Below are positions 1-64,000 of a DNA stretch of 64,000 nucleotides, piece after piece. Positions within the stretch are counted from its first letter, which is position 1. Each line of letters starts with the position of its first letter. The stretch is from positions 62,001-126,000 of the forward strand of contig JAEUSP010000136.1 of assembly GCA_016788565.1 (NCBI GenBank), given 5' to 3'. The notes beneath the pieces are model-generated. The model was not told the origin of the DNA. It ran no database searches and was given only the letters and a program-made list of their open reading frames with translations. The stretch is from Chlorobiota bacterium (GTDB taxonomy: Bacteria; Bacteroidota; Ignavibacteria; OLB7). The position numbers and the translations under genes were made by a program.

Positions 1-61
1 AAACCCCGCTGCGACGGGGGGCGTAGCCCGGCTCACATTCTCCGCTACGGGCCGCGCTTCG
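1..61. other. Intergenic leader before acnA with small hairpins
   Basis: This GC-rich stretch holds two short inverted repeats: CCCCG (4-8) with CGGGG (15-19), and CGTAGC with GCTACG around 22-50. There is no T-tract after either, so I do not call a terminator. It looks like the edge of an intergenic repeat similar in character to others in the window. Confidence 0.3.
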
Positions 62-118
62 GTGAACACGACCTGCAAGCATAACCAACCATATCCACAT
101 AGAACCGAGGGTAGCACC

Positions 119-2905
<2,787 letters not shown>

Positions 2906-2912
2906 GTGAATC

Positions 2913-2960
2913 CAGCACAGGAGCCAACGAAATTTTGTGTTGGCTCCTGTGCTGAAATTT
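2913..2960 (+). terminator. Rho-independent terminator after acnA
   Basis: A perfect 16-bp stem (2913-2928 with 2939-2954, starting CAGCACAGGAGCC) has a 10-nt AT-rich loop and is followed by AAATTTTAT. It starts 8 nt after the acnA stop codon. Confidence 0.85.
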
Positions 2961-3117
2961 TATCTAGCATTTGCATTGCTTTCAATCTCGCTGGCCTATA
3001 TCTTTGCTCATAAAAAACTCCTTCTTCAGGAACCCCTTCCCGTTAGCACTCAGTTATCGGTATAGCAAGACCTTCTGTTTGGCTATACCTCCATCCACAT
3101 ACCATCTTCAAAACAGC

Positions 3118-3717
3118 ATGAACAATTCACACAGGGTTGTAGCAGCAATGGTTTTTTCAGTACTACTTGCTGCTTGTTCCGACTCCAGCACTCCAACAGA
3201 CCCAGCAACACCGAACAGCCAAGAGAGCTACTTCCCATTAACGAAAGGGAGCACATGGATGTACAACGGGTTAGTCACCTATACGGCAACAATGGAGGGA
3301 GACACCATCGTTGGTGGAAAAACATATCAAATATCACGTGGCAGTACAGGAGGGACATCCTTAGTACGCAAGGAATCCGGCAACTACTATCAAACGCTTA
3401 TTACGCCACCCAATTTCACGGAAATACCGATGTTAAAAGAGAACGCACCAGAAGGAACGTCGTGGGAATATGATGGGGTTGCCAATAGCACTCTGAATCA
3501 CTATGTATATGTACTTGAAAAAAGGGACTTAAAATATACGGTGAATGGGAAGGAGTACAGTGATGTAATTAAGGTCAATTTAAAAGACACCTTGAAAATC
3601 TCTGGGATTTCTATAAATAGCCAGTCGGTAGATTATTATTACGCGAAAGGTGTCGGGCTTATTGAATTTATCACGCCAAAAGGAAAAATATCATTGGTGA
3701 GCTACAGCATCAAATAA
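3118..3717 (+). CDS. Small outer-surface lipoprotein, unknown function
   Basis: The 199-residue product starts with a lipoprotein signal peptide ending in the lipobox LLAAC (lipid-modified C20), followed by a Ser/Thr/Pro/Asp linker, so it should be tethered to a membrane, probably the outer one. The mature part begins around 'YFPLTKGSTWMYNG', a pattern I associate with secreted beta-rich proteins of Bacteroidota of unknown role, and is rich in alternating polar/hydrophobic strands with no catalytic motif. An open frame continues upstream to 2971, but those residues lack a signal sequence; ATG 3118 places the lipobox correctly. The gene is noticeably AT-richer than acnA and its codon use is less GC-biased, which hints at different origin or weak expression. 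It has its own terminator at 3745. Confidence 0.75.
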   Translation: MNNSHRVVAAMVFSVLLAACSDSSTPTDPATPNSQESYFPLTKGSTWMYNGLVTYTATMEGDTIVGGKTYQISRGSTGGTSLVRKESGNYYQTLITPPNFTEIPMLKENAPEGTSWEYDGVANSTLNHYVYVLEKRDLKYTVNGKEYSDVIKVNLKDTLKISGISINSQSVDYYYAKGVGLIEFITPKGKISLVSYSIK

Positions 3718-3744
3718 GAGCGATAGGAATCAGTACAAAGCCGG

Positions 3745-3782
3745 GCCGATGGAAAACGATCCATCGGCTCGGCGTGTTTTGT
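3745..3782 (+). terminator. Terminator after the lipoprotein gene
   Basis: GCCGATGG (3745-3752) pairs with CCATCGGC (3761-3768) around an AAAACGAT loop and is followed by TCGGCGTGTTTTGT, giving a short T-run. It lies 28 nt past the stop of the 3118 gene. Confidence 0.7.
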
Positions 3783-3857
3783 GGTGGAAGCAAGCGCGTT
3801 CGGTCTTCATTCCCCCGCACTTCTCAAATTTATGGCAGATAAGGCTCAGGCTTGCAC

Positions 3858-3903
3858 AAAAATCAACTGCCCCTTCAAGAAAAAAATCTTGAAGGGGCAG
3901 TTG
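3858..3903 (-). terminator. Terminator of the giant beta-roll gene pair (minus strand)
   Basis: A perfect 17-bp stem (3864-3880 with 3887-3903, core CTGCCCCTTCAAGA) encloses a short A/T loop. Read on the minus strand it is followed by a T-run (A's at 3858-3862 on plus). It starts 23 nt after the stop codon of the 3927-10688 gene, so it should end the transcript of the two tandem giant genes. Confidence 0.8.
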
Positions 3904-3926
3904 GTACCGCTGATGGCTGGGGCTGT

Positions 3927-6900
3927 TTACCGCCATGTTCCGCCAGCATAGACAAACATTCGGGAGCCGTTGGCTGGAATGCTTACTGCCGGTGTGGCCA
4001 CGTCAATGCCGTCGTTCGGGTCATCGTTATAGACCCAGATGACTTGACCCGATGATGCTGATGCTGGCAGCGTCAGGTTTGGATCGTTTCCAGCACCGGT
4101 TAAATCCACCCCGTTGCTGGCTATCACCACAATGGCCACGTTGTTATCAACCGCTGTCAGCGCGCAGTTGCTTGTTCCGCAGGCGGTGAACGATTGCGTG
4201 GAAAGAAGAACACGCCCGGCCGAGATGTTCACCCCAACAGCGTTGGTTCCAGCAACCGAAACTGCAATGCCAGTGTTGTTATCCCCTCCGGTTCCGGTCA
4301 TGTTCACATCAATTCCGGTGGCGTTGGTGGCCGTGCCGCCGCTTCCGCTAAAATCGCCGCTGCTTGTTACCGACAGCACCGTTTTGTTGATGGCATCGGT
4401 AGTGGTGTTGGTGGCATCGTTATCCACCACTGCGGTTGTTGTGCTTGCGGTTTTTGCTCCGGTGATATTGAAGTTCGCCGCCTGCCCCGCCCCGCTGTTG
4501 GTGATATTGAACAACGTGCTTGCGCTGCTGGTGGTGCTGCTGAAGGGGAGCGTTAGCTGATCCTTCCAAAATGTTGTTGCCGAATCTATGCCGTTTGTGG
4601 TTTGAATGGCCAGCACTTGCCCTACCGATCCCACTACTGCTGGCAACACGTAATTCCCATTATTGGATACTGATGGCGCACGCAAACCGATGTACTGCGT
4701 CCCCGTGCCGCTCGGTTCTTGGAACCGAAGGTCCCGCGCATTGTTATCGCTGTTGGTCATGGCGATGCGGGCATTTTCAGCGATGAGGAATGTGGAAGCA
4801 AACGTTTGATTTGCGGTCCACGTATTGCTGTTGCCAAGATTGATTCCCAACGGGCTACCTATTGTTCCATTGCCGGTCAGGGTTGCGTTATGTGTAACGG
4901 TGCTAAGCCCGCTTGCATCCGCCCACTCCAACGTTGCTGCGGTTGCTGTTGGCGTGGGGGATGCGGCAATAACAAGTGCTTGCCCAGCGGTTCCGTTGGT
5001 TGCCGGAAGCGTGTAGGTGATGTCGTTGCCTTGCGTTTGCGCTTTGAACGCAGTGTAGTTAGCAGTAGCATTGGGGAATGCACCAGCCCCGCTGTACCCC
5101 TCGAAGAACCGGAGTTCGCTTGGTGCGTTATCGTTGTTGGCAAGCCAGAGATCGGTGTTGCCGAAGACGGCGATGTCCGAGGCGGAGATTGTCATCGGGA
5201 GTGTGCCGCCGCTGTTGTTGGCGTGGTAGCCGAAGCTGCGGGCGGCAGCGGAAGTAAGCGTTAGGCCGCGACCGCCCGGGATGGCGGAGTAATCGCCGGC
5301 GGCTGTGTCGCTGCGCCCGCCCCCCGCTGCGGAATACGCCCCCGAAGCAACGTTGCTAGCACCACCACTGACTGTAGCAGAGTTATTAGAAGCTGTGTTG
5401 AATTGGCCGCCACCCACTGTCGAGCTACTCCCCGTTGCCATGTTGTTTTGCCCACCACCCGCCGTGGAATAGGTCCCCAACGCGGTGTTATTAACACCAC
5501 CATCAACCACAGAATTTTCTCCCGATGCCGCATTCGAGCTTCCCCCGCCAACGGTTGAGTAATCATCCGATGCGGTGTTTCCCGAGCCACCACTTACGGT
5601 TGTCACAATCCCCGATGCCTTATTTCCGGCACCACCACTAACTGTTGATCTGGTACCCGATGCTCTGTTCCCATAGCCACCACCCACCGTTGAATAATTC
5701 GCCGATGCTGTGTCGTTGAAACCGCCACCCACCGTTGAATAATCCCCCGATGCCATGTTGAGATAGCCACCACCCACCAGTGCATAATTCCCTGATGCCG
5801 TGTCACCATAGCCCCCCCCCACCGTTGAGTATGATGTTGAGGCCAAGTTGGCAAACCCTCCGCCCACTACCGTGTACGTTCCTGATGCCCTGTTGCTTAA
5901 GCCCCCAGCCACCACTGCATAATCTGCGAACGCCTTATTGTTATTGCCCCCGCTTATGGTTGCGTAGTTTCCTGTTGCCGTATCAATGTAGCCCCCAGCC
6001 ACGGTTGTATGCGTTCCCGATGCCACGTTGAAAAGGCCACCACCCACTGTCGAGTTATTCCCCGATGCCGTGTTGGTATTGCCCCCCGCCACCACCGTAA
6101 CGGCTCCGGAAGCTGTGTTGCCTAAGCCCCCACTTACCGTCGAAAAACCTCCCGAAGCTATGTTGCCAGTTCCCCCTGCCACCGTGGCATATTGCTTATC
6201 GCTGACGGTTCCTGCGTTGTCGCCAGCACGGTTGTTTTGGCCACCACCAACAATTCCATAGTTATCCGTCACCACGTTCGTTCCACCGTTGGCTCCACCG
6301 CCAGCAATCGTTGCTCCAACCACGCCCGCCGTCACGCTGTTCCCGTTGAAGCCGCCGATGATGTTCGCGCTGGTGGCGTTCGGTTCAAACCGCATCACTC
6401 GCCGGCGGCCTTCGGTGGCGGTGCCAGCATTATCTACCCGAATCTCGAAGGCTTGGTTATCGGTGGTTCCCAAGAAATTCGTTGCCGGATTTGTGCTGGC
6501 GTTGCCGGTTAGACTCCAATTGCTGCCGGCTGCTGACGTTGTCCATTCCAACGTTGCAGCGGTTGCTGTTGGCGTGGGGGATGCAGCAACGGCCAGCACT
6601 TGCCCAGCAGAACCGTTGACGGCCGGAAGCGTGTAGGTGATATCACCCGTTTGCGTTTGCGCTTTGAACGCAGTGTAGTTAGCAGTGGCATTTGGGAATG
6701 GACCAGCCCCGCTGTATGCCTCGAAGAACCGTAGCTCGCTGGGGTTGCCATCGTTGTTGGCAAGCCACAGATCGGCGTTGCCGAAAACCGCTACGTCGGG
6801 GGTGCTGATGGTCATCGGGAGCATGCCAGCGCCGTTGTTGCTGTTGAACCCGAAACTGCGCAGCGCGCTGGCATCCAGGGTCATTCCGCGTCCGCCGGGG

Positions 6901-9900
6901 ATTGCGCTGTTGGGCCCGGCCGCGCTGTTGCCGCTGCCACCACCAACGGTGGAGTTCAGCCCCGTCGCGCTGTTGTTAATGCCACCGCCCACGGTGGTTG
7001 CGGTCGCGCTGGCGGTATTGCTTTCGCCGCCGGAAACAGTGGAGCGGTCGCCGCTGGCTTTGTTTTTGAAGCCGCCGCCAATGGCTGCAATGGAGCCGGT
7101 GGCCGTGTCGCTTTCGCCGCCAGCGATTGCGGAGCGGTAGCCGCTGGCGTAGTTGAAGGCTCCGCCGCCAATCGCTGCATCGCTTGCACCAACAATAGTC
7201 CGGTTGGATGAGCCTGAGCCGATGAACGACCCCGCCGCCGCAGCGTTGTTCTGGAAGCCGCCGCCAATCGTGGCATACGGCGCGCTGGCGGTGTCGCTTT
7301 GGCCGCCACCAACGGTGGCGTAGTTGCCAGTGGCCCCGTTTGCACGCCCACCAGCCACGGTGGCAAACTCGCCGGTGGCATCGTTATCAATGCCGCCGCC
7401 AACAACACCGTAGTTGTTGGTTGCCGTATTGGCAGCGCCGCCAACCACCACCGAGCGGTAGCCGCTGGCCACGTTGGTGTAGCCGCCGCCAACAAACGCC
7501 CACTGGCCGCTGGCGGTGTCGTTCTCGCCACCAACCACAATCGCCATGCTGGCACTGGAAAGGTTGTTTGAGCCGCCGCCAATAAAGCCGCTGTTTGTGG
7601 ATGCTCTGTTCTGAAGCCCGCCAGCAATTGTTGTATAAATCCCGGTTGCGCGGTTGGTGTTGCCACCACCAACTGTGGAATACTGGCCGCTTGCGGTGTC
7701 GCTGCGGCCGCCAGCTACGGTGGCATACTGATCAGTGGCAGCATTATTCTGGCCGCCACCAACAGTTGTGGAAACGTTGGAAGAGATGTTGTTGGTGCCG
7801 CCACTCACTGTAGAGTTATCCCCCGAAGCACGATTGTTCTCGCCACCGCCGATAAATGCTTTAGGCCCTGATGCTCGGTTATCAATGCCACCAACAATCG
7901 AAGCATAGTCTGCCGTAGCCTTATTCCGCAACCCACCCACAATCCCTGCCCACTGGCCGCTGGCGGTGTCTCGTTCGCCGCCAGCCACAACGGACATATT
8001 GGCACCGGAAAGATTGAGTGCACCGCCGCCAACAACGCTGCCATTGTTGGATGCGCGGTTGTCTAACCCGCCCGCTACCGTCCCATACGCTCCGATTGCA
8101 CGGTTAATGCTGCCGCCACCAACAAAGGAGTTTGCCCCGCTTGCGGTGTCGTTTTGGCCGCCGCTTACCACTGAGTATTCCCCGCTGGCAACGTTGTTGA
8201 ATCCACCGCCAACAGTAGCATAGAAGCGGTCGGATGTTGTTCCGGTGTTGTCGCCGGCGCGGTTGTTGCGGCCACCGCTTACCACGCCGTAGTTATCCGT
8301 CACCAGGTTGGTGCTGCCGTTTTCTCCGCCGCCAGCAATCGTTGCTCCAAAAACCCCGCTGGTTACGCTGTTGCTGTTGAACCCGCCGATGATGTTTGGG
8401 CTGGTTCCGGTCGGCTCGAACCGCATCACCCTCCGGCGGCCCTGGGTGGCGATGCCACCGTTATCCACACGAATCTCGAAGGCTTGGTTATTGGTGGTTC
8501 CAAGAAAATTGGTTGCTGGATTGGTGCTGTTGTTTCCGCTCAACCCCCATGCGTTGGCGGACACGATGGAGTCGGCATCGGCCCAACTCATTACTCCGCC
8601 TGTGGTTGCTGTCAACACATCACCGCTGCTTGCCGGAGCCGAGGCTGGAAGCGTGTAGGTGATATCACTGGTTTGCGTTTGCGCTTTGAAGGCGGTGTAG
8701 TTGGCGGTGTTTGGGAATGCACCAGCGGTGTTGTACGCCTCGAAGAAGCGTAGCTCGCTGGGGTTGTTATCGTTGTTGGCAAGCCAGAGATCGGTGTTGC
8801 CGAAGACGGCGATGTCGGGGGCGGAGATCGTCATGTTGCGGTCCCCAGCCGCAGTGTTAGCGTGGAATCCGAAGCTGCGGTCGGCGGTGGCAGTTAGCGT
8901 TAAGCCATTCCCGCCGGGGATTGCGGAGTAATCGCCCGATGCTGTATCGCTGACACCACCACCTACGGTTGAGTAGAGACCCGATGCCACGTTGCTTGAA
9001 CCACCACCCACCGCCGAGGTAGCTCCCGACGCTCTGTTCCCCAAACCGCCTGCTACCGTGGCCTCAACTCCCGATGCCACATTGCCATGGCCGCCACCAA
9101 CGGCGGCATCGTTCCCCGATGCCACATTGTCATGGCCACCACCCACGGTTGCAAACGTTGCGGAGGCCGTGTTGCCCAAGCCGCCGCTCACGGTTCCGTA
9201 TGGCATATCTGCTGTTGTTCCGGCACCATCACCAGCTTGGTTATCTCGCCCACCACCAACCACTCCATAATCATCCGTCACGCTGTTGGTAAGCCCGTTG
9301 GCCCCACCGCCAGCAATCGTTGCGCCAGCCACTCCCGCCGTTACGCTGTTGCCGTTAAATCCACCGATGATGTTCGCGCTGGTTGCGTTCGGTTCAAACC
9401 GCATCACCCGGCGGCGACCTTCGGTGGCGGTTCCGCCGTTATCCACTCGAATCTCGAAGGCTTGGTTGTCGGTGGTTCCCAAAAAGTTGGTTGCTGGATT
9501 TGTGCTGGCGTTGCCAGTTAGCGCCCAATCGTTGCTGGCGGCTGGGGTTGCCCAGACGATGTTGCTGCCGTCGTAGGTAATCACTTGCGTGGCTGCCGCG
9601 CCGGATGAACTGATCTTCCCCAGGCCAATGGTGTTGTCGGCAATGTCGGCGTTGGTGATCGTGTTGTCCAGAATATCTGTGCTGGAAACAGTGTTGTCAA
9701 TAATCTCTGCCGAGCCGATGGCGTTGTCGGCCATCTCAGCATTCCCAATCGCGTTGTCCAGCATCTCGGCGTTGCCGATGGCGTTGTCATCCATTTCCGA
9801 ATTGCCCACAACGTTTGCACCGATCTCGCTTGCACCGACTGCGTTTGAAGCAATTTTGCTGGCGGTAACGGCATCGTTGGCAAGGTCAATGTTATCAACC

Positions 9901-10688
9901 GTGCCGTTCAGAATATCTGCCCCGGTGATCGTGTTGTCGGCAATCTCGGCCGAGCCGATTGCATCGGTTGCAACGGTTGGGTTTGGATAGCTTCCGGTTA
10001 AATCGCCACCAGCCGCGCCGCCCGGGTTTGGGTTCCCCCAATCAAGCGTGGCCGAAGTTGCGGTGGGAGCTGGCGAAGCTGCAATCCGCAAGGCTTGCCC
10101 CGCCGTTCCGGTGGCCGCTGGCAGTGTGTAGGTGATGTTGTTCCCGCTTTGATCCTGCGCTTTGAACGCTGTGTAATCGCTTCCGGTCCCGTTCGGTTCG
10201 TGCAAGCGAACCTCGCCTGCGGTTCCGGTGTTGCCAAGCACAAGGTTTCCATCGTTGATCTGCACCCGCCCGGTTGCCTGGATTGCTGGACCGGTTCCGG
10301 TGGTGCTGGCGGCCAACGCCGCCGCGCTGCTTCCGGCGTTGGTGATGGCGAACAATCCCGCCCCCCCGGTTCCGGTGTTCGTCAGGCTGAACAGAACGCC
10401 AGCATCGCTAACGGTTGCCGACAAGGGAAAACTGACGGTTGAGGTGACCCATGTTGTGATCCCGCTCCCATCTGTCCGCAAAAACTGCCCTGCTGTTCCT
10501 GGGTCCCCCGGAAGGGTGAGCGTCCAGGTGCTGCCAAGCGTGGGGGATTTCAGGATCAGCGGAGTAATCGGCGAGCCACCACCGGACAGGTAGAGTGAGG
10601 TGGCGTATGTTGGCTTGTAGGTTTGCGCGTTGGCCACAACGGAAGTAATCCCGAAAACAGCCGCCAAAGCAAGAAAGAAATTCTTCAT
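3927..10688 (-). CDS. Giant secreted beta-roll repeat protein (YadA-head-like), 2253 aa
   Basis: A Sec signal peptide (about residues 1-21, cleavage after VANA) precedes a tail-fibre-like N-domain. Residues about 244-360 are ten-residue repeats of the type xDNAIGNAEM. Three blocks follow, each with the same order: an entry module (RRVMRFEPNATSANIIGGF, near 425, 1428 and, as a variant, 750), a run of about 15-residue units of pattern S-T-V-G-G-G-x-x-N-x-A-S-G-x-Y (about 460-583, 782-1253, 1460-1798), and a cap (AIPGGxGLTLT... then LWLANNDNNPSELRFFE and TQTGDITYTLPA). The C-terminal about 330 residues are beta-rich and end in a small tip-like domain. The units resemble the left-handed beta-roll of YadA/Hep_Hag heads, so trimeric fibre formation is plausible (inference). 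No YadA translocator barrel, LPXTG or obvious T9SS tail is visible. It lies 42 nt downstream of its paralogue and is probably co-transcribed with it. Confidence 0.8.
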   Translation of the reverse strand: MKNFFLALAAVFGITSVVANAQTYKPTYATSLYLSGGGSPITPLILKSPTLGSTWTLTLPGDPGTAGQFLRTDGSGITTWVTSTVSFPLSATVSDAGVLFSLTNTGTGGAGLFAITNAGSSAAALAASTTGTGPAIQATGRVQINDGNLVLGNTGTAGEVRLHEPNGTGSDYTAFKAQDQSGNNITYTLPAATGTAGQALRIAASPAPTATSATLDWGNPNPGGAAGGDLTGSYPNPTVATDAIGSAEIADNTITGADILNGTVDNIDLANDAVTASKIASNAVGASEIGANVVGNSEMDDNAIGNAEMLDNAIGNAEMADNAIGSAEIIDNTVSSTDILDNTITNADIADNTIGLGKISSSGAAATQVITYDGSNIVWATPAASNDWALTGNASTNPATNFLGTTDNQAFEIRVDNGGTATEGRRRVMRFEPNATSANIIGGFNGNSVTAGVAGATIAGGGANGLTNSVTDDYGVVGGGRDNQAGDGAGTTADMPYGTVSGGLGNTASATFATVGGGHDNVASGNDAAVGGGHGNVASGVEATVAGGLGNRASGATSAVGGGSSNVASGLYSTVGGGVSDTASGDYSAIPGGNGLTLTATADRSFGFHANTAAGDRNMTISAPDIAVFGNTDLWLANNDNNPSELRFFEAYNTAGAFPNTANYTAFKAQTQTSDITYTLPASAPASSGDVLTATTGGVMSWADADSIVSANAWGLSGNNSTNPATNFLGTTNNQAFEIRVDNGGIATQGRRRVMRFEPTGTSPNIIGGFNSNSVTSGVFGATIAGGGENGSTNLVTDNYGVVSGGRNNRAGDNTGTTSDRFYATVGGGFNNVASGEYSVVSGGQNDTASGANSFVGGGSINRAIGAYGTVAGGLDNRASNNGSVVGGGALNLSGANMSVVAGGERDTASGQWAGIVGGLRNKATADYASIVGGIDNRASGPKAFIGGGENNRASGDNSTVSGGTNNISSNVSTTVGGGQNNAATDQYATVAGGRSDTASGQYSTVGGGNTNRATGIYTTIAGGLQNRASTNSGFIGGGSNNLSSASMAIVVGGENDTASGQWAFVGGGYTNVASGYRSVVVGGAANTATNNYGVVGGGIDNDATGEFATVAGGRANGATGNYATVGGGQSDTASAPYATIGGGFQNNAAAAGSFIGSGSSNRTIVGASDAAIGGGAFNYASGYRSAIAGGESDTATGSIAAIGGGFKNKASGDRSTVSGGESNTASATATTVGGGINNSATGLNSTVGGGSGNSAAGPNSAIPGGRGMTLDASALRSFGFNSNNGAGMLPMTISTPDVAVFGNADLWLANNDGNPSELRFFEAYSGAGPFPNATANYTAFKAQTQTGDITYTLPAVNGSAGQVLAVAASPTPTATAATLEWTTSAAGSNWSLTGNASTNPATNFLGTTDNQAFEIRVDNAGTATEGRRRVMRFEPNATSANIIGGFNGNSVTAGVVGATIAGGGANGGTNVVTDNYGIVGGGQNNRAGDNAGTVSDKQYATVAGGTGNIASGGFSTVSGGLGNTASGAVTVVAGGNTNTASGNNSTVGGGLFNVASGTHTTVAGGYIDTATGNYATISGGNNNKAFADYAVVAGGLSNRASGTYTVVGGGFANLASTSYSTVGGGYGDTASGNYALVGGGYLNMASGDYSTVGGGFNDTASANYSTVGGGYGNRASGTRSTVSGGAGNKASGIVTTVSGGSGNTASDDYSTVGGGSSNAASGENSVVDGGVNNTALGTYSTAGGGQNNMATGSSSTVGGGQFNTASNNSATVSGGASNVASGAYSAAGGGRSDTAAGDYSAIPGGRGLTLTSAAARSFGYHANNSGGTLPMTISASDIAVFGNTDLWLANNDNAPSELRFFEGYSGAGAFPNATANYTAFKAQTQGNDITYTLPATNGTAGQALVIAASPTPTATAATLEWADASGLSTVTHNATLTGNGTIGSPLGINLGNSNTWTANQTFASTFLIAENARIAMTNSDNNARDLRFQEPSGTGTQYIGLRAPSVSNNGNYVLPAVVGSVGQVLAIQTTNGIDSATTFWKDQLTLPFSSTTSSASTLFNITNSGAGQAANFNITGAKTASTTTAVVDNDATNTTTDAINKTVLSVTSSGDFSGSGGTATNATGIDVNMTGTGGDNNTGIAVSVAGTNAVGVNISAGRVLLSTQSFTACGTSNCALTAVDNNVAIVVIASNGVDLTGAGNDPNLTLPASASSGQVIWVYNDDPNDGIDVATPAVSIPANGSRMFVYAGGTWR
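4930..5290 (-). repeat. Capping cassette copy 1 (gene 3927-10688, block 3)
   Basis: This segment encodes the AIPGGRGLTLT...ELRFFE...TYTLPA cap and linker. Near-identical DNA recurs at about 6545-6920, 8640-8930, 11095-11435 and 14310-14665, so five copies are spread over the two tandem giant genes. The central stretch 'gttggcaagccagagatcgg' recurs with at most one or two base changes. Confidence 0.8.
9610..9965 (-). repeat. Ten-residue (30-bp) imperfect tandem repeats
   Basis: About twelve copies of a 30-bp unit encode xDNAIGNAEM/xDNTIxxADI-type decapeptides within the 3927-10688 protein (residues about 244-360). The regular Asn and Ile/Met spacing suggests a narrow beta-solenoid or fibre shaft placed between the N-domain and the first beta-roll block, as seen in some phage tail fibres (inference). 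Confidence 0.75.
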
Positions 10689-10730
10689 GGTTGATTGGTT
10701 CTTTGAAGTTGGTTGGATACTGTTCTTGGA

Positions 10731-13700
10731 TTAGTTCGTGGAGACAAGCCGCCAGAATCCGGAGGTTGCGTCGTAGATCAAGGTGGCAGTGCCGTCGGGG
10801 CCTAACGTGATATCGCCTCCGCCTGGCAACTGGAATCGGTTGGCCACCAGCGAGCTGCCGTCTTGATGCTTCAGTGTGATGTTGTTGGCACCGATATTAC
10901 ACACCACGATTTGCCGTCCATCCACACCGGCAGCAATTCCGGTGATATCAATGCCGGCTATCACCGAAGTTTCCATGCGGAAGAAGGTGGCGGTGGTGCT
11001 GAGCGAAAGATCATCTTGGTCAGCACTGAACGCGCCGCCACTGGTGTTGGTGGAGTTTGTGGCGTTGATAATGGTTGCCCCGTTGCCAACCCACTCCAAC
11101 GTTGCGGTGGTTGCCGTTGGCGCAGGGGCCGCAGCAACCGCAAGAATTTGCCCAGCCGCACCGTTGCTGGCAGGCAAGGTGTAGGTGATATTTCCCGTTT
11201 GCGTTTGCGCTTTGAATGCCGTGTAGTTGGCGGTATTTGGGAATGCACCAGCCGTGTTGTAGGCCTCGAAGAAGCGTAGCTCGCTGGGGTTGTTATCGTT
11301 GTTAGCAAGCCAGAGATCGGTGTTGCCGAAGAGGGCAATCGCGGTGTCGGCAATGGTCATGTTCCGGTCGCCCGCCGGGCTGTTGGCGTGGAAACCAACG
11401 GTACGCGGAGCATCTATCGTCAAACCGCGACCGCCGATAATAGCGGAGTACGGCCCGAACACAGTATTGCTCAACCCGCCGCTCACCACCCCAGCAATGG
11501 ATGCGCTATCAATCAGGTTGCTTCGCCCGCCACCGATGGTTGCATCCGTTGAGTTCTCGGTAATGAGGTTTCCATAACCACCGCCGATTGTGCCGTAGGC
11601 TGAACCATTGGTGACAGTGTTGGAATCGCCACCAGCAATCACCGATGACGTTGCGTTGTTCGTCAGCAAGTTCCGACGGCCACCGCCGATTGCACCGTAG
11701 GCTGAACCATTGGTGACAGTGTTGGAATCGCCACCAGCAATTACTGATGACGTTGCGCTGTTCGTCAGCAAGTTCCAACGGCCACCGCCGATTGCGCTGT
11801 ACGTTGCTCCATCACGAATGGTGTTGGAATCGCCACCAGCAATCACCGATGATGTTGAGGTGTTCATCAGCAAATTCCGACGGCCGCCGCTGATGGCTCC
11901 GTAGGTTGCTCCATCACGAATGGTGTTCGAGTCGCCGCCAGCAATCACTGATGACGTTGCGTTGTTTGTCAGCAAGTTCCGACGGCCACCACCGATTGCA
12001 CCGTAGGTTGTTCCATTGGTGATCGTGTTCGTGTCGCCACCAGCAATCACCGATGATGTTGAGCTGTTCGTCAGCAAGTTCCGACGGCCGCCGCCGATTG
12101 CGCTGTACGTTGCCCCAAATGAGACTTGGTTCGAGTCACCGCCACCGATACTGGCATTGTTCACGCTGGTGATAAGGTTCTTTCGGCCACCAACAATCGC
12201 GCTGTACATTGATCCACCGGTAATCGTGTTCGTGTCGCCGCCGGCAATCACCGATGATGTTGAGCTGTTGATTAACACGTTCTTGCGACCACCACCGATG
12301 TGAGCATATTGCGCCCCCATGTTGTTCCCATAACCGCCACCCACCGAGCCATACGATCCACCAAAAGAGAACTGGTTGGAATCGCCGCCAGCGATGACGC
12401 CATAGCTGGAACTGAAAAGCAAGTTCCGACGGCCACCGCCGATTGCACCGTAGGTTGATCCACCGGTGACAGTGTTGGAATCGCCGCCAGCAATCACCGA
12501 TAACGTTGCGCTGTTGGTCAGCAGATTCTTACGCCCACCACCGATTGCACCGTAGGTTGCTCCGCTACTAATGGCATTGGAATCACCACCACCGATTGAA
12601 GAATAAGACACGCTGGTGATAAAATTCCGACGACCGCCAGCAATCGCGCTGTAGGCTGATCCACCGGTAACAGTGTTGGAATCGCCACCAGCAATCACCG
12701 ACGATGTTGCGCTGTTCGTCAGCAAGTTCCAACGGCCACCGCCGATTGCGCTGTACGCTGCCCCAAATGAAACTTGGTTCGAGTCACCGCCACCGATACT
12801 GGCATTGTTCACGCTAGTGATAAGGTTCTTTCGGCCACCAACAATCGCGCTGTACATTGATCCACCGGTGATCGTGTTCGTGTCGCCGCCAGCAATTACC
12901 GACGACGTTGAACCGTTGATTAACACGTTCTTGCGACCACCACCGATGTGGGCATATTGCGCCCCCATGTTGTTCCCATAACCGCCACCCACCGAGCCAT
13001 ACGATCCACCAGAAGAGAACTGGTTGGAATCGCCGCCAGCGATGACACCATAGCTGGAACTGAAAAGCAAGTTCCGACGGCCACCGCCGATTGCACCGTA
13101 GGTTGATCCACCGGTGACAGTGTTGGAATCGCCGCCAGCAATCACCGATAACGTTGCGCTGTTGGTCAGCAGGTTCTTACGCCCACCACCGATTGCGCCG
13201 TAGGTCGCTCCGCTATTTATGGCGTTGGAGTCACCACCACCGATTGAAGAATGACTTACGCTGGTGATAAAATTCCGACGACCGCCAGCAATTGCGCTGT
13301 AGGTTGATCCACCGGTGACAGTGTTAGAATCGCCACCAGCAATCACCGATGATGTTGCGCTGTTCGTCAGCAAGTTCCAACGGCCACCGCCGATTGCGCT
13401 GTACGCTGCCCCAAATGAGACTTGGTTCGAGTCACCGCCACCGATACTGGCATTGTTCACGCTAGTGATAAGGTTCTTTCGGCCACCAACAATCGCGCTG
13501 TACATTGATCCACCGGTGATCGTGTTCGTGTCGCCGCCGGCAATCACCGATGATGTTGAACTGTTGATTAACACGTTCTTGCGGCCACCACCGATGTGAG
13601 CATATTGGCCGCCCAGATTGTTTCCATAACCACCACCCACCGAGCCATACGAGCCACCAGGAGAGAACAGGTTGGAATCGCCGCCAGCGATAACACCATA

Positions 13701-16514
13701 ACTGGAATTGGCAAGCATGTTCCGGCGGCCACCGCCGATTGCACCGTAGGCTGAACCATTGGTGACAGTGTTGGAATCGCCACCAGCAATCACCGATAAC
13801 GTTGCGCTGTTTGTCAGCAGGTTCTTACGCCCACCACCGATTGCGCCGTAGGTTGCTCCGCCATTCACGGTGTTGGAATCACCGCCACTGATTGTAGAAT
13901 ATGTCTCCGATGCCAGGTTCTGCTGGCCACCACCCACCGTTGCATACGCACCGTCGGTTGTGCTTCCGGCGTTGTTACCGGCGCGGTTGCTGCTGCCGCC
14001 GCCCACCACTCCATAATCATCCGTCACGCTGTTGGTAAGCCCGTTAGCTCCGCCACCAGCAATCGTTGCGCCAACAACTCCAATAGTCACGCTGTTCCCG
14101 TTGAACCCACCGATGATGTTCGCGCTGGCCGCGTTCGGCTCAAACCGCATCACCCGCCGGCGGCCCTCGGTGGCGGTGCCGGTTTCATCTACGTGAATTT
14201 CAAATGGCTCATCGTCGGTGGTTCCCAAAAAGTTCGTTCCTGCCGTTGTTCCGCCGTTGCCGGTTAGTGCCCAAGCACTGCCGCCGCCACTAACGGTTGC
14301 CCACTCCAGCGTGGCTGTGGTTGCTGTTGGCGCGGGGGCTGCGGCAACGACAAGTGCTTGCCCAGCAGTGCCGTTGGTGGCGGGAAGCGTGTAGGTGATA
14401 TCCCCCGTTTGCGTTTGGGCTTTGAAGGCGGTGTAGTTGGCGGTGTTTGGGAATGCACCAGCGGTGTTGTACGCCTCGAAGAAGCGTAGCTCGCTGGGGT
14501 TGTTGTCGTTGTTGGCAAGCCAGAGATCGGTGTTGCCGAAGACGGCGACATCCGAGGCGGAAATGCTCATGTCGCGGGTTTCACCGCTGTTGTTGGCGTG
14601 GAAGCCGAAGCTGCGGTCGGCAGTTGGAGTAAGTGTTAAGCCAAGTCCACCGGGGATGGCGGAGTAATCGCCAGAGTCTATGTTCCTAAATCCACCACCC
14701 ACCGTCGAATAATCCCCTGATGCGGTGTTGATCCAGCCACCACCCACCGTCGAATAATCCCCCGATGCCGTGTTGTCTCTGCCACCACCCACCGTCGAAT
14801 AATCCCGCGATGCCCGGTTGCGACTGCCACCACCCACCGTCGAAAAATAGCCCGATGCCGCATTGCTTCCGCCACCACCCACCGTCGAATAAATCCCCGA
14901 TGCCGTGTCATGCACGCCACCGCTCACCGTCGAATAAATCCCCGATGCCATGTTAAGCCTGCCGCCACCCACCGTCGAGTAATCATCCGATGCCGTGTTT
15001 GCACTGCCACCACTTACCGTTGAAACAAGCCCCAATGCCTTGTTGCTATTGCCACCTCCCACCGTTGAAGTATCCCCTGATGCCCTATTGAAGTTACCGC
15101 CGCCCACGGTCGAATAATCCCCCGATGCCGTGTCGTGATCGCCCCCCCCCACCGTCGAACGATCGCCCGATGCTGTGTTTCCCCCGCCACCACCCACCGT
15201 CGAATAGTCACCGGATGCCTTGTTTGTGCTGCCACCGCCCACCACTGAAGCGAAGCCCGATGCCGTATCACTCACGCCACCTCCCACGGTCGAGTAAATC
15301 CCCAACGCCACGTTCGCATTCCCACCATCCACTAGTGAATAATCCCCCGATGCCATGTTCCCATTGCCACCGCCAACTACCGAAGCTGTGCCCGATGCTG
15401 TGTTGCTGCTTCCACCACTCACCATTGCAACCAAGCCCGATGCTGTGTTGATGTTCCCACCACCCACCGTCGAAGCACCCCCCGATGCCACATTGCTTTG
15501 TCCACCACTTACTGTCGCATACGGGATGTCGCTGGTTGTGCCAAGATTGTCCCCGGCGCGGTTGTTCCGGCCACCACCAACTACTCCATAATCATCCGTC
15601 GCCACGTTCAGGTTCGCGCTTGCGCCGCCGCCGCCAATCGCCCCACCCACCGCCCCTGCGGTCACGTTGTTTCCGTTGAAGCCGCCAATCACGTTCGGGC
15701 TTGTGGCGTTTGGCTCAAATCGCATCGCCCGCACGCCGTTCACAATCACGTTCAACGGTGCGTTGCTGGTGGTTCCCAACAGGTTGTCCGTCCCGTCGGT
15801 GAATGCTCCACCGTTCCCGGTTTTCAGCCATGCCACCGCGCCAACCGCTGCACCTGCTGATCGCTTCAGCAGATCGCCGCTTGCGTCGGCAGTCACAAAT
15901 CCATCGTTGGCTCCTGGTGTCCACGCGCTTCCATCCGCCGCACCGCTGGCTGAGCCGAACCTCACGTTTGCGGTTCCGGCTGCACCCGCCACCTCCAACA
16001 TCCGCCCCGCTGTTGGTGCTGATGTTCCAATCCCAACCTCACCCGTGCTGGCAACCCGCAACCGCTCAACGCTGTTGGTCCGCACTACTAACGGTTGAGC
16101 ATCGGTGGTGCCGAGGAAGTTGGTTGCTGGGTTGGTTCCGCCGTTGCCGGTTAGGCTCCAGAACAACCCGCTCCCGGTCGCCACGGTCAGCACCGGGTCC
16201 CAGATCGGCGCGAACGTTGTGCCGATGTTGAACTCAATGGTTTTGGTATCGGTGTTGAAGATCATCAGCCCCGTTGCTGGGTTGGCCAATGCGTTGCGTT
16301 GCGCGTTGGTCATCCGTGGCATCAGGAAGCCAGCGGTGGTGGAGAAGAGGTCCAGAATTGCGGATTTGTCGGGTGTGATTGTGCCGATCCCCATGTGACC
16401 GTAGGTGTCGGTCATCGGCATTGGGCCGGGGGTTTGGGCAACTGCGCATGGCGCGACAAGGAGCAGAAGGAGGAACGAGTGAAGCGCAAGGTGCAACAGG
16501 AATGGCAGTTTCAT
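10731..16514 (-). CDS. Giant secreted beta-roll repeat protein (YadA-head-like), 1927 aa
   Basis: It has a Sec signal peptide (1-26, VAPCAVA|Q). Residues 38-100 match the Bacteroidota tail-fibre-like N-domain (YGHMGIGTITPDKSAILDL, then GFLMPRMTNAQRNAL...GLMIFNTDT). Two blocks follow, each with an entry module (MRFEPNATSPNVIGGF near 265; MRFEPNAASANIIGGF near 785), a beta-roll (about 290-615 and 815-1692) and a cap (617-705; 1694-1807). The first roll uses STVGGGxxNTASGDY units; the second uses SVIAGGDSNTVTGG / AIGGGRRNLLTNS units and contains near-perfect 216-residue tandem duplications. The C-terminal 105 residues resemble a phage tail-tip fold: IVVCNIGANNITLKHQDG, RFQLPGGGDITLGPDGTATL and FWRLVSTN. 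There is no membrane anchor, so secretion past the periplasm needs another route. It is first gene of the tandem pair, with its promoter expected in 16515-16700. Confidence 0.8.
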   Translation of the reverse strand: MKLPFLLHLALHSFLLLLLVAPCAVAQTPGPMPMTDTYGHMGIGTITPDKSAILDLFSTTAGFLMPRMTNAQRNALANPATGLMIFNTDTKTIEFNIGTTFAPIWDPVLTVATGSGLFWSLTGNGGTNPATNFLGTTDAQPLVVRTNSVERLRVASTGEVGIGTSAPTAGRMLEVAGAAGTANVRFGSASGAADGSAWTPGANDGFVTADASGDLLKRSAGAAVGAVAWLKTGNGGAFTDGTDNLLGTTSNAPLNVIVNGVRAMRFEPNATSPNVIGGFNGNNVTAGAVGGAIGGGGASANLNVATDDYGVVGGGRNNRAGDNLGTTSDIPYATVSGGQSNVASGGASTVGGGNINTASGLVAMVSGGSSNTASGTASVVGGGNGNMASGDYSLVDGGNANVALGIYSTVGGGVSDTASGFASVVGGGSTNKASGDYSTVGGGGGNTASGDRSTVGGGDHDTASGDYSTVGGGNFNRASGDTSTVGGGNSNKALGLVSTVSGGSANTASDDYSTVGGGRLNMASGIYSTVSGGVHDTASGIYSTVGGGGSNAASGYFSTVGGGSRNRASRDYSTVGGGRDNTASGDYSTVGGGWINTASGDYSTVGGGFRNIDSGDYSAIPGGLGLTLTPTADRSFGFHANNSGETRDMSISASDVAVFGNTDLWLANNDNNPSELRFFEAYNTAGAFPNTANYTAFKAQTQTGDITYTLPATNGTAGQALVVAAAPAPTATTATLEWATVSGGGSAWALTGNGGTTAGTNFLGTTDDEPFEIHVDETGTATEGRRRVMRFEPNAASANIIGGFNGNSVTIGVVGATIAGGGANGLTNSVTDDYGVVGGGSSNRAGNNAGSTTDGAYATVGGGQQNLASETYSTISGGDSNTVNGGATYGAIGGGRKNLLTNSATLSVIAGGDSNTVTNGSAYGAIGGGRRNMLANSSYGVIAGGDSNLFSPGGSYGSVGGGYGNNLGGQYAHIGGGRKNVLINSSTSSVIAGGDTNTITGGSMYSAIVGGRKNLITSVNNASIGGGDSNQVSFGAAYSAIGGGRWNLLTNSATSSVIAGGDSNTVTGGSTYSAIAGGRRNFITSVSHSSIGGGDSNAINSGATYGAIGGGRKNLLTNSATLSVIAGGDSNTVTGGSTYGAIGGGRRNLLFSSSYGVIAGGDSNQFSSGGSYGSVGGGYGNNMGAQYAHIGGGRKNVLINGSTSSVIAGGDTNTITGGSMYSAIVGGRKNLITSVNNASIGGGDSNQVSFGAAYSAIGGGRWNLLTNSATSSVIAGGDSNTVTGGSAYSAIAGGRRNFITSVSYSSIGGGDSNAISSGATYGAIGGGRKNLLTNSATLSVIAGGDSNTVTGGSTYGAIGGGRRNLLFSSSYGVIAGGDSNQFSFGGSYGSVGGGYGNNMGAQYAHIGGGRKNVLINSSTSSVIAGGDTNTITGGSMYSAIVGGRKNLITSVNNASIGGGDSNQVSFGATYSAIGGGRRNLLTNSSTSSVIAGGDTNTITNGTTYGAIGGGRRNLLTNNATSSVIAGGDSNTIRDGATYGAISGGRRNLLMNTSTSSVIAGGDSNTIRDGATYSAIGGGRWNLLTNSATSSVIAGGDSNTVTNGSAYGAIGGGRRNLLTNNATSSVIAGGDSNTVTNGSAYGTIGGGYGNLITENSTDATIGGGRSNLIDSASIAGVVSGGLSNTVFGPYSAIIGGRGLTIDAPRTVGFHANSPAGDRNMTIADTAIALFGNTDLWLANNDNNPSELRFFEAYNTAGAFPNTANYTAFKAQTQTGNITYTLPASNGAAGQILAVAAAPAPTATTATLEWVGNGATIINATNSTNTSGGAFSADQDDLSLSTTATFFRMETSVIAGIDITGIAAGVDGRQIVVCNIGANNITLKHQDGSSLVANRFQLPGGGDITLGPDGTATLIYDATSGFWRLVSTN
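12121..13900 (-). repeat. 648-bp in-frame tandem repeat array inside the 1927-aa gene
   Basis: The phrase 'acttggttcgagtcaccgcc' recurs at about 12124, 12772 and 13420, exactly 648 bp apart (216 codons). Two full units, 12121-12768 and 12769-13416, differ by only scattered single bases; the third, from 13417, is similar at first and diverges after about 13600. Each unit encodes about 14 beta-roll turns. Such long, recent, frame-preserving duplications are typical of unequal recombination. Confidence 0.9.
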
Positions 16515-17171
16515 GCTGGTCAGAAGAAGTGGTACAATCGGTTTTGTTTGGAAAATCGGGGCAAAAATGGGGGAATGGGGTTAGATGACAAAGAGATTTT
16601 TTTGCTGCCGGCCCTGGCTCAAGCGGGGTGATGGTGCTGGTTGCCGCAGGTTCATCGGGTGGGCGTGGAGGAAATAGGAAGGAGGAAATAGAGGTTAGGA
16701 GCGTGAGCCACCGAACTCAGTCGCCGCCGCAGCCTGCCCTCACCCCCCGCCCTCTCCCAAGCGTGTGATAGTGCTGATTGCCTCACTTCCGTCGGGTGGG
16801 AGAGGGAGCCAAGGCGAAGAGTGAAATGGGAAGAGTGAAGAGTGAGATGGGAAGAATGCCGAACCCAGACCTCCGCTCATGCAAAGCTCCGCCGAAGTAT
16901 GAGCGTGAGCCACCGAACCCAGCCGCCTTCGCAGCCTCCCCTCACCCCCCGCCCTCTCCCAAGCGTGTGATAGTGCTGATTGCCTCACTTCCGTCGGATG
17001 GGAGAGGGAGCCAAGGCGAAGAGTGAAGAGTGAGATGGGAAGAGTGAAAGAGGCCGAACAGATCACCGAGCCGCACCTTGTTGCGGAAGAGGGGCGGGGG
17101 GTGAAGTTGCTCGTGGAGAGCGGAAAAAAGAAGCAACAATGGTTGCGTGCGCTTTCGCATATATTGCCGCC
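16515..17171. other. Gene-free region carrying intergenic repeats and the beta-roll operon promoter
   Basis: No convincing ORF is present. The first about 100 bp upstream of the minus-strand giant genes should contain their promoter; I see AT-rich sequence at 16530-16615 but no confident motif. From 16700 to 17055 it holds two near-identical about 150-bp repeats (separate entry). From 17075 to 17110 it has a reversed fragment of the same GC-rich motif (GAGGGGCGGGGGGTGAAG). Confidence 0.6.
16701..17052. repeat. Two direct copies of a ~150-bp intergenic repeat with inverted arms
   Basis: Copy 1 (16701-16855) and copy 2 (16903-17052) share 'gcgtgagccaccgaac', 'ccctctcccaagcgtgtgat' and 'gagccaaggcgaagagtg' with few differences. 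Inside each, CCCTCTCCC pairs with GGGAGAGGG about 50 nt later, so each could fold as a long hairpin. No transposase is nearby, so this looks like a dispersed palindromic intergenic element rather than an IS. Confidence 0.8.
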
Positions 17172-17705
17172 ATGAAACGACCCTCAGAAATTACTGTGGA
17201 GGATTTGCTCCACATCCCTTTTCGCCAGCGTTCAACGTTTACTGGGCCAACAATCAGCGGCGTGCGGTTCAAGCCGTTGAAGACGATTGTGGATGGGCGC
17301 GGCGATGTGATTGAATTATGGAGCTTACCCTGGGTGGAATCGGAAGGACTGGCGGTTCCGCAACACGCCTACCAATCGGCCACGGATTACGGCGTGGTGA
17401 AATGTTGGCATCTGCACGAACTCCACACTGACCAGTTCACCGTTACTCGCGGAAAAATGCAAGTGGTCTGCGCCGATGTCCGCCAAGATTCGCCAACCTT
17501 TGGGGAGGTGAACAGCTTCATCATCGGCATTCAACGCCCTGCCCTCATTTTAATTCCCCCCGGCGTTCTGCACGGCTGGAAAGCACTGAGCCAACCAGAA
17601 ACGATTGTGGTCAATTTCCAGACACTCCCCTACGATCCTGCCGACGAATTTAAATTCCCCTGGGATTGCGTTCTCACCGAAGTCTGGGAGCCAAAAAATG
17701 GATAG
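17172..17705 (+). CDS. Cupin, dTDP-4-dehydrorhamnose 3,5-epimerase (RmlC)-like
   Basis: This 177-residue protein follows the RmlC layout: FKPLKTIVDGRGDVIEL near the N-terminus, GVVKCWHLHELHTDQF carrying the expected active-site His, the strand RGKMQVVCADVRQDSPTFG, and LIPPGVLHGWKAL. RmlC enzymes epimerise C3 and C5 of a dTDP-4-keto-6-deoxyhexose in deoxysugar synthesis for surface polysaccharide; related cupins do single epimerisation or isomerisation on other nucleotide sugars. No rmlA, B or D gene lies in the window, so the exact substrate is open. ATG 17172 (MKRPSEIT) is chosen over 17139 because the family homology starts soon after it and the extra residues are featureless. The gene converges with the STAND ATPase gene, with 36 bp between the stops. 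Confidence 0.72.
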   Translation: MKRPSEITVEDLLHIPFRQRSTFTGPTISGVRFKPLKTIVDGRGDVIELWSLPWVESEGLAVPQHAYQSATDYGVVKCWHLHELHTDQFTVTRGKMQVVCADVRQDSPTFGEVNSFIIGIQRPALILIPPGVLHGWKALSQPETIVVNFQTLPYDPADEFKFPWDCVLTEVWEPKNG

Positions 17706-17741
17706 CGTTATCAGCACTCAGCATAAAACAACCGTATTGTT

Positions 17742-20297
17742 TTACCCTTCTTTTTCCATTTCTGGTATAAGCGTGCCGAAACGGGCAATGAAGGCATTTG
17801 CGTAGATAAATAATTCACGCTGATAAAGCCAACGCAGCCATTTTCGGGATTCTTCTGCGGCTACGGGAAGGATACGTTGCTGGCACGGATAGGAGTGTTC
17901 CATCATCCATTCCACAGAATGCAGAAGAGCGCGAAAATGGAGTAAATCGGTTGCTTCCACAATTTCCATTTTCATTTTTTTTATGATGGCTGCTTCCAAC
18001 AGTGGGGTCAGTGTTGTTGATGAAAATACAGCAGCAATCGTTTCGTATGGATCATTTTCATCCCGTGATGGAGGGGCAAGATTATTAATGGCACTGACAT
18101 CACGACGAACAGCGGAAAAATAACGGAGCACGCCCCCGCTAGCCCGTTGTGCTACCATCGGCAGCAGGTCTTCTACCTTGTGCATGTCTTCGATATTGTA
18201 TGCCAAAATGGCAGTTATAGCAATAGCAGTATCCACCGCCATATTCGGCACAACTGAGGGGACATCACGCAACAGCAAGGCAGCTTCTTCGGTGATCTTC
18301 TGCAATGACTCCCCTACCATTCCCCGCGCTAAGCACCATGAACCAACGGCACTGATGAGGTGCACAAATTGTTGATGTTTTTGTAGCCTACTGATCGCTG
18401 GTTCCAGAATATCCAACCCTTGTGTGGCATGGCCCGCAACAACAAGAAGATGCCCTTTGGTTCCCAGCAATGCGGCTGGTAATGGGCCAAACGATTCCAG
18501 CCGCTGAAGCTCTCTCATCCGTTTCTGGAACTCGGCTTCCGAACGGCGCACGAACAAAATGAATGGAAGGGTTTCGGTGTATTCCTCTATTTCTACTGGG
18601 TCATGTAGGTCTAAAGACTCCAACACCACTTCGATATGTTGAGCAGTCCAATAGATCACTTCGTAATGGCGGCAGCGCCTTCCTAACGCCATTAAAGCTA
18701 CAAGTGCAGTTTTAAATCCAACAGGGTACTGCTGGCCACAAAGGTGCTCCGATGCCCATTGTTTGGTTTCGGCATATAATTCGCTAACTGCCGCAAGCAA
18801 TTCTTCCGGTTGGTGAAATGCTATCCGCGCCTTTGCAGCTTTTCCAACAAGGCAATAATGCTGCAACGATGCAGGAAGAGGGGCAGATGTCAAACGCATT
18901 AATTCAGACATCTGAACTCTATACAGGGTGAGGTCATGTTGTCGTGAGCTTCGCTCCATTTGTAGCATTATCAACGAGATTCGTGCTTCAGTGAGATTGG
19001 CATTATTCGGGTCATCGCGAACCGCAGCTATCACTTGTTCGGCAGCCAGCAACAGCGATTCGGAAAGCAGCCAATCATCCGATGCAAAAATTGCTCCTAA
19101 ATAAAAATGAATTCCTTCCAAAGCCTGCAACAGGACTTCTGAGGTAAATGTATGAAGGTCGGTAGCGGCTGCAAGAAGGGAAAATGGAGTTGTGGAGTAC
19201 AACGGAATTTTCGCCCCCACAACCGCCAGCAAAACTGCTGAATCTGGTGTCGCTTCACTCAGAAGTTCACGGTGCAATATCGTGTGGCTGAACGCTAATA
19301 ATTGGGGTAATGGAGAATGGGTGGAAATTAATGGTGTATGAGCTGCAGAAGCAACCGCCAGTATTCCACGCTGCTGAAATTCCGATAGCAAGGAACTGGT
19401 ATTCGATGTAGCAATTGCAGCCGCCTCAATCGGGAAAATTTCGCCCAACGTGGATAATGTCTGTAATTGCCGTAACGCCTTGGCCGTAAGCTGTTGGGTC
19501 ATCACACCCGAGATCGAGCGGGTGCTATCCAATAGCGATTGCTGAAAATCATCCAACTGCACAGCCACAGTAACTTGCTGCGGACGAATTATTGGGGAAA
19601 TTGCATTGTTGCTCAGTGCTCGCAACAACCCCGAACGGATTACCAATGGATTCCCTACGGTGGTTGTGGTGATGGAGCGTACAATAGCTGCCGAGGGATG
19701 CTCGGTAAACAGCCGATGCCACAGCGTTGAGACCTCGGCACCCTGCAAGCCATGCAGCACAATGGTGTGATCCACCACCGTCGACAGTTGTTGCGTTGCT
19801 TCCGCCGGCAAGGGGCGCGATACGCACAGCAGTGCGAACGGGGTTGTGCGTACCGTAGCAAGCAATCCCAACAACTGCCGAAGCCCTTCATCCGGCAGCA
19901 AATGAATATCTTCCAAAATAATTATCAGCCGTGTGGATGCGGCTATTTCTGATAGGCTTTCGCTAAGGTCATTCAGTGAATGCCGCACCCCGCCCGAAGG
20001 ATTGTTATCGCGCCAATAACTGGCCATTGCGCGCGCCATTGCCCGTGTTGGAGAAGTTGATGCCCCGGGGGTAAACCGGATATGAAGTGGGGTACAGCCA
20101 TCCCCCAATTCCCCCAAAAATTGTTCTATCAGTGTGCTTTTTCCTATTCCTGCTTCCCCAACAAGAAGCCCTACAACCAACCGTTGTTGGCGTTGCACAT
20201 CACCCCAGAGCTGATGCAGTTGGGCAAGCTCCCCCTGCCGGCCAACAAAAGGGAGCTTAGCATTATGAACAAGATTGACTAACGGAGCGTTGTGCAT
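17742..20297 (-). CDS. STAND/AAA_16-type ATPase with helical-repeat tail
   Basis: The 851-residue protein begins with LPFVGRQGELAQL, the signature entry of AAA_16/MalT-like STAND NTPases. The Walker A is GEAGIGKST (47-55, K53) and the Walker B is LIIILEDIH (124-131), followed by a sensor-like LLCVSRPL. The remaining about 550 residues are helix-rich, in the position where TPR-like or winged-helix regions sit in MalT/LuxR-type regulators. I see no C-terminal LuxR helix-turn-helix and no N-terminal DNA-binding or kinase domain, so how it signals is unclear. The frame is open back to 20471, but that extension would overlap the divergent gene's leader and starts no recognisable domain; ATG 20297 is preferred. 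It is divergent from the 20514 gene cluster with a 216-bp shared promoter region, which suggests, without proving, a regulatory link. Confidence 0.7.
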   Translation of the reverse strand: MHNAPLVNLVHNAKLPFVGRQGELAQLHQLWGDVQRQQRLVVGLLVGEAGIGKSTLIEQFLGELGDGCTPLHIRFTPGASTSPTRAMARAMASYWRDNNPSGGVRHSLNDLSESLSEIAASTRLIIILEDIHLLPDEGLRQLLGLLATVRTTPFALLCVSRPLPAEATQQLSTVVDHTIVLHGLQGAEVSTLWHRLFTEHPSAAIVRSITTTTVGNPLVIRSGLLRALSNNAISPIIRPQQVTVAVQLDDFQQSLLDSTRSISGVMTQQLTAKALRQLQTLSTLGEIFPIEAAAIATSNTSSLLSEFQQRGILAVASAAHTPLISTHSPLPQLLAFSHTILHRELLSEATPDSAVLLAVVGAKIPLYSTTPFSLLAAATDLHTFTSEVLLQALEGIHFYLGAIFASDDWLLSESLLLAAEQVIAAVRDDPNNANLTEARISLIMLQMERSSRQHDLTLYRVQMSELMRLTSAPLPASLQHYCLVGKAAKARIAFHQPEELLAAVSELYAETKQWASEHLCGQQYPVGFKTALVALMALGRRCRHYEVIYWTAQHIEVVLESLDLHDPVEIEEYTETLPFILFVRRSEAEFQKRMRELQRLESFGPLPAALLGTKGHLLVVAGHATQGLDILEPAISRLQKHQQFVHLISAVGSWCLARGMVGESLQKITEEAALLLRDVPSVVPNMAVDTAIAITAILAYNIEDMHKVEDLLPMVAQRASGGVLRYFSAVRRDVSAINNLAPPSRDENDPYETIAAVFSSTTLTPLLEAAIIKKMKMEIVEATDLLHFRALLHSVEWMMEHSYPCQQRILPVAAEESRKWLRWLYQRELFIYANAFIARFGTLIPEMEKEG

Positions 20298-20513
20298 GGC
20301 AATCAGGATTTGGACGCGAATAATTACAGCAATAACATGACCGAGTAGGTGATACCCCTGCGTATCCTTGAGTGGAGTATCTTGCTGAAAATAGCACCGA
20401 ACGCGGGCGCATCCTTCACAGAATGCTTGTAGAAAAGTAAACAGATAAATTTGGGCAAGCCTCACGGCCATCGCCGCATCTCTTTCTCAGGCAACATTCT
20501 ATCAATCGCTACC
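20298..20513. promoter_or_regulatory. Divergent promoter region between STAND ATPase and ATP-grasp gene
   Basis: This 216-bp spacer separates two diverging genes and must hold both promoters if the chosen starts are right. No clear operator palindrome or RBS is visible. ORF extensions into it from both sides lack domain signal. Confidence 0.4.
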
Positions 20514-21761
20514 ATGAACAACCTCAGCTACAACGATTTCGCCCAACAATTGGTGGCAACCAATATCATCAGCGACCCCTGGTTGAACGGTGCGGAGAGG
20601 TTTCGGTTGTCGCCAGTGGTGTTGGATAGTGTGATGTTTGACCGGCTGTATGCCGCAGCAACAGCAATCGGCCTGATGCACGATGAATTAGCAACGATCG
20701 TGTGGAACCAGCCTGAATTGCTTGATAATTATTTCCACCTTACTCCATTTCAACGTGGAATGTGGTTGGCTTCTGGCGGGCGGTGGCACGGCATTGCGCG
20801 AATTGATTGTTTTATTCTGGAGGATGGTAGCATTAATTTTTGCGAGATGAACAGCGACACCCCAAGCGGCGAAGCGGAAACCGTAATTCTCAACCAAGTA
20901 TTGCATCATTTTCATCCAACACTATTTAATCCAAACGCCGAATTTGAGACGCATTTTGTTCGGATGATCGCGGCCTGTGCCGCCTCGCTTCACCCCACTG
21001 CTGCTTCGCTGCCGCCAACTATCGGAATTTTATACCCCACCGACCTTCCCGAAGACCTTTCGATGATTGCGCTGTACCAGCAATGGTTCCAAAAACGTGG
21101 CTACCAAGTGGTGCTTGGCTCACCTTATAATCTTCACCGTTCGGCCAACGGGAACATTACTCTGTTTGATATTCCAATTCAAGTGATGATTCGCCATTAC
21201 AAAACCGATTGGTGGGGGGAACGGCTCCCAATTTGGTTAGACGAAGCACCATTTAACGACCCCGACCCACTAAGCCAGCAGTTGCTTCCACTGCTGGAAG
21301 CCGATGCCGAAGGATATGTTGCCGTGGTAAATCCATTTGGGTCGGTGCTGACGCAGAATAAATTATCAATGGCTTTTTTTTGGGATCAGATAGAACGATT
21401 TTCCGCAGCCACGCAGCAGGCTATCCGAACATATTTGCCGGAGACGCGGCGGTTAGATGACATGCCACTGGGAATGCCGCAACGGGATCACTGGGTGCTG
21501 AAATCGGATTATGGATGCGAAGGTGATGAAGTGGTAATTGGCCCACACGTTAGCGACGCTATCTGGGCGGCATCGCTGCGGGAATCGGTTCCTGAACGGT
21601 GGGTTGCGCAACGCTATTTCCAGCCGCAGTTGATAGATCAGGCAGTGCCAAATTTTGGAGTTTATCTACTTGCCGGCCAACCCGCTGGAATTTTCACCCG
21701 ATTAAGCAAGCAGGCCACCGATTATTCTGCCGTTGCTGCGCCAACCTTTGTGCGGCTGTAG
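20514..21761 (+). CDS. Glutathionylspermidine synthase-like ATP-grasp ligase
   Basis: The 415-residue protein matches the GSP_synth family (YgiC/YjfC/C-terminal Gss type). The conserved pre-ATP-grasp signature reads IDCFILEDGSINFCEMNSD followed by TPSGEAE. The C-terminal half has HWVLKSDYGCEGDEVVIGP, an ATP-binding loop, WVAQRYFQPQ, and FGVYLLAGQPAGIFTRLS typical of the family's end. Family members form an amide bond by way of an acyl phosphate; the substrates of YgiC-like stand-alone members are mostly unknown, so I do not assume glutathione or spermidine. There is no N-terminal amidase (CHAP) domain. ATG 20514 is used because the family homology starts at once. It is the first of four closely spaced plus-strand genes and is divergent from a STAND ATPase. 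Confidence 0.85.
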   Translation: MNNLSYNDFAQQLVATNIISDPWLNGAERFRLSPVVLDSVMFDRLYAAATAIGLMHDELATIVWNQPELLDNYFHLTPFQRGMWLASGGRWHGIARIDCFILEDGSINFCEMNSDTPSGEAETVILNQVLHHFHPTLFNPNAEFETHFVRMIAACAASLHPTAASLPPTIGILYPTDLPEDLSMIALYQQWFQKRGYQVVLGSPYNLHRSANGNITLFDIPIQVMIRHYKTDWWGERLPIWLDEAPFNDPDPLSQQLLPLLEADAEGYVAVVNPFGSVLTQNKLSMAFFWDQIERFSAATQQAIRTYLPETRRLDDMPLGMPQRDHWVLKSDYGCEGDEVVIGPHVSDAIWAASLRESVPERWVAQRYFQPQLIDQAVPNFGVYLLAGQPAGIFTRLSKQATDYSAVAAPTFVRL

Positions 21762-21830
21762 AAAATAATTATCCAGACATCCAATCATCACTCAACTCTT
21801 TGTTCCTCCGCTCACACACATTTCCTGCGT

Positions 21831-22664
21831 ATGCCTGCTCCGTTCGATCCCGTTGCCTACCGCTACGATGCCGATTTTACCAACACCCCGCTGGGGCGGC
21901 GGCAGCGTGAGCTTGTGCAGCGGTATTTGGGGCCAATAATCCACCCCGGAATGCGTGTGCTGGAGCTTAATTGCGGAACCGGCGAAGATGCGCTCTGGAT
22001 GGCCGCCCGTGGTGCTCACGTCACCGCCACAGATATTTCCGCAGGGATGCTGGAGGTTGCTTCCAACAAAGCAACGAACGCTGGGACAACTATCACGTTC
22101 CGGCAGCTTCGGCTGGAAGATGTTGGCTTGCTGGAACTTCCGCCGGATCACCCAGGCTTTGATTTGGTTTTCTCCAATTTCGACGGCCTAAACTGCCTTC
22201 CAACTCTCGATTTTTTCCCCGATGCGGTTGCCCGTCTGCTGCGCCCGGGGGGCGGGGTGATGGTGGTGTGGATGAACCCAATGTGCGCAGCGGAGCTTGT
22301 TGGATTTTCCCTGCGCGGGCGTTTCGGAATGGCAGTCCAGCGGCTGCGGCGTGGCGGTGTGGCCGCCCACATTGGCGATGGCGAAACGGCCCAAACGTGG
22401 TTTCATTCAATCTGGAAAGTGAAACGGGCGTTCGCTAAACGCTTCCGGTTCCGTACCATTGCAGCAATCGGGCTAACAACGCCGCCAACGCTGATGCGGG
22501 ATTGGTACCACCGCCACCAGCGGTTGTTCCGGTGGTTTTTCCCGATTGAGGAACGATTGATGGGGCTTTTCCCGTTGAATCGGTTTGGCGACCACACGTT
22601 GCTCCACTGCCTGCTGAAGGATGATGCTCCAAGATCAGCTTCTTCGGGGGCCAATAAGCCATAA
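21831..22664 (+). CDS. Class I SAM-dependent methyltransferase
   Basis: The 277-residue protein has a Methyltransf_11/25-type Rossmann core: motif I VLELNCGTGEDALWMAARG (43-61), the ribose-binding acidic residue D68 in VTATDISAGML, motif IV LVFSNFDGLNC, and the post-core LLRPGGGVMVVWMNP. The Asn in ELNCGTG replaces the usual Gly/Ala. The last 100 residues are Arg/Phe rich and probably form the substrate cap. Its substrate cannot be told from sequence. It lies 69 bp after the ATP-grasp ligase and 33 bp before the next gene, so co-transcription is likely. It could modify a small molecule made with the ligase and the radical SAM enzyme (inference). Confidence 0.85.
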   Translation: MPAPFDPVAYRYDADFTNTPLGRRQRELVQRYLGPIIHPGMRVLELNCGTGEDALWMAARGAHVTATDISAGMLEVASNKATNAGTTITFRQLRLEDVGLLELPPDHPGFDLVFSNFDGLNCLPTLDFFPDAVARLLRPGGGVMVVWMNPMCAAELVGFSLRGRFGMAVQRLRRGGVAAHIGDGETAQTWFHSIWKVKRAFAKRFRFRTIAAIGLTTPPTLMRDWYHRHQRLFRWFFPIEERLMGLFPLNRFGDHTLLHCLLKDDAPRSASSGANKP

Positions 22665-22697
22665 TCCTGAACTCTTGTCGGGAAAGGCTGAACGCGT

Positions 22698-23933
22698 ATG
22701 ATGAACTTCTGCACCAACCGGCGGCACTTGATTGCCGCAATTTTTCTACTGATTCCGGCGGCGGCCAGCGCGCAAGAAACCGTTGTTGGTTTCACCGCCG
22801 GGGGGAAGCAACACCTGATTCGCGTTGCGGCCCAACGTGCGGCGTTGCTGAAGCCCGCGCGTGAGGCAGCAATCGCATCGCTGGAACGCTACGCAAAACT
22901 GTGCGGCCCCAACTGGACAATGCCAACGCTGTTCATTGACCTTGTTGATGAAAAAGCCGATGAAGATCACCCCGAACTTGAGATCACTCGCGACCGCGAA
23001 GCCGAGCTTCCCGCCGCCACCGATGGAAGCCTGGCCGAGCAAGAGGAAGCGGACGTTTGCCGAATCACACTTCGCCGCCACCCCAGCGGGCACGAGGAGT
23101 ACTCGCAAGGAAGCACCCGCTACTTCATTGCCCATGCCGCAGCTGTTGGCGTTCAGCAGTTTAACGGCCACGATTTGACCGAAGAAGGAAACTCCACCAC
23201 GGAGCAATCCCAGTGGTACACCAGCGGAATCGCCGATTGGATGGCCAGCAAGGTTTATGAGCTACCGCAGTGGGGCGAGCGGCTGCCAAAACTTCAGATT
23301 GGTTTTGCCGCCGCGTTGGGGAAACCGATCACCGAAATGGGGCCGCACACCTACTACTTCTGGGCTTTTCTGGAATCGCAAGGGAGCAAGCCGATGGAGG
23401 TTCTGCGCGGAATCCCGCTGGCCCCCGACGAGCAGATGGAGTATCTGCGCAAACTGTTCCCCGACTTGCAAGATTTAATGATCCGGTTTGCCGTTGCTAT
23501 CGCCAAACGCACCCTTTCGCCGCTGCCGGATCACGGCTCAATTTGGCGGAAGAATGAGTATGAGTATTTCATGCCCCGGGGGGGAACGGCAAGGTTGGAG
23601 TCGGCCCCAGTTGCCGTCAGTTTCCACACCATCACCGTGCAGGAAATCCCCGAAGGGGGTGTGGTGATGGTCACGCCAGGCAACTTGGCCGCAAGCCAAT
23701 CGTGGGGGGCATTGGCCGATGGAACCGTGCTGCGCGACGGCCAAACAATTCGCATCTGCGCAAAGGATATTGAGCAAGTGGTGCGGGTGATGGTGGCGCG
23801 CGGAAACGCCGATGACGCAGACGAATATCCCACACTGGCCATCGCGCTGGACGCAGCCCCTTGTCCCCACAAACCGGAACCACCCAAGCCAGTTCCACCG
23901 CCACCAAAGCCGAAGAAAAAAAAGAAAAAGTGA
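22698..23933 (+). CDS. Secreted degenerate gluzincin-like protein with Lys/Pro tail
   Basis: The 411-residue protein has a signal peptide (MMNFCTNRR... ending AAASAQ, cleaved about residue 26), so it is exported. The core has the layout of a peptidase-MA-like gluzincin: a helix YFIAHAAAVGVQQFNG where HExxHxxQ would be, then QWYTSGIADWMASKVY where these enzymes have 'W..EG.A.Y'. The catalytic Glu and the second His of HExxH are missing, and the Glu of the EG motif is Ser, so it is unlikely to be an active zinc protease. After a beta domain (residues about 290-385) comes a PKPVPPPPKPKKKKKK tail, which may bind polyanionic surfaces. It sits between methyltransferase and radical SAM genes in the same run. 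The fold assignment is inference from motif spacing. Confidence 0.55.
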   Translation: MMNFCTNRRHLIAAIFLLIPAAASAQETVVGFTAGGKQHLIRVAAQRAALLKPAREAAIASLERYAKLCGPNWTMPTLFIDLVDEKADEDHPELEITRDREAELPAATDGSLAEQEEADVCRITLRRHPSGHEEYSQGSTRYFIAHAAAVGVQQFNGHDLTEEGNSTTEQSQWYTSGIADWMASKVYELPQWGERLPKLQIGFAAALGKPITEMGPHTYYFWAFLESQGSKPMEVLRGIPLAPDEQMEYLRKLFPDLQDLMIRFAVAIAKRTLSPLPDHGSIWRKNEYEYFMPRGGTARLESAPVAVSFHTITVQEIPEGGVVMVTPGNLAASQSWGALADGTVLRDGQTIRICAKDIEQVVRVMVARGNADDADEYPTLAIALDAAPCPHKPEPPKPVPPPPKPKKKKKK

Positions 23934-24077
23934 AAGAGCGTTGGGGAAGGAAACGTTAGCGACGGGCAAGGGTTATAGGTTGCGGTGGCCAGCAATCACG
24001 GCAGTGAAGAAGCACTTCTTCTTCCAGCACCTTACTCATCTTCCACCAACTGCTACCGATTCCCGTTCTCCGTAACT

Positions 24078-25514
24078 ATGCTTCTAACTCACGGATATTT
24101 CCTGGCCGAGGACCCGCGCGAGCAGCGGATTATGAAGCCCTATCCCCCGCTGGGTATCCTTTCGATTGCCGCATGGTTGCGCCAGCGTGGAATGGATGTT
24201 GAGTTGTTCGACACCACCTTCGCAACATGGCCCCAGTTCCAGCAACACCTTCTTGACAACCCCCCCCAGGTCGTTGGTATTTACACCAACTTGATGACCA
24301 AGCTAAATGTGCTTCGGGCGGTTGGGTTCATCAAGGGAACGCCCGCGTTGCGCCACACAAAAGTTGTGCTGGGTGGGCCGGAAATCCGGCATCACGCCGA
24401 ACGATTCTTGCAGCATGGAGCCGATGTTGTGGCCATTGGCGAAGGGGAGCAAACAATGGAGGAACTGCTGCGGTGCATCAAGGAAGGGGGGGAATTGGAG
24501 CAGGTGGCAGGGATTGCATTTTTGCGCGGAGGCCAGCTTATCAGAACCCCCGAACGGGCACTGCTCCGCTCCATAGATGAGTTGCCGATTCCGTTTCGGG
24601 AGGGGATTCCGCTGGAGCGGTATCTGCAGACGTGGAAGCAGCATCACGGCGCAAGCTCCATTTCCATCAGCACCATGCGTGGGTGCCCATATACGTGCCG
24701 TTGGTGCAGCCGTGCGGTGTATGGCGGGACCTACCGGCGGCGTTCGCCCGCGGCCGTGGCCGATGAGATGGAGCAACTCCGCGACCGCTACAATCCCGAC
24801 TCACTCTGGTTTGTGGACGACGTGTTCACCATCAACCACCGCTGGCTGGAGGGGTTTGCTGCCGAGCTTGCCGCGCGGAAGCTCCGCATCCCCTACGAGT
24901 GCATCACCCGCGCCGACCGATTGAATGAACGCGCCGTGGAGTTGCTGAAAACCACCGGCTGTTTCCGCGTTTGGATTGGTGCAGAAAGCGGTTCGCAGCG
25001 GGTGGTGGACGCGATGGACAGGCGGGTGAAGGTGGAGCAAGTGCGCCAGATGATCCAGCTAAGCAAACGCCACGGAATCCAAACCGGGACGTTCATCATG
25101 GTGGGGTATCCGGGGGAAACGGAGGCAGATATTTTGGAGACGATCCACCACTTGAAGGTGAGTAACCCCGACCACTACACCATCACCGTTGCCTACCCAA
25201 TCACCGGCACGCCGCTGTTCAACGAAGTTCAATCGCAGTTGATAAGCCCCCCCGAATGGGCCGCCAGCACCGACCGCGACCTTGAGTTCGAACGCCCCTA
25301 CTCGCGCCGGTACTACCGGTTTGCCATCAGCCGCATCACGCACGAAGTTCAGGCTCATAAACTGGCCAACGGTTCCGGGAATGGTTCGGTGCTGGCGCGG
25401 CTGAACCACCAGGCGCGCGCCGTTGCTGCGGCAATGGCAATGCGGTTTGAGCGGCGTTTTGGAACGGCGACTTCAGCACAGAACTCGTTGCCGAACTCAC
25501 CCACTAAAACTTGA
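24078..25514 (+). CDS. B12-binding-domain radical SAM protein
   Basis: The 478-residue enzyme has an N-terminal cobalamin-binding-like Rossmann domain (PYPPLGILSIAAWLRQRGMD, VVLGGPEIRHHAERFL, GADVVAIGEGEQTMEELL). A radical SAM TIM barrel follows, with the cluster cysteines C203, C207 and C210 in MRGCPYTCRWCSRAVYGG. The motif DSLWFVDDVF and IGAESGSQRVVDAMDRRV are typical of this superfamily (BchE/HpnJ/P-methylase group), which does methylations, ring closures and other radical C-C or C-P chemistry. The product cannot be predicted. ATG 24078 is chosen; the open frame back to 23985 lacks domain signal. The gap from the preceding gene is 144 bp, so it may have its own promoter. Its last 11 bp overlap the 3' end of the convergent lipoprotein gene. 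Confidence 0.85.
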   Translation: MLLTHGYFLAEDPREQRIMKPYPPLGILSIAAWLRQRGMDVELFDTTFATWPQFQQHLLDNPPQVVGIYTNLMTKLNVLRAVGFIKGTPALRHTKVVLGGPEIRHHAERFLQHGADVVAIGEGEQTMEELLRCIKEGGELEQVAGIAFLRGGQLIRTPERALLRSIDELPIPFREGIPLERYLQTWKQHHGASSISISTMRGCPYTCRWCSRAVYGGTYRRRSPAAVADEMEQLRDRYNPDSLWFVDDVFTINHRWLEGFAAELAARKLRIPYECITRADRLNERAVELLKTTGCFRVWIGAESGSQRVVDAMDRRVKVEQVRQMIQLSKRHGIQTGTFIMVGYPGETEADILETIHHLKVSNPDHYTITVAYPITGTPLFNEVQSQLISPPEWAASTDRDLEFERPYSRRYYRFAISRITHEVQAHKLANGSGNGSVLARLNHQARAVAAAMAMRFERRFGTATSAQNSLPNSPTKT

Positions 25515-25962
25515 TGCTGAAGCTCCCTTCGTTCACCACAGCAATATCACCGTTGAAATCCTTGTTCTGGTAGATTTGGAAGGTGAAGGTCCCCACCGCA
25601 CCTTTGTCATCGAACTGGGAAACGTCCACGCTTCCTTGCACCGTGTTGATGGTGTCAATGCTGGTGAAGTACTTCCCCGGGGCGCGATACTCGGCAACCA
25701 CACCCCCTTTCCCACCAATCACCAGCGACCCCGTGCCCTGGATTTTTGGCATATCAATGATGATGGTATCCGACGTTGCGGCTTGCACGGCAGTAAACCG
25801 CAGCGACGAGGTAGCGTGAACGTTCGTCACGGCTTGTGAGGTAAACGGCACACCATCAACTTTTGCGTTGACGACGGTGGTTTCCGGTCCGGTTTCTTCG
25901 GCGCAGGCCCCCAATGCCAGCACCAACAAGCAGCAAAGAGCAGAGCGTAGAGTAGTGTTCAT
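25504..25962 (-). CDS. Small lipoprotein, DUF6252-like beta protein
   Basis: The 152-residue product starts with a lipoprotein signal (lipobox ALGAC, C20). It continues with VVNAKVDGVPFTSQAV, the usual opening of small Bacteroidota lipoproteins (DUF6252-like) with a single beta-sandwich ending in GTFTFQIYQ...EGSFSIKF. The function of that family is unknown. ATG 25962 is preferred to the longer frame from 26094 because it positions the signal peptide. The gene is convergent with the radical SAM gene and the two coding ends overlap by 11 bp (25504-25514), so no terminator fits between them. Confidence 0.75.
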   Translation of the reverse strand: MNTTLRSALCCLLVLALGACAEETGPETTVVNAKVDGVPFTSQAVTNVHATSSLRFTAVQAATSDTIIIDMPKIQGTGSLVIGGKGGVVAEYRAPGKYFTSIDTINTVQGSVDVSQFDDKGAVGTFTFQIYQNKDFNGDIAVVNEGSFSIKF

Positions 25963-26251
25963 CAGATTTCTGGTTGATTTTGTGTGTTGATGTAGGTGCT
26001 GGCCAAAAATTACGGGAATACCAGATACCTCAGGCATGGTCTGGCAAAAAACATCATTGATAAAAAAAGAGTGCGGTTTATTCGGGCAAGGCATAATTTT
26101 TGCTCACACAGGCACACTTGGTACAGACAATTCATGAAAGACGCTGCCGAATTATTGCAGCGAAGCCTTCTCACAGGCCACCCTACCCTTCCGTTGGAAC
26201 TCCATAATTCACGATAAACAGCATACAACATTCATAAACCGAGGTACACCA
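25963..26251. other. Divergent intergenic region (lipoprotein / beta-roll gene)
   Basis: This 289-bp AT-rich spacer should carry the promoters of the lipoprotein gene and of the beta-roll gene at 26252. A 73-codon plus-strand frame within it has no signal or domain and is not called. GAGG at 26240-26243 lies 8 nt before ATG 26252 and is a good RBS. Confidence 0.5.
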
Positions 26252-28282
26252 ATGACCTTTCGTTCACTGCTTGCACATGGGGCCATACTCACAGCCTTTG
26301 TGGCAACAACAGCCACCGCCCAAGTGCCGGGTCCCGCAGCCAACAGCGATGTTTACGGCCATGTTGGAATTGGGACGCTTGCCCCAAACCGTTCGGCGCT
26401 TCTTGATTTAACCGGAACCGATGTGGGATTGCTGATCCCACGCCTAACCACCGGCCAGCGCAACGCCATTGCTTTGCCGGCAAAATCGTTGTTGATTTTC
26501 AACACCGATGCAAACGAGTTTCAGTACAACTGGGGCACCCCGGGCGCGCCCGATTGGCGGCCAATTTTGGACGGAGCCAACGCCGGCAACACCGCCTGGA
26601 TTCTAACCGGCAACAACGGCCCATTCACCGACGGAACCAACAACTTGTTGGGAACCAACGCCGGCGCTGGCGACCGCCAAGTGAACATCCTTGCCAACGG
26701 CCAACGGACTATCCGCCTTGTGCCAAACGCCACAAGCCCAACCATCATCGGCGGGTTTAGCGGGAACACTGCTTCGGGGGCTGGCGTGACCATTTCTGGT
26801 GGCGGCCAGGTTGGGAATTTGAACAGCGTCAGCAATGACTTTGGCACAATCGGCGGCGGCTACGGCAACACCATTAACTCATTTGGAAGCAGCGGAACAA
26901 TTGGCGGTGGTGAGATGAACACAGTAAGCCAACTAACTGCCACCATTGGTGGCGGTAGCCAGAACAGCGCAAGCGGCCCCGGCAGCACCGTTGGCGGTGG
27001 TGTGATCAACAGCGCAAGCCAAACCCAAGCAACGGTTGGTGGCGGGCGCGAGAACACCGCAAGCGGTGTGCGAAGCACCATTGCTGGTGGGTATCAAAAC
27101 AACGCAAGCGGCGATTACAGCACCGTTGGTGGTGGGCAAAGCAACACCGCAAGCGGTGGTGAAAACAACGTAATCGCTGGCGGGACGAACAACGCCATTG
27201 CCCCGAACGACGGCGGGATCATTTCAGCCTCCTTTATCGGCGGTGGCGATGACAACCGAATTCACTCCTTCCCAAATAGCGATGTAAGCGGTGCGACGAT
27301 TGCTGGTGGTACAGACAACATCATCAACTCCGACGACAACGCACCTTCCAACAACGTAGCAATCGGTGGCGGCCAGAGCAATCGCGTTGATAACAGCAAC
27401 GCAGCTACAATTGGCGGCGGTAGGGATAACGAGATTAGCTCCCAGATAGATGCCGCAGACTACCACGAAGGCAACACCATAAGTGGCGGAACCGAGAACT
27501 ATATTGGCCCTGGCGATGGAGGGTTTGCTGCGCGAAACACCATCGGGGGCGGAAACGATAACGATATCCGTTCCAACGGTGGGCTGATAGAGAACGGCAC
27601 CATTGGTGGCGGCGAAAGCAACTTTATTCGCTCCGGCATAGCCCCCCAAACCAGCAGCACCATCGGTGGTGGATTTGACAACACCGTTGATGAATCCGAC
27701 TACGGAACGATTGGCGGTGGGAATAACAACCTGATTGATGGCGGTGATGGCTCGGCAATTCCCGGCGGCCAGAACAACACCGTCAGCGGCAATAACTCCA
27801 TGGCCTTTGGCTCCGGAGCCAACTTAGCCCAGGATAACAGCGTGGTGTTCAACCACACCACCGGAACGCCAACCCGCGTGGGCGTTGCCGCAAACGATCC
27901 GCAAGTGGCAATGGATCTGAACGGTGGGTTGGCTGTGCGCCCACCAGCATTGCTGAGCTTCCCAGCCGGCGGAACACCAAAAGTGCTGAACGTCACCGTT
28001 GGCGACCGTTCGTATATCCGCATTGCTTCCGATGGTGGTGCTTGCTCAGGATTAGGGTGCGCGGTTTGCGGTGGCACAGTCCTCCGTTCCGTTACTCTCT
28101 CGAATGGGCAGCAGGTTGGGCAGATGCTCATGATTGAATGCACAAGCAACGAGTTCCGCATTGCAGACGGCGGGAACATCAACACAGATGGGCTTGGCTG
28201 CTTTAACGCTACCGCTAATGACATCATCACGTTCATCTGGAATGGCAGCAATTGGTTAGAAGTTGCACGCTCGGCAAACTAA
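26252..28282 (+). CDS. Secreted beta-roll repeat protein (third paralogue), 676 aa
   Basis: This is a shorter relative of the two giant genes. It has a signal peptide (1-23, ATTATA|Q) and the same N-domain (YGHVGIGTLAPNRSALLDL, GLLIPRLTTGQRNAI, LLIFNTDANEFQYN). One entry module (IRLVPNATSPTIIGGF, about 150-170) leads to a single beta-roll of IGGG-x-x-N units (about 177-517), which becomes irregular, with Asp/Asn-rich insertions, toward its end. It finishes the roll with SAIPGGQNNTVSGNNSMAFG and has a distinct C-domain containing a Cys cluster (CSGLGCAVCGG) and a tip ending FIWNGSNWLEVARSAN. It lacks the cap cassette and the long duplications of its paralogues. It has its own RBS and terminator, so it is monocistronic. 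Role as a surface or tail-like fibre is inference. Confidence 0.8.
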   Translation: MTFRSLLAHGAILTAFVATTATAQVPGPAANSDVYGHVGIGTLAPNRSALLDLTGTDVGLLIPRLTTGQRNAIALPAKSLLIFNTDANEFQYNWGTPGAPDWRPILDGANAGNTAWILTGNNGPFTDGTNNLLGTNAGAGDRQVNILANGQRTIRLVPNATSPTIIGGFSGNTASGAGVTISGGGQVGNLNSVSNDFGTIGGGYGNTINSFGSSGTIGGGEMNTVSQLTATIGGGSQNSASGPGSTVGGGVINSASQTQATVGGGRENTASGVRSTIAGGYQNNASGDYSTVGGGQSNTASGGENNVIAGGTNNAIAPNDGGIISASFIGGGDDNRIHSFPNSDVSGATIAGGTDNIINSDDNAPSNNVAIGGGQSNRVDNSNAATIGGGRDNEISSQIDAADYHEGNTISGGTENYIGPGDGGFAARNTIGGGNDNDIRSNGGLIENGTIGGGESNFIRSGIAPQTSSTIGGGFDNTVDESDYGTIGGGNNNLIDGGDGSAIPGGQNNTVSGNNSMAFGSGANLAQDNSVVFNHTTGTPTRVGVAANDPQVAMDLNGGLAVRPPALLSFPAGGTPKVLNVTVGDRSYIRIASDGGACSGLGCAVCGGTVLRSVTLSNGQQVGQMLMIECTSNEFRIADGGNINTDGLGCFNATANDIITFIWNGSNWLEVARSAN

Positions 28283-28309
28283 GCTGCGCGTCATAAACGC
28301 TTTTTCAAA

Positions 28310-28343
28310 AGCCCCCGGCCAACCAAGCCAGGGGCTTTTTTTT
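28310..28343 (+). terminator. Terminator after the third beta-roll gene
   Basis: AGCCCC (28310-28315) plus GGC pair with GCC plus GGGGCT (28331-28336) and are followed by an uninterrupted run of eight T. It lies 28 nt past the stop codon. Confidence 0.85.
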
Positions 28344-28393
28344 GCTGCCGCTGGAAGTTCCATTGGAAGTCCCAATTGCCCCCTTTCCAATAA

Positions 28394-29059
28394 TCACCTC
28401 ACCACCCGCAAATTAAAATTTGGCGTTCCTAACGTGCCCCACAATTTCAGCCAGAGCAGCATCCCCCCTTCGGTGGCGCGCGCGCCGGTGATGTCGCCAA
28501 TATCCACAATGGATTCCCAGCCGAACCACTCCCGCAGCCACCCGCTTACCTGCGATTTTGCTTCAGCATTGTTGCCGCAAATCAGCAGGTCATGCTGCCC
28601 CGGGATCATCGCTGGGTTCACCATCACGTTGGCCGTTACGGTGTTCAGCGCCTTCACCACGTGCGCCCCGGGAATCCGCCGCTGCACCTGCTCTCCCAGC
28701 GAATCGCTTCCGCCGCTGATGAAGAGCGTCGGCCCAATCCCGCGCGAGAAATCAGCCTTCGAGAAATCGAGCGGGTTGGTGATATCAACAATGATCTTGT
28801 CGTTCAAATTGTCCTCCTCGGCAAGCTCTAACGCCTCCAATGTTCCGGCCCCAAGCAAGCAGAGGAAAACCATTTCGCCAAACGCCGCTGCGTCGGCAAA
28901 CGTCCCCTGCGATGCGTTTGCCCCGGCCGATGCAGCCCATGCAACGGCCTTTGGATTATCGGCCATGCGCGCCCCCATCCGCACCGAATGGCCAATCGCA
29001 ACAAGTTTTGTGGCAATGGTTTTGCCAACGATTCCGGTTCCAAGTACTGCAATGTTCAT
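28394..29059 (-). CDS. NADPH-dependent F420 reductase-like oxidoreductase
   Basis: The 221-residue protein is of the F420_oxidored family. It begins with the Rossmann motif MNIAVLGTGIVGKTIA (GxGxxG at 7-12), followed by SVRMGARMAD, a basic stretch suited to NADP(H). The conserved IIVDITNPLDF and the C-terminal VVKALNTVTANVMVNP are typical of this family, in which members reduce F420 or act on other substrates. Whether this organism makes F420 is not shown by the window, so a related NADPH reductase is possible. It stands alone: the upstream side holds dispersed repeats, and the downstream side faces the terminator of the beta-roll gene. Confidence 0.8.
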   Translation of the reverse strand: MNIAVLGTGIVGKTIATKLVAIGHSVRMGARMADNPKAVAWAASAGANASQGTFADAAAFGEMVFLCLLGAGTLEALELAEEDNLNDKIIVDITNPLDFSKADFSRGIGPTLFISGGSDSLGEQVQRRIPGAHVVKALNTVTANVMVNPAMIPGQHDLLICGNNAEAKSQVSGWLREWFGWESIVDIGDITGARATEGGMLLWLKLWGTLGTPNFNLRVVR

Positions 29060-29061
29060 GG

Positions 29062-29092
29062 TGGTCAGTGGTTAGTTGTCAGTGGTCAGTTG
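29062..29092. repeat. CAGTGGTCAGTTG-type short tandem repeat (site 1)
   Basis: Short alternating CAGTGGTYAGT / AGTTGTCAGT units lie immediately upstream of the 29059 gene start. Related tracts occur at 33724-33768 and 58117-58166, in the opposite orientation. They are non-coding and of a type seen in intergenic DNA of many environmental bacteria. Confidence 0.65.
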
Positions 29093-29107
29093 CAAAAAAT
29101 GCGTGTA

Positions 29108-29216
29108 CGGTGATACTCCAACTCTCTCTTTCTTCCCTCTGTGCTCTCTGTGTCTCTGTGGTTTTTTAAGAGAATGAACCACAGAGGCACAGAGGACACA
29201 GAGAGGGGAGGGAGGA
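29108..29216. repeat. Palindromic intergenic element, copy 1
   Basis: The left arm 29135-29163 (ending TCTCTGTGGTT) is the inverted complement of the right arm 29177-29207 (beginning AACCACAGAGGCACAGAGG). A second copy lies at 40377-40502 with the same arms, a longer loop, and a shared left flank 'gatactc.aactctc'. The transcript would form a very long hairpin. No gene is associated with it. Confidence 0.85.
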
Positions 29217-29239
29217 GAGAGGGAGGATAATTTCTCAAC

Positions 29240-32200
29240 TCACCAACTCACCCCCACGGCAAACCGGTACTTGGCTCCCGATTCGCGGAGCAGTGGCGAG
29301 CTTGCCCACAATGGCAGATGCAGGCTTAGCCGAACCGGTGCTGGCGAATCCAGCGCGGCAATCACCACCGACGGAAGGAAGAGTTCATCAAGAAATTCCA
29401 GAAGATCAACCGAGGCGATAACCCCTGCTTCGGCATGGATTGTTTTGAAGCCGTCGAACGTCACTTCCCCCGGGAACAGCCAGCCAGCCGCGCCATAGGC
29501 CGAAACGTCAAACTCACGCAGGTACGGCGTGGAGATCAGCCACGCGAACGGGTTCAGATTGCCGAACGTCAGCCGTCCGTTCAGCAGGCTGCGGCCATAA
29601 CGCAGCCCCGAATCACCGCTACCATCCAGCAGTGAAAGAAGGAAGCCCTCGGTTGGAAGCGCAAGATGATTGCGCGCCGCAAATTCGGGCCGTGCGTTCA
29701 TTGCCAGCCGCTGGATTGGGTTCTGGTGCATCTGGCGGGAACGTGCCCCAGCCGCATTGAACAACCGCTGGGCCGGCGGTTCCCCCTGGGAAGTTCCGGC
29801 AAACAGATCGCCACCGAACTGCACCCCCAGCCAACGCCACCCGCCACTGCTTTGCAACGTCCACTGGGCGAACTCATTGCGGCTGGCAACGCTGGCATCA
29901 AAACTTGCGTCGGCACGGAAGAAGTTCCGTAACCGTTGCCGCGTGGCGAACTGATAGCCAAAACTGATAGTGTTGGTTGGCCCATCGCTCCACGGCGCAA
30001 CAGCGTTCGGATAATTCCCCCCAACCAACTCTTCGCGCTCGGCTGCCAGACGGAAGGTGTGCGGTGAGTATTGCCCAGCGGTTGGTTGCGGAATTTTTTT
30101 TGTGAGCTGCAATCCCCACGCCTGCACGCCATCGTTGTTGGTTGCAAACAACGCAATCCGCGACTGGCGGCCAAGCAGATCGAAGGTGCTGTTGTAGCGA
30201 AAATCGTAATCCACCCGCCCCGATTGTAGGTTGTAGTAGATGCCAGCTTTTGTGTTGTAGCGGTCGTAGATGTAGCCGCCATCGGCCACAAACCCGGGCT
30301 GAACTCCGTCGGCTTGTGAGTACCAAAGCGTTGGGCGCAGCCGAACCGCGTACTGATCTAACGGCTGCGCGTACTCCCAGCGAGTCCACCAGCCAACGCT
30401 GCTTTCCGGAAGCAGATTTCCCAGAAACCGCCCGCTTGCGGTGTTGTTGGTGCGGTCCAAATCCAGCATCGTCAGCGATGGATCCACCACCGCTTTCACC
30501 ACACGTTTCGGGGTGATGAACGCCGTGCTGTACTCACGTTCCATCCATTTCCAGCGGGGCAGATTGAAGCTCACCCCCGGCTTCCGCCAAAGCTCAACCG
30601 GGATGTTGGCGGTGGCAATGGTTCCATCGTCGTAGTACAGCTGAAGGTCCAACGGCATCACAATCTGGTCGCGGTTGGAAAGCTGCAATGTTGTCTGCCA
30701 CGTGCCGTCGGGGGATTGCTGCGAGCCGAGCGCGTCAATGGAGTAATCGCAGGTTTTGTTTTGGATGATCCACTCGTTGAAGAACCAATCCATCCGCAGC
30801 CCTGTGGCATCTTCCATCACCTTTTCAAAATCGCGGTAGCTTGGGTGGCGGTATCGCCAGCGGCTGGTGTAGGTTCGCATCCCGTGATCGAACAGCGAAT
30901 CCCCCACCATGTCGCGCAGCATCCGGAGCACCGCCATCCCTTTGTAATAGACCTCGGTGGCGGTGCGGCCATCGCTGTGCCAATCATGGAAGGTGGAAAG
31001 GGGTTCGATAAATCCGCCAACCGTTAGGCCGTAGGTGGTTTCCACATCATGCCAGGGGTGGTCATCCCACGGATACACCATCCGCTCCAACCCGGTGTAG
31101 GGGTTTGTCCGCAGCGGGAACAACACGTTCCGCATTGCCTCCTCGGTCAGGAACTGCGCAAAGCCTTCATCCATCCAGGCTTCTTGGGTTTCGTTGTTGC
31201 CAACCATTCCGTAAAACCACTGGTGGGCAAGCTCGTGGGCAATCACCGAGGCCAGCGATTCCGCATCACGGTAGCCGGTAATCATCACCAGCATGGGGTA
31301 CTCCATCCCCCCATCGCCGGCCATTGCAACGGTGAATTGGGGCCAGGTGTAATCGCCAAACCGGCGGGTGAAGTACTCCATCGAGCGGATGGTGTACTCG
31401 GCAGCGTGCTGCCAAGCAAAAGCAATGCTTTGCTTGGCCAAAAAGTGCAGGGTGATGCCGTTCCATTCTGCGATTTGGTGGATGTAATCGGGGTCGGCAA
31501 CCCACGCAAAATCGTGCACGTTCTCGGCACGGAATCGCCACGTCTTCAGCCCCGTTTCCCCTTTTGCTGGCTGGGTGATTGTGGTGTCGCGGTAGGGAAC
31601 CGGGGATGAAACTGGATTACTGATTGGATCCTCAATTCGTATGGAAGCGTCCGATGCGCGCGCCCCACGAATTCCCGATTTGGATGCGTCGCTTTTGGGG
31701 AACGTCACCTCATATCCGCAGCGGACTTCTTGCGGGTTTGTCACGGTCCCGGTTGCGCCCACCACGTAGCGCGCCGGCAGCGTAATCGCCACGTTGAAAT
31801 CCCCCCACACCCCGTAGAATTCACGCCCGGCGTACTCATCGTTGTGCCAGCCGCTGGCATCATACTCACACAGTTTTGGATACCACTGCGACATCGAGAA
31901 CTCCACCCCTTCGCGGCTCATCCAGCCGCCGCGCCGCGTCACTTTGGGGATGTGTGTGCGCCAGGTCATGGCAAGCGAAGTAGTCCCGCCCGGGGGAATC
32001 GGCTGGGCAAGTTGCACGCGAAGAATCGTTTCCTCCACACGCCAATCCACAGCACGCCCGTCTTGCATCAGTGCCGAAATTTTTACTTCTCCCTGCTCAT
32101 CGGGTGCAAGCTGGCCAATCCGCAAGTGGCCATCGGGAAGCGCGGCATTGCGCCGGTCCATCACGCTTCCCGGCTTGAAGGCTTCGTAGTAAAGGTGGTA

Positions 32201-32392
32201 GAAAATTTCGCGGAGAGTGTCGGGGGAGTTGTTGGTGTAGCGCAACGTCTGCTTCCCATCGTAACTGTGGGCGGGAACGTCAAGCGTGATCTCCATGGTA
32301 TATTCAACCCGCTGCTGCCAGGCAACGGCAGCCGAAACCGGAAGCAGTGAAAGAAAGGCAAGCAGCGGAAGGGAGCGAAACAGAAGCAGCAT
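29240..32392 (-). CDS. Secreted M1-family metallopeptidase (aminopeptidase N-like)
   Basis: The 1050-residue protein has a signal peptide (MLLLFRSLPLLAFLSLLP...AAVA) and an M1 layout. The N-terminal saddle domain starts YTMEITLDVPAHSYDGKQTLRY, and the zinc site is HELAHQW (H386, E387, H390) with the third ligand E409 in MDEGFAQF. The exopeptidase GAMEN motif is replaced by GDGGMEYPMLVM, which is common in this secreted subgroup. After the catalytic domain come about 400 residues that look beta-rich and may sit at or in the outer membrane (inference from alternating strands ending in VGVSW). It probably acts in the periplasm or on the surface, trimming peptides. The start at 32392 gives a clean signal peptide; an open frame continues to 32443. 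It is divergent from ygfZ with a 68-bp spacer. Confidence 0.88.
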   Translation of the reverse strand: MLLLFRSLPLLAFLSLLPVSAAVAWQQRVEYTMEITLDVPAHSYDGKQTLRYTNNSPDTLREIFYHLYYEAFKPGSVMDRRNAALPDGHLRIGQLAPDEQGEVKISALMQDGRAVDWRVEETILRVQLAQPIPPGGTTSLAMTWRTHIPKVTRRGGWMSREGVEFSMSQWYPKLCEYDASGWHNDEYAGREFYGVWGDFNVAITLPARYVVGATGTVTNPQEVRCGYEVTFPKSDASKSGIRGARASDASIRIEDPISNPVSSPVPYRDTTITQPAKGETGLKTWRFRAENVHDFAWVADPDYIHQIAEWNGITLHFLAKQSIAFAWQHAAEYTIRSMEYFTRRFGDYTWPQFTVAMAGDGGMEYPMLVMITGYRDAESLASVIAHELAHQWFYGMVGNNETQEAWMDEGFAQFLTEEAMRNVLFPLRTNPYTGLERMVYPWDDHPWHDVETTYGLTVGGFIEPLSTFHDWHSDGRTATEVYYKGMAVLRMLRDMVGDSLFDHGMRTYTSRWRYRHPSYRDFEKVMEDATGLRMDWFFNEWIIQNKTCDYSIDALGSQQSPDGTWQTTLQLSNRDQIVMPLDLQLYYDDGTIATANIPVELWRKPGVSFNLPRWKWMEREYSTAFITPKRVVKAVVDPSLTMLDLDRTNNTASGRFLGNLLPESSVGWWTRWEYAQPLDQYAVRLRPTLWYSQADGVQPGFVADGGYIYDRYNTKAGIYYNLQSGRVDYDFRYNSTFDLLGRQSRIALFATNNDGVQAWGLQLTKKIPQPTAGQYSPHTFRLAAEREELVGGNYPNAVAPWSDGPTNTISFGYQFATRQRLRNFFRADASFDASVASRNEFAQWTLQSSGGWRWLGVQFGGDLFAGTSQGEPPAQRLFNAAGARSRQMHQNPIQRLAMNARPEFAARNHLALPTEGFLLSLLDGSGDSGLRYGRSLLNGRLTFGNLNPFAWLISTPYLREFDVSAYGAAGWLFPGEVTFDGFKTIHAEAGVIASVDLLEFLDELFLPSVVIAALDSPAPVRLSLHLPLWASSPLLRESGAKYRFAVGVSW

Positions 32393-32460
32393 GACGGAAG
32401 GGGGATGGAACGTTATTGTGGAGTTCAAGGTTTTCAACATCATTCATTCTTCATCAACTG

Positions 32461-33474
32461 ATGCTTACCAGCATTCCAAATTCTGAGCAGTATTCCGCCG
32501 CACGCAACGGCACGGTGTTCGTCCGTTTTCAGCAGCGCGGCATCATTCGCGGAACCGGCAGCGACCGGCTTGATCTTCTGCACCGGCTTTCCACCAACGC
32601 CGTTGGCCAGCTTGGGCTGGGGGAGGAAGCCACCACGATACTCAGTTCCGACAAAGGGCGGATTGTTGAGGTCCCACGGGTTCTGGCATTTGCCGACCAC
32701 CTGTTGATGATCCTGGTTGGGGACGACGTGGCCGGCGTGCGGGCGTGGCTGGATAAATATACCATCATGGATGACTTCGCCACCGCCGACGCAACCCCCG
32801 AATTTGCGGCCATTGGCGTGTTTGGCCAGCAAGCAAAATCGCAGCTTTCCGCCGCGCTTGGCACCACCCCGCCCGATGCCGGAACCTACTCCATTTCCGA
32901 AACGGGAACCATTATCCTTCGCGACACGCGGCTGAACGGTGCGGGTGCGTTTTTGCTGCTGGTTCCTATCCCCCAGCTGGCTTCGTTTTCCAACCGGCTG
33001 GCTCAGCAGAGCATCCCGGAAATTTCCGTTGCAACCTGGCAAGCCTTGCGGATTGAAGCCGGGCAACCCTGGATTGGTGCCGAACTCAGCCAAAACTACA
33101 ACCCGCTGGAAGCCGGCCTTTCCCAGTTCATCTCCTGGACCAAAGGGTGCTACATCGGTCAAGAAATTATCGCCCGGTTGGACACCTACGACAAGGTCCA
33201 ACGCCACTTGATGGGGGTGATACTGGAAGGCTTTGACCGCTCCGAAATAGAGACCGCAACGGAGCTTGAAGTCCACGACCCGGTGGAGGCGAAGAAGATT
33301 GGGATTATCACCTCGCTCGCGGAATCGCCGGGGCTTGGCAAACAGATTGCTCTGGCCTACATCCGCACGCAGCACGCGATACCGGGCTATCGGGTGGAGC
33401 TACGTTCGGCAGCCCAGCAAGGTGGGGGGAAGCCCACGCAAGGTGAGTTAGTGAATTTGCCTTTTGCGCTGTAG
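32461..33474 (+). CDS. ygfZ: Folate-binding protein YgfZ (GcvT-like)
   Basis: The 337-residue protein carries the family signature KGCYIGQEIIARLDTYDKVQRHL with the conserved C230. The GcvT-like N-terminal fold starts VFVRFQQRGIIRGTGSDRLDLLHRLSTN. YgfZ binds tetrahydrofolate and supports repair or assembly of certain Fe-S enzymes such as MiaB; it is cytoplasmic and not a true aminomethyltransferase. ATG 32461 is chosen over an open frame from 32416 because the shorter form starts just before homology and leaves a spacer for the divergent M1 gene. Downstream lies a long 7-bp tandem repeat tract. Confidence 0.88.
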   Translation: MLTSIPNSEQYSAARNGTVFVRFQQRGIIRGTGSDRLDLLHRLSTNAVGQLGLGEEATTILSSDKGRIVEVPRVLAFADHLLMILVGDDVAGVRAWLDKYTIMDDFATADATPEFAAIGVFGQQAKSQLSAALGTTPPDAGTYSISETGTIILRDTRLNGAGAFLLLVPIPQLASFSNRLAQQSIPEISVATWQALRIEAGQPWIGAELSQNYNPLEAGLSQFISWTKGCYIGQEIIARLDTYDKVQRHLMGVILEGFDRSEIETATELEVHDPVEAKKIGIITSLAESPGLGKQIALAYIRTQHAIPGYRVELRSAAQQGGGKPTQGELVNLPFAL

Positions 33475-33486
33475 CCACACCACCGG

Positions 33487-33714
33487 AATGCCGAATGTCG
33501 AATGTCGAATGCCGAATGTCGAATGTCGAATGCCGAATGCCGAATGCCGAATGTCGAATGCCAAATGTCGAATGCCGAATGTCGAATGTCGAATGCCGAA
33601 TGTCGAATGCCGAATGCTGAATGTCGAATGCCAAATGTCGAATGCCAAATGCCAAATGCCGAATGCCGAATGCTGAATGTCGAATGTCGAATGCCAAGTG
33701 TCGAATGCCAAATG
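33487..33714. repeat. Heptanucleotide tandem repeat (AATGYCR)n, about 32 units
   Basis: The unit is AATGCCG, AATGTCG or AATGCCA, with rare AATGCTG and AAGTGTCG variants, repeated head to tail for 228 bp. The period is 7, not a multiple of 3, and no RBS or signal marks a gene, so it is non-coding. It resembles the heptamer short tandem repeats described in cyanobacteria and is likely variable in copy number between strains. Confidence 0.95.
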
Positions 33715-33723
33715 GACTTTTGC

Positions 33724-33768
33724 CACTGACCACTGACTAATGACCACTGACTAATGACTAATGACCAC
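33724..33768. repeat. CACTGAC/CTAATGAC tandem repeat (site 2)
   Basis: Units of ACTGACCACTGACTAATGACC follow directly on the heptamer tract. They are the reverse-orientation relative of the tracts at 29062 and 58117. They are non-coding. Confidence 0.65.
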
Positions 33769-33826
33769 GAAGCCACTGAAAAACAAACTCCCCACCACTC
33801 TTAACTAAGTTCACAGATTTTTTTTT

Positions 33827-34588
33827 ATGCCAAACACCATTTTCATCACCGGTGCTGGCCGCCGAATTGGGCGGGGGCTGGCGTTGCGGTTTGCCAAGCG
33901 GAACTGGAACGTTGCGGTCCACTACGGCCGATCGGAAGAAGCCGCCCAGCAAACCCTTCGCGACGTTGAGTCGGTTGGCGCAAAGGGCCTGCTGGTGCAA
34001 GCCGATGTTCGCAACCGCACCGAAATCCGCAACGCCATTGCCGAAGCCGCCCAGCATTTTGGGGGCATTGATGTGCTGGTGAACAACGCCGCAATCTATC
34101 CCCCCCCGCGCCCGATTGCCGATGTCACCGAAGAACTGTGGCGTGGGGTGCTGGAAACCAATTTGTTCAGCGAATTTTTTGCGGCCCAGGCGGCGGCAGA
34201 AATCATGCAACAACAGCCGATTAACGGGCGTGGTGAGCAGGGGCGCATCATCAACTTTGCATCGCTGGGGGCCTACCAAATCTGGCGCGATCGCATTCCG
34301 TACAACGTTGCCAAAGCGGCGGTGCTGCAACTCACTCGCGCACTGGCACGGGCGCTGGCGCCAACAATTCCGGTGAACGCTGTTGCCCCCGGAACTATTG
34401 AGATACCGGAAGACCCCGCCCCCGGCACGTTAATTTCTGCCAACCGAATCCCCGCCCGCCGCTACGGCACGATTGATGATATTTTCAACGCCGTCTGGTT
34501 TTTTGCTAACGACTCCAGCTACATCACCGGCCAAACACTGCTGATTGATGGCGGACTAAGCATTGCCCAGGAGACATCGCAGGAGTGA
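33827..34588 (+). CDS. SDR-family oxidoreductase, pteridine-reductase-like
   Basis: The 253-residue classical short-chain dehydrogenase has the cofactor motif ITGAGRRIGRGLA (T8-G15), NNAAIYPP, and the active-site residues S146, Y159 and K163 (YNVAK). It also has the C-terminal YITGQTLLIDGG. The double-Arg TGAGRRIG loop is typical of NADPH-using members, including pteridine reductases and FolM-like enzymes, so reduction of a pterin is one possibility. A role as a generic 3-oxoacyl reductase cannot be excluded. It stands alone between the heptamer tract and a lipoprotein gene. Confidence 0.82.
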   Translation: MPNTIFITGAGRRIGRGLALRFAKRNWNVAVHYGRSEEAAQQTLRDVESVGAKGLLVQADVRNRTEIRNAIAEAAQHFGGIDVLVNNAAIYPPPRPIADVTEELWRGVLETNLFSEFFAAQAAAEIMQQQPINGRGEQGRIINFASLGAYQIWRDRIPYNVAKAAVLQLTRALARALAPTIPVNAVAPGTIEIPEDPAPGTLISANRIPARRYGTIDDIFNAVWFFANDSSYITGQTLLIDGGLSIAQETSQE

Positions 34589-34726
34589 GTAGCGCGGGGA
34601 ATTTCCGGGGGCAGTAACATTCCACCTTGCACCGAGTGTTAGCGCACATTCAAGAACAATTCAACTCCCCGTGGGCGCACTGGCTGCGGGGGCACACATC
34701 ATAACTTGAACAACCAACAAGCCGTA

Positions 34727-35494
34727 ATGAAACGCATTTCTGCAACGCTCCTTCTGCTTTGCTTCACGATTGCCGCCTGTGGCAAAAAAGCTGACGAGCC
34801 AAAGAACGCTGGCGACACCGCCACGATGAAACAACCCGCCGCCGAAGCAACCGCCACAACCGCCGGCAGCGGACAAGGGGATATGAAAGTGAAATCGGGG
34901 ATGGTCGAAATGGAGATGAAAGCCATGGGCCAAACCATGAAAATGGTGATGTACTGGGACGACAACGGCGCACGCAAATCTGGCGAAATGAACGCCGAGG
35001 TGATGGGGAAGCCGATGAACATGAGAATGATTGAAAAAGATGGCACTCAGTACAGCTACGATGCCTCAGGAAAAACCGGGATCAAAATGCCAGCCAAAGG
35101 CGGGCTGATGGGGGATCAAACCCCCGACATCACCAAGCTGAGCGACGAAGAGAAAAAAGCGATTAACCTTCAGGAGCTTGCCGGGAAAGAACTGTTGGGG
35201 AAGGCGTGCAAAGGCTACAGCTTCACCAAAGATGGCATTGCCGCAAAAGTGTGGATGTGGGAGAACATCCCGCTGATGTTGGAATCCAACGCCAACGGAA
35301 TGAGCATGACGATGACCGCCACAAAATTGGAAACCGACATCAGCGTCCCAGCCGAAAAATTTGAGGTCCCCGCCGATGTCAAATTCACCGAAGCTGGCAC
35401 GCCCGCAGCAGCGATGCCAAGTGCCCCCGGCGCACCCAGTGCCCCCGGCGCGCCAACGCCCGCACCGGCAGCGCCGGCAACACCAACAAAATAA
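34727..35494 (+). CDS. Lipoprotein with Met-rich domain and Pro/Ala tail
   Basis: The 255-residue product has a lipobox (TIAAC, C18). Next is a Lys/Thr/Ala linker, then a Met-rich beta segment (VEMEMKAMGQTMKMVMYW ... GKPMNMRMIEK), a helical KLSDEEKKAINLQEL stretch, and a domain ending AEKFEVPADVKFTEAG. The tail is low-complexity Ala/Pro/Gly (APGAPSAPGAPTPAPAAP). Clusters of Met can bind copper(I), but no Cys/His site supports that here, so the function stays unknown. ATG 34727 is used; a TTG 21 nt upstream is possible but adds nothing. It is followed by a strong hairpin terminator. Confidence 0.75.
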   Translation: MKRISATLLLLCFTIAACGKKADEPKNAGDTATMKQPAAEATATTAGSGQGDMKVKSGMVEMEMKAMGQTMKMVMYWDDNGARKSGEMNAEVMGKPMNMRMIEKDGTQYSYDASGKTGIKMPAKGGLMGDQTPDITKLSDEEKKAINLQELAGKELLGKACKGYSFTKDGIAAKVWMWENIPLMLESNANGMSMTMTATKLETDISVPAEKFEVPADVKFTEAGTPAAAMPSAPGAPSAPGAPTPAPAAPATPTK

Positions 35495-35518
35495 ACTGCT
35501 GCAATCACGCACACTACC

Positions 35519-35563
35519 AGAAAGGGGGAACCATTCGGCACCGAATGGTTCCCCCTTTGTTTG
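35519..35563 (+). terminator. Terminator after the Met-rich lipoprotein gene
   Basis: A perfect 18-bp stem (35521-35538 with 35541-35558, arm AAAGGGGGAACCATTCGG) has a 2-nt loop and is followed by TTTGTTTG-like sequence. It sits between convergent genes and may also limit read-through from the minus strand. Confidence 0.85.
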
Positions 35564-35592
35564 CTGCTGGCAGTTCAGCAATTACCGCATGA

Positions 35593-36969
35593 TTACGGCA
35601 TGATCGCCACCGTTGTGTGCAGTCCCCGCTGGCCACACTGCACCGTCACCAGATAACTTCCCGCCCCAATCACCCCCGTTTTCATCCAAAACATTCCGAA
35701 CCCTGTTGCGCCTTCGTCGTTGTAGTTTTGGCGGAGCGTCACCTCGCCAAGTGCTTGCACTTTGAAGGTGTTCATGTTGAGGATTGTGGCACTGCATGGG
35801 GTGTCCGTGGACCACTCGCCAAGCGGCACACGCAGCCAAGCAACCGCCCCGCCAACAGCAATGCTGGGAAGGATAGAAAACTTCATCGGCTCCTTTGGCC
35901 CGTCGGGGATGCGCGCCACCATTGGGTGCAATCCAATTCCGGTAAGCCTTGCAAGGAACAGCCCTTGCGTGCGGTCGCTCCATTTGTGGGCAATGTCGTT
36001 TAGCTGGCGGCTGCATGAGGTGAGATACCACCGCCCTTCCCACTCCACAATTTCCCCGGCGTGTGCGGTGGATAAAAAGTATTCGGCGCGGTCGCGGAAA
36101 TCAAGCGGGGTTTCGCTGATGATGTACCGCATCCCCGACCCGCTTTTGTAGAACAGATAGTACAACTCATCTTTTTTTATCACACACGGCGACTCGGGGT
36201 GCATGTAGCTGAAGGCATCGTAGCCGTTGGTTCGGCGCACCATCACCGGGCCGCGGTCAGTCCAGTTCAGTAAATCGGGCGAGGTGGCGGCGGCAACGCA
36301 ACTGAACTCCTGGTCGGCACGCCCCTTTGCTTCGTCCTGGCGTAGCCGCGCAACAAAGTACATGATGTAGCCAATCCCCGGCTCAAAATAGATGTGAGGG
36401 TCGCGCTCCGAAACCCGAATCGCTGCGCCGCTGGCATCGCGGAACAGCGGGTTGTCGGGATGCTGCGCCCACGTGGTTAAGTCGGTGGAGGTGGCCAAGC
36501 AAAGATGCTCGCCCGCCATTGGCGAACCCGGCGTTCCGGTGTAGAACATAAAGTAGATGCCCTCCCGCTCAATCACATACGGCGCATAAACATGGCCCGC
36601 ATTGAACGATCCCGCAGGGCCGACGCTGAACGCCGGCGGCAGCACCTTCCACGTTAGCAAATCGGGGCTGACCGCGTGACCGATTTCAGCTTCGTTGCCG
36701 TCGCGATACCACTTCTTGCTGCTGATCTGGCCGGTGGTGTAGAACAGATGCCACAACGAATCTTTGCGGATCAAGCAATGGTCGTTGATGTAGCGGCCCG
36801 GGATTTCCAACACCGTGCGGAACAGCAGGCTATCGTTGCGCAATGCGGCGGGATCAATGGCTTGCGCAGAAAGTTGCGCAACGCCAACCAGCAGAACAAT
36901 CAGCAGAAGAGGAGAGCGGTGGGTTATACTCCAAACAGAGTGGTTTGCGAAAAACTTAATCACTGTCAT
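35593..36969 (-). CDS. Secreted five-bladed-propeller glycosidase-like protein (GH43/GH32 type)
   Basis: The protein has an export signal (about 30 residues ending VAQLSAQA) and repeated propeller blades typical of GH32/GH43/GH130 enzymes: INDHCLIRKDSLWHLFYTT, YAPYVIEREGIYFMFYTG, RDPHIYFEPGIGYIMYF, and HPESPCVIKKDELYYLFYKSG. Acidic residues in NDHC, RDPH and HPESP are candidate catalytic positions. The last 60 residues (ending GAGSYLVTVQCG...TTVAIMP) look like a small beta-sandwich and could be a T9SS-type sorting domain (weak inference). The frame is open to 37044, but the first 25 residues (…WIPAFAGMT) are translation of a palindromic repeat; I therefore use ATG 36969, with GTG 36963 as an alternative. 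It follows the ROK kinase gene by 84 bp. Confidence 0.65.
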   Translation of the reverse strand: MTVIKFFANHSVWSITHRSPLLLIVLLVGVAQLSAQAIDPAALRNDSLLFRTVLEIPGRYINDHCLIRKDSLWHLFYTTGQISSKKWYRDGNEAEIGHAVSPDLLTWKVLPPAFSVGPAGSFNAGHVYAPYVIEREGIYFMFYTGTPGSPMAGEHLCLATSTDLTTWAQHPDNPLFRDASGAAIRVSERDPHIYFEPGIGYIMYFVARLRQDEAKGRADQEFSCVAAATSPDLLNWTDRGPVMVRRTNGYDAFSYMHPESPCVIKKDELYYLFYKSGSGMRYIISETPLDFRDRAEYFLSTAHAGEIVEWEGRWYLTSCSRQLNDIAHKWSDRTQGLFLARLTGIGLHPMVARIPDGPKEPMKFSILPSIAVGGAVAWLRVPLGEWSTDTPCSATILNMNTFKVQALGEVTLRQNYNDEGATGFGMFWMKTGVIGAGSYLVTVQCGQRGLHTTVAIMP

Positions 36970-36987
36970 TCCCGCGAAAGCGGGAAT
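36968..36987. repeat. Palindromic repeat at the 5' end of the glycosidase-like gene
   Basis: ATTCCCGC (36968-36975) and GCGGGAAT (36980-36987) form a perfect 8-bp stem with a GAAA loop. It is a widespread bacterial REP-like element that reads as PAFAGMT when translated. It overlaps the likely start codon of the 35593-36969 gene. Confidence 0.85.
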
Positions 36988-37053
36988 CCATAGCGCACCT
37001 GGCTGAGTAGAGTTTCGCAAATCAATTTGCACCGAGTATAGCATAATTTCAGT

Positions 37054-38034
37054 TCAGCAGTTCAGCAGTTCCGTTGCAAGCAGCCCCGCCCCAATCACCG
37101 CGCTGTCGTGGCCAAGCGCGGCCGGAAGCAGTTGGATGGAAGCAAGGGGAATGTAGAACACATGGTTGGCAAGATTGCGGCGCACCGGATTCAACAACCC
37201 TTCGCCCGTTTGGGCCACACCACCACCCAACACAATCGTCTGCGGCGCAAGCAGGTGGATGATGCTCCCCAAGCCTATCGCCAGATATTTCGCAGTCTGT
37301 TCCCACAGCATCCGGGCAAGCTGGTCGCCAGCGGCCGCGGCGGCAAACACTTGCTGGGCGGTTGGGGCCGATTGCGCCCCCAGCATCTGGCGCAGCACCG
37401 CGCCTTGCTCAGGATAGTCGGCTAAGGCCTGGCCTGCACGGCGTGCGATTGCGGTTCCGCTTGCCATCGTTTCCAAACATCCATGATTGCCGCAAGCGCA
37501 GCGGGGGCCATCGGTTTGCACGGTGATGTGGCCCACCTCACCCGCGCCGGAAGCCACACCGTGGTGGAGCTTCCCGTTCACGATCACCCCGCCGCCAATC
37601 CCCGTGCTGATGGTGAGATAGACCATGCTCATGGCACCCTTCCCCGCACCCAAACGATGTTCGGCAAGCGCGCCCACGTTGGCATCGTTATCCAACCCAG
37701 CCGGCGCGCCGAAGGCTTCGGAAAGTTGTTGGCGCAAGGGGATGTTCCGCCAGCCGGGAAGGTGAGGAAAATTGAGGACGGTTCCGGTAAGATGATCCAG
37801 CGGACCGCCGATTGAGATACCGATTCCAGCAAGCTGGCCATTGGATTCGGCAAGCAACTGGCGGCCAATTTTCACCAGTCGTTGGGTCACAACATCTGGC
37901 GTTCCTGGCAGAGGTATCGGCTCTTTCACCAACGCATCAAACGTTCCTGTTTGGCGGAACCGGGCCACCGGTGCAATCCCCACCGCCAGTTTTGTCCCGC
38001 CGATATCGAAGGCCAGAAGGAGGTTGTGCGGCAT
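37054..38034 (-). CDS. ROK-family sugar kinase (glucokinase-like)
   Basis: The 326-residue protein shows the ROK signature. The ATP phosphate loop is AFDIGGTKLAVG (from D10); the sugar-binding segment is GGPLDHLTGTVLNFPHLPGW; the catalytic segment is LDNDANVGALAEHRLGAG; and the zinc-binding motif is CACGNHGCLE. ROK kinases phosphorylate glucose, N-acetylglucosamine or N-acetylmannosamine in the cytoplasm; there is no N-terminal helix-turn-helix, so it is an enzyme rather than a NagC-type repressor. The start is 4 nt after the stop of the upstream penicillin-binding-protein gene, so translation is probably coupled. This context would suit a role in cell-wall sugar metabolism (inference). ATG 38034 is preferred over longer frames. 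Confidence 0.9.
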   Translation of the reverse strand: MPHNLLLAFDIGGTKLAVGIAPVARFRQTGTFDALVKEPIPLPGTPDVVTQRLVKIGRQLLAESNGQLAGIGISIGGPLDHLTGTVLNFPHLPGWRNIPLRQQLSEAFGAPAGLDNDANVGALAEHRLGAGKGAMSMVYLTISTGIGGGVIVNGKLHHGVASGAGEVGHITVQTDGPRCACGNHGCLETMASGTAIARRAGQALADYPEQGAVLRQMLGAQSAPTAQQVFAAAAAGDQLARMLWEQTAKYLAIGLGSIIHLLAPQTIVLGGGVAQTGEGLLNPVRRNLANHVFYIPLASIQLLPAALGHDSAVIGAGLLATELLNC

Positions 38035-38038
38035 AGAG

Positions 38039-40321
38039 TTACTTCGGCTTATCCCCGCCAAAATCTTTGTCGTTTTGGGGTGATAGAGCTTTGTCCTTGT
38101 CAATATCACCCTGCGGCGGAGCGTCCGGTTTTTCGTTGGGGCCATCCACCTGGGTGGCGGGGTCTTCGGTGCCATCGGTGGCATCGGTGCCCAACACATC
38201 GGTTGGCGGGGCGGTGTTTTCAATCGGTGCATCGCCAGGGGTTAGCGTTCCGCCACCGGCTGCCCCTTTTGCCGCGCCGCTGAACTCGCGCACGTCGTAC
38301 GGCAGTCGGTCATCTTTATACACCATCGCCATGAACCGGCCCCACACCGGCGCGGCGGCTTTCCCCCCCTGGCCGTACCAGCCAGTGAACTTGATTCGGT
38401 GGTCGTCGAAACCAACCCAAACGCCGGCCACCAGCTCCGGCGTGTAGCCAACAAACCAGGCATCGGCAAAGTCGTTGGTGGTTCCGGTTTTTCCGGCGGC
38501 TGGGTAGTTGAACCATTGGCGGATGGAGCTTGCCGTGCCGCCATCCACCACGCCACGCATCATCGAGACCATCTGCCCGGCAATTTTTGCTGGCAACGCT
38601 TCGTGCAGCACACGCGGAGCTTGGTAAATCACCCGCCCCCACCGATCCTCAATTTTCGTCACCAGAATTGGCTCCACCGCAACGCCATCGTTGGGGAATG
38701 CGGTGTAGGCTGCGGTTAGCTCCAACGGGGTGACTTCCGCGCTGCCAAGAGCAATGGAGGGGAGGTCGGGGATGGGGGATTTGATCCCCATATTTTTTGC
38801 CAGGCGAACCACTTTTGCCGGGGTTGTCCGCTCGCAAATCAAGCGCGCAGCAACGGAGTTGACGCTGAATTTCAGCGCGCTGCGCAACGTTAGCGCGCCG
38901 CCGGTTCCCAGAACTTGCCAAGTTTCGCCGCCGGGCATTCGATAAACAAACGTACCGGCGGAAACCCCCGACCCCGGGTTCATTCCTTCCTCCAACGCCG
39001 AGGCATAGACGAACGGCTTGAAGGAGGATCCCGGCTGGCGGCGGATTTGGGTGACGTGGTTCAGCCCCATTCCGGTGGAAGGGTCGCGCCCGCCAACCAA
39101 TGCGCGGACGTATCCGGTTTTTGCCTCCATCACCACAAACCCTGTCTCAATCTGGATTGCTTCTTTTTTCACCGAGTCAATAAAATCTGGGCGGCTGGCC
39201 AAGGCCCTCAAGATTTTTGCGCGGTGTTCATCGTTGATTGCCGCCTTGTACTCCTCGGTGTTGCGGGCGGCGCGTTCCACAATCTGCTTCAGCAATCGCT
39301 CGCGCCCGCGCCAACTCCATCCAGATTCAAACTGGCGTTGAAATCCTTCCAGATGTTCGCGCACGGCTTGGTTGGCGTATTTCTGCATCCGGCTGTCAAT
39401 CGTGGTGTAGATCACCAAGCCGTCGCGGTACAGGTTGTAGCCTTCCAGCTTCGGTTCTTTGGAAAGGATTTGGCGGACGGCTTCCACAAAGTGCCCGGCA
39501 ACGTTCGCGACCCGTTTCCGTTTTGCCAGCTTTATCGGCATCCCGGCAAACTTGCCGTACTCACCTGTGGTGATGTAGCCCATTTCCTGCATCAATGCCA
39601 GCACGGTGTTGCGGCGGTCAATGGCGCGGTCGTAGTGCTGCTCGATGTCGTAGTTTTCCGGCCCTTTCAGCACGCCAACAAGGTAGGCGCATTCATCCAG
39701 TGTGAGGTCAATCGGGCGTTTGCCGAAGTAGATTTCCGCTGCCACCTGAAGCCCGTAGGCCCCGCGTCCGAAATAGACGGTGTTGGCGTACATCTCCAGA
39801 ATTTCATCTTTGGTGTAGGTGCGTTCAATCTGGACGGCGGTCAGTTGCTCGCGCAGTTTGCGGGTCATGGAAACCTCCTGCGATAAGTAGAGGTTCCGCG
39901 CAAGCTGCTGGGTGATGGTGCTGGCCCCTTCTTTGGTGAGGTTCATCGAAAGGACGTTTTTCACCAACGCCTTGATGATCCGCTCAAGGTTCACCCCCCA
40001 GTGGTCGTAGAATTTCTGATCCTCGGTGGCAATCAGCGCGTGGATGAAGTTTGGGGGGATCGAGTCGAAGGTGATGTAGGTTCGGTTGTGAACAAAGAAC
40101 TGATCCAGTTGCTGGCCGTCGGCGCTGTAGATGCGGGTGGAGAGGTCGGGGCGTGGGTTTTCAAGCTCTTCCAGATCGGGAAGGCCGCTGAAAATATCCA
40201 CCGCAAAAACCCCCACCACCAACAGAATGAACGCAGCAACCACCAACGTGATCCCCATTGCCGAACGGAAATAGGAACCACGAAGCCCGGAAGAAGATTT
40301 TGGAATATCGGAAGGCATCAT
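38039..40321 (-). CDS. mrcA: Penicillin-binding protein 1A-type peptidoglycan synthase
   Basis: This bifunctional enzyme polymerises and cross-links peptidoglycan in the periplasm. The 760-residue protein has an N-terminal membrane anchor (about 23-41), a GT51 transglycosylase domain with the catalytic Glu in ATEDQKFYDHWG (E100), and later EGASTITQQLARN and FGRGAYGLQVAAEIYFGK. The transpeptidase domain has Ser432-x-x-Lys435 in GSSFKPF, SVN in KFSVNSVAA, and the KTG motif in AAGKTGTTNDFADAWFVGY. A polar Asp/Pro/Lys tail of about 70 residues ends the protein. It is followed by the ROK kinase after 4 nt. A repeat-bearing spacer of 220 bp separates it from sbcC upstream. Confidence 0.93.
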   Translation of the reverse strand: MMPSDIPKSSSGLRGSYFRSAMGITLVVAAFILLVVGVFAVDIFSGLPDLEELENPRPDLSTRIYSADGQQLDQFFVHNRTYITFDSIPPNFIHALIATEDQKFYDHWGVNLERIIKALVKNVLSMNLTKEGASTITQQLARNLYLSQEVSMTRKLREQLTAVQIERTYTKDEILEMYANTVYFGRGAYGLQVAAEIYFGKRPIDLTLDECAYLVGVLKGPENYDIEQHYDRAIDRRNTVLALMQEMGYITTGEYGKFAGMPIKLAKRKRVANVAGHFVEAVRQILSKEPKLEGYNLYRDGLVIYTTIDSRMQKYANQAVREHLEGFQRQFESGWSWRGRERLLKQIVERAARNTEEYKAAINDEHRAKILRALASRPDFIDSVKKEAIQIETGFVVMEAKTGYVRALVGGRDPSTGMGLNHVTQIRRQPGSSFKPFVYASALEEGMNPGSGVSAGTFVYRMPGGETWQVLGTGGALTLRSALKFSVNSVAARLICERTTPAKVVRLAKNMGIKSPIPDLPSIALGSAEVTPLELTAAYTAFPNDGVAVEPILVTKIEDRWGRVIYQAPRVLHEALPAKIAGQMVSMMRGVVDGGTASSIRQWFNYPAAGKTGTTNDFADAWFVGYTPELVAGVWVGFDDHRIKFTGWYGQGGKAAAPVWGRFMAMVYKDDRLPYDVREFSGAAKGAAGGGTLTPGDAPIENTAPPTDVLGTDATDGTEDPATQVDGPNEKPDAPPQGDIDKDKALSPQNDKDFGGDKPK

Positions 40322-40376
40322 CGTGCGCGAATCGGTTGTCTTGAAAAGAAATTTAGGATCATCTGAAGGTAGCGAG

Positions 40377-40502
40377 CGGCGATACTCGAACTCTCTTTTC
40401 TTCCCTCTGTGCTCTCTGTGTCTCTGTGGTTTTTTCCCTCTTCAGAAGCCAAGAAGAGAATGAACCACAGAGGCACAGAGGACACAGAGAGGGGGAAAAG
40501 AG
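40377..40502. repeat. Palindromic intergenic element, copy 2
   Basis: This is the same element as at 29108-29216. The left arm is 40403-40431 and the right arm 40462-40493, with a longer loop (30 nt). It lies in the spacer between sbcC and the penicillin-binding protein gene. Confidence 0.85.
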
Positions 40503-40541
40503 AGGTCGGTAGAATCCCGGAATCGGCTATCCAGAAATTCA

Positions 40542-43500
40542 TCACTCATATCCCACGGTTGTTCCGTTTTCGGTTGTTGCTGGGGCCACAATCAATTTCC
40601 GGGGGATGCGCTGGCGAAGCTCGCGGACGTGAGAGATAATGCCAATGGCCCGGTTGGGGGAATGAAGCCGCTCTAGCTCATTCATCACGGCATCCAGCAA
40701 CTCGCTGTCCAGCGTGCCGAAACCTTCATCAAGGAAGAAGAACTCCAGCGGTGCGTGGCCAAGCTGGATGGTGTCGCTAAGGGCCAACGCAAGGGCAAGG
40801 GAAACCAGAAACGTTTCCCCCCCGGAGAGCGTGCTTGCCTGGCGCTGAACGCCGCCGTCGCGGTTGTCAATAATGCTGAAACCGCTCTCCTGGTCGCTGC
40901 GGACACCAAACCGATGCTGGGTTGACCGCGCCAGCAGTTGGGTGGCGCGGCGGCAGACGTCGTCTAACCGCTCGTTGGCAAGATAGTTCACAAACTTGTT
41001 GCCGCGAATATATTTCCCCAACTGCTCGATTGTGGCAATCTGCTGGAAGGTTTTGCTGCTGTCGGCTTGTCGCTGCTTCCATTTCTCGTTCTGTTCGGTG
41101 CAGATCTGCAGCGCGCTGTTTGCCACCGCTTTCTTGCTGATTGCTTCACGCATGGCATCGTCTGCGCCCTGCTTGGCTTGCTCCAAGTTCTCCACTTCTT
41201 CAGGGGTCACGGTGTTGTTGGCAACTTGCTCGCGCAACTCCGCTTCCCGTTTCCGCACGTCGCTAATCTGCTGCTGGGCGGTTGTGATTGCTTGGGCAAT
41301 CTCCGCAATCTGATCTGGTAGTAGCAGTGCCGCCGTTGCTTCTTCTTGGCTGGAAAATCCTTCGCGGGCAATCGCTGCACGGCACTCGGCGCTGGCTGCG
41401 TCGCGGCGTTTTTCCTGGCTGCAGAGTTTGTTGTAGGCTTCGTCGGCAGCTTTTTTCAGATGCCCCTGCGTGGTCTGGGCGGAATCGTAGGCGCGGTTGG
41501 CGGCGGTATGATCTTCCTCTATTTTCTCTGCTTCTGCTTCCCGCTCGCTCAATATCTGCTCCAGCGTTTTGCCGTGTGTGCGGTTCGGAGCAATGCCGTC
41601 CAGCGTTTCTTTGATGAATGTTGTGCTGGCCTGCGTCTCGGCTGCAAGTTTGCCGTGCGCTGTTTCGGCAGCGGTCAGCTTGTTTTGAAAATCTTGCTCG
41701 GCTGCGCAAGTTTTTTTCTCCTTTTCGCGTGCGCTGCTCAACTCACCTTCCAACCCTCTGCAGAGTTTGTTGAGTTCATCAATTTTCTTCTCGCGGCTGG
41801 CAATCGTGCTCAACTCCGTCTGGATTTCCTCCAGCGATTTTCCCCCGCTGCATTCGGCCAGTTCCCGCTCGGCTTCGGAGAAAGCGGTTTGCTGGTTGGC
41901 GATGCTGGTGCCAAGCAGGTTGCAGGTTTTTGTGATGCCGTCCAACTCCCACTCAATTTTTGCCAGATCGTTCGTTCCCTTTCTCAGAAACCCCTCGTTG
42001 GCGTTGATCTGTTCTTCCACCTCTTCCCGTTTTTTCTGAACATTTTCTTTTTGATGCTTGGCTTCCAAGCCTTGCTCGGTCACGTCGGCAATGGCGGATT
42101 GAAGTTGGGTTGCCGAGGTTATCGCCATCGGCTGCTCCACCTCTGCCAGCCGCGCCACCAGGTTTTGAAGCTCGGTAGCGATGCGGCTTTCGGCAGTGGT
42201 AATGGCTTGCTGGATGCGGCTTACCTCCGCTTCGGCGGTGGCAATCTGGTGGGCTGTTTTCTGGGCGATTTCTTCTGCCTGTTTCAGCGCGGCCGCGCAC
42301 TGCCGTTCGTGATTCCGCAGGGTGGTTGCTTGCTGCTGCTCGTCATCTTCGGGGTGGTACGGGGCGGGGTGTTCGGTGGCCCCGCACAACGGGCAGGGGT
42401 GGCCATCGTGAAGATGAGCAACGGCGGTGGCAAGCCCCAACTTCCGCTCCAATTCCTCGCGCTGGCTGCGGGCGGTTTGGTGGTTGGTCTCGGCTTCGGC
42501 GATTGCTGGCCGCTGCGTTTCCAACTGCTGACGCAGGCGGCCCAGGGCTGATGCTCCTTCTTCCGATTGCTTCCGAAGTTGATCTATCGAATACGCTGCG
42601 ATAACCCCACGCGCCGTTGTAAGGTGGCCATGTGCCGCGCGCAAACGCTCCACTCTGGTTGCCAACTCAGCCTCGGCGGCCACGCTGTCGCTCAGTTGTT
42701 TTTTGGCGTTTTCAAGAACGGCTTGCAAGGGCTGAAGCTGGTCGTTGATATTCTTCTGCTGTTGCTGAAGCTCCGTTTGCCGTTGCTGCGCCGTTGCAAG
42801 CTCGGCTTGTTGTTTTTCAAGCTGAGCTGCCACGTTGTTCCGATTCTGGAATCGGTCGGCAAGCCTGCGTATCTGCTCCCGTTGCTGGGCACCGAACTCC
42901 AGCGATTGCAACTCTATTGTTGCCTGGGCTTGCTTGGCTTCGGCTGCGCGAGTTTTGCTTTCGGCTGCTTCGCGTGCGTTGGCTGCGGTCTGGTGCCGTT
43001 GTTTTGCTGCGCCCAGGGTTGTTTCGGATTTGCGCAGCTCCTCGATGTTCTCTTGCAGCTTCCGCTTCTCCTGGCGTAGTGACTTCAGCGTATCTATCAC
43101 CTCCCTTCGCTTCCCCTGGCCTTTGAATGTTGCTTGGGCTTGTTCAAGCCGTGTGCGGGATTGCTTCAACTCTGGCTCGTTCGCGTTCAGCTGGCGGATT
43201 ATGGCTTTGTAGTCGTTGTCGGCTTGGTTGTGCTGGTCGCTGGCGGCCGCCGCGTTGGCGATTGCTTGGCGGGTTGCTTCGGCTTGCTGGGCGCGCTGCT
43301 GTTTTGCGCGGTTCGATTGCAGCAATTCCTCCTGGCCGGGGATGGCCGCAATCGCCGGCTGCAAACCGGAGAGTTCCTCAATCCAGCCCAACAATGTGCG
43401 GGCGGATTGGGCTGCGGCGGTGGCTTCTTTCAGCTGCGCCTCGGCAGCAGTGAATGTTTCGGCGGCGGTTTGGGCCTGGTTGCGGCGATCTTCCAGTGCT

Positions 43501-44141
43501 TGGTCGTTGTATTGCTCCAGTACGGCTAACGCCCCCACGGCTTCTGCATTTTCGGACTCCAGCTTCTGCTCCAATCGTTTCATCTTCAGCTCCAACTCAC
43601 TGCCGTACTGCTGCAAGCCGAACAGCCGCTGCAAGGTTTTGCCCCGCTCGCCGGGGGGAAGCGTAAGGAAGCTGGCGAACTCCCCTTGCGGAAGCATCAC
43701 CGCGTGCTGGAAATCTTGCAGGTTGATGCCGATAATGCTCTGGATGGCCTTCTCCATTTCCCCTTTTTTTTCGGCCAGCACAAGGTCGCCCTCGGAGGTG
43801 TGGTGGATCAGGCGGAGCTTGCGGACTTCGATTTTTTCTTTTTTCTGAACAAGGTGGCGTTCGGCGGTGTAGCATTGGCGTTCGGTTCCGTTACCGATCT
43901 CGAACGTGAAGCTAACGGCAGCACCTTTTTCTTGCTCGTTAATCACCCCATGGATTCCGTGCGACGCGCGGCGGACATCGCCATACAAGGCCAGGGTGAT
44001 GGCATCAAGGATGGATGATTTGCCGCTTCCGGTGGGGCCAAAAATGCCGAACAAACCGTCGGCCAGCAGGCGATCAAACGTGATAACCTGCTTCTGGCGG
44101 AAGCTGTGCAATCCGGTGATTTCCAGAGTGATGGGACGCAT
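40542..44141 (-). CDS. sbcC: SbcC-type nuclease ATPase subunit
   Basis: The 1199-residue SMC-like protein opens MRPITLEITGLHSFRQKQVI and has Walker A GPTGSGKSS (35-43). It continues with long Gln/Glu/Ala-rich coiled coils and a zinc hook at mid-length (C583 and C586 in HPCPLCGATEHP). The C-terminal ABC signature LSGGETFLVSLALALAL and Walker B FFFLDEGFGTLD complete the head. With SbcD it forms an ATP-dependent nuclease that processes hairpins and protein-blocked ends during repair. No sbcD gene lies in the window. Inverted repeats are abundant here, which is the kind of DNA SbcCD acts on, but that is general. ATG 44141 gives the standard N-terminus; the open frame to 44234 adds unrelated residues. 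Confidence 0.93.
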   Translation of the reverse strand: MRPITLEITGLHSFRQKQVITFDRLLADGLFGIFGPTGSGKSSILDAITLALYGDVRRASHGIHGVINEQEKGAAVSFTFEIGNGTERQCYTAERHLVQKKEKIEVRKLRLIHHTSEGDLVLAEKKGEMEKAIQSIIGINLQDFQHAVMLPQGEFASFLTLPPGERGKTLQRLFGLQQYGSELELKMKRLEQKLESENAEAVGALAVLEQYNDQALEDRRNQAQTAAETFTAAEAQLKEATAAAQSARTLLGWIEELSGLQPAIAAIPGQEELLQSNRAKQQRAQQAEATRQAIANAAAASDQHNQADNDYKAIIRQLNANEPELKQSRTRLEQAQATFKGQGKRREVIDTLKSLRQEKRKLQENIEELRKSETTLGAAKQRHQTAANAREAAESKTRAAEAKQAQATIELQSLEFGAQQREQIRRLADRFQNRNNVAAQLEKQQAELATAQQRQTELQQQQKNINDQLQPLQAVLENAKKQLSDSVAAEAELATRVERLRAAHGHLTTARGVIAAYSIDQLRKQSEEGASALGRLRQQLETQRPAIAEAETNHQTARSQREELERKLGLATAVAHLHDGHPCPLCGATEHPAPYHPEDDEQQQATTLRNHERQCAAALKQAEEIAQKTAHQIATAEAEVSRIQQAITTAESRIATELQNLVARLAEVEQPMAITSATQLQSAIADVTEQGLEAKHQKENVQKKREEVEEQINANEGFLRKGTNDLAKIEWELDGITKTCNLLGTSIANQQTAFSEAERELAECSGGKSLEEIQTELSTIASREKKIDELNKLCRGLEGELSSAREKEKKTCAAEQDFQNKLTAAETAHGKLAAETQASTTFIKETLDGIAPNRTHGKTLEQILSEREAEAEKIEEDHTAANRAYDSAQTTQGHLKKAADEAYNKLCSQEKRRDAASAECRAAIAREGFSSQEEATAALLLPDQIAEIAQAITTAQQQISDVRKREAELREQVANNTVTPEEVENLEQAKQGADDAMREAISKKAVANSALQICTEQNEKWKQRQADSSKTFQQIATIEQLGKYIRGNKFVNYLANERLDDVCRRATQLLARSTQHRFGVRSDQESGFSIIDNRDGGVQRQASTLSGGETFLVSLALALALSDTIQLGHAPLEFFFLDEGFGTLDSELLDAVMNELERLHSPNRAIGIISHVRELRQRIPRKLIVAPATTENGTTVGYE

Positions 44142-44273
44142 GGTTGAGGTTGTTGAACGATTGAGAAATAGAGTTGATGGAGCAAACTGTTCGGCTGGGG
44201 AGCAGTGGCTGCGCTGCCGATGCGCGGGGGGCAATATACAAACCGGAGCGTGGGGGATTGCAGCCCCAACACA

Positions 44274-45203
44274 CTACCCTCCCCCCTGACCAACCCCCCG
44301 ATTTAACGCCCCGTGAACCGCCAGCGCGTGCGACGCGGTTTGCTGGGCAAGGGCGCAGGCTTCCGGCTTGCTGAGGCCTTGCACCACCCCGGCAATAAAC
44401 CCAGCATTGAAGGCATCGCCGGCACCGGTGGCATCCACCACGCGCACATTTTCTGGCGGGGCGAACCACTCCAACCCGCCGTCGTCCCAAAGCGCGCACC
44501 CCTGGTCGCCAGCTTTCATGCAGATGATCCCCACCCCCTGCTCGGCAAAATGCCACAGCAGATTTTCAACCGTCACCCCCTGCCACGCGGCTTCCAAGTC
44601 GGCTTGCGAAGGGAGCAAGATATCCACGTGGGGAAGCACCTGGGCGATGCGGCGGTGATACTCCTCCGGCGAACTCCACAATCGCGGGCGGTAGTTGGTG
44701 TCCAGCACCACCGTGACTTCGGCGGAAACCGACTCCAACAACGCAACCAACCGCGCCGGCTCCTTCATCACCGCAAGGGTGATGCCCGAAATCAGTAGCA
44801 TCCGCGAAGAACGGACAAACTGGGATAAACGCTCGGTGGAGTAATGGAGCAATGTTTCGGTGGCGGCGGAATCGTGCCGCCAGTAGTGGAAATGGTGATC
44901 GCCGGCTTCGTTCAACTCAATAAAGTACAGCCCGTTGCGCCGCCCGGGAAGCCGCAAGGTGTGGGTGATATCAATCCCTTCGGATTGCAGCCCGCCAACA
45001 ATCATTTCGGTGAAAAGGTCGTCGCCAACCGCCGAGATGAACCCGGTGCGAAGTCCAAGCCGCGCACCGTAGAAGAGTGTGTTGGCCGCGTCGCCAGCAA
45101 AGGTTGCGCGGAACTGGTTATCCTGCTGGTGTTCCTGCCGCCGTGAAAATTCCACCAGGCACTCGCCAACTGAAAGGAGATCGAAGAATTGAGTAGCATC
45201 CAT
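44274..45203 (-). CDS. PfkB-family carbohydrate kinase (KdgK-like)
   Basis: The 309-residue ribokinase-fold protein begins FFDLLSVGECLVEFSRR. Substrate-binding features are TFAGDAANTLFYGARLG and FISAVGDDLFTEMI. The catalytic PfkB signature 2 is VVDATGAGDAFNAGFIAG with base D263. The set of motifs fits 2-keto-3-deoxygluconate kinase or fructokinase members; no pathway partner is adjacent to decide. The start is ATG 45203; an open frame to 45446 adds 81 residues without homology. It is divergent from the 45466 gene and ends 133 nt before sbcC starts, so the two may be transcribed together. Confidence 0.85.
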   Translation of the reverse strand: MDATQFFDLLSVGECLVEFSRRQEHQQDNQFRATFAGDAANTLFYGARLGLRTGFISAVGDDLFTEMIVGGLQSEGIDITHTLRLPGRRNGLYFIELNEAGDHHFHYWRHDSAATETLLHYSTERLSQFVRSSRMLLISGITLAVMKEPARLVALLESVSAEVTVVLDTNYRPRLWSSPEEYHRRIAQVLPHVDILLPSQADLEAAWQGVTVENLLWHFAEQGVGIICMKAGDQGCALWDDGGLEWFAPPENVRVVDATGAGDAFNAGFIAGVVQGLSKPEACALAQQTASHALAVHGALNRGVGQGGG

Positions 45204-45465
45204 ACGACTGCAAGCTACGCAGCAACGTTCTACGGTCGGCACAGAGCTTGACGCGGCAGGGTGGATTCCGGGCTTGGCGGGAGCATGCTTGCGGCAAAAT
45301 TTTGCGATGGATTGTGGCGATTCTTTGGTTGCGGTTGTGGCCGCTTGTCGCGTATGTTTCGGCCAAGTACGGAAAGGGTGTTGGCATATCCCGGCTGGTG
45401 CTGGATATGCCCTCCGCAATCCTTCCCCTGCATCAACAAAACTCACTCACTTCTTTTAACCGCGT

Positions 45466-46017
45466 ATGCCTCCACAATCAGGAACCTCGTCCGATTTGCC
45501 CGCAATTTTTATGGACCTTACCCGCCGGCTGGCAGGGATGCTGCTGATCCTTATCGCTGCGGTGCTGTTTTTTATTGATTACGACTACCGAACCCACGGC
45601 GGTGGGGAGAATGAGGCATTCAGCATCTACGGGGTTGTGGCGGTGATTGGGCTGGTGGTCGGGACACTGATTGCAGCTTGGACCCGCCCAGCCGCCGGGC
45701 GCGCACTGCAACGCTACGTGAAAACCTTGTCCGAAGCGGATTTGGAAATCGCCATGCTGTACGCCCCGCCCAACGCAACACGGGATTGGGTGATTGAGGA
45801 AGTGATATTGCCAAACCGGCACTTCCTGATGTACCACCGCGGAAGCAGTGTGCGAACTCACCCGGCAGATGACGTGGATGGACAGAAACGGAAAACCGTG
45901 ACCGGAAGCGTGAGCTACGGGAAAGCGGGAAATGGGAACGTGGAGGCGGTGGTGGCGCAGATGAACGATAAACGGTGGCGAGTACTTTCCATGCAGTTGC
46001 ACCCGCCACAGAGTTAA
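45466..46017 (+). CDS. Small membrane protein with two TM helices, unknown
   Basis: The 183-residue protein has two predicted membrane segments (LAGMLLILIAAVLFF and YGVVAVIGLVVGTLIAAW). A 100-residue soluble domain of mixed alpha/beta character follows, with VIEEVILPNRHFLMYHRG near its middle. I do not recognise a family. ATG 45466 or ATG 45511 could be the start; neither has a good RBS. It is convergent with the DUF4870-like gene at 46248 across a 230-bp spacer in which I see no terminator. Confidence 0.6.
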   Translation: MPPQSGTSSDLPAIFMDLTRRLAGMLLILIAAVLFFIDYDYRTHGGGENEAFSIYGVVAVIGLVVGTLIAAWTRPAAGRALQRYVKTLSEADLEIAMLYAPPNATRDWVIEEVILPNRHFLMYHRGSSVRTHPADDVDGQKRKTVTGSVSYGKAGNGNVEAVVAQMNDKRWRVLSMQLHPPQS

Positions 46018-46247
46018 GCCGCACAGAACTCCAAACCGCCCCGCTGATGCTTGGGGAAATAGTGGGCAATCCAATCCTTGCAGTGCTTCGTATCTGCTAC
46101 CGTTCAAGGTGAGCTGAGAGAGAGAGGAACCACGCCAGCCCGGCTGAACCGGCACGCGCGGCATCTGCAAGTACAAGGATTTAGGGATACCGACGTACCA
46201 AGCAGATGCCGCCGTGCTGTTTTATTGATGCCCCAACGACGCTCAAC

Positions 46248-46748
46248 TCACTTCAAGAAACGGATGCTTAACGGGTACTTCCAGACCTCACCATTGCTGG
46301 ATTTCACCCCTGCAAGAATTGGGAAGATGATGCTGAGAACAAAGACAATAACCAAGAACGGAATGCCGATTAACAGGAAGCTCAGGATACCGAAAACGGC
46401 GTAGTAAAGGACCTGTGAAATAATCCAATTTGCGGCGTTGCGTCCGTGAACCTCTATTCCTGGCAGGTCGTTCTTTTTGGTTTGCCAGATGATAAACGGA
46501 AGGATAAAACCGGCAAAGGGAACCACAAACCCGGTAAGCATGGAAAGGTGCAGGAACATCCCCCACCGTTGGGTTTCGGGGTCGGTGATGGTGTCGGCAT
46601 CTGCGTCCATCAGCATCAAGTCCCCCACCTCGGCGCGCGTCTCCACGTGATCGAACAACGCCTGTTTGGCCAGCGCGTACTCTTCGTCAGTTAGCCCGCC
46701 AGCAAGGTGCAGTTGCTGAAGTTTCTTTAGCCCTTCGGTGATATCCAT
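46248..46748 (-). CDS. SHOCT plus DUF4870-like membrane protein
   Basis: The 166-residue protein starts with a SHOCT-like helix pair (LKKLQQLHLAGGLTDEEYALAKQALFD). It then has a DUF4870/Tic20-like four-helix membrane domain (WGMFLHLSMLTGFVVPFAGFILPFIIW; NAANWIISQVLYYAVFGILSF; IGIPFLVIVFVLSIIFPILAG). DUF4870 proteins are common small inner-membrane proteins of unknown function; SHOCT is often a membrane-associated oligomerisation element. The start MDITEGL has GAAGAT upstream, which is a weak RBS. Nothing in its neighbours suggests a role. Confidence 0.8.
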   Translation of the reverse strand: MDITEGLKKLQQLHLAGGLTDEEYALAKQALFDHVETRAEVGDLMLMDADADTITDPETQRWGMFLHLSMLTGFVVPFAGFILPFIIWQTKKNDLPGIEVHGRNAANWIISQVLYYAVFGILSFLLIGIPFLVIVFVLSIIFPILAGVKSSNGEVWKYPLSIRFLK

Positions 46749-47078
46749 ATATCTTCAGTCAAGTTTTCGGTTTCTGTGGAATGAAGCCCGCTCTTCGCCA
46801 CCACCCCACCAAAGGTTGCGCCCACCTTCCCCCTCTTCTCTTCTTCGCGTCCTTTGCGTGCCTCCCCTCTGCGTCTTTGCGTGAACTCTTCTTCGTAGCC
46901 CCCTCTTTCCCTCCCTCAAAGTTGCCACTTTTTTTCGCTCCTTCTTCAATCTTGCTTCAATCTTGGCATCAGTTGCCGGAAATCTTGGTGTGCGGGGAAT
47001 ACCTTGATAGCAGGTGATTCTCCCATGCAACGCCGATGGTTGCTGTGGAGGTTTCTTTCAGGCGATTTCAGACATCGA
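46749..47078. other. Gene-free region before the giant 3635-aa gene
   Basis: This 330-bp spacer holds a C/T-rich direct-repeat-like tract at 46848-46890 (GCGTCCTTTGCGTGCC and GCGTCTTTGCGTG), of a type common in intergenic DNA. The promoter of the giant gene should lie at about 46970-47060; no confident motif. An open frame from 47004 is in phase with the giant gene, but those 25 residues carry no signal sequence. Confidence 0.5.
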
Positions 47079-50000
47079 ATGCACACCATGCAGACTTTCC
47101 GGTACTTCTTGCAGAGCTTCGCAGCCTTCGTTTTGCTGGCAACAGTGGCGGCCGCACAAAGCAAACCCATTGTTGTGAACGTGGCGGTGATCCCCCCCTA
47201 CGCGGCCACCCTGGCCGAGTGGGATCGCCACCCTGAGCGGATCATTATCACGCTAACCAACACCGACCCCGCCACCAGCTACAGTGTCCGGCTCTCCGGA
47301 TCGTTGCAGGACAACTTGGGGGGGATAAAAGTCACCACGAACGACGACTACCCGGTAACGGCAATCACCGTTCCGGCGGGTGGAGTCCGGGCGGTGAACG
47401 GGAACGAACTGAAGATTTTCAACGCCAACGCTGTCTCCATCAGCGGCTCGGATAAGGGGACCGTGGCGCGGTCGGGGCAGCTGAACGAAGGGACCTACAC
47501 CATCTGCCTGAAAGCACTGGACCACACCACCAAAACGGAGCTTTCCCCCGCCAGCGGTTGCGCCAGCTTCACCATCCGCACGGTGGAGGCCCCGAAACTC
47601 ACCGCCCCCCCCTGCAACATGAAAGTGGCGCAGACGGTGGACCCGCAACTGCTGCTACTGCAATGGACTCCACCAGCCGGGGCCACCGGCGGAATCACCT
47701 ACACGCTGACCATGGCCGAGGTGATCCCCGACGACCGCAACCCGGAAGAAGCACTGCTGACCGCAGTCCCGCCAACCCTGTTCAAGAAGGAAGGATTGAC
47801 CGCGCCCATCTACCAGTACGGCGCGGCCGACCCACAGCTAAAAAAAGGGAAGAAATACGCCTGGCGGGTGCAAGCCATTGACCCCACCGCCGCCACCAAC
47901 TTCCGCAACGACGGCAAAAGTGAGGTGTGCACCTTCATCTATGGCGACAGCACCGAGCCGAAACCGGACGACCCCGACTGCAAGAAACCGACCTACATCA
48001 CCGCCGCCTATCCAAAGGATGACATCCGCATCCCGTACCGCTTTGTTCCGGTGATTGTGCAGTTCGCCCCCTACTGCCGCGACCTCACAAAATTCACCTC
48101 CGACTACTCCGTAAAGGACAACACTGGCAGCTCCGCTGGCAGCAAGACCCGGACTGTTGAATGGAAGCATGGCCCGTTCAACAACGCTGCCCGCCAGCCG
48201 GATATGTTTGAGAAAAACCGGGCATCCTACGTGGTGGTGGGCCCCGACCAAAACAAGAAAGTGGAGGAGCGGAAAGATCAATTTCTTTCACCGCTGAAAA
48301 CCTACTCGTGGACGGCAGATGTGGCGATCACCAAGAAAGAGGGGGAGAAAGAAACCACCACCAAACGGAAAGTCACCGGACGGTTCAGCGTTGGGATGGG
48401 CGCGCCGGTGCTGAACGAACCAGCCAACGGCGGCGCAGTGTTGCCCGATACCGTGACGCTCCGGTTCCTGACCAGCGAGCCAGTAGATAAAAGCGCGCTG
48501 ACCCTTCCGCTGGATCTAAAAGCCGAACCACGCGGGGGCGGGGCCGAGTTCTACACCATGACCGTCAACGAGAAATGGGTGCTGGAAATCGCCCGCACGC
48601 CCGACATGAAAAACCCAATCTTCCGCGACACCGGGCGCGTTGGCGGGATGCTGATTGATGCCATGTCGCCAAGCACTTCGGCAGCATTTCTGCAGAAGGA
48701 GATTTACCGCCAAGAAACCGTCCGCCCAAAGCTGACCAAAGCCGGCGAATACTACTGGCGAGTGAAGTGGTTGGTAGATCCCAACGACAACAACGACAGC
48801 ACCGGACAGTTCTACAACAGCAGTCCAGTGCAGCGGTTTGTGGTGGATCCCAACGCCAACTGCTTCAACCTTGCTGCCGAATTTCCGAAGGATAAATCGG
48901 CAATTGAGGAAGGCCGCCCAACCTTCAAAGTTCGCGTCTCCAACTCGGTGAAGCCAAATGAAATTTTGGAGGGGGAGCTTCGGGTGTGGCGCGGGAAGAA
49001 TGCAGCCGACACCACCCAAGCAAACTTGGTGCGCGACATCAATTTTTCCCGAACTCAGAAGACCGCAGGCGCGGCCATGCGCGACATGGACGGCAACGGA
49101 GTTCCCTATCTGAACATCGTGGGCGATGTGATCCATTTCCGCATCAACGATGCCGGCGTTCCGGTGGAGTTTGTGGCCAACGACAAACAGGACTACCTGT
49201 GGCAACTGACGCTGAAGCACAACACCGCCGTGCGGATGGATGGCCAAGCCTGCACCCGCGCCGCCACCGCCAGCCCGCTGTTCAGTTTCCGCAAGGATAT
49301 GGGCTGCATCGCGCTCACGAATATCTGGCCAACCGATGGCGAAATGGCAACCGACACCAGCGATCTGCTGACCCGTGCCAATAAGCCAATCCGCATGGCC
49401 AACACCAGCAAACGAACCTGGGAAATCTACGCACTGCGCCCGGGCGAGGACCCACGCAACGTGGTGCTGAAGGATGGCCGCGAATACTTCGTGCTGGAGA
49501 AAATCACCGATGATGTTTTCTCCCCCGAAGCAACAACCAGCCTGATGGCCTACAAGGTCTTGGCAATCAACAGCGATTTGCAGAAACAAGGGAAAGCACT
49601 GACGGTGGGGCAACGCTACGGCTGGCGGATGCGGCTAACCTACAACGGCAACGGGGTGTTTGCCGACGGCAGTTCCTGCGGCGAATCGGAAGCCACGGTG
49701 GAAAGCACACCAACCAGCTTTGTGTATGGTGGATGCGTCACCATCAAGAACGTGATGCCTGCCGACGGCGCAACAATCACCGACCGCGACGGCGATTTGC
49801 AAGTGCGGGTCAGCAAAGCATTCCGCATTGCCAGCACCACCATGCGCCAGTGGGAAGTGTTCGCGCTGAAAGCCGGCGAAGAAGCACGAATGGCCAACCC
49901 AACCGATGGCCGCGAATACCACAGCCTGATGCTGGCCACCGACGATGTCTATTCCCCAGAAGCATCCACAAGCCTGATCGCGATAAAGGCCCGCGCACTG

Positions 50001-53000
50001 TTCGATCAGTTAGCAAAGCAGGGGAACGCGCTGAAGCCCGGGCAACGCTACGGCTGGCGGCTGCGCCTGAAAGCCAATGCCGATGAGTTCCTTCTGAACG
50101 GCGATTGTGGCACCGGCCCCATCACCCTGGAAAGCGTCCCCACCAGCTTCACCTACGCCGGCTGCATTACCGCAACCAACACCACGCCCGCCGAGGGGGA
50201 AACCATCACCGACAGCACCGGCGAGCTGCTTGTGAAGCTCTCCAAAAAACTGCGGTTCGGCTCCATCAAGCGCCGCGTGTTGGTGTTGTGCAGTGTGAAC
50301 GCAGGCGAAGATGTCCGCAACGTTGATTTCAACGATGGACGTTTTGTGTATGAATCGGAGTTCCCGTTCGCCACCCAGCGCGACCCGAACGCCTTCAACG
50401 ACGTGCTGGCAATCTATCTGAAAACCGTGGTGCAGAAGATGCCAAACGCCAGGCCGCTGGTTGCTGGAAACCGATACGCCTGGAAAATGAAACTCTATTT
50501 CGATGGCCAAAAAGCAATCGAAGGTGGTGAGTCGTGCGCCACGGATGCAGTGGTGGAAAGCGCGCCAACCAGCTTCATCTACGGCGGCTGCTTGTACATG
50601 CGGAATGTTGCTCCGGTTGGCGGGGTCACCGCCGCCGATGGCGACGAACTTACCGCCGCTTTCTCGCAAAAAGTAAAATCCAACAACATCAACGGCCACA
50701 TCTACGAACTGTGCGAACTCACCGGCCAAGAAGACTCACTCACACTGCTGATGAAGCCCGAGTTCGACCTGCTTCGCTACGATGCCAGCATCAACGACTT
50801 ACTCCATGCCGGAAGCGTCAGCGGCCGCTACGCAATGCCAATCGAACGGCTGAACAAGGAGCTTGCCAAGCAAGGCAGGTCGCTGAAAATTGGTGCGCGC
50901 TACGCCTGGCGAATCCGTGTGCAGTTTGATGGCAACGGAATTTTTGCCGACGGCGGTTCGTGCGGCGGAAAGAACGAGGAGCTTCTGACCCGCCCAACAA
51001 CCTTCGTCTATGGTGGCTGCTTTGCGGTCACCGGATCAACTCCAAAAAATGGCGATACCGTCAGCGGCGTTCCAAACTTCACCTTCCGCACCGCACCCGG
51101 CGTGGACCCCAACGACTTCACCAGCGTGAGGCTGAAAATCTGGAAAAAGAAATCGGGACAAAGCGTTGATGATGCTGCAAAAGGAACACCGATCTACAAC
51201 CACCTTGCCGGCGACAGCAAAGACATTGGTGTGAAGAAGGACCTGGGCGATGGAGTAAGCGCAACACGCTTGGCCTTCTACTTCCAGCCGCTGGACAAAA
51301 CCCAGAAGCCCCCAACCGAGTGGCAGATTGTGATGACCGACGACAAACTCAAGTTCCGCACCGAAGCCGAGCAGGACTACGTTTGGCAGGTGGAGACCAG
51401 CATCTACACCCCCGACTCGGTGGCCTGCAAGCGGGACGCAACCTCCAAACCGATGACCTTCACCGGCGGCGGCAACACCTGCCTGACGCTGAAAAACGCA
51501 TTCCCACCCGATGGAGCCGTGATGACCGATGCCGAGGAGTTCAGAGCACCGCTGAACACCTCCATGAAAACATCTGCAGTCAGCAAACGGGAGGTTGTGT
51601 TTGCAGCAATGAAGGAGGGCGAGAAGGTGGAGGAGATTGATTTCGAGAAGCCCGGCGACCGCGCAATCGTCACCTACGAAATCCCGATTGACCGAAGCAA
51701 AGCACCGGAAACTTTCACCCTGCTGGCGGGCTTGGTTGGCAAGTACAACGCCGCGCTCCCAGCCGCAAAAAAACTGAAGCAAGGCGCGCGCTACGCTTGG
51801 CATTACCGCATCACCTACAACGGCGAAAACGCTTTGGCCGATGGTAGCACCTGCGGCGGGCCGAACACCGTGCTGGAAAGCGACCCCACAACCTTCATCT
51901 ACGGTGGCTGCCGCTACATCATCCCGCTGACACCGAAGGAGGGGGAGAACGTGGAGAAGCAACCGAATCTCACCGTCCGAATTTCCCCTGCCGTGGACCC
52001 CAAAGATTGGGGGCAAGTGGAGTTGTTCATTTGGAAGAAGAGCGCGGGGCAAAGCGCCGACGACGCAGCAAAAGGAACCCCGATCTTCAACAAGCTGTTT
52101 GTTGAGCCATCGCGCGCCGGCGAAACCAGAAGCATGAACGGCGTGACCGTAATGACCAGCGGCGATTACGTGATTGCACCGCTGAACCTTGCCAACGGCA
52201 AAGCCACCGATTGGGAGTTGCGGATGACCCAAGACAGCAGCCGTTTCAAGCCGGAAGAAGGGATGGAGTATGCCTGGAAATTGACCACCGACCAGTTCAC
52301 ACAATCGGGCGACACGTGCAGCAGCAACGTGGCCACAACGCTGGCAACCTTCGGCTACAAGAAATCCCCCGACGACCAGGCTTGCTTAACCGTGAAAGCC
52401 GGAACGCCCGACCCAGGCGGAGTCTATGACCTGAACGACAAGCCAATTTTCAACGTGATTGTGCAAGAAGGAATCCGCAAAGAAGGGATTACGGGAGGGC
52501 GGTTGCAGGTCTGGAAATTGGCGCAGTTCCAGAAAATGGATTCCGTGGTGAAGGACACACCGCTCTTCGACGAATCCTTCACCGGAAACGACTCGGCCAG
52601 CGTCCGCATTATCGCCAACACCGCCAACACAACAGGGCTGGAACTGGCGTTCGTCAACACGAAGGATGCAAAGAAAACCTTCCTGCTGAAGGACTTCGGG
52701 GCAACCTACGTCTGGCGGTTCACGCTGAAGATTGAGGGAAAGGAGATTCTGCAGGATCGCACGGCAACCTGCACCGAGTCGGCAATCGTTGGGAAGCTGG
52801 CCTCGTTCGAGTATCAAGCTCCATCCAAAAACAACTGCGACGACGGCGGCATCGGAACCGAAGCGCCGGAGATTAGCGACAAGACTCCATCGAAAGCACC
52901 CAGCTTTGTTGGGACCGCAATCAAAGTTGGATTGTTCCGCATGAACGTCACCGAAGCCAGCGGCGACGGCGCGGGCCTGACCGGAAAAGGGACGATCCAG

Positions 53001-56000
53001 ATGAAGAGCGTGAAAGGGCCAATCAAGGTGGAGTTCAGCGGAATCAAAATCAACAGCGACAACGCCATGTACGATGGCGTGGTGAAAGCGGTGATGGACG
53101 TAAAAAACAGCACTATCACCTCGCTGGTGAACGCCGTTGGCCGGAAGATGGACCTGGACCAGGGGAAAGCCGAAGCGATTGACCAAGCGATCCAAAACGG
53201 GAAACGGCTGGTTTCCATGCTGGTCAGCAGCGACCCCATCGGGCTTCCGATTGGGTTCGATGCCAACGTGGAAGGGAAGAACTACACGCTGGGAATTATC
53301 GGCATGACCTTCACTCCAAAAAAAGGGACGATGGCCTGCGCCTTCCGGTTGGAGACACCAGATTTGACCAACGGCCAAAGCACCAACTTCATTGATTTTG
53401 GCGCGCGCGATCTTGTCTTCACACCAAGCTCTTTCGGCGCGACGAACGGCACCATGAAGCTGTACGTTGCCGGCGATTTCACGCTGCAAGTTGGCGGCGG
53501 AATGGCCCTGAAGCTAAACGCCCCAAAGGATAGCGAGTTTGACGACGACAACAAGGGAACCTACGTGAAGCTGAAGTGCGGAAAGTTCGATGGGCTGCGG
53601 ATTGATGCTTCGGCAATCTTCCCACGCGATTGGCTTGTTCCGCGCAAAGCCGACGGGACCGCCGAGGCCGACGAAACCAAAAAAGTCCAAGCCAATTTCG
53701 TTGCCCAAATCCGCGACTGGAACAACTGGATTGCAAAGGTCAATCTGGATAAATGCTTCATTGCCAGCAACGACGGCTTCGGGCTAGAGGTCCAGGAAAT
53801 GGCCTACGACCACAGCGATGTTGTGAACCCAGAAGGGATCAAATTTCCCGACGGCTACGCCAAGGACAAAAGCAATTTGTGGCGTGGCTTCTACATCAAG
53901 CGCGCGGCAATTTCGCTGCCAACCGAGTGGTCCGCAACCGACCAAGAAGGGAAAGGAATCAGCTTTGCGGTGGAGCATCTGCTGATTGACAAAACCGGGC
54001 TGAGCGCAAACTTCATGGTGGAGAATGTGGTGAACTACGGCAAGCTGGCCGGGTGGGGCTTCACGCTGGATAAAATCGGTGTGGAGATCGTCAGCAGCAG
54101 CTTCAAGAAAGGCTACCTGAACGGCAGTTTCAAAACGCCGATTGCCGATGAGTCCATGTTCTACTCCGCCTTGATCCAGCAGGGGAAAAACGCCGCCACC
54201 GGCAAAAGCCAACTGCAATGGCAGTTCCAGTTGAAGATTGAAGAGAACAAGCCGCTGAAAGCCACCTTCTGGAAAGCCGCGCTGCACCTGAAGCCAGGAA
54301 GCAGCATCACCATTGGCAACGTTGCTGGGCAAGGAAAGTTCAACGCAAAAGCTGATCTGACCGGCCACTTCAGCATTGACTACGAGGAGTACAAACTGAA
54401 GATGGAGGGCTTGCGGTTCGAGAATCTAGTGGTGCAATCGAACCCACCAAAGGGGGAGAAACGCTTCAGCTACAAAGCCTTCAGCTTCACCTCGCCGCCA
54501 AAGAAAATGGGGGGCTTCCCGCTTTCCATCGAGAACATTGAGTTCGCAACCGACGACGCAAGCATCGGGCTGAAGTTCGACCTGACGCTGGCGCTGGCCG
54601 GCGAAAAAACCAGCATCGGCGGAAAGCTGGGATTGATGGTGAAAGCCAAGCTGAACCTTGACGCAAAAGAGTGGGGACAGAAATTGGAGTTCGACGGCAT
54701 TGACCTGACGAAAATCGCCGTGGAAGCCGACATGGGCGCGGTGAAAATCAAGGGGCTGATTGAATTCTACAAGAAAGATGCCACCTTCGGCGATGGCTTC
54801 CGTGGCATTGTGGAGTGCTGGATTCTGAAGAACATCTACGTTGGCGTAACCGTTCAGTTCGGCACCAAGCCAAGCGCGGTGAACCCCGGCGAAGATTTCC
54901 GCTACTGGTACGTGGACGCAATGGCGCGGTTCAACCCGGGGATTGTGCTTGGCCCGGCAATCGGCATCTACGGCTTTGGCGGCGGCGCGTGGTACCACAT
55001 GGCCCCGAAAAACCAGCTGGACCCAACCTTGCTGATGAAGGTTCCCGAAAACAGCGACGCTTCCAAAAATGGATTGCCAAGCAAAGTTGGCGCAACGCTA
55101 AGCGGCGAAGAATACGTGCCGAACGAAGGGACCCTGTTCGGCTTCAAAGCCTCGGTGACAATCGGAACCGTCCCCGACCCGAAGCCGGTGAATGCCGACG
55201 TGCAGCTTGCCATCAGCTTCACCAGCAGCGGCGGGCTTGAGCGGATCCGTTTTGATGGAAGCCTGTACATGGCCTGCGACGTGATTGAGCGCAAGGACCC
55301 CGCGCTGAAAGCCAGCGTCTCGATCCTGTATGACAACGTCAACAAAATCTTCCACGCCGCGTTCGAGATTGACCTTGATTTCAAGGTGGTGAAAGCGCAT
55401 ATCCCGGCGGTGATTCACGTTGAGCCAAAATGGTGGCAAGTGAAGTTGGGCGAACCCAAAAACCGGATGACGCTGGAGGTGAACTTGGCGATCATCAAGA
55501 TGAAGTTCAAATCGTACATCATGGCCGGCGACAGCTTGCCGCCGTTGCCCGACCCGCCCGATGAAGTGCTGAACAAACTGACTGCCGAGCAGCGAGAAAA
55601 AATCAAATCGAAGCCGATGATTAGCCGTTCGGCAAGCGGGTTCATGTTCGGAACAATTTTCCAAGTTGGGCCGGTCGGGGGTGAGTTCCTGATCTTCTAC
55701 GGCAGCCTTGATCTTGGCGTTGGGTTCGATGTTGAAGTCAAGCAGTTCAAAGGGATGTCGTGCGGGAACTCCGAAGGGGGCGGGCAGATAGGCTTCAACG
55801 ATGGGTGGTATGCCCAGGGGCAAGCCTACGCCTGGGTTGATGCAAGCATCGGGATAAAAATCAAGCTGTTCGGGGCCGAGCGGAAGTTCCCGATCATTGC
55901 CTTCAGCGGCGCGGCACTGCTGCGGATGGGCCTTCCAAACCCAACGTGGTTTGAAGGCTACTTGGCCGCCAAGTACGAAATCCTGTTCGGGCTGATTAAG

Positions 56001-57986
56001 GGGACCTGCCACTACGAGTTCTCCGTGGGCGACCAATGCCGCCCACGCAAGGGTGACCCGTTCACCGAGTCGGTTCCGATGATCGAGGATATGTCGCCAA
56101 AGGCAGGCGCAACCAACATTCCGGTGCTGGTAACGCCCGAAGTCAGCCACAACTTCCCGCTGGGCACACCGTTCGAGCTGAAAGATTTGAACGATGAAAA
56201 AATCGTCCACACCTACCGGATTCTGGATCGGAACCCGGTGATGACCTACGCCGTGCCCGGGGGAAGAACCGTAACGGAACCAACCTCCATTTTCTGGTCC
56301 CAGGGAAGCCGTACCTCGCAGATCAACCCGCAGAATATGCTGAACGGGTATCAGCAGTATAAGCTCTCGATTGCGGCGTATGCTGAAGAGTACGCGCCGA
56401 ACCGCGCCACCTTCGGCGGAACCTGGGCACCGGCCACGTATCCGAACCCAGAGGATCCCAGCAAGCTGGACCCAATTGCTGACCAGACAAAGGAGACCTA
56501 CTTCACAACCGGGCCGCAACCGGATTACATCCCGTGGGACAACGTGGAGTTCTCGATGCCGGGGGCGCGCCAACGCTACTACCTAGCAAGTCATCCGGGG
56601 CCATACAACATGGGGACGAACGGGTTCATCCAGCTTCGGCGCGACCAGGGATATTTGCTCACCGAAAAGAGCGATGGAGTGGTGCAGCAAAAACTGCGGG
56701 TGCGGTTTATCCCGCGTGGCGGAACCGGAACCGACACGATTGTTGAGGATGTGAAATACTACCCAGCATTCGACCGCCAAAAGGCCGGCCTCAGCTTCTC
56801 CGTTGCGCAGTTAAGCACTTCCACGCTCTACCGGATGGATGTCTTCCGCGAAACCAGTTACCTTGCCGGAAAAGCGGGCCAAGCCAGCCAGCTTCTGGAT
56901 AAAGTTGACACCACAACCTTCACCGCCGTGGTGGAGGAAACCGGCGGCGCAGAAACCGACGCACAAACCCGGCTTGTGCGGGCAACGCTGGAACGTGAGA
57001 ACCGGAAGTTGGGCGGAGTGCGGGTGAATCCGATGACCGGGGCGCAGGAGAAGATGCTGTGGTTCAACGACTTTGCCACAAGCGCCTACCGCGACTTCCC
57101 GACAAAGATGATGGGGGTGCGTGCCAAGCGTGTTGATCGCCAAAGCGACCGCCGGTTGGTGTTCCACTTTGATAGCTTCGAGCCGTTCGATGGATACGAC
57201 ATCAGCCAAGTCTCGGTGGAAGCAAACGTTCCGGGGGATTGGAATTACAACATGTTCATGCGGAACATCCAAGGCCGGATTCTGCAATATGACGTTCCCA
57301 AGCCGCCAGCCTACACGGGGTATTTCTACCACTTGGGCTACTACTACACCAACGGCCGGCGTGTGGAATGGAACCGTGTGCAGAACCTTCCGATGACCCG
57401 CTACATCGGCGAGAACCTTCAGGATGCAGCCTACCAAGTTCCATCGTGGCTCTCGTACATTGACCGTTCCAGTGCGGTGGAACCAATCGCCGATTGGGAG
57501 CTTGCGGGCGGAACGCTGAACCCGAATCCACGCTCGCGGTGGTCCTACGGCCAGGGGGGATGTTGGGAGTGCAGAGCCGAGCAATTCCCGGGGGGCGCGC
57601 CGGGCGCAATCTGGGTTCAGTACCGCTACGAAGAACACGCTTGGAACTTGGGGATGCGCATGGTGAACGCCGCCAGCCAAGCCTACTCGATGGCGGTCTG
57701 GGGTGAGTATCAGTGGTTCCGTGCGGCAAGCGGAAGAACCGAGCAGTTGCTGATAAAAACCGAATACTGGGATGATTTCTTGAAGCCATACTGGTATCTG
57801 CATCTGGGCCAGCTGGAGTACGACCGTTCGGCACTCAGCCGATTCTACTCACTGCCGCAGGGGTGGTATCAGATGCAATTCTTCGAATCGCGCGGGGAGA
57901 CCTTCGAGTGGCAAACCAAGAACCCGCGCTCCACAATGTGGCAGTACAACGGAACCACCTACAATAACCGCGCAGGGCGATTCTGA
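47079..57986 (+). CDS. Giant secreted repeat protein, TANFOR-like, ~3635 aa
   Basis: It has a signal peptide (about 1-26, ATVAAA|Q). Residues about 30-290 resemble the N-terminal region of Bacteroidota TANFOR-domain proteins (GTYTICLKALD, CNMKVAQT, GKKYAWRVQAID). Nine beta-sandwich units of about 142-155 residues follow from about 594 to 1925. Each begins with a Cys (GCIALTNIWP, GCVTIKNVMP, GCITATNTTP, GCLYMRNVAP and others), has a conserved 'RYGWR/RYAWR' strand, and ends 'PTSFxYGGC', so disulphide-linked units are likely. Residues about 1930-2990 are a different long beta-rich region with alternating strands and no Cys repeat. The C-terminal 630 residues start with an Ig-like module (EDMSPKAGATNIPVLVTPEVSH) and end Trp/Tyr rich (…NNRAGRF). 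I see no LPXTG, translocator or classical T9SS tail. The start could also be ATG 47088. It is monocistronic, with a terminator at 58011. Surface structure or adhesin is inference. Confidence 0.75.
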   Translation: MHTMQTFRYFLQSFAAFVLLATVAAAQSKPIVVNVAVIPPYAATLAEWDRHPERIIITLTNTDPATSYSVRLSGSLQDNLGGIKVTTNDDYPVTAITVPAGGVRAVNGNELKIFNANAVSISGSDKGTVARSGQLNEGTYTICLKALDHTTKTELSPASGCASFTIRTVEAPKLTAPPCNMKVAQTVDPQLLLLQWTPPAGATGGITYTLTMAEVIPDDRNPEEALLTAVPPTLFKKEGLTAPIYQYGAADPQLKKGKKYAWRVQAIDPTAATNFRNDGKSEVCTFIYGDSTEPKPDDPDCKKPTYITAAYPKDDIRIPYRFVPVIVQFAPYCRDLTKFTSDYSVKDNTGSSAGSKTRTVEWKHGPFNNAARQPDMFEKNRASYVVVGPDQNKKVEERKDQFLSPLKTYSWTADVAITKKEGEKETTTKRKVTGRFSVGMGAPVLNEPANGGAVLPDTVTLRFLTSEPVDKSALTLPLDLKAEPRGGGAEFYTMTVNEKWVLEIARTPDMKNPIFRDTGRVGGMLIDAMSPSTSAAFLQKEIYRQETVRPKLTKAGEYYWRVKWLVDPNDNNDSTGQFYNSSPVQRFVVDPNANCFNLAAEFPKDKSAIEEGRPTFKVRVSNSVKPNEILEGELRVWRGKNAADTTQANLVRDINFSRTQKTAGAAMRDMDGNGVPYLNIVGDVIHFRINDAGVPVEFVANDKQDYLWQLTLKHNTAVRMDGQACTRAATASPLFSFRKDMGCIALTNIWPTDGEMATDTSDLLTRANKPIRMANTSKRTWEIYALRPGEDPRNVVLKDGREYFVLEKITDDVFSPEATTSLMAYKVLAINSDLQKQGKALTVGQRYGWRMRLTYNGNGVFADGSSCGESEATVESTPTSFVYGGCVTIKNVMPADGATITDRDGDLQVRVSKAFRIASTTMRQWEVFALKAGEEARMANPTDGREYHSLMLATDDVYSPEASTSLIAIKARALFDQLAKQGNALKPGQRYGWRLRLKANADEFLLNGDCGTGPITLESVPTSFTYAGCITATNTTPAEGETITDSTGELLVKLSKKLRFGSIKRRVLVLCSVNAGEDVRNVDFNDGRFVYESEFPFATQRDPNAFNDVLAIYLKTVVQKMPNARPLVAGNRYAWKMKLYFDGQKAIEGGESCATDAVVESAPTSFIYGGCLYMRNVAPVGGVTAADGDELTAAFSQKVKSNNINGHIYELCELTGQEDSLTLLMKPEFDLLRYDASINDLLHAGSVSGRYAMPIERLNKELAKQGRSLKIGARYAWRIRVQFDGNGIFADGGSCGGKNEELLTRPTTFVYGGCFAVTGSTPKNGDTVSGVPNFTFRTAPGVDPNDFTSVRLKIWKKKSGQSVDDAAKGTPIYNHLAGDSKDIGVKKDLGDGVSATRLAFYFQPLDKTQKPPTEWQIVMTDDKLKFRTEAEQDYVWQVETSIYTPDSVACKRDATSKPMTFTGGGNTCLTLKNAFPPDGAVMTDAEEFRAPLNTSMKTSAVSKREVVFAAMKEGEKVEEIDFEKPGDRAIVTYEIPIDRSKAPETFTLLAGLVGKYNAALPAAKKLKQGARYAWHYRITYNGENALADGSTCGGPNTVLESDPTTFIYGGCRYIIPLTPKEGENVEKQPNLTVRISPAVDPKDWGQVELFIWKKSAGQSADDAAKGTPIFNKLFVEPSRAGETRSMNGVTVMTSGDYVIAPLNLANGKATDWELRMTQDSSRFKPEEGMEYAWKLTTDQFTQSGDTCSSNVATTLATFGYKKSPDDQACLTVKAGTPDPGGVYDLNDKPIFNVIVQEGIRKEGITGGRLQVWKLAQFQKMDSVVKDTPLFDESFTGNDSASVRIIANTANTTGLELAFVNTKDAKKTFLLKDFGATYVWRFTLKIEGKEILQDRTATCTESAIVGKLASFEYQAPSKNNCDDGGIGTEAPEISDKTPSKAPSFVGTAIKVGLFRMNVTEASGDGAGLTGKGTIQMKSVKGPIKVEFSGIKINSDNAMYDGVVKAVMDVKNSTITSLVNAVGRKMDLDQGKAEAIDQAIQNGKRLVSMLVSSDPIGLPIGFDANVEGKNYTLGIIGMTFTPKKGTMACAFRLETPDLTNGQSTNFIDFGARDLVFTPSSFGATNGTMKLYVAGDFTLQVGGGMALKLNAPKDSEFDDDNKGTYVKLKCGKFDGLRIDASAIFPRDWLVPRKADGTAEADETKKVQANFVAQIRDWNNWIAKVNLDKCFIASNDGFGLEVQEMAYDHSDVVNPEGIKFPDGYAKDKSNLWRGFYIKRAAISLPTEWSATDQEGKGISFAVEHLLIDKTGLSANFMVENVVNYGKLAGWGFTLDKIGVEIVSSSFKKGYLNGSFKTPIADESMFYSALIQQGKNAATGKSQLQWQFQLKIEENKPLKATFWKAALHLKPGSSITIGNVAGQGKFNAKADLTGHFSIDYEEYKLKMEGLRFENLVVQSNPPKGEKRFSYKAFSFTSPPKKMGGFPLSIENIEFATDDASIGLKFDLTLALAGEKTSIGGKLGLMVKAKLNLDAKEWGQKLEFDGIDLTKIAVEADMGAVKIKGLIEFYKKDATFGDGFRGIVECWILKNIYVGVTVQFGTKPSAVNPGEDFRYWYVDAMARFNPGIVLGPAIGIYGFGGGAWYHMAPKNQLDPTLLMKVPENSDASKNGLPSKVGATLSGEEYVPNEGTLFGFKASVTIGTVPDPKPVNADVQLAISFTSSGGLERIRFDGSLYMACDVIERKDPALKASVSILYDNVNKIFHAAFEIDLDFKVVKAHIPAVIHVEPKWWQVKLGEPKNRMTLEVNLAIIKMKFKSYIMAGDSLPPLPDPPDEVLNKLTAEQREKIKSKPMISRSASGFMFGTIFQVGPVGGEFLIFYGSLDLGVGFDVEVKQFKGMSCGNSEGGGQIGFNDGWYAQGQAYAWVDASIGIKIKLFGAERKFPIIAFSGAALLRMGLPNPTWFEGYLAAKYEILFGLIKGTCHYEFSVGDQCRPRKGDPFTESVPMIEDMSPKAGATNIPVLVTPEVSHNFPLGTPFELKDLNDEKIVHTYRILDRNPVMTYAVPGGRTVTEPTSIFWSQGSRTSQINPQNMLNGYQQYKLSIAAYAEEYAPNRATFGGTWAPATYPNPEDPSKLDPIADQTKETYFTTGPQPDYIPWDNVEFSMPGARQRYYLASHPGPYNMGTNGFIQLRRDQGYLLTEKSDGVVQQKLRVRFIPRGGTGTDTIVEDVKYYPAFDRQKAGLSFSVAQLSTSTLYRMDVFRETSYLAGKAGQASQLLDKVDTTTFTAVVEETGGAETDAQTRLVRATLERENRKLGGVRVNPMTGAQEKMLWFNDFATSAYRDFPTKMMGVRAKRVDRQSDRRLVFHFDSFEPFDGYDISQVSVEANVPGDWNYNMFMRNIQGRILQYDVPKPPAYTGYFYHLGYYYTNGRRVEWNRVQNLPMTRYIGENLQDAAYQVPSWLSYIDRSSAVEPIADWELAGGTLNPNPRSRWSYGQGGCWECRAEQFPGGAPGAIWVQYRYEEHAWNLGMRMVNAASQAYSMAVWGEYQWFRAASGRTEQLLIKTEYWDDFLKPYWYLHLGQLEYDRSALSRFYSLPQGWYQMQFFESRGETFEWQTKNPRSTMWQYNGTTYNNRAGRF

Positions 57987-58010
57987 GCGGGAAGGAGAAG
58001 GCGAAGATGA

Positions 58011-58050
58011 AACGAACAAGCCCACGAAAGTGGGCTTGTTCGTTGTTTAC
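58011..58050 (+). terminator. Terminator after the 3635-aa gene
   Basis: A perfect 15-bp stem (58011-58025 with 58030-58044, arm AACGAACAAGCCCAC) has a GAAA loop and is followed by GTTTAC. It lies 24 nt after the stop codon. Confidence 0.8.
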
Positions 58051-58116
58051 TCGAATAAAAGGAAGAGGAGTAAAGAGTGTGAGCCGCATCCATTCTCCGC
58101 ACTAAAGCACGAAGCA

Positions 58117-58166
58117 ATGAAGTACCAACCACTGACAACTGACCACTGACAACTGACAACTGACCA
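58117..58166. repeat. CACTGACAACTGAC tandem repeat (site 3)
   Basis: Units of ACCACTGACAACTGACC and GACAACTGACAACTGACC form this tract, related to 29062 and 33724. It is non-coding and just 3' of the minus-strand gene 58182-59150. Confidence 0.65.
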
Positions 58167-58181
58167 TCGCCTCCAACAGCC

Positions 58182-59150
58182 TTATGGAGTATCAACTCTG
58201 CTCAACATAAAAATGTCCAACTGGCCGTAATTACCAACGTCGGTGCGTTCGGATGAAAAATAGAGTACCGAGCCATCGGCGGTGGCACTGATAAAACGCT
58301 CATCTTTTTTGCTGTTGATAAATGGCCCCAAATTTACCGGCTCTCCCCATTTCCCATCTGGTTGGCGGTAGCTTGCGTAAAAATCAAAACCACCATAACC
58401 GCCCGGGCGATTGGAGGCAAAAATCAAGAGCGAATCGTTGTGCAGTAAACAAGGCGAATCTTCTTCAGCGGTGGAGTTTACAGGCTTCCCAAGATTGTCG
58501 GGGATATTCCACGTGCTGTCTTCTTTCATTTTCGAAAACCAAATATCAACTGATCCAACCGTAGAGCCAGGCTGGTTGAACAGTGAGACGAAATAGAGGT
58601 GCTTCCCATCGTTGGCAACCGCCGGTTGCGAGTCCCAGACGTTGGAGTTTAGCTGGGCATGGATCAGAATATCTCCCCAATTTGTTCCGTCGGAATTGCA
58701 CTGAAAAATATCACAATCGCCATACCCTTCCTTGCGATTGCAGGCAGTGAAGAAAAACATTTTGCCATCCGGTGAAATAGAAACCACACCTTCGTTTTCT
58801 CGTGAATTTATCGGCGGTGGCAGCGGAACGGGAGGGCTAAAATCAAGGCCTTTAGGGTCGAATTTTAAGGTGACAAAAATATCATGGCCTCCTTGCGCCC
58901 CATTTGTTGAAATTCCGTTGGAAACAAAATAGAGGGTCAATCCATCCGCAGTGACGCTGGGGGAATATTCCAATTTTTTGGTGTTAATCTCCTTTCCCAC
59001 ATTCCGCAGCACATACTTCGCGCCGGGGAAAATTGAAAGCTCTCCAACAAGGCTATCCGTTCCTGGGTTTTGCGAAAATGCAGCGGTGCTATTTCCGGCA
59101 ATGGCAATGGCCGCAACCAGCGCGCAACGGAAAATTCGTGATTTGAACAT
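58182..59150 (-). CDS. Secreted PD40 (WD40-like) beta-propeller protein
   Basis: The 322-residue protein has a signal peptide (ending TAAFSQ) and at least five PD40-type repeats: YSPSVTADGLTLYFVSN, VVSISPDGKMFFFTA, SQPAVANDGKHLYFVS, SPCLLHNDSLLIFASN, and RFISATADGSVLYFSSE. It forms a TolB/PorE-like propeller. Several such proteins of Bacteroidota belong to outer-membrane complexes, including T9SS PorE, but no OmpA-like domain is fused here, so the role is uncertain. It is probably periplasmic or surface exposed. It has no clear partner nearby. Confidence 0.82.
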   Translation of the reverse strand: MFKSRIFRCALVAAIAIAGNSTAAFSQNPGTDSLVGELSIFPGAKYVLRNVGKEINTKKLEYSPSVTADGLTLYFVSNGISTNGAQGGHDIFVTLKFDPKGLDFSPPVPLPPPINSRENEGVVSISPDGKMFFFTACNRKEGYGDCDIFQCNSDGTNWGDILIHAQLNSNVWDSQPAVANDGKHLYFVSLFNQPGSTVGSVDIWFSKMKEDSTWNIPDNLGKPVNSTAEEDSPCLLHNDSLLIFASNRPGGYGGFDFYASYRQPDGKWGEPVNLGPFINSKKDERFISATADGSVLYFSSERTDVGNYGQLDIFMLSRVDTP

Positions 59151-59384
59151 GGCGTTTGGATAATTGTTGATCTTGTTTCCAGAGCAATTTTCTGCTTCGA
59201 CTTCCTCACTGTGAGCGGAGGGCTGGATGCCCGAGTCCCACTTCTATTTCCTACCTCCTATCTCCTTCTCCCTTTTCCCCCAGAATTGGGGGGACGCGAA
59301 GCTCGCCAGAGCGAAGCAGGGGGGCGCGTCGCGAAGGGCGCGATCCGAAAACAACTCCAACATTCTTCATTCGGCATTCCCACC
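59151..59384. other. Spacer with palindromic GC-rich element
   Basis: No gene is present. CCCCC-AGAATT-GGGGG (59278-59293) is a small hairpin, and GACGCG pairs with CGCGTC about 33 nt later (59294-59330). Neither has a T-run for the 59385 gene, which is on the minus strand. It looks like a dispersed intergenic element. Confidence 0.4.
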
Positions 59385-61217
59385 TTACCCCGCTGCCCCG
59401 GCGCGAATCCATTCCTCGAATTTTTTGCTCATCCCCTCGAACGATCCCTCCACTTCCGTGCTGGCAACAAGGGTGTCGCCGTGGACGATGGCGATGCTGG
59501 CACCCAGATCAATCGGGCCGGTGTGGCGGGGGATTGATGGCTCGGCAGCAATCATCCGTTCGGCATTGGCAATGGCCTCTTCCATCGAGCGGTTCACCTG
59601 GGTCACGATTGCCCGTGCCGAAAATGGCTTGCCGGTCACGTCCTGCACCAGATCAAGAAATGAACGTGAGTTCCCTAGGTTCCAATATCCTTTTGCAAGG
59701 TCGGGGCCGATGCTTGGGTTATCCAGCAAGTAGCCGTCGCGCTGCAGGAAGAAATCGCGGGTTTGCGCCACCGCCATTTCCGCCAACACGTATCCGTGGT
59801 AGTAGGCCGATGCCTCGCCAGCCAGCAAGTGCGGAACCGAAAGAATTGGGCGCGGAGAATCGTTCAGCAGCAAAATTTTCCGCTCGGCTTGGCGCAGCGC
59901 GGCAAGGATATTTTCTGGAGTAAGGTCGTTTTCCGGCATCTCGTAAATGGCGCGCTCGCCGTAGCTCACCACCATAATCCGCCGAACCTGGAAGGCGCGG
60001 AACCGGTGATTTTTTGCCAGCACCTCCATCATCAATTCTTGCGGCATCTGGTTCCCGTCGGCATCGTGGGCGTAGCGGTTCAGCCAGTCGGGGTCCTCCA
60101 TCAGGCTGTCCATAAACATGGATTGCGTTTCGGCATACGCCACCGATGTCGGGGTGAACTCCTGCGAGAAACACGGGGCGGGCATTCTGATGTTGGCGAA
60201 GTGCGCGGCGTGGCCCCCTTCGTGCAGCAGCGTGTTCATTGCCCGCTCGCCACTTCCGGTTTGGCCGGGGACCGCGTTGGCCGTGAAGTTGATCCGCGCC
60301 GGAAGGAAGTTGCCCCGATCAACGTAGCAAGGGAACGGGCCGTGCATGAATCCGTTGTCGTGTTTGGTGGGGCGGCTTACAAGGTCCAGCTTCATTTCCG
60401 CGCCGCCGTAGCGGACCCCCATTGCCGCAAACGAACGCCCCCAACGGTTCAGCGCGTCATCGAAACGGTGGTAGGGGTCCACGGCCGATTTCAGGTCGCC
60501 GCTGGTCAGGTAGTCGAAGTTCCACCCTTCGCGCGCCGATTCGCCAACCTGTTCGGCCAGGCCATCAATCGAACGCTGGCAGGCATCGCGGGTGTCGCGC
60601 TCCAGCTCATCCAACAACTCGAACAGCTTCCGTTTGGAGAAGCCTTCGTTCAGGGTGACTTTGTAGTCGTAGTAGTCTTCGTAGCCCAGCATCCGCGCCA
60701 GCCGGTTCCGTTCCTTCACCACTTCAATAAAGCCATGCTCCAGCACAAACGGCTCAATCGAGCGAAGGCTTTCCCACGCGGCGCGGCGTTCGGTTTCGCT
60801 GGGGAGGGTTTGCACCATCAGGTTCAGTTGGGCGGAGTTCATCGGGGTGAACTGGCCGGTATCTGGGTCGGTATATCCCAGCCGCATTCCGCCACGGGCG
60901 CGGTTCAGCTCACCCTCCATCGCCACAATTTTTGCGGCCAACGCTTTGGCTTCCTCGCTTTCGATTGCGTTGGCTGCGAAGAATCGAACCCACCCTTCCA
61001 GCCCCGTTCGCTCTTCTTGGTCAAGGTCGTCCCGCTCCAGCTCGGCGCGGAGTTTTGGAAGCATTGTGGCATCGGTGATGAACGCTTGCAGGCGAATTTC
61101 CTTCGCCTCAAAATCGCCAGGGACTGATTCTTTCAGCCCCATCTTCTCGGCCCAGAAGGCTTCCTCTTTTGCGGAGTGAAGCGTGATGTATTGCTCGTTC
61201 AGTTCTTGCAGTAGCAT
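59385..61217 (-). CDS. M3-family-like oligopeptidase
   Basis: The 610-residue cytoplasmic protein has the zinc site HEGGH (H332, E333, H336) with the likely third ligand E363 in SVAYAETQSMFMD. Other M3-type features are GPFPCYVDRGNFLPARINFT just before the site and KNHRFRAFQVRRIM after it. HEGGH in place of the usual HExGH and the AETQS form of the Glu motif mark it as a divergent M3 (PepF/thimet-like) member, so confidence is less than for classical PepF. It would cleave short peptides. There is no signal peptide. ATG 61217 (MLLQELNEQY) is the only sensible start. It is divergent from the Fic gene. Confidence 0.8.
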   Translation of the reverse strand: MLLQELNEQYITLHSAKEEAFWAEKMGLKESVPGDFEAKEIRLQAFITDATMLPKLRAELERDDLDQEERTGLEGWVRFFAANAIESEEAKALAAKIVAMEGELNRARGGMRLGYTDPDTGQFTPMNSAQLNLMVQTLPSETERRAAWESLRSIEPFVLEHGFIEVVKERNRLARMLGYEDYYDYKVTLNEGFSKRKLFELLDELERDTRDACQRSIDGLAEQVGESAREGWNFDYLTSGDLKSAVDPYHRFDDALNRWGRSFAAMGVRYGGAEMKLDLVSRPTKHDNGFMHGPFPCYVDRGNFLPARINFTANAVPGQTGSGERAMNTLLHEGGHAAHFANIRMPAPCFSQEFTPTSVAYAETQSMFMDSLMEDPDWLNRYAHDADGNQMPQELMMEVLAKNHRFRAFQVRRIMVVSYGERAIYEMPENDLTPENILAALRQAERKILLLNDSPRPILSVPHLLAGEASAYYHGYVLAEMAVAQTRDFFLQRDGYLLDNPSIGPDLAKGYWNLGNSRSFLDLVQDVTGKPFSARAIVTQVNRSMEEAIANAERMIAAEPSIPRHTGPIDLGASIAIVHGDTLVASTEVEGSFEGMSKKFEEWIRAGAAG

Positions 61218-61522
61218 GGTGTGGTTGGATAAAATTTCTGAATGATGTTTGCCGCAAACATAGCGGTTGGTTTGAAGTTAGCTTGGAATAGAGTGTGTTG
61301 CGGGAATCAACGCCCGGGATGGCAACTGCGAATTGGAGGCGTTCAGCCAACTCTATTTCGCAAGGGGGGGTGGGGAAGCAACGCGGACTGAGGGTGTTCC
61401 CCCATCCGTTATTTCGCAAGAGAGTGAGAGCAAAATGGCAAAAAATAGACGTTTTTATAAACTCTATTAAAGTTTCACTTATATTTCTTTAATAAGAATC
61501 AACCTAATTAAAGTTTCGGAGT
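61218..61522. promoter_or_regulatory. Divergent promoter region between peptidase and Fic genes
   Basis: This 305-bp spacer is gene-free. Its last 60 bp are strikingly AT-rich and hold two perfect 11-bp direct repeats ATTAAAGTTTC (61466-61476 and 61507-61517, 41 bp apart). Between them lies the dyad CTTAT...ATAAG (61478-61482, 61492-61496). These are plausible operator sites for the Fic gene that starts 6 nt further on. GGAG lies only 1 nt from ATG 61523, too close for a normal RBS. Confidence 0.5.
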
Positions 61523-62686
61523 ATGAACCGCGATGCCACAGGTAGTTATTCTGTCACGGCTGTAGCCGGGGAGCAAGTGCGCGTTTTTGTGCCGTTTCCG
61601 TTGCCGCCAGATCCGCCTTTGCAGCTTACCGGCGCACGCCAACTTCTTCTGGAAAAAGCCACGATTGCCATTGGCAGGCTTGATAGTATCAGCACACTGT
61701 TGCCCGATCCGCATCTATTCCTTTACTCTTATGTCCGGCGCGAAGCAGTACTCTCTTCTCAGATCGAGGGGACGCAATCTTCGCTCTCGGACCTGCTGAT
61801 GTTTGAATTGGAGGCCACCCCCGGCGTGCCGACAACCGATGTGGTGGAAGTTTCCAACTACATTGCTGCCTTAGACCATGGCATGGCGCGTCTGCGGGAA
61901 GGATTTCCGGTCTCCAGCCGGCTGCTTCGGGAAATGCACGCGGCCCTGATGTCCAGGGGACGCGGCAGCGATAAACTCCCCGGCGAGTTCCGCCGCAGCC
62001 AGAACTGGATTGGGGGAACCCGGCCAGGGAATGCCCGGTTTGTTCCCCCGCCGCCACAGGAAGTGGCGGCGTGCATGGCGGCATTGGAAAGGTTTCTGCA
62101 CGATGACAACCACCCGCTACCTCTGCTGCTGAAGGCTGCGTTGGCCCATGTCCAGTTCGAGACTATCCACCCCTTTCTTGATGGCAACGGCCGGCTTGGC
62201 CGATTGCTGATCGTGCTGCTGCTGCACCACGGTGGTTTGCTTGCCGATCCGCTCCTGTATCTCTCGCTCTATTTCAAGCAACATCGCTCCCTCTATTACG
62301 ATCTTCTGGATCGCACCCGCACCACCGGCGACTGGGAGGCGTGGGTAGATTTCTTTCTGGAAGGGGTGGAGCAGACCGCCAACAGCGCAGTGCAAACGGC
62401 TCGCCAGTTGAACGATCTTTTTACGGAAGATGGCCGCCGCATTCAGCAAATGGGGCGGCTGGCCACCAATGCCCTGCGTGTGCATGGCGCATTGCGTCAG
62501 CAACCGCTGCTAACGCTCCAGTATCTGAGTAATCACCACGGGATGACCTTCCCAACTGCCGCAAAAGCGATGCAAACGCTGGTTGCCGCCGGCATCGCAC
62601 GCGAGCTAACCGGCCAGCCACGCAATCGCATCTTCGCGTATGATGCCTACCTTGCTATCCTCAATAAAGATGGCGAACCACTCTGA
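61523..62686 (+). CDS. Fic-domain AMP-transferase, class II type
   Basis: The 387-residue protein carries the catalytic Fic motif HPFLDGNGRLGR (H216). It also has an upstream inhibitory helix motif SSQIEG (S78..E82-G83) of the [ST]xxxE[GN] type that folds over the active site in class II Fic proteins. An FIC_N-like region precedes it and a winged-helix-like C-terminal segment (LTLQYLSNHHGMTFPTAAKAMQTL) follows. Fic proteins transfer AMP or other phosphate groups to hydroxyl side chains; the target is unknown. No separate antitoxin gene is adjacent, which fits intramolecular inhibition. The helix-turn-helix tail suggests it could bind its own promoter, which carries direct repeats (inference). 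Confidence 0.9.
   Translation: MNRDATGSYSVTAVAGEQVRVFVPFPLPPDPPLQLTGARQLLLEKATIAIGRLDSISTLLPDPHLFLYSYVRREAVLSSQIEGTQSSLSDLLMFELEATPGVPTTDVVEVSNYIAALDHGMARLREGFPVSSRLLREMHAALMSRGRGSDKLPGEFRRSQNWIGGTRPGNARFVPPPPQEVAACMAALERFLHDDNHPLPLLLKAALAHVQFETIHPFLDGNGRLGRLLIVLLLHHGGLLADPLLYLSLYFKQHRSLYYDLLDRTRTTGDWEAWVDFFLEGVEQTANSAVQTARQLNDLFTEDGRRIQQMGRLATNALRVHGALRQQPLLTLQYLSNHHGMTFPTAAKAMQTLVAAGIARELTGQPRNRIFAYDAYLAILNKDGEPL

Positions 62687-64000
<1,314 letters not shown>

Follow-up and report, generated by a model that had tools for sequence, protein, structure and literature searches.

The closest described counterparts of the proteins considered here belong to the MAT superfamily of Bdellovibrio bacteriovorus, published in 2024, which comprises ~20 paralogs with signal peptides and phage-like modules that are displayed at the cell surface and bind glycans (PMC10769870). 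In all MATs the signal peptide is followed by a conserved N-terminal domain which is rich in beta-structure and comprises ~130 aa, their tips are in some cases of the S74 type and in others non-S74 (beta-sandwich), and their attachment to the cell has not been identified (PMC10769870). Similarly, two adjacent genes of a Chlorobiota bacterium, P0001 and P0002, encode proteins which combine a signal peptide with a modular fibre containing phage-like parts, and the C-terminal tips, S74 or non-S74, are diversified across ~18 paralogs. In contrast to the MATs, however, the shaft of P0001 and P0002 is a long tandem beta-roll of the YadA/UspA1 type, both proteins are about twice as long as a typical MAT (~1,000 aa), and the host is a T9SS-bearing member of the Bacteroidota. 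The MAT entries in the PDB are C-terminal fragments, and the comparison covered signal peptide, modules and tips; membership in the superfamily, which the N-terminal domain would define, is therefore not claimed, and it is by analogy that we infer P0001 and P0002 to work like a MAT. The original prediction, which was made from the DNA sequence of the locus, had proposed a new class of fibres, but a superfamily with the same traits had already been published (PMC10769870). A search of the open literature, with subscription papers mostly outside its scope, yielded no paper on P0001 or P0002, which does not prove that there is none. We consider it probable that the two proteins are Sec-exported, homotrimeric and anchorless adhesive fibres, located at the surface or extracellularly, which follow the logic of the MATs and end in a variable binding tip.

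The gene pair and its beta-roll shaft

P0001 and P0002 are two complete ORFs with a spacing of 42 bp within the window, i.e. the whole stretch of 64,000 nucleotides that was analysed (Table 1). By inspection of the sequence, both start with a Sec-type signal peptide ending between A and Q, as do paralogs in which the start is present, and such a cleavage site agrees with the Bacteroidetes Q-rule (PMC5837995). Two secreted proteins of 2253 and 1927 residues had been predicted at this position, and the intact ORFs with their signal peptides bear this out; as a whole, the observation underlying the original prediction is confirmed, while its interpretation is partly supported.

Table 1. Positions of the fibre genes, their parts and further genes in the window (residue numbers in brackets)
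Feature	Position	Strand	Remarks
P0001, secreted fibre protein, 2253 aa, three beta-roll blocks	3927..10688	-	
P0001 signal peptide, cleavage after ANA, before Q	10626..10688	-	by inspection; Q-rule, PMC5837995
P0001 N-terminal region (22-388)	9525..10625	-	'TLP..GTAGQ' module, 'GGDLTGSYPNPTV', repeated 'AIGxAEIxDNxI' stretches
P0001 block 1 (389-715)	8544..9524	-	module B + beta-roll + module A; AlphaFold model of 389-720
P0001 block 2 (716-1391)	6516..8543	-	
P0001 block 3 (1392-1925)	4914..6515	-	
P0001 stretch matching UspA1 head 3pr7 (1547-1812)	5253..6050	-	E 7.9e-25
P0001 C-terminal region and tip (1926-2253)	3930..4913	-	no library match; congener identity 88%, dN/dS 0.11
P0002, secreted fibre protein, 1927 aa, two beta-roll blocks	10731..16514	-	
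P0002 signal peptide, cleavage after AVA, before Q	16437..16514	-	by inspection
P0002 N-domain (27-118), GIGT-x-x-P motif	16161..16436	-	phage homologues; weak likeness to Bd3182 (8OJN) capping loop
P0002 block 1 (119-747)	14274..16160	-	
P0002 stretch matching UspA1 head 3pr7 (374-590)	14745..15395	-	E 2.4e-26
P0002 block 2 (748-1807)	11094..14273	-	units mostly 17 residues
P0002 tip domain (1843-1921)	10752..10988	-	Phage_depo_C PF25692, 6.6e-5, 23.7 bits
P0003, third fibre of the window, 676 aa	26252..28282	+	signal peptide, GIGT N-domain, UspA1-like head, Phage_depo_C tip over cut-off
AAA/NACHT-like ATPase, 909 aa	17742-20471	-	close to fibre pair
ORF of 3660 aa, apparently secreted	47004-57986	+	
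Fic/DOC-family protein	61523-62686	+	

The repeat periodicity of P0001 and P0002 is far above chance: autocorrelation of P0001 at lag 15 is 0.231 compared to a shuffle mean of 0.096 (z ~24), and the maxima of P0002 lie at lags 34, 17 and 15 (z 19, 14 and 14). Counted by regular expression, there are ~76 units in P0001 and ~81 in P0002 (~160 for the pair), and therefore the 'hundreds' of ~15-residue units originally predicted were an overstatement as to number, while the repeats themselves are present. The shaft of P0001 contains three blocks of repeats and that of P0002 contains two, with a conserved non-repeat module of ~160 residues between the blocks. Like YadA and UspA1, the type Vc adhesins, the two proteins thus possess homologous beta-roll head repeats behind a signal peptide; unlike these, they stack the heads in blocks with phage-fibre modules, followed by a C-terminal tip, and do not have a C-terminal anchor or translocator. 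In phmmer searches of the PDB the UspA1 head 3pr7 was matched by all three fibres of the window (7.9e-25 for P0001, 2.4e-26 for P0002 and 1.2e-20 for P0003), so that the proposal of YadA-type head repeats holds (E 8e-25 and 2e-26 for the pair), and 3ntn (UspA1) and 3ult (an ice recrystallisation protein) matched far more weakly than 3pr7. AlphaFold modeling of residues 389-720 of P0001 as a single chain yielded short regular strands with a period of 15 residues, at a pLDDT of 84-94 over construct residues 111-180 and lower values elsewhere (shallow alignment); a predicted monomeric unrelated fold, which had been named as an outcome that would speak against the predicted fibre, did not appear. 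A Foldseek search of the PDB with this model gave no significant match and model confidence is partial; the fold assignment therefore rests on sequence homology and not on the model. The homology to the UspA1 head implies that the beta-roll shaft is likely trimeric.

It might also be assumed that such proteins are not adhesins but secreted structural or ice-binding beta-rolls. The grass antifreeze beta-roll family (PF21300) is found weakly in P0001 (E 0.0071, 16.9 of 30 bits and thus below the cut-off) and not in P0002, while the family exceeds the cut-off in the paralog L038 and 3ult is among the matches. However, UspA1 scores far better than the antifreeze roll, and the sibling proteins, with their modular tips and S74 ends, favour a displayed binding fibre. 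We thus regard a non-adhesive role of this kind as highly unlikely, and an ice-binding roll was ruled out based on the far higher scores of UspA1.

The surroundings of the gene pair were compared to those in a congener. There, the orthologue of P0002 is present in two parts, the C-terminal one next to the P0001 orthologue (2039 aa) and the N-terminal one stopping at a contig end, beside a gene of the AAA type; on the same contig as this part and the AAA-type gene resides the orthologue of P0003 (70% identical). Within the reach of the contigs of the congener, the fibre pair, P0003 and the AAA gene, which in the window encodes the AAA/NACHT-like ATPase, are hence found together again. The number of repeats is variable, with 76 units in P0001 and 58 in the orthologue, while N-regions, tips and P0003 are under purifying selection, as indicated by dN/dS values of 0.11-0.19 (0.12 and 0.11 for the N- and C-region of P0001, 0.13 and 0.18 for the N-domain and tip of P0002, and 0.19 for P0003). 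Nearby genes of known families are chromosomal and not phage genes, e.g. those for aconitase, a dTDP-sugar epimerase and a radical SAM protein. The window further comprises a large, apparently secreted ORF and a gene for a Fic/DOC-family protein (Table 1).

Phage-like modules, fibre ends and the paralog family

The module between the blocks consists of two halves, A ('ELRFFE...NYTAFKAQTQTGDITYTLPA..GTAGQxL...LEW') and B ('LTGNxxTxxxTNFLGTTDNQAFEIRVD...MRFEPN'). The module profile A1 matched 72 viral loci, several of the viral ORFs with the module are tail fibres or tail spikes according to PHROGs, and one of them adjoins a phage amidase. Thus, the predicted joining of phage-fibre-type modules to adhesin heads was substantiated by the occurrence of these modules in real phage tail-fibre genes. 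As tblastn of one P0002 module copy against INPHARED gave no match, the sharing with phages is remote, and module profiles run against the PDB gave nothing convincing.

The N-domains of P0001 and P0002 are unlike each other. Stretches resembling the N-terminal region of P0001 occur in three further ORFs of the same genome (L043, L044 and L045), which also possess a 'YQG' N-domain behind the signal peptide; this domain may be the counterpart of the N-terminal MAT domain and is taken as a lead only. The N-region of P0002 matches phage proteins at 2e-10 to 2e-3, among them a Pelagibacter phage tail fibre. Its GIGT motif aligns with the capping-loop region of the Bdellovibrio MAT Bd3182 (8OJN), which was the only PDB match of the profile A3; with an E-value of 2.5, this likeness is weak and serves as a hint only. 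A viral scan with the N-domain alignment, which is too variable, yielded nothing useful.

With regard to the C-termini, the P0002 tip resembles the C-terminal beta-sandwich of phage depolymerases just below the Pfam cut-off: compared to the gathering cut-off of 25 bits for Phage_depo_C (PF25692), P0002 reaches 23.7 bits and P0003 31.9, and P0001 has no match. For the C-domain of P0001, searches of Pfam, NCBIfam, PHROGs, the PDB and phages gave nothing convincing. The profiles made from the two tips did not match each other, a viral scan with the tip profile showed no relatives, and tip profiles run against the PDB gave nothing convincing either; AlphaFold modeling of the P0002 tip without an alignment gave a pLDDT of 33. 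Tail-fibre-like N-domains and tip-like C-domains had been predicted, of which stand the difference of the ends from the repeats and the proximity of the P0002 tip to Phage_depo_C; a tail-fibre likeness of the P0001 tip, which matched nothing, is hypothetical.

In the same genome 18 ORFs, distributed over 13 contigs, contain the module. Contig ends truncate several of them (L031, L032, L034 and L035 on C31, C134, C113 and C50), and the count may therefore include pieces of one gene; presumably the assembly breaks inside fibre genes due to the repeats. The module is present in 17 of 41 genomes (the own one and 40 relatives) and in 48 of 297 genomes of the phylum. Among 47 C-termini from the wider family in own and related genomes plus one control, Phage_depo_C was identified in 10, Peptidase_S74 in 5 and a StcE beta-sandwich in 3. 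For the C-termini of three paralogs (L039, L040), a self-cleaving end of the phage G2 type with a coiled coil behind it is a tentative assignment, and Pfam gave no match to them. A fibre block 72% identical to block 1 of P0001 was observed in L021, from a record named 'Armatimonadetes bacterium isolate SJ842', which may reflect either a mislabelled MAG or horizontal transfer.

P0001 and P0002 share the inter-block modules with phage tail fibres and tailspikes, as well as Phage_depo_C (sub-threshold in P0002, over the cut-off in P0003) and S74 in the siblings, and the common modules might point to fibres of a chromosomal prophage, a tailocin or an extracellular contractile injection system. However, P0001 and P0002 differ from phage tail fibres by their YadA-type heads, their chromosomal, non-phage context and their signal peptides. 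Virion fibres are assembled in the cytoplasm and are normally devoid of signal peptides. In addition, the genome has no phage sheath gene, and the neighbours are chromosomal in a neighbourhood that is kept in the congener. An origin as prophage or contractile-tail fibres is thus extremely improbable and was ruled out based on the signal peptides, the absent sheath gene and the conserved chromosomal neighbourhood.

Passage across the outer membrane

No beta-barrel anchor was found in P0001 or P0002. YadA_anchor is absent from the own genome as well as from 40 relatives, and an autotransporter barrel (PF03797) was not found in the own genome; the claim that no YadA anchor is visible hence extends from the two proteins to the genome and its relatives. 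The homology of the head repeats to UspA1 would be compatible with type Vc trimeric autotransporter adhesins the anchor of which is divergent or encoded separately. However, the anchor and barrel are missing to the extent just described, and at the C-termini there are S74 chaperones or tips of the beta-sandwich type in place of a coiled coil with a four-strand barrel. We hold such an adhesin to be very improbable, and a type V autotransporter was ruled out for a genome without anchor or barrel. The original prediction had also considered the fibres to be free, secreted or otherwise docked; the lack of a translocator describes the sequence and is no evidence of a free or docked state.

An anchor or export signal might instead be provided by the T9SS. 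At least 150 T9SS sorting domains occur over the cut-off in the own genome (150 of the 229 candidates were scored), and SprA is present in 41 of 41 genomes (the own one and 40 relatives). A sibling of 686 aa, L167 (G000:C107, about 20581-22638, minus strand), has a signal peptide, a GIGT-type region, S74, a coiled coil and a T9SS type A sorting domain, and the congener possesses an S74 ORF of equal length. L167 thus points to S74 fibres being made as T9SS cargo in this genome, but does not show this for P0001 or P0002. With T9SS type A cargo (TIGR04183), the fibres thus have in common the host and the S74 sibling carrying the domain, but P0001, P0002 and P0003 differ from it in having no sorting domain (TIGR04183/PF18962), while the positive control L167 was recognised. 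Such a domain at the C-terminus, which had been stated to argue against the original prediction, was found neither on P0001 nor on P0002, and cargo of the ordinary type A was ruled out. The single T9SS match in the scan of the C-termini was taken as the control, since L167 is known to carry this domain.

P0001 and P0002 might nevertheless be T9SS cargo with a sorting signal unseen by current models, by which they would be exported and perhaps anchored. The abundance of sorting domains, SprA and the example of L167 with its counterpart in the congener speak in favour of this. However, none of the 47 family C-termini has a sorting domain although the control was recognised, phage-type tips fill the C-terminus, which is the usual place of sorting domains, and co-occurrence with SprA is uninformative because SprA is universal among the 41 genomes. 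We consider cryptic T9SS cargo rather unlikely; this explanation refines the export step of the preferred reading, anchorless adhesive fibres, and does not replace that reading.

Proposed adhesive fibres with a repertoire of tips

For P0001 and P0002 as anchorless adhesive fibres, the following course might be proposed. The proteins would be exported by Sec with cleavage of the signal peptide between A and Q, and would trimerise, as suggested by the homology to UspA1. The shaft of two or three beta-roll blocks of the UspA1/YadA type, which are joined by modules homologous to those of phage tail fibres, would be oriented with the N-terminal module beside the cell and the tip outward, in analogy to the MATs. 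At the outer membrane, the T9SS might help the fibres across despite the lack of a recognised sorting domain, given that the sibling L167 carries S74 together with such a domain. The tip would most likely bind a glycan, or else another surface ligand, as suggested for P0002 by the likeness to Phage_depo_C and, weakly, for P0001 by position and family. The related ORFs, at least 18 in number and diverse at their C-termini, might then represent a repertoire of binding specificities.

The question is thereby sharpened to how a trimeric fibre of ~2000 residues passes the outer membrane without a barrel or a sorting domain, and with L167, in which an S74 chaperone and a T9SS sorting domain are combined, export of such fibres by the T9SS becomes open to a direct test. 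It might be speculated, albeit with considerable doubt, that giant anchorless trimeric fibres are a lineage-wide feature of T9SS-bearing Bacteroidota, which reach the surface by means of a T9SS signal that is cryptic or of an outer-membrane port not yet described, and which form a MAT-like recognition repertoire outside predatory bacteria. If the proposed reading of P0001 and P0002 is true, the idea behind the MATs, a diversified repertoire of phage-like adhesive fibres at the surface of a bacterium, would reach a second phylum and would be extended by a YadA-type shaft.
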